In this document: piece by piece, positions 1 through 39,886 of the stretch
How the letters are laid out: each line of letters opens with the position of its first letter
How positions within the stretch are numbered: the stretch's first letter is position 1
NCBI GenBank assembly: GCA_014382605.1
Contig: JACNJM010000161.1
Coordinates: 12,812-52,697 of the forward strand
DNA: 39,886 nucleotides
Source of the DNA: Anaerolineae bacterium
Lineage (GTDB): Bacteria; Chloroflexota; Anaerolineae; Anaerolineales; UBA11858
Direction: 5' to 3'
Made by a program: the position numbers and the translations under genes
Notes under the pieces: generated by a model
What the model saw: only the letters and a program-made list of their open reading frames with translations
Databases searched by the model: none
What the model was told of the DNA's origin: nothing

Positions 1-333
1 TGCCCGGCGCTGGCGATTTTTAGTTTCAAGTGGAATACACCTTTATTAGGGGTGGTGCTGCTTGTGTTCATCCTCAGCTCGATGCTGGTGAAGCGTTTCT
101 CATGCAAATATCTCTGCCCACTGGGGGCCGCGCTGGCGATCTTCAATAAAGTATCACCCATCCACATAGCCACCAACTCGGGGAAGTGTACCCACTGCGG
201 GCGCTGCGAAGCTGAATGTCCGGTGGATATTCCCGCGATCCCCGAAAATTTGCGCTCCGCGGAGTGTATCCGCTGCCTGGAATGTATCGAAACCTGCACA
301 CGGCCAGAGGCTATCGAGCTCCATATCGGATGA
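1..333 (+). CDS. 4Fe-4S polyferredoxin, NapH/NosR-type membrane protein, C-terminal fragment (5' end outside window)
   Basis: Frame is open from base 1 (CPALAIFSFKWNTPLLGVVLL...). KRFSCKYLCPLGA motif plus CTHCGRCEAECP and CIRCLECIETC ferredoxin motifs. Confidence 0.85.
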   Translation, partial: CPALAIFSFKWNTPLLGVVLLVFILSSMLVKRFSCKYLCPLGAALAIFNKVSPIHIATNSGKCTHCGRCEAECPVDIPAIPENLRSAECIRCLECIETCTRPEAIELHIG

Positions 334-340
334 TGACAAA

Positions 341-1066
341 ATGACCGCCTATTCGACCTCGCTTGCCCAAACCAGGGCAATACATCACAACCAAAAATTG
401 GGGAAGATTCTGTCACAAGTACCCTATTTTTCGGGCCTGGATTCCGCAGCAATGCGCTGTGTGATTTCGGCAAGTATTCGGCAAGTTTATCGCGCCGGTC
501 AAATTGTTTTTATGGAAGGGGAGCCATGTATCGGTTTATATGTGGTTGAAAAAGGGTGGCTACGAGCCGTAAAAACATCGGGCAGCGGCCGCGAGCAAGT
601 GATTCGTTTTGTTGGCCCTGGCGATGCTTTTAATGAAGTCGGTGTGCTGACGGGTGGAGTTAATGTGGTCATGGTCGAAGCGTTAGAAAATGCTTCGGTG
701 GTTATCGTTCAGCGAGAAATTCTGCTCAGCCTGGTAGATCACTGCCCGACATTGGCGAAATCGATTATCGAAAATCTGGCAAGCCGCGTATTATATGCCA
801 TGAATTTAGTAACCGAGTTATCGCTGCACCCGGTAGAAAGCCGCCTGGCGCGATTTTTGCTCGAACAAGCCGCCGGGCAAGATACGATTAGCCGCAAGAG
901 TTGGGCTACCCAAGCCGCAATAGCCGCACGAATTGGCACAGTGCCGGTTGTGATCAATCGAGCTTTCCGCGGTCTGATTGAATGCAAACTCATCGACCTG
1001 GAAAGGAATCAGATCCACATTTTGGATCGCGCCGAATTGGAACGCCGGGCTTTTTCTGGCGAGTAA
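341..1066 (+). CDS. Crp/Fnr-family transcriptional regulator
   Basis: 241 aa; cyclic-nucleotide-binding-like beta-roll (GQIVFMEGEPCIGLYVVEKGWLRAVK...GPGDAFNEVGVLTGG) and a C-terminal winged HTH. Confidence 0.85.
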   Translation: MTAYSTSLAQTRAIHHNQKLGKILSQVPYFSGLDSAAMRCVISASIRQVYRAGQIVFMEGEPCIGLYVVEKGWLRAVKTSGSGREQVIRFVGPGDAFNEVGVLTGGVNVVMVEALENASVVIVQREILLSLVDHCPTLAKSIIENLASRVLYAMNLVTELSLHPVESRLARFLLEQAAGQDTISRKSWATQAAIAARIGTVPVVINRAFRGLIECKLIDLERNQIHILDRAELERRAFSGE

Positions 1067-1223
1067 GCGCTCAGTGCGAAAAATAAATTTGGTTTTCCTC
1101 TTTCGGACGGGGTCCCGTTAAAAACGATTGAGTCAAAAAGTAAACCTAAGTCAATGACAACTCTGGTATCTCCAGATAATCTAGGGGGAGAAGTTCAAAT
1201 TTTATCTACCAAGGAGAAAGAAA

Positions 1224-1973
1224 ATGAAAAAAACACTTTTCGCACTTGCGGTTTTATTCACCGCAATTCTTGCCGTGACGGCTTTCACCCCAACGATCGC
1301 CGCCGATGCGGAGCCAGAACCCATTTGGACACAAGATTATATTGCACAAGTTCCGCCCATCATGATGAAAGACCCCTATTTGGAGATGTTTGGGCAGACC
1401 GATGGCGCGATCCCCTACACCTATGAGGAAGCGGTGAAACTCTCGGGCCACTCGTGCGGCGCAATCACCGGCGCATGGACGATCACCCGCAAAGCGCTAG
1501 AAGTCTTGTATCCCGATGGAGAAATTCCTGTGCGCGGCCAGATTTTAGTGGAAGCTCCCGGGGCAGAAGATGAATGGTATATCGGCGTTTTTGGTGAAGT
1601 GATTACGTATATCACCGGAGCGTCGCCAAAAACCGGTTTTATTGGCGCTGAGTTTGGGCAGGCAAATAGTGTATTCGTGCGCCAGAATAAAATGGTCTAC
1701 ACCGAAGAACCCGTTGGCACCGCCCCGCCCATGCTGGAATGGATTTTCGAGCGCGCCGACACCGGCCAACGCGTGAGCGTCAACTTTAACTTGATGATGG
1801 TTCAGCCACCCGTCAGTGAAGAAAGAGTCGCCATGGGCAAGAAAATGGCCCTCGGCGAGGCCACTCCGGAAGAAGCAGCCGACTATGTGGAATATTGGAA
1901 TGCCAGAGCGATCTTCGTGCTGGAAAACGCCGATACCCTCGAAGGTTTCTTCACTGTAAAAGTTCTTGAGTAA
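1224..1973 (+). CDS. Secreted protein, possibly FmdE-like domain
   Basis: 249 aa with Sec signal peptide (MKKTLFALAVLFTAILAVTAFTPTIAADA); GHSCGAITGAW resembles the HGHxCPG-type motif of FmdE-like proteins. RBS aaggag upstream. Confidence 0.55.
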   Translation: MKKTLFALAVLFTAILAVTAFTPTIAADAEPEPIWTQDYIAQVPPIMMKDPYLEMFGQTDGAIPYTYEEAVKLSGHSCGAITGAWTITRKALEVLYPDGEIPVRGQILVEAPGAEDEWYIGVFGEVITYITGASPKTGFIGAEFGQANSVFVRQNKMVYTEEPVGTAPPMLEWIFERADTGQRVSVNFNLMMVQPPVSEERVAMGKKMALGEATPEEAADYVEYWNARAIFVLENADTLEGFFTVKVLE

Positions 1974-2011
1974 GCCTCGATAACCACTTAGCGCCCCCCA
2001 GATTTATAGTT

Positions 2012-2062
2012 ACGAGCTTCTTGCGGCCTTGTGAATTGCGCTCACATCTTCAAGAAGCTCGT
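2012..2062. repeat. Inverted repeat / stem-loop, 11-bp perfect arms, 29-nt loop
   Basis: acgagcttctt (2012-2022) / aagaagctcgt (2052-2062); the loop contains TGTGA-N7-TCACA. Confidence 0.7.
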
Positions 2063-2119
2063 TTCTTAACCAATACATATATCCCCCCAACCACATTGGC
2101 TATACCGGGAGTATCGAAT

Positions 2120-3808
2120 ATGCCAACGACCAAAAAGAATAATTTGAGTCGACGAGACTTTTTAAAATTAGGTGGGCTTTCTGCGATTGCATTGCCAATA
2201 TTAAAAAACGGCGGCGAATTAGAAACCAGCATCCATCCAGAATTTCAGACGAAAATTGGCGGTTTTTTAATCCGTCAAAGCGCTGAAGACCTCCCCCCTT
2301 ATCAGATAAACGATGACATATATCGGCGTTTTGATGCCAAAAACACAGCCCTGGGACGCACCGCCTGGGATGCCGAAATTCAGCAGAAAATTGCTGCGCA
2401 ACAATATTCGGATGTAGAGAGGATCAGAGCCAATCAGGCAGGATTCCAACAAGAAGATTTTGCCTTGCTAGAGGCCAGTTGGCTGGCCGCCAATATATCT
2501 GGCACCCGCGCCGGGATGCACGGCCTGCACAAAGGGTTGCTACAGCTCGAACCGCACCATTCCGGCCCCATTAACCCAGAGACTTACAACCTTCCCTGGG
2601 ATCTCGGCGAACAGGAAATTACCCAAAAAATCAAGAAAGCCGCGAAATTTTACGGGGCATCACTCGTTGGGATCACCAAGCTGGACGAACGCTGGATTTA
2701 CAGTCACTCGTTTGATATCGCTGTTCCAGAAGAGCATGGCGAAATTATTTTTACTTCAGCAGATCAAATTGAGATTCCAGACCCTGAAGCGTGCAAAGAA
2801 AAAATATTTGCAACCTTGGAAGCCATGGAAGACGATGATCTTAAAGACTTTATCATTACTACGTTAGAAGAAATTGATCCCGATATTTTACCGCCCGGCG
2901 CGCCCAGCCCGTTTTTAGTCGGTACGCTGCCTGCTTCGCAAGTTGCTCAAATGCTGCCAATGATGATGGACATCATGCCAGAAGTTGTCATGGAGGTGAT
3001 TGCGCAAAAACTGGAACTACCTTACGGAACCGGCAATATTGACCCAGAAGCCCTTACACGCCCGCACTATTTGGAAGACGGCACAACCCTGGCGATCCCC
3101 CAGACCATGAAGTGGGTTATCGTTATAGCCTTCGAAATCGAAGAAGATGCAATTGCCACTTCTTCGACAGCTATCAGCGCTGCCAGTCTTGGTAATGGAT
3201 ATTCACGTATTGCATCCACCGCCAGCAGACTGGCAGAATTCATTCGAGTTCTAGGGTTTAACGCCATTCCTTGTGGGGATATGACCGGCTTAAGCATCCC
3301 GATGGCAATTGATGCTGGTTTGGGCGAATTGGGTCGAAATGGACTGTTGATTACGCCCAGCTATGGGCCGCGTGTGCAACTGGCCAAAGTTATCACCGAT
3401 CTTCCATTGGTCGCCGACCAACCCATTCATTTTGGTGTGGCAGAATTTTGCGCAATTTGTAATCAGTGTGTGCCCCTTTGCCCGGGAAATGCTATTTCAG
3501 CCGCATCCCCAACGGCAGAACCCCTCAATATCAGCAACAATCCAGGGGTAGAAAAATGGCCTGTCGATGCCGAAAAATGTCTTGACGCGTCACCATCGGA
3601 TTCCGCAGTTTGCAGCACCTGCATCCAAGTATGTCCATTCAACAAGCCGGAAGGTTGGCTTCACGATGCCACGCGCATCCTGGTTGGAGCTAAAAATAAA
3701 ACGATCGACAGGTTATTGCTCAATTTGAATTATTCAAATGACAGTGAACAAAAATCACTGCCAGATAATTTTTGGGGAACGGATCGGTTTACCCATACTG
3801 AAGATTAA
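2120..3808 (+). CDS. Reductive dehalogenase (RdhA) homologue, Tat-exported, two 4Fe-4S clusters
   Basis: Internal ATG at 2120 gives MPTTKKNNLSRRDFLKLGGLSAIA (Tat). IPCGDMTGLSIPMAIDAGLGELGRNGLLITPSYGPRVQLAKVITDLPL...FGVAEFCAICNQCVPLCP and CSTCIQVCPFNKP are typical of RdhA. Confidence 0.85.
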   Translation: MPTTKKNNLSRRDFLKLGGLSAIALPILKNGGELETSIHPEFQTKIGGFLIRQSAEDLPPYQINDDIYRRFDAKNTALGRTAWDAEIQQKIAAQQYSDVERIRANQAGFQQEDFALLEASWLAANISGTRAGMHGLHKGLLQLEPHHSGPINPETYNLPWDLGEQEITQKIKKAAKFYGASLVGITKLDERWIYSHSFDIAVPEEHGEIIFTSADQIEIPDPEACKEKIFATLEAMEDDDLKDFIITTLEEIDPDILPPGAPSPFLVGTLPASQVAQMLPMMMDIMPEVVMEVIAQKLELPYGTGNIDPEALTRPHYLEDGTTLAIPQTMKWVIVIAFEIEEDAIATSSTAISAASLGNGYSRIASTASRLAEFIRVLGFNAIPCGDMTGLSIPMAIDAGLGELGRNGLLITPSYGPRVQLAKVITDLPLVADQPIHFGVAEFCAICNQCVPLCPGNAISAASPTAEPLNISNNPGVEKWPVDAEKCLDASPSDSAVCSTCIQVCPFNKPEGWLHDATRILVGAKNKTIDRLLLNLNYSNDSEQKSLPDNFWGTDRFTHTED

Positions 3809-3841
3809 TCTCATCATAACGTACTCGTAAAGAAATTGGCG

Positions 3842-3874
3842 CAGGCACAATAGAATGTTTATTGATTGTGCCTG
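3842..3874 (+). terminator. Probable intrinsic terminator after rdhA-like gene
   Basis: caggcacaat / attgtgcctg 10-bp inverted repeat followed by ttcctatttt. Confidence 0.55.
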
Positions 3875-3905
3875 TTCCTATTTTGTATTCCGGCAGGGTC
3901 TTATC

Positions 3906-3956
3906 TTGACATATGGCTACAATATGATATATTTAGTTTGACAAACTAAATATATC
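3906..3956 (+). promoter_or_regulatory. Promoter with overlapping 14+3+14 bp palindromic operator (candidate MarR box)
   Basis: TTGACA (3906-3911), 16-nt spacer, TATATT (3928-3933); perfect palindrome gatatatttagttt-gac-aaactaaatatatc (3926-3956). Confidence 0.7.
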
Positions 3957-3979
3957 GCAAATATTGGTAAAGGAATTCG

Positions 3980-4204
3980 ATGGAAATTACAAAAGATACC
4001 CGAGTGTCTGATATTCTCAAAGAGTATGGTGACATTGCCGATGTAATGGAAGTGTTTGGTGTGCAGCGCGTTGGGCGCTATTCGCTGCGCGCATTTCTGG
4101 CAAAGGCGCTGACGGTTCAAACAGCCGCCCGCATTCACCGCGTGCCCTTAGACGAGTTTTTAAGCATTTTGGATAGAGCCGTACAAAGTAGCCATAACAA
4201 CTAA
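3980..4204 (+). CDS. DUF1858-like small protein
   Basis: 74 aa, MEITKDTRVSDILKEYGDIADVMEVFGVQRVGRYSLRAFLAKALTVQTAARIHRVPLDEFL; DUF1858-type pattern. Confidence 0.65.
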   Translation: MEITKDTRVSDILKEYGDIADVMEVFGVQRVGRYSLRAFLAKALTVQTAARIHRVPLDEFLSILDRAVQSSHNN

Positions 4205-4219
4205 TCCGAGAGGCAAGTC

Positions 4220-4672
4220 ATGGACAATAATCTTGAAGAATCGGCACAAAGGTTCCTAAAATTATCGAGCAGGCTGCGCCGTCTGGGAGCGGACGACTCT
4301 CCCCCGGAAGCTGTGCGCGTTTCGATATCGCATTTGCCGTTGATCGAATACGCAGCCAATCACGCCGGTTGTGGTATTCAGGAAATGGCCGAGGGGTTGA
4401 AACTCGCCACGCCAACAGTGAGCATTAGCGTGCGCCAGCTCGAAAAAAATGGCATGTTCACGCGCCAGCCTCACCCCGAGGATGGGCGCGCTGTGCAAAT
4501 ATTTCTGACGCCCAAAGGCCGGGAAGTTCATCACCGCTCACATGCTTTTCACCGCAAAAAATTTGAGCAATTGCTCTCTGGCCTGACCCCTGAAGAACGA
4601 CAAATCTTGCTCGATCTGCTTGAACGAGCGCTCAATCTTGCAGAAACAAATAACCCAGGAGACCTATCATGA
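4220..4672 (+). CDS. MarR-family transcriptional regulator
   Basis: 150 aa; winged HTH GIQEMAEGLKLATPTVSISVRQLEKNGMFTRQPHPEDGRAVQIFLTPKG. Confidence 0.85.
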   Translation: MDNNLEESAQRFLKLSSRLRRLGADDSPPEAVRVSISHLPLIEYAANHAGCGIQEMAEGLKLATPTVSISVRQLEKNGMFTRQPHPEDGRAVQIFLTPKGREVHHRSHAFHRKKFEQLLSGLTPEERQILLDLLERALNLAETNNPGDLS

Positions 4673-4932
4673 AAAAGTTTTTTAACAAGTGGACGCGCGT
4701 ATTTCACCGCTGGATTGCCTTACCCACACTTATTATCATTCCACTCGCTGTAATCGCAAAATTTACTGGCGATGGTGCGGAGCATTTGCCGCCGCAGCTC
4801 GAGCAATTTCAATCCATCTTAATGCTACTGCTTGCGATTAGCGGCGCCTACCTTTACCTGATTCCGTATCTGGCAAAATGGGCACGCAACAAACGCAAGC
4901 AAACGTCACAAGCAGACGTGACACGAAAGTAA
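4669..4932 (+). CDS. Small two-TM membrane protein
   Basis: 87 aa, two hydrophobic segments; ATGA overlap with the marR stop. Confidence 0.6.
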   Translation: MKKFFNKWTRVFHRWIALPTLIIIPLAVIAKFTGDGAEHLPPQLEQFQSILMLLLAISGAYLYLIPYLAKWARNKRKQTSQADVTRK

Positions 4933-4945
4933 CAGGAATGGCTTT

Positions 4946-6169
4946 ATGATCGCATATCTCATTATGTCATTTTTGTATTTTATCGTTGCCATTGTGATCG
5001 CATTAGCCGCGTCATTTGCAAGCTGGCAAATCCTGCCCTGGTTTAACGGTATGGTCTGGCTGCGCGTCCATTTCATCACACTGGGCATATTTACCCAACT
5101 TGTGTTTGGGGCTATGCCAATCCTATCCGCTAAATATTATGGCTTACCACGCCCAAAAATGCGTTGGGATATCTGGCTGTCATTGAATGCGGGCATTGCC
5201 CTGCTGCTATTCGGCATTCCCCTGGTGAATAGTGTGCCGATTATTGCCGGTGGCACGTTGGTTTTCGTTGCCACAACCCTGCTGCTGATCCAAATCTCCG
5301 ACATTCGCTCCCAATCTGAAAGAGCATTGGCGATTACAAATGGCCGCAAATTCTACATCGCCGGGCTGTCCTACTTCTTGGTCGGCATCCTTGTGGGTAC
5401 GGGTTTGTTCACCAACTGGTCGGGGCCGCTGGGGATTATGGGAGATGCGGGCGAAGTGCATATTCATGCCAATAACTGGGGCTTTATGTCGCTGGTTTTT
5501 ATTGGATTTTTCGTTGACCTGTATCCCAAATGGGCCAGAAGGGAATTATCCAACCCAAAAGCCATTACCCCAATTTTCTGGATGATGACCGCAGGCGCAC
5601 TAGCCCTGATTCTCAGCCCCTGGTTTGCAAATACAACTCTGGCCGCGGTGGGCGCCGTTTTGCACACATCGGCCAATATCTGGCTGCTTGTGATTGCCAT
5701 CAAACCATTGCGCGGCGACAAACCTGCCTGGACGGCGGGGATGGCCCAAATGCTGGTCTCCTACCTCTGGCTGTTTGCCCCCTTGTCGATGGCTCCATTT
5801 GTCATTTTTGGTATTGAAAGCCTCCTGCCGGCCAAATTACTGGAAGCGACAACACCGCAAGCGCTGATTTATGGCTGGCTGCTGCAATTTGGGTTCGCAA
5901 TCGTTCCCTATTTTTTCCAGCGCTTTTTCGTCAATGAAGAAAGTGCCGAATTAGGCGGCACCTGGCTTAGTTTTTGGCTGGTAAATGTAGGCGCAATTCT
6001 GTTGTGGGCCAGCATTCTTATCCAACCTGTACGCGGTTTGCTGCATGGCGGCGCCTATTTATTGTGGGCGATTGCTTTCATCCCGGTTGCAATGGATTTG
6101 TGGAGAAAGATATCCACAGGGATGGCAAAAGCAGAAGCTGCGATGGATCACTCAGGGTCATTGCAATGA
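4946..6169 (+). CDS. Polytopic membrane protein, heme-copper-oxidase/NnrS-like
   Basis: 407 aa, roughly 10-12 hydrophobic segments; in-membrane His motifs WLRVHFITLG, GEVHIHANNWG, HTSANIW. Confidence 0.55.
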   Translation: MIAYLIMSFLYFIVAIVIALAASFASWQILPWFNGMVWLRVHFITLGIFTQLVFGAMPILSAKYYGLPRPKMRWDIWLSLNAGIALLLFGIPLVNSVPIIAGGTLVFVATTLLLIQISDIRSQSERALAITNGRKFYIAGLSYFLVGILVGTGLFTNWSGPLGIMGDAGEVHIHANNWGFMSLVFIGFFVDLYPKWARRELSNPKAITPIFWMMTAGALALILSPWFANTTLAAVGAVLHTSANIWLLVIAIKPLRGDKPAWTAGMAQMLVSYLWLFAPLSMAPFVIFGIESLLPAKLLEATTPQALIYGWLLQFGFAIVPYFFQRFFVNEESAELGGTWLSFWLVNVGAILLWASILIQPVRGLLHGGAYLLWAIAFIPVAMDLWRKISTGMAKAEAAMDHSGSLQ

Positions 6170-6729
6170 AACTTATTGATAATCTGGTAGCCATATCGGA
6201 AAAACCACTTTCGCCAGAGAATGATTTTCTGGCGAAAATTCTTCCAATTTTCGTTTTCTTTTTCTTCTTTCCCGCGCTGCTTTTTATCATACCGAAATTT
6301 ATCATTGACCCATGGCTGCGCTTGCCAATATTGTTTGGTTTTTCCGTCCGGATCATTCCATCAGGAGCTTTGATTGTACTGGGTTTATTCTTTCTAATCG
6401 CGTCCACCAGAGCGCAAAGGGAAATCGGTAAAGGCACACCCATGCCGCTGAAGGCCACGCAAAAACTTGTTGTGGAAATACCGTATTCCTATTGCCGCAA
6501 TCCGCTCTATTTTGGCCTGATCAACTTCTTTTCGGGCATCAGCATCTTGATTGGCTCAATCAGTTCATTGGTGATGGTTTTTATCTATGCAATCATCATC
6601 GTGTTGTATGCCAAACTCATCGAAGAGCGGGAACTGGAAAAAAGATTTGGCGATGACTATATTGCCTACAAAGCAACCACACCGTTTATTATCCCAGGGC
6701 TTCGCCTTATAAGGAGAAATACAAAATGA
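6166..6729 (+). CDS. Isoprenylcysteine carboxyl methyltransferase-like (ICMT/PEMT fold) membrane methyltransferase
   Basis: Starts at 6166 overlapping the upstream stop; VEIPYSYCRNPLYFGLINFF...EERELEKRFGDDYIAYKATTPFIIP. Confidence 0.75.
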   Translation: MKLIDNLVAISEKPLSPENDFLAKILPIFVFFFFFPALLFIIPKFIIDPWLRLPILFGFSVRIIPSGALIVLGLFFLIASTRAQREIGKGTPMPLKATQKLVVEIPYSYCRNPLYFGLINFFSGISILIGSISSLVMVFIYAIIIVLYAKLIEERELEKRFGDDYIAYKATTPFIIPGLRLIRRNTK

Positions 6730-7121
6730 ATTCCAAACGTACCAAAACGGCTGCCGTATTGGCATTTATCATTGGCGCGATGGCGATCTTTGCAGGCGGA
6801 CAGGTTCTACTCGGCAAGGTCATGGATTACTATGTGATTGATTGGCTTCCAATCTACAATTTCATACTTGGACTGGTGTCTGTTGGTTTCACAGCGATCC
6901 TCATTTGGAAAGATCATAAACTCGCCCTGCCAACAGCCATTACCACATTCGGAATACATGCTTTTGTGATGTTCATCTTGCAGATTGCCTATCGAAGCGT
7001 AGTTGCTCCTGACAGCACTATCGCCATGACGGTCAGAATAGTGGTATGGGCAATCATCATCTGGCTACTTATAATTGAAAAACAAAGAAGGAAAGCTGAA
7101 TCAGGTGGGCTGAACGGCTAA
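6726..7121 (+). CDS. Hypothetical membrane protein
   Basis: 131 aa, about four hydrophobic segments; overlaps the upstream stop (ATGA). Confidence 0.6.
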   Translation: MNSKRTKTAAVLAFIIGAMAIFAGGQVLLGKVMDYYVIDWLPIYNFILGLVSVGFTAILIWKDHKLALPTAITTFGIHAFVMFILQIAYRSVVAPDSTIAMTVRIVVWAIIIWLLIIEKQRRKAESGGLNG

Positions 7122-7199
7122 ACAGAATTGACTGCAAAGCCACTATGAAAGAAACGATCCTCATACTTTCAGGCCAACCAGCGAAGATCTCAATTCGAA

Positions 7200-7215
7200 T
7201 GTGACCAAAATCACA
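7200..7215. promoter_or_regulatory. Candidate Crp-type binding site
   Basis: TGTGACCAAAATCACA = TGTGA-N6-TCACA, about 93 bp upstream of the ORF at 7308. Confidence 0.55.
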
Positions 7216-7307
7216 GACGGGGGTTGTAGAATGTGGAAGAATTAGTGCAGAGGTGAAAAACACCTCTGCTGCTATCTATCAATCTATATTCCCTAAGGAG
7301 TCCCACC

Positions 7308-7934
7308 ATGACCATGCTCGACCGAGTTCTTCTTCTGCTCACCGGCCTTTCGGCGGTGTACCTGATCTGGCGATTTTGGGGCCGCTACAGCAAAAACAAA
7401 GCCCTGCATGATTTGTACTATATGACGGGTTTTGCGGTTTTATTCGTCTCTGGCGTGCTGCTGATCTTCGGCGGCTGGGGCTTGTTAGCATCACCGCTGG
7501 TGCTGACGGTCGCATCGCTAATTCCCTTGAATATTTCCATGGGTCTTATGAATCAGTTCTTGCCACAATATAAAAAAGCCTATTCCTGGTTTGCCCTAGT
7601 TGGATTTCTGGCGATTGCCGTAACCAGCATCAGCGGTATGGCGCTGAAAAGCGTTGCCGTGCCGGTATTCCACGGCGTGGCAGGCCTGATTATTTTTGGC
7701 CTGCCACTCTACCTGTGTTTTGGAACAAAAACTGCGCCTAAGGGTTTTGGTGCGGTGGGCATCGGCGGGATGCTGATCGGTATTGGCGGGATTGCGCTGG
7801 CGTTTTATAAAGCAGGCAAGCCCCTCTTTGGCATCTTCACCGGCGAATTCATTTTGATGATTCTAGCGCCACTTCTCTTGCTCATGACCCTGGCCTACAC
7901 CTTTGGCTTTATGAAAGACATCAAAGCCGGTTAA
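7308..7934 (+). CDS. Hypothetical polytopic membrane protein (paralogue of 11752..12357)
   Basis: 208 aa; MLDRVLLLLTGLSAVYLI ... GIGGMLIGIGGIALAFYKAGKPL...LLLLMTLAY. RBS aaggag. Confidence 0.65.
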   Translation: MTMLDRVLLLLTGLSAVYLIWRFWGRYSKNKALHDLYYMTGFAVLFVSGVLLIFGGWGLLASPLVLTVASLIPLNISMGLMNQFLPQYKKAYSWFALVGFLAIAVTSISGMALKSVAVPVFHGVAGLIIFGLPLYLCFGTKTAPKGFGAVGIGGMLIGIGGIALAFYKAGKPLFGIFTGEFILMILAPLLLLMTLAYTFGFMKDIKAG

Positions 7935-7965
7935 TTCTGCGCCCATTTGACTTTTAATAAAGACG

Positions 7966-8015
7966 ATCAACCTGCTCTGTGTTATCTTCATAACATATTC
8001 GTGGAGCAGGTTGAT
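7966..8015 (+). repeat. Nested stem-loop upstream of HCO-like gene
   Basis: atcaacctgctc (7966-7977) / gagcaggttgat (8004-8015), enclosing tgttat-cttc-ataaca (7980-7995); followed by ttttta. Confidence 0.65.
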
Positions 8016-8039
8016 TTTTATCGCAAGGAGTAATATCTT

Positions 8040-9575
8040 ATGCAATTTTTATCCAAACGGCTCGATTATCTCTTCCGCTCAACCCGCGGGCTGGTTCTGA
8101 TTGCGATTGCCATGGTCGCATTAGTAACGGCTATTTGGGGTACTCTCTCTGGCCCAATGGTCGAGTGGGGTGTGCGAGATATAACAGTTAGCGTGTTGGG
8201 CATGGATCTGGTGCAGGCCGATCGCGAAGGTCGCATCATTATGCTTTACCACACCATCGCTATGACCATTGTGGCAATTGAAGTGTATTTTATGACCGAG
8301 ATGTTGCCCATGAAACGCCAGGAACAGGTGACCATTAATGCCACCATCACCGTGGGATACCTGACTGCGCTTGTCTTCGGGATGGGATTTGCCTATTTCG
8401 GGCATAATTTTGCCTTTCACGGGCTTTTCCTGGTGGGGCAATCGCTGGTTTTCTTTGCAGGGATTCTACTATCCGCAGCGCTATGGCCGTGGAAAAAAGA
8501 ATATCTCCTTGAAACCGATTCGCCCTATGCTCACACCAAGAAAGGCGTAGACCTTGAGCGTGCGGCCTTTTTCGTGATGGCTTTGGCTACTCTGCTCTCC
8601 GCGACCTTTGGCGCCGTAACCGGCTCTTATTGGGGCAACGGGCACGAAACTTTCCTCGGCGAAGACCTGATTCGTATGCCACATAAAACCGCCCTGCAAA
8701 AAGCCATAATTGGCCATCTGCATATTATGCTTACCCTAGTGGCGGTCGGCATCACCCTGATTGTTGGGCGTTGGATGAAATTCCAAGGCATTTTACACAA
8801 AATCGCCATGCCGCTGATGATTTTCGGCACGATTGTAATCACCTTCGGCGCTCTCTCGGTGGTCTGGCTTCCCTGGGCACATACTACCATCTATGTTGGC
8901 TCGGTCTTTGTGATGCTGGCGGCTTTGATGTACGTGATTTTTACATGGGACAAACTCATCAAAGACGGCACCGCCGGGATCGAGAAACCCAACTTTTTCC
9001 AAAAAATGGGCGCACTGCTACGCGATCCGCTCAAATTTGGCCCCGGCTGGCAAATGGTATTCATGAACTTCACTGTCAGTGGTGTGGGTATTTTCATGGC
9101 TGTCAAGCTGGATGAAATCTTCCGGGTGTGGCCCCACCGCGAGGAGCGCATTACCCTCACCGGGCACTGGCATATTTTGGCAGCTCTCATCGCCACGATC
9201 ATCCTGTTTTATTATATGGACCTCTCCAAAGTCCAGGGGAAATTACGCCAATGGGCGGGTTGGTTAATCATCATCATGTCTGATCTGGCATTCGGGGCAG
9301 CGACCATCTTCTCAATGAAGCGCCTATTTGTCGCTGAGAGTGAACAACAATCGCTTGTCAACACAATTATGCTGTTAATGGATATGGGGCTGGGGATTGT
9401 GCTGGTGATTTTGGCGATCTTCTTGCTTTGGCGGTTGTACGATCTCTTCCAAGATAAAGGATATTGGAACAAAGAATTTACCGCCGAAAAGAAACTGCGA
9501 GCCGAAACTGAACTTGAGGAAAATAAGCGCAAAATGGCCGAACTTGAGGCCACCCTCAAGGAGGTGTCCAAATGA
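8040..9575 (+). CDS. Polytopic heme-copper-oxidase-like membrane protein
   Basis: 511 aa, roughly 12 hydrophobic segments; His motifs LYHTIAM, YFGHNFAFHG, IGHLHIML, PWAHTTIYVG, TGHWHILAAL. RBS aaggag. Confidence 0.6.
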   Translation: MQFLSKRLDYLFRSTRGLVLIAIAMVALVTAIWGTLSGPMVEWGVRDITVSVLGMDLVQADREGRIIMLYHTIAMTIVAIEVYFMTEMLPMKRQEQVTINATITVGYLTALVFGMGFAYFGHNFAFHGLFLVGQSLVFFAGILLSAALWPWKKEYLLETDSPYAHTKKGVDLERAAFFVMALATLLSATFGAVTGSYWGNGHETFLGEDLIRMPHKTALQKAIIGHLHIMLTLVAVGITLIVGRWMKFQGILHKIAMPLMIFGTIVITFGALSVVWLPWAHTTIYVGSVFVMLAALMYVIFTWDKLIKDGTAGIEKPNFFQKMGALLRDPLKFGPGWQMVFMNFTVSGVGIFMAVKLDEIFRVWPHREERITLTGHWHILAALIATIILFYYMDLSKVQGKLRQWAGWLIIIMSDLAFGAATIFSMKRLFVAESEQQSLVNTIMLLMDMGLGIVLVILAIFLLWRLYDLFQDKGYWNKEFTAEKKLRAETELEENKRKMAELEATLKEVSK

Positions 9576-10651
9576 AATACGCCCTTAATATCAAAAAACT
9601 CTTGCAAAACGAAGAAGGATTTTTAACACAAAGTCGTGAAGAAACTGCGTTTTCTTTATTCGCTTTTGCGCCTGCGTGGCTGCGTAGTGGAATCGCGTTG
9701 CGCATCAGCATTCTGTTGATTTTGTTGCTTCTACCTGCCTGCGGTTCGGCCCCCAGCGTCAGTGCCATTGAGCCACCCTATATCGATACAGGTATCGACT
9801 CCAACGCGTGGGTAACTGTACCCGCAGGCGAATTCCCCTTCGGGCAACACGACCACATGAGCTATGTGGATGAATTTGAAATCATGGTCACCGATGTGAC
9901 TGTTGAACAATTTGCCAACTTCCTCAACGAAGCATTGGCAGCAGGCGAGATCCGTGTCGGCGAGTTTGAAGTTGAAGCCGGAGAAATACTCTGGCAAGAA
10001 GAAGGAGTCGGCGGTTACTACCCCGGCGACCCGTTTGACGGCTACAAGCACGAAGAAGAAATCAAAGCTGGCGAAAAACTCTATATGCCCCAGACCGAGG
10101 GCCTGCGACTGACCTACGACGGCAATACCTTTACAACCATGGAAGCCTACACAAACCACCCCATGACCATGGTGACCTGGTGGGGAGCGAATGCCTATTG
10201 TGAGTATTACGGCTACCGCCTGCCCCTCGAGGCAGAATGGGAAAAAGCCGCTCGCGGCACCGAATTGATAAACGAACGCGGTTTGCCCTTCCCGTGGGGC
10301 GATGAAATCCACGGCAACAATGCCAATTACTATTCCTCTTTCGACCTTTTTGAGCGTATGTTTGGCAAGTTAGGGAACACAACTCCGGTCGGCTTCTACA
10401 ATGGGCAAACCTACGACCTCGGTGAGGGCAGCTACGCCACGGAAGATTCAACCAGCCCCTATGGACTCTACGATATGGCGGGCAACGTCTGGCAGTGGAT
10501 GGGCGATGACTACCACGATCAGCATTACCGCTATATGCGCGGTGGCAGTTTCTACTCGTATGAAGTTGATCTGAGAGTCTGGAAGAATAACAGCGCCGGG
10601 CCACAATACTACAGCCCTGCGTTAGGTTTCCGCTGCGTACAAGACCAATAA
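9572..10651 (+). CDS. SUMF1/formylglycine-generating-enzyme-like lipoprotein
   Basis: Lipobox LLLLPACGS; TVEQFANFLNEAL...MTMVTWWGANAYCEYYGYRLPLEAEWEKAARG...YGLYDMAGNVWQWMGDDY...RGGSF...LGFRCV. Confidence 0.85.
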   Translation: MKYALNIKKLLQNEEGFLTQSREETAFSLFAFAPAWLRSGIALRISILLILLLLPACGSAPSVSAIEPPYIDTGIDSNAWVTVPAGEFPFGQHDHMSYVDEFEIMVTDVTVEQFANFLNEALAAGEIRVGEFEVEAGEILWQEEGVGGYYPGDPFDGYKHEEEIKAGEKLYMPQTEGLRLTYDGNTFTTMEAYTNHPMTMVTWWGANAYCEYYGYRLPLEAEWEKAARGTELINERGLPFPWGDEIHGNNANYYSSFDLFERMFGKLGNTTPVGFYNGQTYDLGEGSYATEDSTSPYGLYDMAGNVWQWMGDDYHDQHYRYMRGGSFYSYEVDLRVWKNNSAGPQYYSPALGFRCVQDQ

Positions 10652-10790
10652 ACAATGAACAAGGATTTGGGATCAGGTGTTTAGGGAGCAGTCCTGAATA
10701 CCTGATCCCCAAAACGGCGCCATACCAATTACCAACAATCCAAACCATTCTTTGTTATACTCATCTGACATCATTTCGAAGAGAGTACTT

Positions 10791-11645
10791 ATGGAAAAAC
10801 TAAAAGCCAAAGTTCGACTGTATTGGCCGCTTATCAAAAGCCTGCAAACCGCTCTGTTGCTCACAACCGGCCTGGCTGGATATATGAGCGCGCGCTGCCC
10901 GGTGACAACCATACCCACCATGCTTGGGCTGGGAATAAGCTTATTCCTTTCCATCAGCGGCAGCACCATACTCAATATGTGGTACGACCGTGATATTGAT
11001 GCCAAAATGGGGCGCACTGCAAAACGTCCACTGCCCGCCGGTTTGCTTACTCCCAAAGAAGCTCTGACCGCGGGCCTGTTGTTAGCACTCATCGGGGTTG
11101 GTATTGCCGCCGCTATGGATGCCATCTTTGGGCTGATTATCTTCGCAGGCCTGTTCTTTGATGTTGTTGTCTACACGATTTGGCTGAAGCGCAAAACAGC
11201 CTGGTCAATTGTGTGGGGTGGCATCTCCGGGGGAATGCCCATCCTCGCCGGGCGCGCCCTCGGCACCGGTACTATCGACTTGATCGGCATCGCCCTGATG
11301 CTGGCAATTCTCTTCTGGATTCCCACCCACATCCTGACGTTCAGCATCCGCTATCATACTGATTATCGGAAAGCGGGTGTGCCAACATTCCCATCTACCT
11401 ACGGATTCCAGTTCACTCGGGGCGTGATAGCGATTTCAAGCGTGCTGGCCGCGCTGGCTATGGGTGGAGCAGGGCTTGGCATCGGCATGGCCTGGGGCTA
11501 TTTACGCCTGATGGCGGTGCTTTCCGCCGGATTATTGGTTCTCGCCATCGCCACAATGGTTAATCCATCCGAGCGCGTCAATTTTGGCTTGTTCAAATAC
11601 GCATCCCTGTATATGCTTGGTTCCATGTTATTGGTAACATTATAA
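10791..11645 (+). CDS. UbiA-family prenyltransferase, heme O synthase (protoheme IX farnesyltransferase)-like
   Basis: GSTILNMWYDRDIDAKMGRTAKRPLPAGLLTPKEAL is the CtaB/CyoE signature; second region RYHTDYRKAGVPTFPSTYG. Confidence 0.8.
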   Translation: MEKLKAKVRLYWPLIKSLQTALLLTTGLAGYMSARCPVTTIPTMLGLGISLFLSISGSTILNMWYDRDIDAKMGRTAKRPLPAGLLTPKEALTAGLLLALIGVGIAAAMDAIFGLIIFAGLFFDVVVYTIWLKRKTAWSIVWGGISGGMPILAGRALGTGTIDLIGIALMLAILFWIPTHILTFSIRYHTDYRKAGVPTFPSTYGFQFTRGVIAISSVLAALAMGGAGLGIGMAWGYLRLMAVLSAGLLVLAIATMVNPSERVNFGLFKYASLYMLGSMLLVTL

Positions 11646-11679
11646 AATACCATCGCCGGACTTCATCGAAGAATTCACC

Positions 11680-11720
11680 AAGCGTGGAACGTTATCCAAA
11701 AATTACGTTCCACGCTTTTT
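11680..11720 (+). terminator. Intrinsic terminator
   Basis: aagcgtggaacgt (11680-11692) / acgttccacgctt (11705-11717) followed by ttt. Confidence 0.75.
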
Positions 11721-11751
11721 GCAAATTTCAATAATAGATTGGAGAAACTTC

Positions 11752-12357
11752 ATGAAACAGATTTCCATCCTCGACCGAATTTTGCTGCTCGCCACGGGGC
11801 TGCTGGCTGCCTATCAGATCATCGTCGGCGTAGAAGGCGCCAGCACGCTGGCTCAAACCAGTTTCACAATTACCTTTGGGGTTTTACTGGTCGCCGGATT
11901 ACTGCTGATTATTCTCGGATTCGAAGCTCTTGACAGCCCAGTGGTGGTCATTGTCTCAACGTTAATTCCATTAAGCCTTTCAATAGGGTTAGTCACAAAA
12001 TATTTCGCTGAATTTACGATCCCCTATTTGATCTTCGCCATTGTGGGCCTGCTTGCCATCATCATTACGCGCTACAAAACCCCAGGCAAAGCTGCTGTCA
12101 TGGTATTGATGGTCGTCCACGGCATTTCCGGGCTGCTAATCTTTAGTTTACCGATTGTACTGGCCTTACGCGGCGTTACCAACGGCGGCTTTGCTCTGGT
12201 TGGTGTGGGCGGCGGGCTGATCGGCATCGGCGGGATGCTGCTTTCATTTCTCAAAGCTGGTAAACCGATTCTCTCGCGAGATATAATTCTCACGGTGTTA
12301 CCGGGCCTGCTGCTCCTGATGACAGCTGCATTTGTAGCCGGTTTTGCGTTGGGATAA
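11752..12357 (+). CDS. Hypothetical polytopic membrane protein (paralogue of 7308..7934)
   Basis: ISILDRILLLATGLLAAYQI...GVGGGLIGIGGMLLSFLKAGKPI...LLLLMTAAF; start chosen by RBS ggagaaa. Confidence 0.65.
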   Translation: MKQISILDRILLLATGLLAAYQIIVGVEGASTLAQTSFTITFGVLLVAGLLLIILGFEALDSPVVVIVSTLIPLSLSIGLVTKYFAEFTIPYLIFAIVGLLAIIITRYKTPGKAAVMVLMVVHGISGLLIFSLPIVLALRGVTNGGFALVGVGGGLIGIGGMLLSFLKAGKPILSRDIILTVLPGLLLLMTAAFVAGFALG

Positions 12358-12465
12358 ATATCACGCTCGAATAGTATCAATCCCACTATGGGGCAGCCCT
12401 TCAACGATTATATACTGTTCTCAGACTTCCGTAATTCATAGAATCCAGTATCAGGAGAAAATATA

Positions 12466-13128
12466 ATGGGCAAATTCTTACGTTTCATCGGCATTTTATT
12501 CATGAGCCTAACCGCGGCCTTCACCGTGCTGGGCGGCGTGGGTACCACCTGTGTGGCCCTGGGTGCAGAAAAATATGACACGATGGCCGGGATCGTACCG
12601 TTCAAATGGCTGTATGTGCTCTATGTGATTGTCACCCTTGCCATCGGGATTATGGGCATCCGCGCTGTGATCTTGCTCATCAAAGGCCGCACCAACGCCT
12701 ACCGCTACAGCATGATCGCCCTCGTCGCCGGGATCATTGTCGGGGGTATCCACATGGCAACCTCACGGGCGCTGCGCGGCTCATCCATGCCGGTGGATGC
12801 CGTGGTCTACACCACCGTGCTGACCTTCCTCATTTTCCTGATCTTCAAAATCCCCGGCGTGTGGAAACTTGTCGATTTCAGCAAAGCCAAAGGCAACACC
12901 AACGATGTCGGCGGCGGGCTGGCGGCGATTGTAATGGGCGGCTTGGCCCTGAGCATTCAACTCTGGATGGCGCCCACGCACACCCTGAGTGGCATCAACT
13001 ATGGCGATGCTTTCCACACCCCGATGATGCTCATCGGCTGGGCGTTGATGCTGCTGGGCATAGGATTGCTGGCGCGTGCCATCTGGAAGCCCGCCCTAAT
13101 TGCTAATCCTGCTCTCGCATCTACATAA
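12466..13128 (+). CDS. Hypothetical polytopic membrane protein
   Basis: 220 aa, about six hydrophobic segments; RBS aggag upstream. Confidence 0.6.
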   Translation: MGKFLRFIGILFMSLTAAFTVLGGVGTTCVALGAEKYDTMAGIVPFKWLYVLYVIVTLAIGIMGIRAVILLIKGRTNAYRYSMIALVAGIIVGGIHMATSRALRGSSMPVDAVVYTTVLTFLIFLIFKIPGVWKLVDFSKAKGNTNDVGGGLAAIVMGGLALSIQLWMAPTHTLSGINYGDAFHTPMMLIGWALMLLGIGLLARAIWKPALIANPALAST

Positions 13129-13298
13129 ATCCCGCTTTATCCTGGGCAAATGTTGGGATATGGTTCAATTTGATAAATAAACGATAGGGATTCCTCCCTG
13201 CGATCGGAATCACATAGGCCAACACTTCAGAAAGTGTCCACACATTTTTGAACCATCCCCAAAGGCCATAGAATTTCTAGTATCGGAGGGTACTATTT

Positions 13299-13327
13299 AG
13301 CCCTGAAGCAGCGCTTTAGGGCTTTTT
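13299..13327 (+). terminator. Intrinsic terminator
   Basis: agccctgaag-cagc-gctttagggct then ttttt. Confidence 0.65.
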
Positions 13328-13392
13328 CATAGGATATCGTGAGATGCTATAATATTGCCTACGCGTGTTGCACCATCAGCCGCTATTAAAAA

Positions 13393-13866
13393 ATGGAATC
13401 CAAAATTAAAATAACGTTGCCTGCCTTATTATCCTTTCTTCAATCCCAACGCGGGGAATTGAAAAAAAGCCGCTTCAAAATATGGTTGCGCGCCTTTTTA
13501 TTCGTTCAATTTTCTGCCATTTTTGGTATGTATTTTGTTCGCGATATTGCAGCGGGATATTTTACATGGGACAAGGTTGTTTTCTTTATTCTTATTTTTA
13601 TCCCCATAGGCTTTCTAATGAGCTATATTGTGCCGATGAAAGCAAATCTCGAAGTTCGGGCAGTCACGTTATCTCTGGATAAAGTATATCTTTTCTTGAT
13701 TTGGTTTTTGGTGGTTATAAAATTGCTTGCTAGTTATTATTATCATGTAGAAACGATTGCCGATGTGATTATGTGCATCATTTTGGGCATCATGGGGGGG
13801 CGTTTGGGCGGCATTGGAATTCGAGTGCGCAGGCTCAAAATCAAATATCTCTTTATCACAGGATAA
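13393..13866 (+). CDS. Hypothetical membrane protein
   Basis: 157 aa with about four hydrophobic segments. Confidence 0.5.
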   Translation: MESKIKITLPALLSFLQSQRGELKKSRFKIWLRAFLFVQFSAIFGMYFVRDIAAGYFTWDKVVFFILIFIPIGFLMSYIVPMKANLEVRAVTLSLDKVYLFLIWFLVVIKLLASYYYHVETIADVIMCIILGIMGGRLGGIGIRVRRLKIKYLFITG

Positions 13867-13877
13867 AAGGAAAAATC

Positions 13878-14267
13878 ATGGAGAAAACTTTTTTTGTCAT
13901 CGGAACTCTATTCTCAGGACTGGCGGTTGCCGCGGGCGCGTTTGGCGCGCATGGCTTAAAGAATATCGTCTCTGCCGAGCGGCTGATCACTTGGGAAAAA
14001 GCGGTACGCTACCAGATGTATCACGGACTGGCGTTGATGCTGATTGCCTGGGCAATTACACAATGGTGGAACCAGACCAATACCCTGCAAGCCGGGGGCT
14101 GGTTCTTCATCATCGGGACGCTGCTATTTTCAGGAAGTCTCTATTATCTAGTGTTTAACGGAAGTCTGGATTTGAACGGAATCAGCCTGGGGCTGGTGAC
14201 TCCTGTAGGGGGCGTGTTCTTCGTCCTGGGGTGGTTGGCGCTGATGATCGCCGCCTGGCGCGGGTAA
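13878..14267 (+). CDS. DUF423 family membrane protein
   Basis: MEKTFFVIGTLFSGLAVAAGAFGAHGLKNIVSAERLITWEKAVRYQMYHGLALMLIAW. Confidence 0.85.
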   Translation: MEKTFFVIGTLFSGLAVAAGAFGAHGLKNIVSAERLITWEKAVRYQMYHGLALMLIAWAITQWWNQTNTLQAGGWFFIIGTLLFSGSLYYLVFNGSLDLNGISLGLVTPVGGVFFVLGWLALMIAAWRG

Positions 14268-14284
14268 CCCGCATAGAACACCGA

Positions 14285-15058
14285 TCACCCAAATTTAACG
14301 GATCTCGCGAACGCAAGAATAACCCAAAATAATAAGGTCAGTCCGCCTATCAGAGCCGGGGACCAAAGTCCGGCGTAGATGGCGCTTAGCACGGTTCCCA
14401 ACGCCATCACGCCAAAACCCCATACAGCCCAACTTTCGCTCAGTATCGCCGTATCTTTTTGGAGAATGCGGCGGTTGATTTTTAGATAGAGCCAGATCGT
14501 GACGAAGGTCGTCAGCCACCAGCCCCAGAAATTTTGCAGGGGAATACCAAAATAGGCTCCGGGCTGATCCCAGACCCAATGGCTGCGGTAAACCATCACC
14601 GGGTCAAGCACCAAATCCCAGGAGAGCATGATCCCACCGGTCACGGCTGCCCACACCGGGGCGCGCCAGCGAGCATCCACGCTCTGAGGCAAAATCCGCT
14701 CGGCAATCACATAGGCCGGATACATCATATAAAACCACACCATCGGAATCACGTAAGGCACCAATCCGAGAAAGAGCGGCCCTAAATTATCATTATAGTG
14801 ATACTGCCCAAATATCAGGCCAGTGGCGACGCCCATGCTTTCGGCGAATAAGGTCATCACCGTTGTCAGGAGCACCAGCAGCGCGGCGCGGGCTTTACCT
14901 TCCCGCTGAATAGCGTGCAATAGCGAGAAGGCAAAAGCCAATACTGGATGCAGAAAAAAGGCCCAAAGCTGGAAATGATAACCGGCAAACAGGCGGGCGT
15001 AGATGTAGACGGTGAGGGCGGTATAGGCCCAGAAGAAGGCTAATGTGAGGCGGCGCAT
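14285..15058 (-). CDS. Carotenoid biosynthesis protein (DUF422/CruF-like)
   Basis: 257 aa, polytopic; TLFAESMGVATGLIFGQYHYNDNLGPLFLGLVPYVIPMVWFYMMYPAYVIAERIL. Confidence 0.75.
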   Translation of the reverse strand: MRRLTLAFFWAYTALTVYIYARLFAGYHFQLWAFFLHPVLAFAFSLLHAIQREGKARAALLVLLTTVMTLFAESMGVATGLIFGQYHYNDNLGPLFLGLVPYVIPMVWFYMMYPAYVIAERILPQSVDARWRAPVWAAVTGGIMLSWDLVLDPVMVYRSHWVWDQPGAYFGIPLQNFWGWWLTTFVTIWLYLKINRRILQKDTAILSESWAVWGFGVMALGTVLSAIYAGLWSPALIGGLTLLFWVILAFARSVKFG

Positions 15059-15060
15059 GG

Positions 15061-15975
15061 TTAGTTCAAAATTTCAATATTCGGCTCAAGGGGGATACGC
15101 TCGATTAAATCAAGAAAATCGGCGGGGGTCGCTTCGCCCTGGGGTTTGTCCATCAAAGCCAGCAAAGTGGCTTCCATCACGTTGGTGCCAAAGCTGCGGC
15201 CTTCAAAACGCGGCGTGGTAGTGACCAGCATGTGCAGATTGCGATCGCGCAATTCTTCCACATTTTTTGCTGTGGTCGTATTGGTTAGCACGATTTTCCC
15301 TGTAAGATCGTCGGGCATGTGGGCGCGGATGGAGACAAAATCGCCTGCCAGGATATCGGCTTCCTGGTAGTATTTCTCCCAACGCGGCTGCGGAGGTTGG
15401 TCTTGCGCCGAACCGAGGGGGTAGAACCATTTGAAGGGCATTTGAGTAATGATGGGCAGCAAAAGCGCCGCAATGATGCGTACGCCCGCCAATGAACGAA
15501 TTGGGATCGGTATTCCCAGCGAAAACATGAGATCGCAGAAGGTGGCCTCACAACCCGCGTTGACCAGGGCTTCGGCCATTACATAGCGATCAACGGCATT
15601 GGTTTTCAGAGCTTTCATGCCGCGCAGAGTTTTGCCCTCGGTATTGAGATGCGCTTCGAGCGCGGCCAGCGCGCGTTTCACCAGCAGGCCCTTTACAGCA
15701 TTGCCATCCCCAATTTTGCTGATTTTGACCGCATCACGAATATATTTAACTTCGCGAAAATAATAACGCCGCTTACCTACGCCAAGATAAAACTCCAGGC
15801 CGCCAACGCCAAAAGCATCCACTTTGCCATCGTAGAATTTATACATCTCAATGGCTTTCTTGAGATCACCATTCATTCCCTGACGAGAAAGCTCAATGGG
15901 TTGACCGAGAAGTTCGGTTTGGGTTGTATGGTCGCGCCCTGCTGACCCCACGCTAATCGAGAGAACTTTTTTCAT
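15061..15975 (-). CDS. Conserved hypothetical protein
   Basis: Start at MKKVLSISVGSAGRDHTTQTELLGQPIEL (15975), RBS aggagc; soluble protein. Confidence 0.6.
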   Translation of the reverse strand: MKKVLSISVGSAGRDHTTQTELLGQPIELSRQGMNGDLKKAIEMYKFYDGKVDAFGVGGLEFYLGVGKRRYYFREVKYIRDAVKISKIGDGNAVKGLLVKRALAALEAHLNTEGKTLRGMKALKTNAVDRYVMAEALVNAGCEATFCDLMFSLGIPIPIRSLAGVRIIAALLLPIITQMPFKWFYPLGSAQDQPPQPRWEKYYQEADILAGDFVSIRAHMPDDLTGKIVLTNTTTAKNVEELRDRNLHMLVTTTPRFEGRSFGTNVMEATLLALMDKPQGEATPADFLDLIERIPLEPNIEILN

Positions 15976-16054
15976 TTTGTTGCTCCTAAGTTTTGTGAGT
16001 ATGCTGTGCGATAAATAACCCGCAAACAACGCTCGGGGTACGGGAGAGAAATGA

Positions 16055-16092
16055 TAACAAAAAAGCTGAGCAACTGCCCAGCTTTTTTGTTA
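16055..16092 (-). terminator. Intrinsic terminator downstream of the ccm operon
   Basis: taacaaaaaagctg / cagcttttttgtta 14-bp arms, 10-nt loop. Confidence 0.75.
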
Positions 16093-16106
16093 GTGTTTTA
16101 GAAAAT

Positions 16107-16250
16107 TTATTGCTCGATTTCTTGCAGCAATTCCAAATCTTTTTTCAGGCTTCGAAAACGCGTGAAGAAACTCGCCAGGTAAACGCCCAGCACAACGGCC
16201 AAAACGGCGTATCCGGCGATCATGTAGGTAAAGGTATCGGGAGTAGTCAT
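16107..16250 (-). CDS. ccmD: CcmD-like small membrane protein (47 aa, absent from the ORF track)
   Basis: Hand translation: MTTPDTFTYMIAGYAVLAVVLGVYLASFFTRFRSLKKDLELLQEIEQ*. One TM plus basic/coiled tail, immediately after ccmC. Confidence 0.75.
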   Translation of the reverse strand: MTTPDTFTYMIAGYAVLAVVLGVYLASFFTRFRSLKKDLELLQEIEQ

Positions 16251-16268
16251 GTGTTGCTCCAATCGCCA

Positions 16269-16967
16269 TCAGGCGGTAATTTTTAGACGTAATTCTTCCA
16301 CTTTGGCAGCCAGTTTGCCCATGCGCACGCGATGCCAGAAGAGATCAACAAAGAGCACCGAGAAGGTGAACAAGCTAAAGAAAAACGCGGTTTTCATCGG
16401 GCCAGTCATACTGAAGGAGCCTTCGGCGCCGGGATCGCTATTGCCGACCACAACCGGGTGGATGGTGCGCAACATGCGAATGGAAATAAATGTCAGCGGG
16501 ACGCTGACGAAGCCCAAAACAGCGTAGACAGCCCCAAAACGGGCGCGGCGGTCGGGGTCATCGATGCCCTGACGCAGCATCATATAGGCAGCATAAATCA
16601 GTTCGACGATGGTTGCTGTGGTGAGGCGGGGATCCCAGGTCCACCAGGTATTCCAGATCGGGCGCGCCCAGATAGAACCCATGATAATAGCTATGAAGAA
16701 GAAGATCAGGCTAATTTCAATGGCAGCCAGCCCCATGATGTCGTATTTGCGCTCTCCTTTGATCAGATAAAACACACCCACAACGGCAGCCACTAAAAAT
16801 CCAAGCATGCCGACCCAAGCCGTCGCTACGTGGAAATAGAATACTTTTTGTACCGCGCCCATCGTGCGTTCCATCGGCGCATAGAAAAATACCAGAAATA
16901 CAGAAACAACGAAAAGGATTGCCGTAAGGGTATCCAAAATATTAAGCCAACGAGGTTTTTGTTCCAT
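16269..16967 (-). CDS. ccmC: Heme exporter/cytochrome c assembly protein CcmC
   Basis: 232 aa; AVQKVFYFHVATAWVGMLGF...GSIWARPIWNTWWTWDPRLTT (WWD domain). Confidence 0.9.
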   Translation of the reverse strand: MEQKPRWLNILDTLTAILFVVSVFLVFFYAPMERTMGAVQKVFYFHVATAWVGMLGFLVAAVVGVFYLIKGERKYDIMGLAAIEISLIFFFIAIIMGSIWARPIWNTWWTWDPRLTTATIVELIYAAYMMLRQGIDDPDRRARFGAVYAVLGFVSVPLTFISIRMLRTIHPVVVGNSDPGAEGSFSMTGPMKTAFFFSLFTFSVLFVDLFWHRVRMGKLAAKVEELRLKITA

Positions 16968-17005
16968 AAAAAGAATCTCCTATAACTTTAGCTGCTTGTA
17001 GTCAT

Positions 17006-17689
17006 CTATTCTTCAACTACGTAATCAAAAAACATAAAAGCAATGGCAATAAATATCACATCATACACAACCAGTAAATTCACCCAGGCTTGAATTTCTT
17101 CCCAGGCAAAATCTTGCAAAATGCCGCCGCTGGCCCTGACGGCTGCAATCAAAACAGGGACTACCAGCGGGAAGAGCAAAATGGGCAGCAGAATATCGCG
17201 CGTGCGCGCTTGCACCGCCATGGTGGAGAGTAACGTGCCCACAGCCACATAGCCAATCGAGCCGAGCAAAATAATCAGCAGCAACTCAGGGCGAAACAGA
17301 TTAATATTATATAGCACACTATAAACGGGCAGCACCACCAGTTCGACTACAAACATAAAAACCAGGTTGCCAATCGCTTTGCCGAAATAGATGGCGCTGC
17401 GATCTACCGGGGCGAGCAATAAACCATCGAGGCAACCGCGGTCTTTTTCGGTTGCCATCGAGCGATTGAGGCCCAGAGTTCCGGCGAAGGCAAATGTAAC
17501 CCACAGTACACCGGAGGTTACACTGGTGCGGGCGCGGGCATCCAGCTCGAGGGCAAAGTTAAAGATCAGGATCACCAGCAGGGCAAATACCAGCATGGCG
17601 GTAAAAAGTTCGCGGCTGCGCCATTCGGCGGTCAGGTCTTTGCGCACAACGGCGGTAAGGGCACGCAGGAAGTTTCGGAAATTGTTCAA
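17006..17689 (-). CDS. ccmB: Heme exporter permease CcmB
   Basis: KDLTAEWRSRELFTAMLVFALLVILIFNFALE...GVLWVTFAFAGTLGLNRSMATEKDRGCLDGLLLAPVDRSAIYFGK. Confidence 0.88.
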   Translation of the reverse strand: MNNFRNFLRALTAVVRKDLTAEWRSRELFTAMLVFALLVILIFNFALELDARARTSVTSGVLWVTFAFAGTLGLNRSMATEKDRGCLDGLLLAPVDRSAIYFGKAIGNLVFMFVVELVVLPVYSVLYNINLFRPELLLIILLGSIGYVAVGTLLSTMAVQARTRDILLPILLFPLVVPVLIAAVRASGGILQDFAWEEIQAWVNLLVVYDVIFIAIAFMFFDYVVEE

Positions 17690-18384
17690 TTTTTCAACGC
17701 TCCCCGATAAAAAGCCAATAGATCATTCGGGGCAACGCGGTCGCGCCCCGCCGAATCGACAATTTTGCCCTTCGAAAGTACATCAAAGCGCGAAGCCAGG
17801 TCGGCAGTGCGCGCCAGATCGTGGGATGTCATCACCACCGTGCGGCCTTTGGCGGCGACTTCACGCAGTACGCCATCGAGCATAATACAAGCGTCTTGAT
17901 CGAGGCCAGTATGCGGCTCATCGAAGAGCATCACTTCGGGGTCGTGGAGCACGGCGCGGCCAATCGCCAATCGCTGCTGCATGCCGCGCGAGAAGGTGCG
18001 CACCAGATCGCTGCGGCGGGGGTACAGGCCCACCATCTCCAATACTTCAGAGATGCGCTCATCCATATGAGCAACCGCATACATGCGCCCATAGAAGCGC
18101 AAATTCTCTTCGGCGGTTAGATCGCCATACAACAGCGGTTGGTGAGATACCACACCCAAACGGCGGCGCACTGCGGCAGCCTGATTGGGAAGTTGATAAC
18201 CGGCCACGCGCACTTCGCCCATTGCCGGGCGCGATAGCGAGGAGAGAATCCTTAAAAATGTGGTCTTGCCTGCGCCATTCGGCCCCAGCAAAGCCACAAA
18301 CTCGCCCGCGGCGACTTCAAAATCAAGGCCGCGCAACACGGTTTTTGGGCCAAAACGCTTGATGAGTTTTTTTACGGTAATCAT
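17686..18384 (-). CDS. ccmA: Heme exporter ATP-binding protein CcmA
   Basis: Walker A GPNGAGKTTFLR, signature SRGMQQRLAIGRA, Walker B VMLFDEP; overlaps ccmB start. Confidence 0.88.
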   Translation of the reverse strand: MITVKKLIKRFGPKTVLRGLDFEVAAGEFVALLGPNGAGKTTFLRILSSLSRPAMGEVRVAGYQLPNQAAAVRRRLGVVSHQPLLYGDLTAEENLRFYGRMYAVAHMDERISEVLEMVGLYPRRSDLVRTFSRGMQQRLAIGRAVLHDPEVMLFDEPHTGLDQDACIMLDGVLREVAAKGRTVVMTSHDLARTADLASRFDVLSKGKIVDSAGRDRVAPNDLLAFYRGALKN

Positions 18385-18452
18385 ATTTTGTGGGAAGCGG
18401 AGAGTAAGAAGCTGGGAGAATTTCATACATGCCACTTTCTGCTTCCTGCTTC

Positions 18453-20381
18453 TTAGCCCGTCACATCCTTCAAACGCGCTTTCAACTCAGATCGGCGACG
18501 GCGATAGGCATCTTCGCCGAGTTCGCCCGATTGATAAAGGTCATCCAGAGCGATAATCGCATCCATAAGCTCATCGGCGCTTTCTACCAGGGAGTCTTCG
18601 ATGCGTTCGGCATCATCATCGTACCAGTCGTCATCCGCTTCGTTCCGATTGCGCTGCCAGAGATACAGGCCAACGATCACAAAGGTAAGGCCAAATGCGG
18701 CCAAACCAATCACCAGATTCGTGTTCGAATCGGCGCCACCGGCAGCCAGCCATTCGGCGCTGGCATCGGGTATACCTGAAACAGTCATGCTAAGCGTCTC
18801 ACCGGCGCTCAAATTCTCGGCCGCATAAGTGCTGTAAGCAACGCCTTGCAAGTCGCGCGCGCCGGTATCGGTTAATTGATCGCCGCGCACCTTCACACCC
18901 TCTTGCGGCGCAATCACCAACGCGGCTCCGGTATCCAACGGAATCGGCAGCGTCAAATCCAGCTTCGCTTTTTTATAGGGCATATCAAAAGCAAACGTGA
19001 TTTCATAAGGCTCGGCAGAAGGGCGCACTGTGCCAATCCCCAGGCCGTTGTCCACAGCGGAATAACGCAGGCGCATACTTTCTTGCACATTTAGATTCGT
19101 CGCGCCCTCGGGCAGTTCAAAGATCATCAGGGGTTGTTCGGGGTCTGCCGATGAGATTGTTTGTCCGCTGGGATTGGAGAGCAACAGCAATTGAATGACC
19201 TGAATCGTATCTTCGGTAATAAATTCAAAGAAGATGTGCATCCGGTCGATCGCCAGCAGCGAAGAGTCGTGGCTGACATCAAAAATGGTCACATCTAATA
19301 AGACCTCGGTAGAATCGGCAGTTACCTGGGCCAGATTCGAGCCATAGACGACCCCATCGTATTCCACAGTTGCCAGATACACCCAGCCATCGTTCATGGG
19401 CATATCTTCAAAAAAAATAAACCCATCTTCAGGCAGTTCAGCGCTCTGCTTGTAGGCTTCTTGCATATTTTCATAGCCATACAGAATGACTTCTGCACCC
19501 GCGGGGATTTCGCCACCCGCGCCATGTGCCACAAGTACCTGAACAACGCCCGCACCAGCGGGTGCGGTTTCAGCGGATTCAACCGTGGGGGGTAATTCTG
19601 CCTCGGGGGTGGAATCACCAGCGGGGGCCGCGGTGGCCTGCTCCTGTTGAGGTAGAGTCTCGCCCTCGGGCTGGATAAAGGTCAAAAAGCGCAGATAATC
19701 TGCCAATATCCAGCGTTCATCCTCGCCAAGTTCAACACCAAAAGCAGGCATCTCGCCAGTACCATCACTGATCTTGGCGTAAAAATCGTGTGCTGAGCGT
19801 TCGCCCATAAAAGCCTGGTTAGTGAAATCGAGCGGCGATGTACTCAACTCGCTGCTCTTAGGGCCATCGCCCAGGCCGCTCTCGCCATGACAGGCGGCAC
19901 AATTTTCGGCGAAGAGCAGCGCGCCCTGAGCCAGTTGCGCGTCTGTCGCGCTCAACGAGTAAACATAGGCGATCACATCCCAACGCTGGGGCACCGAAAG
20001 GCTGTGGAAAGGCGGCATATAGCGATCGAGATTGCCGTTGGCAACCATCAAATACCAATCTGCGGGGTTGGACTGGCGCGCCAGTTCTACCGAGCCAATG
20101 GCAGGCACAGGGTTCGGGAGTTTGGCCGCGTCGGGGCCATCGCCCAGGCCTGTATTGCCGTGGCAAGGGGCACAGTTTTCAGTATAAAGCGCCGCGCCGC
20201 GCGCCGGATCGGGGGGTAGCACGGGGAAAACTGGCAATGCGGCCGTGGGCGTGGTCGGCGGCTGCGTGGGGGGCGGCTGGTAGCCCGGCGGAGGCGCAAT
20301 ATCTTCGGCGAAAGATATGCAGCCAGTGAGGGCGAGCGCTACAAAAATTAATAGGGATATGAGTTTTAGGCGTGGTTGCAT
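18453..20381 (-). CDS. Diheme c-type cytochrome lipoprotein with C-terminal TM and SHOCT-like tail
   Basis: Lipobox ALTGC; CAPCHGNTGLGDGP and CAACHGESGLGDGP domains; TM NLVIGLAAFGLTFVIVGLYLW; C-term DDLYQSGELGEDAYRRRRSELKARL. Confidence 0.8.
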   Translation of the reverse strand: MQPRLKLISLLIFVALALTGCISFAEDIAPPPGYQPPPTQPPTTPTAALPVFPVLPPDPARGAALYTENCAPCHGNTGLGDGPDAAKLPNPVPAIGSVELARQSNPADWYLMVANGNLDRYMPPFHSLSVPQRWDVIAYVYSLSATDAQLAQGALLFAENCAACHGESGLGDGPKSSELSTSPLDFTNQAFMGERSAHDFYAKISDGTGEMPAFGVELGEDERWILADYLRFLTFIQPEGETLPQQEQATAAPAGDSTPEAELPPTVESAETAPAGAGVVQVLVAHGAGGEIPAGAEVILYGYENMQEAYKQSAELPEDGFIFFEDMPMNDGWVYLATVEYDGVVYGSNLAQVTADSTEVLLDVTIFDVSHDSSLLAIDRMHIFFEFITEDTIQVIQLLLLSNPSGQTISSADPEQPLMIFELPEGATNLNVQESMRLRYSAVDNGLGIGTVRPSAEPYEITFAFDMPYKKAKLDLTLPIPLDTGAALVIAPQEGVKVRGDQLTDTGARDLQGVAYSTYAAENLSAGETLSMTVSGIPDASAEWLAAGGADSNTNLVIGLAAFGLTFVIVGLYLWQRNRNEADDDWYDDDAERIEDSLVESADELMDAIIALDDLYQSGELGEDAYRRRRSELKARLKDVTG

Positions 20382-20437
20382 AATTAGCGGTTACAAGTTG
20401 AAGGTTGAAGGTTGGCAGGTTTGTTGTGGGGTCGCTC

Positions 20438-20902
20438 TTACAAAGCCGCGCCACACTTGGGGCAAAAGCGGTCAGATTGCACGACAGCGCCACCGCATTG
20501 CGGGCAAAAGCCGCCCGATTTTTCCTGGCGGGCACGGCGACGGGTTGCGATCAGGGCTTCGAGTTCGTCGTCGGGTTGCACAGCATCTTCTACGCGGGCG
20601 CTAGCAGCATCAGAGGTTCGAACACCCTGGAGGGCATCCAGTTGCCGCAGAATATCGGCGCCGCGCTGTACAAGTTGTTCGCGGCGCATCGGGTAATCTT
20701 CGGCGGGGATTTTCCCCAGCGAGTTGTCAAAATCCAGTTCGGATAGGGCATTGAGTACGTGGTCGCGTTCAGCCATCAGCGTCGAGAGATCGTGCTCGAT
20801 CTGACTGACGGCGAAAGAGCGCCGCTCAAAAAGCGGTTTGGCGATATACAATGCCGTGAGGGTTACAAGGGCGAGAATAAAGAAAATTGAGCCAAGGTCC
20901 AT
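20438..20902 (-). CDS. CcmI-like N-terminal domain fused to zinc ribbon
   Basis: One TM; ALSELDFDNSLGKIPAEDYPMRREQLVQRGADILRQLD; C-term CPQCGGAVVQSDRFCPKCGAAL. Confidence 0.65.
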   Translation of the reverse strand: MDLGSIFFILALVTLTALYIAKPLFERRSFAVSQIEHDLSTLMAERDHVLNALSELDFDNSLGKIPAEDYPMRREQLVQRGADILRQLDALQGVRTSDAASARVEDAVQPDDELEALIATRRRARQEKSGGFCPQCGGAVVQSDRFCPKCGAAL

Positions 20903-20905
20903 AGG

Positions 20906-20947
20906 AGTTAGGGGGTAGGGAGTTAGGGGGTAGGAGTTATGAGTAAG
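20906..20947. repeat. Short tandem repeat ggagttagggggtag (x2 plus degenerate copy)
   Basis: ggagttagggggtag ggagttagggggtag gagttatgagtaagg; read directly. Confidence 0.7.
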
Positions 20948-21498
20948 GGGTCAATCATATTGATGATTTCTTGCTGGGATGTAAATGAGCCAATTTGTAT
21001 CTGTGCAATCTGGCCTTCCCGGTCGATAAAGAAGGTCGTGGGCAATGAATTCACCCGATAAGCATTTGAAATCGTGTCATCCCAATCCGGGATATTTGGG
21101 AAGGTGATTTTGTATTCTTGTAAAAAAGCCAGGGCATTATTTTTACTATCGCTCTGGATTGTATTGATGCCAATAAAGATCACTTCGCCGCTTGTTCGGT
21201 ACCGGTCAAAAGTTGCCTGCAAATCGGGGGCTTCCATAGCGCAGGGGCCGCACCACGAGGCCCAAAAGTTGAGTACCACAACTTTGCCCCGATATTCCGC
21301 CAGATGAATGGAATTGCCGCCAAATGTGGTCATGCGGAAATCGGGCGCGGCCTGGCTGGTGTTGCCAAATTCCAGTGGGTTTTTGAGCAGCGCATTCATC
21401 CCGATAAAAGACAGCGCCATAATCAGCAGACATCCGGCCACGAAGATTACGATCCAAGTCGTTGTAGACTTTTTATTGGGTGAATTTTGTTCGGTCAT
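20923..21498 (-). CDS. TlpA/ResA/CcmG-like thioredoxin-fold protein
   Basis: N-terminal TM; VVLNFWASWCGPCAMEAPDLQATF; SLPTTFFIDREGQIAQIQIG. Confidence 0.85.
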   Translation of the reverse strand: MTEQNSPNKKSTTTWIVIFVAGCLLIMALSFIGMNALLKNPLEFGNTSQAAPDFRMTTFGGNSIHLAEYRGKVVVLNFWASWCGPCAMEAPDLQATFDRYRTSGEVIFIGINTIQSDSKNNALAFLQEYKITFPNIPDWDDTISNAYRVNSLPTTFFIDREGQIAQIQIGSFTSQQEIINMIDPLLITPTP

Positions 21499-21581
21499 TA
21501 TGTGAATTCAGAAAAGCCATCCCCACCCCATTCTTCTCCAAATTTGGGAGAGGGCAAGGCGGGGGAAGATGATGGTTTAAT

Positions 21582-22157
21582 TTACGGCTGCAACAAGGGA
21601 TCAATCACCGATTTAATCTGCGCCAGGGATGTAAACGGGCCAATCTGAACATGGCTAAGTATACCCTCCTGGTCGATAATATAGGTTTCAGGTACGCCGC
21701 GGATGCGGAAGGCCTGCGAGATGCGCGTCCCCAGGTCGGGGCCGTTGGGATAGCTGATATTGAATTTGGTCAGGTAACCCAGCGCTTCGGGTTCGGTATC
21801 CACATAATCGACACCCAGAAAGATCACATCGCCGCGGTCTTTGTATTCGAGCCAGGCCAGTTCGAGATCGGCGGCTTCTTGTTCGCAAGGTTTACACCAG
21901 GAAGCCCAAAAATTGAGTACGATTACTTTGCCCGCATAGTTCGCTGAGTTGAATATTTCACCATCGAAACTGGTAAGCACAAATTCGGGCGCGGCCTGCC
22001 CGGGCTGAACAGGGCCTTCTTGCGTGCGTTTCAGCCCCACGGCGAGAATTCCCATGAGAATCAGCAAGCCTCCCCAAATCAGCAAGCGGCCCCACTTTGG
22101 GCCCGAATTCTCCGTAGGGGTTTCACCATCCAAGATTTTATGGGTATCTTCAATCAT
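21582..22157 (-). CDS. TlpA/ResA/CcmG-like thioredoxin-fold protein (paralogue)
   Basis: IVLNFWASWCKPCEQEAADLELAW; RGVPETYIIDQEGILSHVQIG; tandem paralogue of 20923..21498. Confidence 0.85.
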   Translation of the reverse strand: MIEDTHKILDGETPTENSGPKWGRLLIWGGLLILMGILAVGLKRTQEGPVQPGQAAPEFVLTSFDGEIFNSANYAGKVIVLNFWASWCKPCEQEAADLELAWLEYKDRGDVIFLGVDYVDTEPEALGYLTKFNISYPNGPDLGTRISQAFRIRGVPETYIIDQEGILSHVQIGPFTSLAQIKSVIDPLLQP

Positions 22158-22170
22158 TTAATTCTCCATC

Positions 22171-22683
22171 CTACCAATCACTACCGCGCAATTCATCTTC
22201 CAAACGCGCCACATAATCGTCTGTAATTGCTGTTTCTGCGGGAAGCGGGGCGGTTTCCGGTTCAATTTGCCGCCAGCTTTGAATGCCACGAAAAAGGACA
22301 TACGCGCCGATAATAAAGGCTACCGGCGGCACAAGATAGACCAGCCAATTGAAGCCCGTGCGGGGCGGTTCCGCCAGCACACGATCACCATATTGGTCTA
22401 CAAAATACTGCTTGATCTCGTTTTCTGTCCAACCCTGGCTGAGTTTTTCGCCAATCAGGGCACGCCACTGGGCACAGGCCTGTGTGCCGCAAACATCCAG
22501 GGGCACATTCTCGCACACCGGGCAGAACATCTCGCTGGCAATGGCATTAATATCATCATCGGTTGGCGTGTCGGGGTTGGCATCCTGAGCCAGCGCCGTC
22601 ATCGGCAGGGCCAGTATCGCCAAAACCAGGACGAGAAGGATGAATGGTGAATGGTAAAGGATGAAGGATGAATGTTTTTTCAT
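22171..22683 (-). CDS. ccmH: Cytochrome c biogenesis protein CcmH
   Basis: EMFCPVCENVPLDVCGTQACAQWRALIGEKLSQGWTENEIKQYFVDQYGDRVLAEPP; signal peptide and C-terminal TM. Confidence 0.85.
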   Translation of the reverse strand: MKKHSSFILYHSPFILLVLVLAILALPMTALAQDANPDTPTDDDINAIASEMFCPVCENVPLDVCGTQACAQWRALIGEKLSQGWTENEIKQYFVDQYGDRVLAEPPRTGFNWLVYLVPPVAFIIGAYVLFRGIQSWRQIEPETAPLPAETAITDDYVARLEDELRGSDW

Positions 22684-22700
22684 AATTTCTCTCGGTCTGT

Positions 22701-22735
22701 TTTTTTCGGCCTCGAAGCGAAAGAGGCCGAAAAAA
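22701..22735 (-). terminator. Hairpin (possible attenuator/terminator) between ccmF and ccmH
   Basis: ttttttcggcctc-gaagcgaaa-gaggccgaaaaaa, 13-bp arms. Confidence 0.55.
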
Positions 22736-22770
22736 GGGTATGCGTGGGGTGAGCCTGAGCAGTTATTTTT

Positions 22771-24825
22771 TTAATCTACTACCGCAGCAACCCGTTGTCG
22801 CGAGCGTTTTGTGACAAGCGAATTTTCTTTCTCCGGCCAGGCAGATATCAGCGTGCCGATCACAAAGACCCACGAACCGAGCCACATCCACTTAACCAGC
22901 GGATTATGATAGACCTTGAAAGTGGCGTTGTTGGTACTGATCTCTTCCCAATCGACCAGGAGCACATAAAAATCATCGGCAAGCGTGCTGCGCACTCCGG
23001 GGATGGTCATGGGCTGCTGGGAATCGTAGAAGAAATCGCGGCGGGGGTATAACTCGCCCACCGGTTCGCCATCTTTGTATACACTCACCACGGCACGCGC
23101 CACGTTGCGAGCATCGGGAGCATCAAACACCGCCAGTTCTTCGTAGACCATATCGTAGCGACCCAGCGTCAGCGATTCGCCCACGCTAAGCGTTCCCTGG
23201 GTTTCGGTCTGGAACATTTCAATGCCCACAATGCCAATTGCCAGCATCGCCATGCTGATATGCACCAGATAGCCGCCATAGCGCCGCGGGTCACGGCGAG
23301 TCAAATTCAGAAACGCTATCACAAGATTGCCTTCGTGGCGCTTACGACGGGCGAAAATTCCGCGCCCATACTCGTAGAGCGTTACAGCAATCACCAGCGA
23401 AGCCAGGAAAATACCGATCAGGGCATAGATATTGTGAATACCAGCCACAATCACAGCCACCAGCACAACCAATGCCGCAACGGCGGGTTTCCACAGTGCG
23501 CGGCCCAACGTCTGCCAGGTTGAGCGCCCCCAGGCGGAAAGCGGAGCGATTGTCATCAGCAAGAGCAGCCCAGCCATCAGTGGGCCGTTGGCACGCTCGT
23601 AGAAGGGCGGACCAACGGTCACCTTCTGGCCGGTGAACAACTCGGAGATCAGCGGGAAAATCACGCCCCAAAAACAAACCACCAGAATACCCAGGAAGAG
23701 CAAATTATTAAGCAAGAACAAAGCTTCACGCGAAAGCATCGATGTCATCTGCGTTTTCGATTTGAGTACATTCCAGCGCTGCATAAGCAAGGATAACGAG
23801 GCCGTGAAGGTGATCCCGATAAAGGCGAAGAACAGCGGTCCGATGGCGCTCTGCGCGAAGGCATGGACGGACGAGAGCACCCCGGAGCGGGTGAGGAACG
23901 TCCCGAAGATGACCAATGCATAGGTGAGAATAATCAGCACCATATTCCATTGCTTCAACATGCCGCGCTTCTCCTGGATCATCACCGAGTGCAAAAACGC
24001 CGTTCCGGTAAGCCAGGGCATAAAGGCGGCGATCTCCACCGGGTCCCAGCCCCAATAGCCACCCCAGCCCAGCACGTCGTAGGCCCAGCGTCCGCCCAAC
24101 ACCAACCCCAACGAGAGAAACATCCAAGCCCACAACGTCCAGCGGCGGGTCAGACGAATCCAGCGGTCGTCGGTGCGTCCGGTGATCAGGGCGGCCATTG
24201 CAAAGGCGTAGGGGATTACGAAGGATACAAATCCCAAGTAAAGCATGGGAGGGTGAATAATCATACCCGGATGCCGCAGCAAAGGGTTAAGGCCGCGGCC
24301 ATCGGTGGGGAAGTATAAAGAACTGCCCGCGGGCTGCAACATTTTCTCGATCACCTGCCCACTGGGCAAGGCCCATAAACGCGTAAAGGGATTTTCAACA
24401 AAGATATTCAAAGCCAGGAAGAAAGCCAGCGTCACCAGGGAGACCACAATTACCCAGGGCAAAAATTCGCGGTCACGGTCCCACTTGCGCAGCGTCACCG
24501 CCGAGGCAAATGCCGACATCAGCCAAGACCAGAACACCAACGAGCCAGCCTGTCCGCCCCACAGCGCGGTAACTTTGAGATACATGGGCATACTGCGGCT
24601 GGTTACGCTGGCGACATATTCAACTTCAAAATGGTTGGTGGCCAACAAATAAATAATGCTCAACGCTGAGAGTGTGAGCAGTGGGAAGGTGAGCAGCATG
24701 GCATTGCGGGCGCTATCCACAAGTGCGGGTCTGTTTTTCCGCAAACCGAGCAACGCCGCGCCAATGCCATACAGCGAAACCAGTAATGTAAGAACTAATG
24801 CACTGTATCCAATATTTGCGATCAT
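22771..24825 (-). CDS. ccmF: Heme lyase CcmF
   Basis: 684 aa; TALWGGQAGSLVFWSWLMS, HPPMLYLGFVSFVIPYAFA, GGYWGWDPVEIAAFMPWLTGTAFLHSVM (WWD), RRDPRRYGGYLVHISMA. Confidence 0.93.
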   Translation of the reverse strand: MIANIGYSALVLTLLVSLYGIGAALLGLRKNRPALVDSARNAMLLTFPLLTLSALSIIYLLATNHFEVEYVASVTSRSMPMYLKVTALWGGQAGSLVFWSWLMSAFASAVTLRKWDRDREFLPWVIVVSLVTLAFFLALNIFVENPFTRLWALPSGQVIEKMLQPAGSSLYFPTDGRGLNPLLRHPGMIIHPPMLYLGFVSFVIPYAFAMAALITGRTDDRWIRLTRRWTLWAWMFLSLGLVLGGRWAYDVLGWGGYWGWDPVEIAAFMPWLTGTAFLHSVMIQEKRGMLKQWNMVLIILTYALVIFGTFLTRSGVLSSVHAFAQSAIGPLFFAFIGITFTASLSLLMQRWNVLKSKTQMTSMLSREALFLLNNLLFLGILVVCFWGVIFPLISELFTGQKVTVGPPFYERANGPLMAGLLLLMTIAPLSAWGRSTWQTLGRALWKPAVAALVVLVAVIVAGIHNIYALIGIFLASLVIAVTLYEYGRGIFARRKRHEGNLVIAFLNLTRRDPRRYGGYLVHISMAMLAIGIVGIEMFQTETQGTLSVGESLTLGRYDMVYEELAVFDAPDARNVARAVVSVYKDGEPVGELYPRRDFFYDSQQPMTIPGVRSTLADDFYVLLVDWEEISTNNATFKVYHNPLVKWMWLGSWVFVIGTLISAWPEKENSLVTKRSRQRVAAVVD

Positions 24826-24901
24826 AAAAACTCCATGGTGAGAAATAGGCGCTTAGGCAATTGGGCAGTCAGGAAATTCCCAACCCCCAATTGCCGAATT
24901 C

Positions 24902-25417
24902 CTAATTGTCTGATGCCTGCTCTGGAACGGCTTCTTCGTATTTTGTAGGGCATTTGAGCAAAAGCTCATCGGCAAGGAAGGTTCCATCACCCTGCAATCG
25001 CCCGGTCATAATGGCCTGGGCTTCGTTTTGCAATAAATCAGGAATCGGCCCTTCGTAGACAACCGTGATACGGGAACGCGTTGGATCCATAACCGCAGCA
25101 TTCAGCGCCGCGGCCAAACCACCCTCGGCCTCGAGTTCGTCGTTATCGCCCGCAACGTGAGCAACATCAAAGGTCAGGATGAGATTTTTGCTGTCATATT
25201 CGATACTATCGCCGATCACAGCGCCGGAAATGCGTAAATCGCGGTCGGCAACTTCGTCGGCCCGGGCGACTAATTCATCGATGGTGAGGAAATATTGCGC
25301 GCTGGCCTGTGTCGATGATACGATGAGATAAATCACCGCGGCGACAATCATGGCACCCCCCATGATAAATTTCATACGGTTGCGTGAACCGGTTTGTGTA
25401 ATAGTTGTTTCTTCCAT
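24902..25417 (-). CDS. ccmE: Cytochrome c maturation heme chaperone CcmE, Cys-type
   Basis: RITVVYEGPIPDLLQNEAQAIMTGRLQGDGTFLADELLLKCPTKYEE; CXXXY where the canonical protein has HDENY. Confidence 0.85.
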   Translation of the reverse strand: MEETTITQTGSRNRMKFIMGGAMIVAAVIYLIVSSTQASAQYFLTIDELVARADEVADRDLRISGAVIGDSIEYDSKNLILTFDVAHVAGDNDELEAEGGLAAALNAAVMDPTRSRITVVYEGPIPDLLQNEAQAIMTGRLQGDGTFLADELLLKCPTKYEEAVPEQASDN

Positions 25418-25809
25418 TAAGTACTCCCGTTATTACTAATCTTTGCGTCTTGGCAGCTTTACGTGCAAGCTATTTAGCCTTTTTTGCCACTACAACAATC
25501 CAATTTAAATGCCGCGGCACGATTTTTTTATGCGCGCTAACAAGCGTATATTTTGTCACAATGAGATTAGTAGAAGGTGAGTAAGGCTGTAATATCACAT
25601 GAGAACGAACCGAATTTCACCGAAAAGTAGATTTGATAGGCATCCAAAACACAGATTCACACCCTGTCACATGAAATCACAGGTCGTAATGCAAAAAATA
25701 AATAGATTTCATCGTCCTATCGCATTATCGACTATAATTAGCCCTTATTATGTCTTATTACATTTTCCCTTTATCAAGTTATCACCTTAACTTGCAGCAG
25801 GAGAACACA

Positions 25810-27063
25810 ATGAAAAAATTACGCTTTATGCTCATCATCTCGCTACTAATCATAGGCAGCATAGCTTTGTCCGGTTGTACCGCCGAGACAGATTCCACCG
25901 GTTTGGTAGGAGCAGCCGGGCCGCCAGGCCCGATGGGGCCAGCAGGCCCTCAGGGCGAAACCGGGCCTCCGGCTACTGCGCTCACCTTCAGCGCCGAATA
26001 TGCGGGCAGCCGAATTTGCAGCGGATGTCATACCGATATTTCCGCCACCTTTGGCGATACCGGACACGCCTGGGGACTATCGCCGATCAAAGACAGTCTA
26101 CCCCCTGACTACCCCTTTACACAGGTTTTTGTGCCCCCGGACGGCTATAACTGGGAAGACATCAGCTTTGTGATTGGCGGCTACAATTGGAAAGCTCTCT
26201 TTGTCGATCAGCAAGGCTATCTCATCACCGCTGCGCCGGATGCCGCGGACGATGCGGATAATGCAGAATATCTCAATCAGTATAATTTTGCCAATTCGTA
26301 TGCCGACAAACGCGCCGGATGGGTCAGCTATCACGCCGGGGAAGCAGAATTGCCCTTCGATTGCGGCGCCTGCCACACCACCGGATACAGCCCCAAAGGC
26401 AACCAGAACGACCAACCCGGATTTGTGGGCACCTGGTCGGAAGCGGGCATCCAATGCGAAGCCTGTCACGGACCTGGCAGTTTACATGCCAAAAATCCCG
26501 AGGGTTTCCAGATGTTGGTGGATCGCGACGCTGAAGCCTGCGGTGAGTGCCATGTGCGCGGCGTAGTTGAAGAAGTGGATGCTGAGGCCGGCTTCATCCA
26601 GCACCATGAACAGTTTGAAGAACTCTTCCAGAGCAAACATATCGCCCTGGATTGCGTGCTCTGTCACGACCCACACACTGGCGTGGTTCAGCTACGCCAG
26701 CGCGATCAGCAAACCACGCGCACACAATGCGAAGACTGTCACTTCATGGAAGCCCGCTTCCAGAATAACGCGCGCCACGCCGAAATCAACTTCGACTGCG
26801 TAGAATGCCACATGCCGCGGTTAGTGCAGAGCGCCTGGGCTAATCTCGACCTGTTTACTGCCGATATTCGCACCCACGAGATGGCAATTGACCCTTATCA
26901 GGTCAACCAGTTCAACACCGATGGCACGTTGGCATCTTCACAAATTTCGCTCGATTATGCCTGCCGCCATTGCCATGTAGAGGGAATGGTCACGCCACTC
27001 AGCGACGCAGAATTACTCGACGCAGCCATCAATTACCACAGCCGCGAGTCATCCTCGCGTTAG
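25810..27063 (+). CDS. Octaheme c-type cytochrome lipoprotein with collagen-like Gly-X-Y tract
   Basis: Lipobox ALSGC; GAAGPPGPMGPAGPQGETGPP; eight CXXCH: CSGCH, CGACH, CEACH, CGECH, CVLCH, CEDCH, CVECH, CRHCH. Confidence 0.85.
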   Translation: MKKLRFMLIISLLIIGSIALSGCTAETDSTGLVGAAGPPGPMGPAGPQGETGPPATALTFSAEYAGSRICSGCHTDISATFGDTGHAWGLSPIKDSLPPDYPFTQVFVPPDGYNWEDISFVIGGYNWKALFVDQQGYLITAAPDAADDADNAEYLNQYNFANSYADKRAGWVSYHAGEAELPFDCGACHTTGYSPKGNQNDQPGFVGTWSEAGIQCEACHGPGSLHAKNPEGFQMLVDRDAEACGECHVRGVVEEVDAEAGFIQHHEQFEELFQSKHIALDCVLCHDPHTGVVQLRQRDQQTTRTQCEDCHFMEARFQNNARHAEINFDCVECHMPRLVQSAWANLDLFTADIRTHEMAIDPYQVNQFNTDGTLASSQISLDYACRHCHVEGMVTPLSDAELLDAAINYHSRESSSR

Positions 27064-27104
27064 CTTGTTCGTGCCATCTGGCAACTATGAAGTAGAGGTT
27101 TACT

Positions 27105-28802
27105 ATGAAGCGTTTCAAAACCTGGATCAAAAGTTTTTTCTTCCCACCTGAGGGTACCCCAAAATGGCAGCGCGTGATGCCCTATGCCGTGCTGGGCGTG
27201 CTCACGCTGATTACGCTTATCGGCGGGGCATACGGCTGGGAATATACAAACTCGCCCGAATTTTGCGGCACAGCCTGCCACACCATGCCGCCCGAGTACA
27301 CCACCTATCTCGTTTCGCCGCACGCCCGCGTCGATTGTGTCGATTGCCATATTGGCAAAGGCTTTATCGCCACGCGCATCACCCGCAAGGCAGGTGATCT
27401 TAAGCACGTCACCGCCATGCTCTTCCACTCGTATGAATTCCCCATCACCGCCCACAAGTTGCGCCCGGCGCAAGAAACCTGCGAATTGTGCCATTTTCCG
27501 GAAAAGTTTTCGGATGACAGCCTGCGAGAGATTAATCGCTTCGCCAACGATGTGGCGAACACCCCCCAGACGACTTTTCTGGTAATGAACACGGGGGGCG
27601 GGAGCGAGCAATTGGGGCTGGGACGCGGTATCCACTGGCATATTGTCAACCCCGTAGAGTATCTGGCGCTGGATGTGGAGAAACAGGAAATCCCCTATAT
27701 CCGCGTCGTCGAAGATGATGGCTCGGTTTCAGAGTATATTGACATTGAGGCCGATATTGACCCCGCCACGATCAACCCCGATGATCTGGAAGTAATGGAC
27801 TGTGTGACCTGCCACAACCGCATTACACATCTGGTAACGACACCAGAAGACACGGTAGACCAACTGATGGCGCGCGGGCTGATTTCGAGCGAGATTCCCG
27901 AAATTCGCCTGAAATCAATAGAGGTTTACAGCCTGATCTATGACACCACCGAGAAAGGACTCAACGGCATTGCCGGACTGGAAGGCTATTACGAGGCCTA
28001 TTATCCGGAGTTTTATGCCGATAATCAGGAATTAGTCAGCGAGGCGATTGCCCTACTGCAAGAAGCCTATACTGCCAGTGTGTATCCTGAACAAAACTCA
28101 GACTGGAACAGCCACCCCAATAATGTTGGACACAAAGATTCGCCGGGATGTTTCCGCTGCCACGATGGCAAACATCTCAATGCTCTCGATGAAGCTATCC
28201 GGTTGGAGTGCAATTTGTGCCATTCAATTCCTGAGGTGGCCGGGCCATCCGATTTTGTTGCTAATATCGAAATCAGCCGCGGTCCGGAGCCTTCTTCGCA
28301 TCTCAACCCAAACTGGATCACGTTACATCGCGATATATTTGACCCCACCTGCGCCAACTGCCACACCACGGAGAATCCGGGCGGCACCGAAAATATTTCG
28401 TTCTGCTCGAACAGCGCCTGTCATGGCAATGTGTGGGAGCACGCCGGGTTTGACGCCCCCGGGCTGCGCGAATTGCTGATCGATCAGCTACCACCACCGA
28501 GCGAGGCGATGACGCTCCCCGCGGGGGGCGCGCTCACCTATACAGATACCATCAGCTTGATATTCGAATTCCGCTGCGCTGAATGCCATAGTTCAGCGGC
28601 TGCAACCGAGGGTCTCGACCTGACCTTGTACACATCTACACTGCTAGGCGGCTTCAGCGGGCCAGCAATTGTCCCGGGTGATGCTGAAAACAGCTTGTTG
28701 GTGCAACTGCAGAACAGCGCTCAGGGACATTTCACCCAGTTCACCCCACAAGAGTTGGACATGGTAATCAACTGGATCGATCTCGGCGCTCCGGAAAATT
28801 AA
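27105..28802 (+). CDS. NapC/NirT-type membrane-anchored multiheme c cytochrome (7 CXXCH + 1 CX3CH + 1 CX4CH)
   Basis: N-terminal TM, FCGTACHTMPPEYTTYLVSPHARVDCVDCHIGKGF; CELCH, CVTCH, CFRCH, CNLCH, CANCH, CSNSACH, CAECH. Confidence 0.85.
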   Translation: MKRFKTWIKSFFFPPEGTPKWQRVMPYAVLGVLTLITLIGGAYGWEYTNSPEFCGTACHTMPPEYTTYLVSPHARVDCVDCHIGKGFIATRITRKAGDLKHVTAMLFHSYEFPITAHKLRPAQETCELCHFPEKFSDDSLREINRFANDVANTPQTTFLVMNTGGGSEQLGLGRGIHWHIVNPVEYLALDVEKQEIPYIRVVEDDGSVSEYIDIEADIDPATINPDDLEVMDCVTCHNRITHLVTTPEDTVDQLMARGLISSEIPEIRLKSIEVYSLIYDTTEKGLNGIAGLEGYYEAYYPEFYADNQELVSEAIALLQEAYTASVYPEQNSDWNSHPNNVGHKDSPGCFRCHDGKHLNALDEAIRLECNLCHSIPEVAGPSDFVANIEISRGPEPSSHLNPNWITLHRDIFDPTCANCHTTENPGGTENISFCSNSACHGNVWEHAGFDAPGLRELLIDQLPPPSEAMTLPAGGALTYTDTISLIFEFRCAECHSSAAATEGLDLTLYTSTLLGGFSGPAIVPGDAENSLLVQLQNSAQGHFTQFTPQELDMVINWIDLGAPEN

Positions 28803-28806
28803 GGTT

Positions 28807-28854
28807 AAACAAAAATAGGGCGCACTTTTTTCAAAGTGCGCCCTATTTTTGTTT
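28807..28854. terminator. Bidirectional intrinsic terminator between convergent cytochrome genes
   Basis: 22-bp perfect arms aaacaaaaatagggcgcacttt / aaagtgcgccctatttttgttt, 4-nt loop tttc. Confidence 0.9.
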
Positions 28855-28866
28855 AATGAGCTTCGA

Positions 28867-30993
28867 TTAGGGGCGTGTCATACCGGCAACATCGCCGCCT
28901 ATGCTCTGGATACTATCATACAGAAGTTGCATGATGTAGCTAGCATTGTGGGCGAATCCACCCGGATCCTTCAGGGCATACTGGTAGTTGTAGGCAGCCT
29001 GGGTCAGTTTGGGCGTCCAGGTTGCGTAGCGGTCACCCGTATCGGTGAAGAAGTAGGGGTAGGCGTGGCTATCGTAAACGATAGGAGCGGTATCAGCATT
29101 GCCTTCGGCGTACGCCTGAATGGCAACGTAAAGCGCTTCGGCCATGGTTTCGATCTCGCCAGCAACGCCTTCTTCGATGTCGCCGTCGCCGTCATAATCC
29201 ACGGCAACTTCAACTTCGGGGTTGCGGATACCAGCCAGATCGGCCTGGGTTTCTACACCGGCGTGGCAAACGCCACATTCGTCGGTCTTGACTTCCAGCG
29301 TATGCGCGCCGTGGCAGTCTGTACAAGACTGGAAGGTGTCGGCATGTTCAAAGAAGCCAACATATTCCTTGCCGTCGTACTCGTAGCCGCCCTTTGCATC
29401 TGTACCAAAGCGGGTTGCGCCCGCTGCAAAGTAGTGAACATTGGTGAAGCCCAGGCCCTCTACTACGGTATCGGGGGCTGCACCGGCGATCTTGGCATTC
29501 ACCGTGTTTGTGGAAGCGCGGCCCTGGTGGCAGCTCATGCACAAACCGGAGGTATCTTCAAGAGCAACCTTCGCTCCACTGGGGAAGGTTACTTCGCTAA
29601 CACCGTAGATGGTGTACTCAGCCAAGTCGTTGTGGCAGGTGGTGCATTCAAAACCATTGGAAGGTGTCGTGGTAATGTTGACGCCTTCGGTCAGGAAGAG
29701 GGGCAGGCCATCTGCCGAGTGGCAGCGGGCACAGCTCGACGAAACGGTGCCATCTTCGTCCCAATGACGGAACGCTTCTTCGGAACCAGCAAAGTGGCCG
29801 TGGTCAATGCGATGCAGGCCAGCAACCGCTTCGGGGTTCAGGTCTTCAATCGAGTCGTAGAGCAGCTCGATGATGTACTTGCCGCCGTGGGCGAATCCAC
29901 CCGTATCCTTGAGGGAAACCTGGTAGTTATAGGCCGCTTTCACGAGGCGGGCGGTCCAGGCATTATACTTATTGCCGTAGTTGGCTTCGCCTTCAGTGAC
30001 CTCGCCATTGGCATCGGTATCAATAAAGAAGTAAGGGTACGTATGAGAATCGTATACCAACGGAACGCCAGCCACATCGGCGGCGTAAGCCTGCACGGCC
30101 GAATACAGCGCGGCCTGCATACCTTCGATCTCGCCCTTGATGCCTTCCTCCATGTCGCCATCACCGTCAAAATCTACCAAGGAGCCTTTCATGCGAACAT
30201 TGGCGAAATCTTCAACAGCGGCAACATCGGTGTGGCAAACCTGGCAGTCATCAACTTTAACTTCCAGGGTATGCGGATCGTGGCACTCAATACAGGTATC
30301 GAATTCGCCTACGTGAGCGAAATTGCCATCGTAGGTTTTGCCATCGTACTGGTAACCACCCATTGCCAGGGTGCCATATTTGGTAGCGGCAGCGGCAAAG
30401 TAGTGGATATTGATGAAGCCCAAATCTTCGCTAACGGTATCAACATCTTCAACCAGGCCCAGCTCTTCAAACTTGGCATTCACCGAAACGGTGGAAGCGC
30501 GGCCCTGGTGACATTCCATACAACGAGCCTCGTCGCCCAGTCCCAGCAATTCAACGCCCGAGGGCATCACAACGCTGGTTTTGTCGCCGGTGGCGGTGTT
30601 GTGGCAAGCCACACATTGAATACCCATATTCTCGGCAGCGGGTAACTCAAACACATTGGCGCCGGTCTCCAGGAACTCAACATAACCTTCGGAGCTATGG
30701 CACTTGGCACAAGCCGTGGCAACCACAGCAGGATCGTCCTCATCCCAATGGCGGAATGCCTCAGCAGCAGAGTCAGCATGGGGGGAGCCGGCCCACTCTT
30801 CTGCAAAAGGAACATCACTCACCAAAGGTTCAGGGCAAGCTTCGGGTTCAGGACATTCCGGGCAATCTGCCTCGGGGCAATCCGCAGCCGCGGGTTCAGC
30901 AGGGCTTTCTGGCGCTTCAGGTGCAGAGGCGCAACTCGCCAATGCTAATCCGAGGATAAGCGCCAAAATAACAAACAAAATTTTCTTATGCAT
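28867..30993 (-). CDS. Decaheme c-type cytochrome lipoprotein, two tandem pentaheme modules
   Basis: Start at MHKKILFVILALILGLALASC (AAGGAG RBS). CAKCH, CVACH, CMECH, CIECH, CQVCH then CARCH, CTTCH, CMSCH, CTDCH, CGVCH. Confidence 0.88.
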   Translation of the reverse strand: MHKKILFVILALILGLALASCASAPEAPESPAEPAAADCPEADCPECPEPEACPEPLVSDVPFAEEWAGSPHADSAAEAFRHWDEDDPAVVATACAKCHSSEGYVEFLETGANVFELPAAENMGIQCVACHNTATGDKTSVVMPSGVELLGLGDEARCMECHQGRASTVSVNAKFEELGLVEDVDTVSEDLGFINIHYFAAAATKYGTLAMGGYQYDGKTYDGNFAHVGEFDTCIECHDPHTLEVKVDDCQVCHTDVAAVEDFANVRMKGSLVDFDGDGDMEEGIKGEIEGMQAALYSAVQAYAADVAGVPLVYDSHTYPYFFIDTDANGEVTEGEANYGNKYNAWTARLVKAAYNYQVSLKDTGGFAHGGKYIIELLYDSIEDLNPEAVAGLHRIDHGHFAGSEEAFRHWDEDGTVSSSCARCHSADGLPLFLTEGVNITTTPSNGFECTTCHNDLAEYTIYGVSEVTFPSGAKVALEDTSGLCMSCHQGRASTNTVNAKIAGAAPDTVVEGLGFTNVHYFAAGATRFGTDAKGGYEYDGKEYVGFFEHADTFQSCTDCHGAHTLEVKTDECGVCHAGVETQADLAGIRNPEVEVAVDYDGDGDIEEGVAGEIETMAEALYVAIQAYAEGNADTAPIVYDSHAYPYFFTDTGDRYATWTPKLTQAAYNYQYALKDPGGFAHNASYIMQLLYDSIQSIGGDVAGMTRP

Positions 30994-31187
30994 TACAACA
31001 TTCTCCTTCATCGTTGTGCAGTTCAATAAATATGCATGCACTTACTCAATATTTGGTACCGTATGGGCTGCCATTTTAGGCGACCAACGGTAAATTCTCA
31101 AAGGTCTGATCTCGGCAGGCACCACCTCCTTTGCAAATCCAGCATTCTTCTCCTGTAAAACTCATGTTTTGCGTTGTTCGCAACCGA

Positions 31188-31526
31188 CTAACTGAGCAAA
31201 TCCAGTAAATCGCGCACTTCATCCAACTGGCTCTGCTGGCTACGAATAACCTGCACAGGTCTTTCGTCTACAGACAGGCGGATAATCGTAATCTCGCGAA
31301 TAGCGGATAACAAAGCACATAATAAACAACGCCGATTCCAGTCCACTTCCGACGAGTTCAATACCACTGCCGATGGCTGGAGTTTTACAATCTGTTCAAT
31401 ATATTCTTGTTCTTGTGGATCAATGAAGTGAAACGCCACTCGCTCGGGGAATTGCTCAAAACGGCTGGCAACACCCTGGGAGAATAACGAATGTTTTGAC
31501 AGAATTACTACTTGCTTACGCATCAC
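31188..31526 (-). CDS. Degenerate receiver-like protein (no HTH)
   Basis: 112 aa; QVVILSKHSLFSQGVASRF aligns with the NarL receiver N-terminus but the acidic pair is SK and the phospho-Asp region reads AVVLNSSEVD. Confidence 0.55.
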   Translation of the reverse strand: MMRKQVVILSKHSLFSQGVASRFEQFPERVAFHFIDPQEQEYIEQIVKLQPSAVVLNSSEVDWNRRCLLCALLSAIREITIIRLSVDERPVQVIRSQQSQLDEVRDLLDLLS

Positions 31527-31758
31527 ATTCCTTCACGATCAACAAAACTATGGGAATCGGAGTTCCCACTCGTGAAAATATTAACGCAAGATGAGTAGAT
31601 GCGTCATACCCCCAGGGATGATTCATTACACTCTTTTGAGTAGTATCAATACCTATTCAAAAGGGTAGCAAAGCATGACTTTTATCAGGACAAACGGGAA
31701 TATATAGAAAGTTTTTGCGATTTTGTAATCATCAAGAGAAGTGTAAACACAAACGTTT

Positions 31759-31828
31759 TCACGCAAAGGCGCCAAGTCGCCAAGAAATAAGAGAGAAAAC
31801 AGCTTTGCGGCTCTGCGTCTTTGCGTGA
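31759..31828. repeat. Imperfect palindromic intergenic repeat
   Basis: tcacgcaaag (31759-31768) ... ctttgcgtga (31819-31828) with cgcaaaggcgccaag / gctctgcgtctttgcg imperfect arms. Confidence 0.6.
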
Positions 31829-31950
31829 GATGTGTTCATACTACATTGACCAGTACAAAGTTTTTGCGATTTCCCCCTAAAAAGTTCTTTCGACATTTTC
31901 TTTGGTCAAAACAAACCACAAAAATTACTTCCCAAATGGAGATATGCACA

Positions 31951-32592
31951 CTAACTGCCTCTACGGATAATCCCCTTGCTAATGGCGTAAGTTACTGCCT
32001 CGGTACGATTTTTTGCCCCTAATTTCTGCAAGATATTGCGCAAATGATATTTCACTGTATTCTCGCTAATAAAGAGAGCGCTGGCAATATCGCGATTGGC
32101 CATGCCATCCCCTACTTTTTCGAGCACTTCCAATTCGCGATCGGTGAGTTCGTTCGCATCACCCATCGTTTGCTGTGCCATTTTTTGAAATCGATTCATC
32201 AAACGTGCCGCCGTTTTGCGGGTAATCGCTGCATCGCCGCGCTCGACACCTTGCAACATTTCAATAAAATCCTGAGCCTGCAAATCTTTCAGCAAATATC
32301 CATCCGCGCCGCGCTCTATGGCCGCGAAAAGATCACGATCATCATTGGATACAGTCAGGATCACCACGCTGATCTCCGGGAACTCGGCCTTAATCCTGTC
32401 GAGGGCTTCCAGGCCGCCCATCTCGGGCATATCAATATCAAGCAAAACCAGATCAGGCTGTAGCTGGCGCGTGGCTTCCAGCGCTGTGTGGCCATCGCCA
32501 ACCTGAGCCACCACCTGATACCCGGCAGCTTCCAGCAAACTGGTGATGCCATCTCGAAATAAAGAATGATCGTCGGCGACTAAAACTCGCAT
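31951..32592 (-). CDS. NarL/FixJ-type (LuxR HTH) response regulator
   Basis: MRVLVADDHSLFRDGITSLLEAAGYQVV...LVLLDIDMPEMGG; LTDRELEVLEKVGDGMANRDIASALFISENTVKYHLRNILQKLGAKNRTEA. Confidence 0.92.
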   Translation of the reverse strand: MRVLVADDHSLFRDGITSLLEAAGYQVVAQVGDGHTALEATRQLQPDLVLLDIDMPEMGGLEALDRIKAEFPEISVVILTVSNDDRDLFAAIERGADGYLLKDLQAQDFIEMLQGVERGDAAITRKTAARLMNRFQKMAQQTMGDANELTDRELEVLEKVGDGMANRDIASALFISENTVKYHLRNILQKLGAKNRTEAVTYAISKGIIRRGS

Positions 32593-32594
32593 GG

Positions 32595-34082
32595 TTACGT
32601 TCCGTTTTTGGGGCGCGGCATTTGCAAAAGAATCCGAGCGCCCTCACCTGGGGCAGATACAACCGTTAACACCGCCTGAATAGATTTGGCGCGCTCTTGC
32701 ATCGTAGCCAGGCCAAATTGTTGGCTATCCATCTGTTTCTGAACCTCAAAACCGCAGCCATCATCCCGAATTTCAAGCAAAATCTGTTCGGGCTGGCAAT
32801 CCAAAATCACCCAGACACTCTCCGCATGGGCGTGTTTGCGGATATTCGAGAGCGCCTCTTGCACAATGCGCAGCAGGTGCAGCACAACTTCCGGATGCAA
32901 AACACCTTCACAATTCGCAACCAGTTCAAGTTGCACAGGCAAGTCGCTCAAAAGGTTGAAACGCGCCACATACTCACGCAACGCAGCCGGAAGGTCAGCA
33001 TCGACGCCGCCCGCCACCCTCAAGCCCAATATAGCATCACGCACATCCACCGAAACGCCGCGAGCGGCTTCTTCTAACTGAAGCAAATGCTGTTCAGCCG
33101 CACCTATTTTTCCTTGCTGAAGCATCAAGCGAACCGCTACAGCCTTCGTGTTCACATAGCCCAAAACTTGCGCGATGCCATCGTGCAATTCGCGCGCAAT
33201 GCGTTCGCGCTCTTCGACAATGGCACGCTGGCGCAGTTTGCTGCGCTCATCTTGCGCGCGGGTGTAATCTTCAATATCCTCAGCCATCTGATTGAAAGTA
33301 TCGGCGAGTTGGCATATTTCATCTGCCATTTGAGAATCTTTAATAATGCGCGTCGAATACTCGCCCGCGGCATAGGCAGCAATCGGTTCACGGAACGCTT
33401 CGATGCGCCGTACAACCAGATGACTGACGAGGGCATAAACCCCAATCGCGAACAGGCCAGTGAGTACAAATACCAGCCCCAGGCTCAAACCCAAATGATT
33501 AAGCAATGTTTGGCGCAATTCTTCCAGCGAAATATCAATCATCAACACCCCCATGTGATGCGCATCCTCTTCCGAACAATCCGGGCAGTCTAGCGGGATA
33601 ATGATCGGCGTAGATACCCGAAAAGTATATTCACTATTTTTAAGATCAATCGTACGGGGGCGCGCTTCCGGCGGATATTGGTGACAAACCCAACACTCCG
33701 GAGCATTTTGGTCCAATGCCATATACCGCGCAATGCCGTGTTCGCCCGATTTCAAAACTGTTCCATCGCTGCTAACAATTTGAATCTCGCGCACATTTTC
33801 CATCTGGCTCACATCAGCAAGAATAGTGAGCATGTGTTCATCATCACCAGTTTCAAAAGCGTGGGCGATGCTGCTTTCGAGAGCATCACCCAATTGAATA
33901 GCCGCCAGGCGCGCATATTCATCGAGATGTTGAATTTCGCGCCAGTAATATAACCCACTCAGCATCAGCAGAATCACAAAAACCGGCAGCGCAATTCCCA
34001 AAGCTACCCGCGCCCGCAAACTGGTGCGAACAGCCGGGTATTGGCGCTGGAATGCGGAAAATGCTTGTCGCAGGCGAGTCAT
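32595..34082 (-). CDS. NarX-type sensor histidine kinase with periplasmic CXXCH (candidate heme c sensor)
   Basis: TM-periplasmic domain-TM-HAMP-HisKA_3 (RERIARELHDGIAQVLGYV)-HATPase; periplasmic PECWVCHQYPPE and DCPDCSEEDAHH. Confidence 0.9.
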   Translation of the reverse strand: MTRLRQAFSAFQRQYPAVRTSLRARVALGIALPVFVILLMLSGLYYWREIQHLDEYARLAAIQLGDALESSIAHAFETGDDEHMLTILADVSQMENVREIQIVSSDGTVLKSGEHGIARYMALDQNAPECWVCHQYPPEARPRTIDLKNSEYTFRVSTPIIIPLDCPDCSEEDAHHMGVLMIDISLEELRQTLLNHLGLSLGLVFVLTGLFAIGVYALVSHLVVRRIEAFREPIAAYAAGEYSTRIIKDSQMADEICQLADTFNQMAEDIEDYTRAQDERSKLRQRAIVEERERIARELHDGIAQVLGYVNTKAVAVRLMLQQGKIGAAEQHLLQLEEAARGVSVDVRDAILGLRVAGGVDADLPAALREYVARFNLLSDLPVQLELVANCEGVLHPEVVLHLLRIVQEALSNIRKHAHAESVWVILDCQPEQILLEIRDDGCGFEVQKQMDSQQFGLATMQERAKSIQAVLTVVSAPGEGARILLQMPRPKNGT

Positions 34083-34091
34083 CGAACCGAT

Positions 34092-35003
34092 TCAGGAACG
34101 CAACCGCTCACCACAAGCGCGACAGAAGCGATCAGTCCCCGAGGCGCGTTTACCGCATTGATGACAGTAAGCGGACTCGCCCGAAGCTGGCGCGCCCCCA
34201 CCAGCGGGGTTTCTACGCCCGCGGCCGGTCGGCCTTGAACTGGGTGCGTTTTTTTGCCCGGATTGCCAATACCACACGATGCCGCCCACCACCAAAAGCA
34301 CACCGGCGGCGCCCAGCAGCCAGGGCAGCAGATTCATGAAGTTGATATCCTGCAACCCCCCGGGGTTATTGATCGGCTCGCTGGCCTGCACCGGGAAACT
34401 CTCTACGCTGAGGGTGTCATCGCTCTTCTGATAATCCACCTTCACGCTGACAGTATCGCCCGCTTTTGGCGCGCCAATTTCCATAATATAGTAATTCAGC
34501 CCGTCTGAACCCGGCTGAAATTCGCCCAGGCTCGGCTCAATGCCCATGTCGCTGGCGCGTACCGGCTGCTGCACCAAGATTACCATCTCATCAACTGCGT
34601 AATCGGCATTCCAGGTGAATTCGTAATGGCGGGCAGTATCAACTTTTTCGAGTTGGGGATCATAATACTCCAACTGTAAATCGATGGCTGTCGCCGTCAC
34701 CGTAATATATGCCCACTGCCCTTCTACCCGCAGATCGTATACGGCGTTAAGCAAAGCGCCATCGGGCTGGCGCGAGGCGACCGCGTTAGGATCACCCACC
34801 GCAGCAGGAATGCGAAAAGTCACGTCTACGGGCAGGGTCACTTCAGGGGCTAATTGCGCCCGCAAGATGACCAACATCTCTGAGCGGTCATATTCGGGCC
34901 ACAGATCTACCTGTAAATAAGCCAGGCGAACAGTGTCTTGCGCCTGAACGCCGAAGGGAATTAGCAAAACCAACAATACAGCAAAAATCAAGCATCGTTT
35001 CAT
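34092..35003 (-). CDS. Secreted/membrane-anchored protein with C-terminal zinc ribbon
   Basis: Signal peptide, TM LLPWLLGAAGVLLVVGGIVWYW, C-term YCHQCGKRASGTDRFCRACGERL. Confidence 0.6.
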   Translation of the reverse strand: MKRCLIFAVLLVLLIPFGVQAQDTVRLAYLQVDLWPEYDRSEMLVILRAQLAPEVTLPVDVTFRIPAAVGDPNAVASRQPDGALLNAVYDLRVEGQWAYITVTATAIDLQLEYYDPQLEKVDTARHYEFTWNADYAVDEMVILVQQPVRASDMGIEPSLGEFQPGSDGLNYYIMEIGAPKAGDTVSVKVDYQKSDDTLSVESFPVQASEPINNPGGLQDINFMNLLPWLLGAAGVLLVVGGIVWYWQSGQKNAPSSRPTGRGRRNPAGGGAPASGESAYCHQCGKRASGTDRFCRACGERLRS

Positions 35004-35108
35004 AACGAACCTCGCAGAATTATGTAGGGCTTATGCAACATGATGAAAAGTATCCCGAAAATTGGGGGGTGCAAGCCCTGCTAAGAAGATTGTTAAATCG
35101 TTAAAAAC

Positions 35109-35136
35109 TTGTCATTCTGAACCGAAGCGCAGAATC
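35109..35136. repeat. Candidate dispersed REP-like fragment
   Basis: ttgtcattctgaaccgaagcgcagaatc, resembling the common ttgtcattctgagcgaagcgaagaatc type intergenic repeat. Confidence 0.45.
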
Positions 35137-35168
35137 AATAATACCATGAGAGAAAGGGAGTCAACGAG

Positions 35169-35969
35169 TCACCCGATGGCAACGCGCAGATGTTGGGCAA
35201 GCGCGCCGAAATGCGGCGTGTAGCGCAAACTTTCTTCCCGCGGGCGTGGCAGGTCGACACTCACATCCAAGCGGATAGTTGCGGGGCGCGGCCCCAGCAC
35301 CAGCACCCGGTCGGCCAGGTATACCGCTTCGTCAATCGCATGAGTCACCATAATAATCGTTTTGCGCTCCATCCGGCTCCCGTTGCGCGCATTTCCGCGA
35401 GCGTCAATTGCAATGCGCAGCAATTCAGCTCCCATCTGTTCGCGCGTCAGCGCATCCAGCGCGCCAAAGGGTTCATCCAGCAGCAGTACATCGGGATCAT
35501 GCACCAGGGCGCGCGCAATCGCCACACGCTGCGCCATCCCCCCTGAAAGATCGCGCGGCAGCCAATCGGCAAAGCCTTGCAGGCCTACCAATTCAATCAA
35601 TTCATGAACCCGGGGCGCAATTTCGCTATCCGGCGCGCCCTGCAATTCCAGGGGCAGGGCAATATTGGCAAATACGGTGCGCCAGGGCATCAGATTGGCA
35701 TTTTGGAAAACAAAGCCCACCCCACGGCGCGGCCCTTGCAACGCTTCGCCGCGAAACAACACTTCGCCATCCGTGGGAGCCAGCAATCCACCCAAAACGC
35801 GCAGCAATGTGCTTTTGCCACATCCCGAAGGGCCAAGCACACCCACAAATTCCTGGCGCTCCACCGTAAAAGAGAGCGGATTCAAAACTTGCAGGTCACC
35901 GTTCGCATCTGAAAAAGTGACCTGCAAGTCTTTCACCGAGAGAATCGGCTCATTCTTCGACAAAGTCAT
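35169..35969 (-). CDS. ABC transporter ATP-binding protein (probable riboflavin/flavin uptake)
   Basis: Walker A GPSGCGKSTLLR, LSGGMAQRVAIARAL, DVLLLDEPFGALDALTR (SsuB/TauB class); third gene of the FMN-riboswitch operon. Confidence 0.85.
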   Translation of the reverse strand: MTLSKNEPILSVKDLQVTFSDANGDLQVLNPLSFTVERQEFVGVLGPSGCGKSTLLRVLGGLLAPTDGEVLFRGEALQGPRRGVGFVFQNANLMPWRTVFANIALPLELQGAPDSEIAPRVHELIELVGLQGFADWLPRDLSGGMAQRVAIARALVHDPDVLLLDEPFGALDALTREQMGAELLRIAIDARGNARNGSRMERKTIIMVTHAIDEAVYLADRVLVLGPRPATIRLDVSVDLPRPREESLRYTPHFGALAQHLRVAIG

Positions 35970-36945
35970 TGGTAAAAGCGGATTCCAAATCCAGCGGCGC
36001 GTCAATCAACTGCATATCCAGCAGTACCGCTTGCATATTTTCCCAGGCCTGAAGATCAGAATAGCCAATGGGTTCACGCTGATAGAGCGCAATAGATGCG
36101 CGTAGAATGTCGAGTTGTACGTGAATGTCGGCATCTTCAAGACCATCGACATATTTTTTGGCAATCTCATAGGCATCTTCGGGGTGTGCTATCGTGTAAC
36201 GTATCCCGCTGAGGGTGGCTTGCACCATACCGCGTACCAATTCCGGATTGTTGGCAATAGTGGTTTCATTGGTCAATAATCCGTTAGAGACCAGGTGCGC
36301 ATAATCGGCCACGGCAATTACATCCACATCGTAGCCCTGTGCCTGCAACTGAATCGGCTCGTTGGCAATATAGCCCACCACAGCGTCTTCTTGCCCGGCG
36401 ACCAGGGCTTCTACCTGATTGAAGCCAATCGAGTCAAGAGTCAGGTCGCTCTCCTGCAATCCGGCGGTAGCCAACAACGCCCGCAAGCCAATATAGTTGG
36501 CCCCAAATGGCCCCGGCAACCCAACGCGTTTTCCGGCGAGGTCTGCCGGTTCGGTGATGCCATCTTCGGTCATGGCAACCACCGCCACGGGGTAGTCGCC
36601 GTACCAGGCCATTGTATACACAACCGGCAACCCTTGATTGCGCGCCATCAGCACCTGTTCCCCGGAAACAACGGAAAACTGAACTTCATCCGCGCCAACC
36701 AGGGCAACCCCATCGGTCTCGAAACTATAATCAAACTCAATTTCGATACCCGCTTTCTCGTAGAAGCCCAATTCGACGGCCACATAAAAGGGCGTGTACT
36801 GCACATTGGGAATATAGCCCATCGGCAGACGGATGTGCGCTAGCTCCTGTGAGGTGGGCGCGACCTGCTCCGGGGCTGGCGCGGCCTGACAGGCGGTGAG
36901 CATCAGCCCGAGGATGAGTGTGATTGAAAGAGCGATCTTTTTCAT
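35950..36945 (-). CDS. ribY: ABC transporter substrate-binding lipoprotein, NMT1/THI5-like (RibY-type)
   Basis: Lipobox LMLTAC; GYIPNVQYTPFYVAVELGFYEKAGIEIEFDYSFETDGVALV; in FMN-riboswitch operon. Confidence 0.78.
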   Translation of the reverse strand: MKKIALSITLILGLMLTACQAAPAPEQVAPTSQELAHIRLPMGYIPNVQYTPFYVAVELGFYEKAGIEIEFDYSFETDGVALVGADEVQFSVVSGEQVLMARNQGLPVVYTMAWYGDYPVAVVAMTEDGITEPADLAGKRVGLPGPFGANYIGLRALLATAGLQESDLTLDSIGFNQVEALVAGQEDAVVGYIANEPIQLQAQGYDVDVIAVADYAHLVSNGLLTNETTIANNPELVRGMVQATLSGIRYTIAHPEDAYEIAKKYVDGLEDADIHVQLDILRASIALYQREPIGYSDLQAWENMQAVLLDMQLIDAPLDLESAFTNDFVEE

Positions 36946-37019
36946 ATGAAGTTCTCCTGTTTTAATTTTTGACCGAAGACGGAAGACCGGAGACTGGGCG
37001 TTCGGTCATCGGTCTCCCG

Positions 37020-37790
37020 TCATCCGTCTTTTGTTTCACGTCGCTGCCAGGCCAACAGATGGTTTTCTAAAGCCACGACCAGCCCATACAGCGCCAGCGC
37101 CAGCGCAACTAATACAAAAACAGCTACAAATACCAGGGCGGTATCATACATGCCGCGCCCTACATTGATGAGAAATCCCAACCCGCGATCCGCGCCCACA
37201 AATTCACCCACCACCGCGCCGATCACCGCCAATGTTGCGCCCACGCGCAGCCCACCCAGAAATACGGGCATTGCAGCGGGAACTTCCAGGTGGCGCAATA
37301 TTTGCCAGCGCGTGGCCTGGAGTGAGCGCATCAGGGCGTATAAATCTTCGGGGACGGCGCGCACCCCAACGATCGTGTTGATCAACACTGGAAAGAAAAC
37401 AATCAGCGCGGCGATAAGCACCTTCGAGAGCAGTCCCGGCCCCAGCCAGATTACAAGCAGCGGGGCAACCGCAACCATCGGCACCGACTGACTGGCAACA
37501 ATATACGGGGCCAGAAATCGCTCGACCGGGCGCGATTTCGCCAGTAGATAACCTGTCAGCGTGGCAAGAATTAACCCTAACGACAAACCCAGCAATACTT
37601 CAAACAGGGTCACTCCCAAATGACGCAACAGGCTGCCATCTTCCAGGATTTGCATAAAGCGGCGCGCTACATTCCCCGGCGATGGCAGCACAAAAGCCGG
37701 TAAGTCAGCTGTCCACACGATCAACTGCCAAAGCAGCAACATCCCGAGCAGCGAAACGATCACAAAAATGACGCGCTGTGTATCTTTCAT
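37020..37790 (-). CDS. ribX: ABC transporter permease (RibX-type)
   Basis: BPD permease signature GGLRVGATLAVIGAVVGEFVGADRGLGFLI; first gene downstream of FMN riboswitch. Confidence 0.8.
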   Translation of the reverse strand: MKDTQRVIFVIVSLLGMLLLWQLIVWTADLPAFVLPSPGNVARRFMQILEDGSLLRHLGVTLFEVLLGLSLGLILATLTGYLLAKSRPVERFLAPYIVASQSVPMVAVAPLLVIWLGPGLLSKVLIAALIVFFPVLINTIVGVRAVPEDLYALMRSLQATRWQILRHLEVPAAMPVFLGGLRVGATLAVIGAVVGEFVGADRGLGFLINVGRGMYDTALVFVAVFVLVALALALYGLVVALENHLLAWQRRETKDG

Positions 37791-37857
37791 GATTAACCCT
37801 GATTGACTGACAAACTTATCAAACTTCAGGCCTTACGCACTTGCGATAGAAGAAGCC

Positions 37858-37908
37858 CGAAAATAGGGGTGCATGGGGTGCTACGCACCCCATGCACCCC
37901 TATTTTCG
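37858..37908. repeat. Perfect 24-bp inverted repeat with 3-nt loop in ribX leader
   Basis: cgaaaataggggtgcatggggtgc-tac-gcaccccatgcacccctattttcg. Confidence 0.85.
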
Positions 37909-37947
37909 TTAATTTTTTTAACGAACTGTGTAACTCCCAAGTATTAC

Positions 37948-37975
37948 AAAAAAAGCCCCGATCTAAACCGGGGCT
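37948..37975 (-). terminator. Intrinsic terminator (riboswitch expression platform candidate)
   Basis: Minus strand AGCCCCG-GTTTAGAT-CGGGGCT-TTTTTT. Confidence 0.8.
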
Positions 37976-38132
37976 GAAGGAGTCAAATAACCTCCGCACT
38001 TCAGTATAAGGTCAACTGAAGTGGTCAAAGCGCAACAAGAACACTCGCTTTGACGCAAAACCCCGAAAACGAACGTTTCCGGGGCAACTAAGCAACCACT
38101 TTAGCCCACTGCGGGCATCAATAGCTGATTCA

Positions 38133-38245
38133 CCTTCTTCCATCCGGACTTTACCGTCGGTTCCGGAATTACACCGGATCATGCGCTTAAGTGCGCTCGC
38201 GGACTTTACCGCCGGTCGGGAATTGCACCCTGCCCCGAAGATGAT
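38133..38245 (-). ncRNA. FMN riboswitch (RFN element)
   Basis: Minus strand CTTCGGGGCAGGGTGCAATTCCCGACCGGCGGTAAAGTCCGCGAGC...GATCCGGTGTAATTCCGGAACCGACGGTAAAGTCCGGATGGAAGAAGG matches the RFN consensus throughout. Confidence 0.95.
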
Positions 38246-38359
38246 ATTCAATTGTGGAAGGATTATAACCGTTCCAAAATTCACAGTCAACAGGACAAAA
38301 AGCATGAACAAGGCTTTGAAAAAGCCGTGGCGTTGGCGACTGCCAGTCGCAACCGATTC

Positions 38360-39208
38360 TTACGGGGCAGTTTCAACCGGTGCCAGAAAATAATTGGTTC
38401 CAGATGCAGGGGCTTCTGCCGTCCAGCCGGTAGCTCCATTTTCACGCTCAAGCTGCCACCACAGGTAGGTTCCATCGCAAAAAGTGTCGCCAAGCACATT
38501 CACTTGTTCGCCGGGCAACATTGTTGCTACCCAATTATTCCCTATTCCGGGCGATGAACGGAAATTAACATTCGTAAGCACTTCGGCTTGTCCACCGGGA
38601 ACCAGCCGGGGTGGGGAGGCCTGTGAACATTCGGCAATAACAACTGCTTCTTCCGTGGGGGCAGGTTCCTCGGCTACGACTTCTTCTTGGGGAACGGCTA
38701 GCCAGGCATGGCTTTCTACATCCCAGTAGTATTTTGCCGCATAACTATCGTCAAATAACACCCAATCGTACTCACCCTCAGACGATAGCTGCAGATCAGT
38801 CATGTCACCGGGGATCACTGGAACCCAGCCGTTTCCAGCCTCGTTAAGTTGATATAGCTGATTTCCATCGGCATCGAGGACGAAACCGCTTTCGGAGTCG
38901 TAAGCGAGGCCTGCGCTTGGTTCGGGAAGGGGCGGCAGTTCCACCTCGGGGGTGGGTTGCATATCTTCGGCGGGGGTTTCTGGCTCGACGGGTTCGGGTT
39001 GCTGGGTGGGTTCAGGCGCATCCGTGGACACAGGAACAACTTCGGTTTCAGCCGCGGCAACTTCGGCAGTCTCGGCGGGTGGCGCTGCGGGGGCCGCGAC
39101 CTCACCTTTGGGGAGAGTCAAGCCCAGAGCGACTACCGCCAGCAGCAGCACAATCGCAACGATCAGCTTAAAACTATCATACGAAATAAATCCACGCTTC
39201 GCTTCCAT
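38360..39208 (-). CDS. Membrane-anchored protein with Pro/Glu-rich linker and C-terminal SH3b-like domain
   Basis: N-terminal TM; PEPTQQPEPVEPETPAEDMQPTPEVELPP linker; VLTNVNFRSSPGIGNNWVATMLPGEQVNVLGDTFCDGTYLWWQL. Confidence 0.65.
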   Translation of the reverse strand: MEAKRGFISYDSFKLIVAIVLLLAVVALGLTLPKGEVAAPAAPPAETAEVAAAETEVVPVSTDAPEPTQQPEPVEPETPAEDMQPTPEVELPPLPEPSAGLAYDSESGFVLDADGNQLYQLNEAGNGWVPVIPGDMTDLQLSSEGEYDWVLFDDSYAAKYYWDVESHAWLAVPQEEVVAEEPAPTEEAVVIAECSQASPPRLVPGGQAEVLTNVNFRSSPGIGNNWVATMLPGEQVNVLGDTFCDGTYLWWQLERENGATGWTAEAPASGTNYFLAPVETAP

Positions 39209-39214
39209 ATTGGT

Positions 39215-39619
39215 TTACTCCCGGCTTTGCTTGGCAAGTTCTTTGGCTTGATTGATGAGTTCGTCTTCATCGGCCAGGCGGCGGATTTCTTCGCCGACAA
39301 TTTCTTCAAGCCGCTGCGGGGTGAGGGCGCCCAATTGGGCGAATGAGAAAATTCCGCCTTCGTTGAGTTTGCGTTTGATCACCGGGCCAATGCCTTTGAT
39401 CTTCTCCAACGGGTCAATACGGACTTCGCCGCAATTTTCCAATTGGGCTTTGAGATCGGCAATCTCGGCGCGGGCCGCATCCAGTTCGGCAGATGATTGA
39501 GACGTGGTTTCAGCCGCCGCCTGCGGCTGCAATTTTTTGCGCCAGTAGACCCAATCGATCACCCATTCGAGCAACCAGCCCACGAGTACGCCAATTAGAA
39601 AAATAATCCAGGGATTCAC
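39215..39619 (-). CDS. TM protein with helix-hairpin-helix domain
   Basis: [61 protein letters not shown]. Confidence 0.7.
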
Positions 39620-39651
39620 AATATTTCCTCCAAAAGAATTGATAAAAGCCG

Positions 39652-39695
39652 AGTAAAAAAGACTAGACTCGCGCTCCTCGGAGCGCGAGTCTAGT
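39652..39695 (-). terminator. Intrinsic terminator
   Basis: actagactcgcgctc-ctcg-gagcgcgagtctagt, 15-bp perfect arms, T-run on the minus strand. Confidence 0.85.
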
Positions 39696-39786
39696 GTACA
39701 AGAAAAATCTATTCGGCGAAATCCGTAAATCTACGGATTTATGACCAGAGCATTTTTTAGACACGATTCTGAGAATTGCTCATAAG

Positions 39787-39886
39787 CTACTTGCAAGCCA
39801 TATCGGCGGCATCTGGCGCTTCGGCCTCAGGCCAACGGCGTTCGAACTCGGCGAGATATTGGGCGGCAATCTCAGCATTCGCGAGA
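39787..39886 (-). CDS. C-terminal fragment, possibly phospholipase D-like
   Basis: Hand translation ...LANAEIAAQYLAEFERRWPEAEAPDAADMACK*; AAQYLAEFERRW resembles the PLD-family nuclease C-terminus. Confidence 0.45.
   Translation of the reverse strand, partial: LANAEIAAQYLAEFERRWPEAEAPDAADMACK

Follow-up and report, generated by a model that had tools for sequence, protein, structure and literature searches.

A predicted one-heme sensor histidine kinase, probably derived from a two-heme ancestor, beside multiheme cytochrome genes in the Anaerolineae

Heme-c sensors have mostly been studied through a single canonical heme, and the locus described here raises the question of which heme a sensor kinase uses when that site is degenerate and an additional motif is intact. 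The window analysed, a stretch of 39,886 nucleotides in contig 275 of an Anaerolineae assembly (339 contigs, 3.66 Mb), encodes a sensor histidine kinase of 495 aa with an ATG start (32595..34082, minus strand), exactly where an earlier note on this DNA had placed it. The open reading frame list and domain searches gave the segment order TM1, extracytoplasmic heme domain, TM2, HAMP (residues 218-271), HisKA_3 (291-355) and HATPase_c (401-491). Hydrophobic segments were located by hydropathy at about residues 20-48 and 192-225. The sensor domain between them, probably Cache-like from an AF2 model and Foldseek matches, covers by hydropathy about residues 47-197 (33492..33944, minus strand). Both PECWVCHQYPPE and DCPDCSEEDAHH, previously described as lying between two TM helices, were found between these segments. 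The DCPDCSEEDAHH stretch, however, is no heme motif in this protein, as the position of the His is occupied by Ser. The domain contains one intact heme c motif, CWVCH, at residues 130-134 (33681..33695, minus strand), and one degenerate motif, CPDCS, at residues 166-170 (33573..33587, minus strand), in which both Cys are retained.

Conservation of these motifs was determined in a homologue set drawn from 81 relatives and 301 genomes of the window's order, which gave 58 sequences covering the whole sensor motif region. Kinases of this family occur throughout the order, with matches at E <= 1e-6 in 49/301 genomes; the search profile consisted of two-motif members plus two members of the window's clade, and other motif states are perhaps under-sampled. 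Almost nothing was gained outside the order by a phylum-wide profile search. Scanning genome contigs with the full kinase gave no confirmed relatives, the corresponding profile scan gave three named kinase loci from Chloroflexi/Anaerolineales MAGs, and a plasmid search gave one Rhodobacter kinase carrying the canonical motif only. The first motif (window residues 130-134) was CXXCH in 58/58 homologues across the order, with variable x residues. The earlier note had named CXXCH conservation in orthologues as a point on which its heme proposal could fall, and the proposal therefore stands in this respect. The second motif had both Cys in 58/58 homologues; its His was present in 55/58. The three sequences lacking the His, with CPDCS in the window and CSDCS and CIGCT in two other genomes (G004 and G005), all belong to the window's genus.

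The real evidence for CWVCH as a putative heme site is this conservation across 58/58 homologues, not the motif in one sequence. CXXCH arose by chance in 0.37% of shuffles of the window kinase, so a lone motif is no proof, and this leaves room for a reading in which CWVCH is not a heme site, its Cys forming a disulfide or binding a metal, or the sensor gene decaying. Such a reading is highly improbable given the 58/58 conservation across the order, the homology to proven heme-c sensors, the Ccm genes nearby and dN/dS values well below 1 (both described below).

Comparison with structurally characterised sensors identified the degenerate motif as the canonical one. Searched against the PDB, the family profile matched GSU0935 (3b42, E 6e-6) and GSU0582 (3b47, E 3.5e-5). 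The Geobacter heme motif aligned with the second motif of the family, not with CWVCH, and 3b47 has no Cys at the CWVCH place. The canonical position of sCache_heme domains, before the last strand, holds CPDCS in the window kinase and CXXCH in 55/58 relatives. An AF2 model of the sensor domain (four sequences) was of low-to-moderate confidence (pLDDT 70, pTM 0.49); its best PDB matches in Foldseek were the Cache sensors WalK, CitA and DctB, with GSU0935 (probability 0.93) and GSU0582 (0.82) below them.

The axial ligands in GSU0582/GSU0935 are the motif His (His143/144) and Met60, the latter acting as ligand in GSU0935 and, when the proteins are reduced, in both (PMC8396549). Since residue 109 of the 3b47 chain is His143, chain residue 26 is Met60. 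This Met aligns with window residue 76, a position occupied by Met in 51/58 homologues and by Phe in all three His-less ones. At the canonical ligand positions the window kinase thus has Ser170 and Phe76 (33855..33857, minus strand) instead of His and Met. The canonical heme site is thereby left without either axial ligand, the motif His being changed to Ser/Thr and the Met60 position to Phe. In the remaining homologues 31 columns reach at least 80% conservation, and the His-less three deviate together at just four of these: Met to Phe at 76, Gly to Arg at 119 (beside a one-residue insertion), Asn to Ile/Val at 162 and His to Ser/Thr at 170. Column 162 is the conserved Asn of the PIxNxPxCxxCH block, present in 53/58 homologues and replaced by Ile in the window kinase (33597..33599, minus strand). 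At the level of sequence, these alignments indicate that the canonical-site ligands were lost in concert while the additional heme motif stayed intact. Two two-motif relatives of the window's clade (L087 and L093) have Leu at the axial Met position and an intact canonical CXXCH, and possibly represent an intermediate state toward loss of the canonical site.

In the tree, the three-member His-less clade (100/100) fell within a clade of seven (100/99), the rest of which carry both motifs, so that one loss of the canonical site is the simplest reading. The ancestral domain having two motifs, and CPDCS being the degenerate form of the family's canonical heme site, the window kinase is most likely a heme-site-shifted derivative. 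The His-less clade is known from three sequences (3 species) only, 78-85% identical. Within it, dN/dS was 0.07-0.15 for the extracytoplasmic domain and 0.09-0.16 for the gene as a whole, which argues for a kinase gene in use under purifying selection. Gene degeneration was also considered and was ruled out by these ratios.

The Cys pair remaining at the former heme site might itself be the sensor, working as a thiol-disulfide or metal switch, with the remaining heme structural or acting as an electron relay. The CXXC is kept in 3/3 sequences while its neighbours vary, and purifying selection continues. However, two Cys kept in three sequences of such identity are weak evidence, and the metal-site signature is incomplete across the three, His175 being absent in G005. 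We consider a CXXC sensor quite unlikely, and regard the retention of both Cys in three sequences as suggestive, not conclusive.

CXXCH is the recognition motif of the Ccm system, and System I attachment needs its His; CXXCK requires a dedicated NrfE-type lyase (NrfEFG). The window does contain the previously reported ccm locus, a System I cluster (16269..25417, minus strand). This included CcmC (16269-16967), CcmB (17006-17689) and an adjoining CcmA-like ABC ATPase (17686-18435), two thioredoxin-like proteins (20923-21498 and 21582-22157), CcmH (22171-22683), CcmF (22771-24825) and CcmE (24902-25417). From this cluster and the CXXCH kept in 58/58 homologues, we infer a covalent heme c in the extracytoplasmic domain of the kinase. 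CcmF-type lyases number one per genome in the window's clade, and a search of these genomes for another lyase dedicated to CPDCS gave none. This bears on whether two hemes are still present, CPDCS being attached by its two Cys with another residue, e.g. His176, as ligand. Both Cys of the CPDCS site are retained in 3/3 clade species, as is His176, which is also kept in most close relatives. Set against this are the need of System I for the CXXCH His, and of CXXCK for a NrfE-type lyase, in genomes with one CcmF-type lyase each, and the loss of the distal Met and Asn162 together with the His. A two-heme kinase is therefore very unlikely.

The genes downstream of the kinase point to what it may control. 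Its stop codon is followed 2 bases later by the start codon of a NarL-type response regulator (31951..32592, minus strand), with a receiver carrying Asp52 (Response_reg, E 8e-30) and a GerE/LuxR HTH (GerE, E 2.5e-22), in agreement with the NarL-like regulator claimed for this position. The match to the NarL equivalog was 177 bits, not reaching the cut-off of 250. Response-regulator-sized genes lie directly downstream of the kinase in 46/50 loci (those with that gene in the fetched stretch). The third gene of the locus (31188..31526, minus strand) encodes a 112-aa protein with no match in Pfam and PHROG searches that aligned with the regulators' receiver domains in hhalign (97%, E 6e-11). The residues of the acidic pocket are missing, and at the phosphoacceptor position the window protein has Asn, its counterparts Asp or Glu. 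Because it is receiver-like yet has no acidic pocket and an altered phosphoacceptor position, we designate it a pseudo-receiver; AF2 of this protein alone was uninformative (pLDDT 44). The family is present in 27/43 loci with enough downstream sequence. The near-identical pseudo-receiver of G004 was examined as an oddity and dismissed as ordinary conservation, since the DNA of the locus is about 90-93% identical throughout.

Regulator and pseudo-receiver are separated by 424 bp, and this gap contains an inverted repeat, CACGCAAAGGCGCCAA...TCTGCGTCTTTGCGTG (window 31760-31827). Genome-wide, the CACGCAAAGGCGCCAA/TCTGCGTCTTTGCGTG half-site is found about 60 times versus 2 for the reversed control, often paired about 53 bp apart, and the repeat is a dispersed small palindromic element. 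Scans for promoters and terminators gave results at chance level.

Next in order is a decaheme c-type cytochrome of 724 aa (28867..31041, minus strand), with a lipoprotein-like N terminus, 10 CXXCH motifs and a Cytochrome_C7 match, which bears out the claim of a multiheme cytochrome near the kinase; a PDB search with this protein gave no match. By adjacency, it is a likely target gene of the regulator. The usual gene order in the loci is kinase, NarL-type regulator, pseudo-receiver and multiheme cytochrome, the last occurring downstream of the kinase in 27/43 loci with enough downstream sequence. Within ~16-kb stretches, multiheme ORFs were found at 25/28 heme-kinase loci compared with 1/20 controls (Fisher, p 2e-9), the controls being 20 stretches around other HisKA_3 kinases from the same group of genomes. 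The central proposal of the earlier note, a heme-c sensor kinase beside multiheme cytochromes, thus gains from this enrichment, from the 58/58 conservation of CXXCH and from Ccm in the window, but it had missed the second heme site. Neighbours at several loci, read from sequence, included a Rieske protein, cytochrome b with multi-c cytochromes, NapC-type cytochromes and a molybdopterin oxidoreductase. As the conserved neighbours are electron-transport genes, the control target is most likely respiratory electron transport, and control of extracellular electron transfer is possible.

Rieske/cytochrome b complexes also adjoin some two-heme kinases (families f5 and f14). At one locus (L079, genome G442) such a complex takes up the four gene positions (-1 to -4) preceding the kinase, and its b subunit carries many fused c-type heme domains (7 CXXCH, 700 aa). 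Other parts of the window were also annotated. Two adjacent multiheme cytochromes (25750-28802, plus strand) lie on the strand opposite to the kinase, one with 8 CXXCH and a lipoprotein-type signal followed by a collagen-like GPxGPxG stretch, the other NapC/NirT-type with 7 CXXCH. Upstream of the kinase are a zinc-ribbon membrane protein (34092-35003) and then an NMT1/THI5-type ABC transporter comprising ATPase, binding protein and permease (35169-37790, minus strand). Towards the start of the window, a reductive dehalogenase-like Fe-S protein (2021-3808, plus strand; TIGR02486, E 6e-60, above cut-off) is accompanied by a Crp/Fnr-type regulator (341-1066).

Redox is the most likely signal for the kinase, followed by NO. 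A gas sensor would be switched by NO (or CO) at an open heme coordination site. GSU0582/0935 bind CO and NO (PMC8396549), and a membrane-bound signalling member of sCache_heme has NO-sensor properties and releases NO slowly (PMC12889525), so redox sensing is not the sole reading. However, these NO/CO properties are those of the canonical heme, which is missing in the window kinase, and NO-detoxification genes were not identified beside the locus, where the conserved neighbours are electron-transport genes. Gas sensing is, on these grounds, somewhat unlikely.

The reading we favour, with a probability of roughly 60%, is that of a one-heme sensor kinase from a two-heme ancestor, signalling through the CWVCH heme to the NarL-type regulator and the cytochromes. 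Kinase architecture, conserved CXXCH, gene order and enrichment near cytochromes can be read directly from the sequences. The protein would be a membrane sensor kinase, presumably dimeric, with one covalent heme c in its extracytoplasmic Cache domain, put on CWVCH (residues 130-134) by the Ccm system. Its ancestor would have been a two-heme sensor, in which a GSU0582/GSU0935-type heme had the second CXXCH's His and a first-helix Met as ligands. The window's clade would then have lost the canonical heme through the changes of His to Ser/Thr, Met to Phe and Asn162 to Ile/Val, the second heme probably being absent from the window kinase. Signalling would rest on the additional heme, the surviving CXXC perhaps forming a disulfide or metal site. 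A redox or ligand change at the heme may be relayed via TM2 and HAMP to the transmitter, HisKA_3, and this would phosphorylate the adjacent NarL-type regulator and so control the neighbouring multiheme respiratory cytochromes, the target genes suggested by adjacency; the small pseudo-receiver probably tunes the relay. More tentative, and on the doubtful side, is a fuller version in which the lineage gave up the heme with which its ancestors sensed and now uses the additional one for signalling, the old pocket became a thiol/metal site, and the pseudo-receiver completes a three-component respiratory switch.

The kinase probably tells the cell when to make the neighbouring electron-transport cytochromes. 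Regulators of the respiratory or extracellular electron transfer chains of uncultured Anaerolineae were not described in the literature searched, and the order-wide link to multiheme cytochrome operons offers a testable route to respiratory regulation in these organisms, possibly extending to their extracellular electron transfer chains. The His-less clade is in effect a natural experiment, with the canonical heme apparently removed and the other kept, and can therefore help to assign a signal to each heme of two-heme sensors.

In comparison to known systems, the kinase resembles NarX/NarQ-NarL in its HisKA_3 transmitter and REC-GerE regulator, for which the best NCBIfam names are NarQ and NarL. 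NCBIfam NarX/NarQ matches begin at residues 274-281, scoring 119 bits (residues 281-492) against a cut-off of 553, and are confined to residues 274-492; the sensor domain is unrelated to that of NarX/NarQ. The earlier label of a NarX-type kinase thus fits the transmitter, but not the sensor, a probable Cache-type heme domain akin to that of GSU0582/GSU0935. With the sCache_heme/DUF3365/Tll0287-like family (PF11845), the kinase shares a predicted Cache-type extracytoplasmic domain, a c-type heme motif and fused signalling outputs (PMC12889525). PF11845 gave no match to the window kinase at E <= 0.1, and matched 7/10 family members weakly and sub-threshold (best E 7.5e-4). The PF11845 members identified in Chloroflexota carry a single CXXCH, towards the end of the domain. 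According to a 2026 preprint, sCache_heme is rare or absent in Chloroflexota, and the term "diheme" does not occur in that text (PMC12889525).

Closest are GSU0582/GSU0935 of Geobacter sulfurreducens (3b47 and 3b42; PF21563), which share the homologous extracytoplasmic domain (E 3.5e-5 and 6e-6), the PIxNxxxCxxCHxxxxxxxGxLL block and, with most of the family, the N-terminal helix bearing Met60. They differ in having a single heme, located where the window kinase has its degenerate site (CPDCS, Phe76), in being without the CWVCH insert, and in driving chemotaxis instead of a kinase. Heme-c sensor kinases, some with two motifs, are already known in Geobacter and Anaeromyxobacter. Geobacter, in which heme-c sensor domains occur in both kinases and chemoreceptors, has twelve heme-c transducers, two of which (GSU0591 and GSU0599) carry two motifs (PMC8396549); Adeh_2011 and Adeh_3383 are also two-motif transducers (PMC3831638, PMC8396549). 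These four have an additional CXXCH in a GSU0582-like sensor, as do 55/58 homologues here, whereas the window kinase has the additional motif only and one CXXCH. Published loss of the canonical heme motif with the additional one kept was not found in the literature searched. Judged by their motifs, related sensors occur in three states: canonical heme only, both, and, in the window's clade, the additional heme only.
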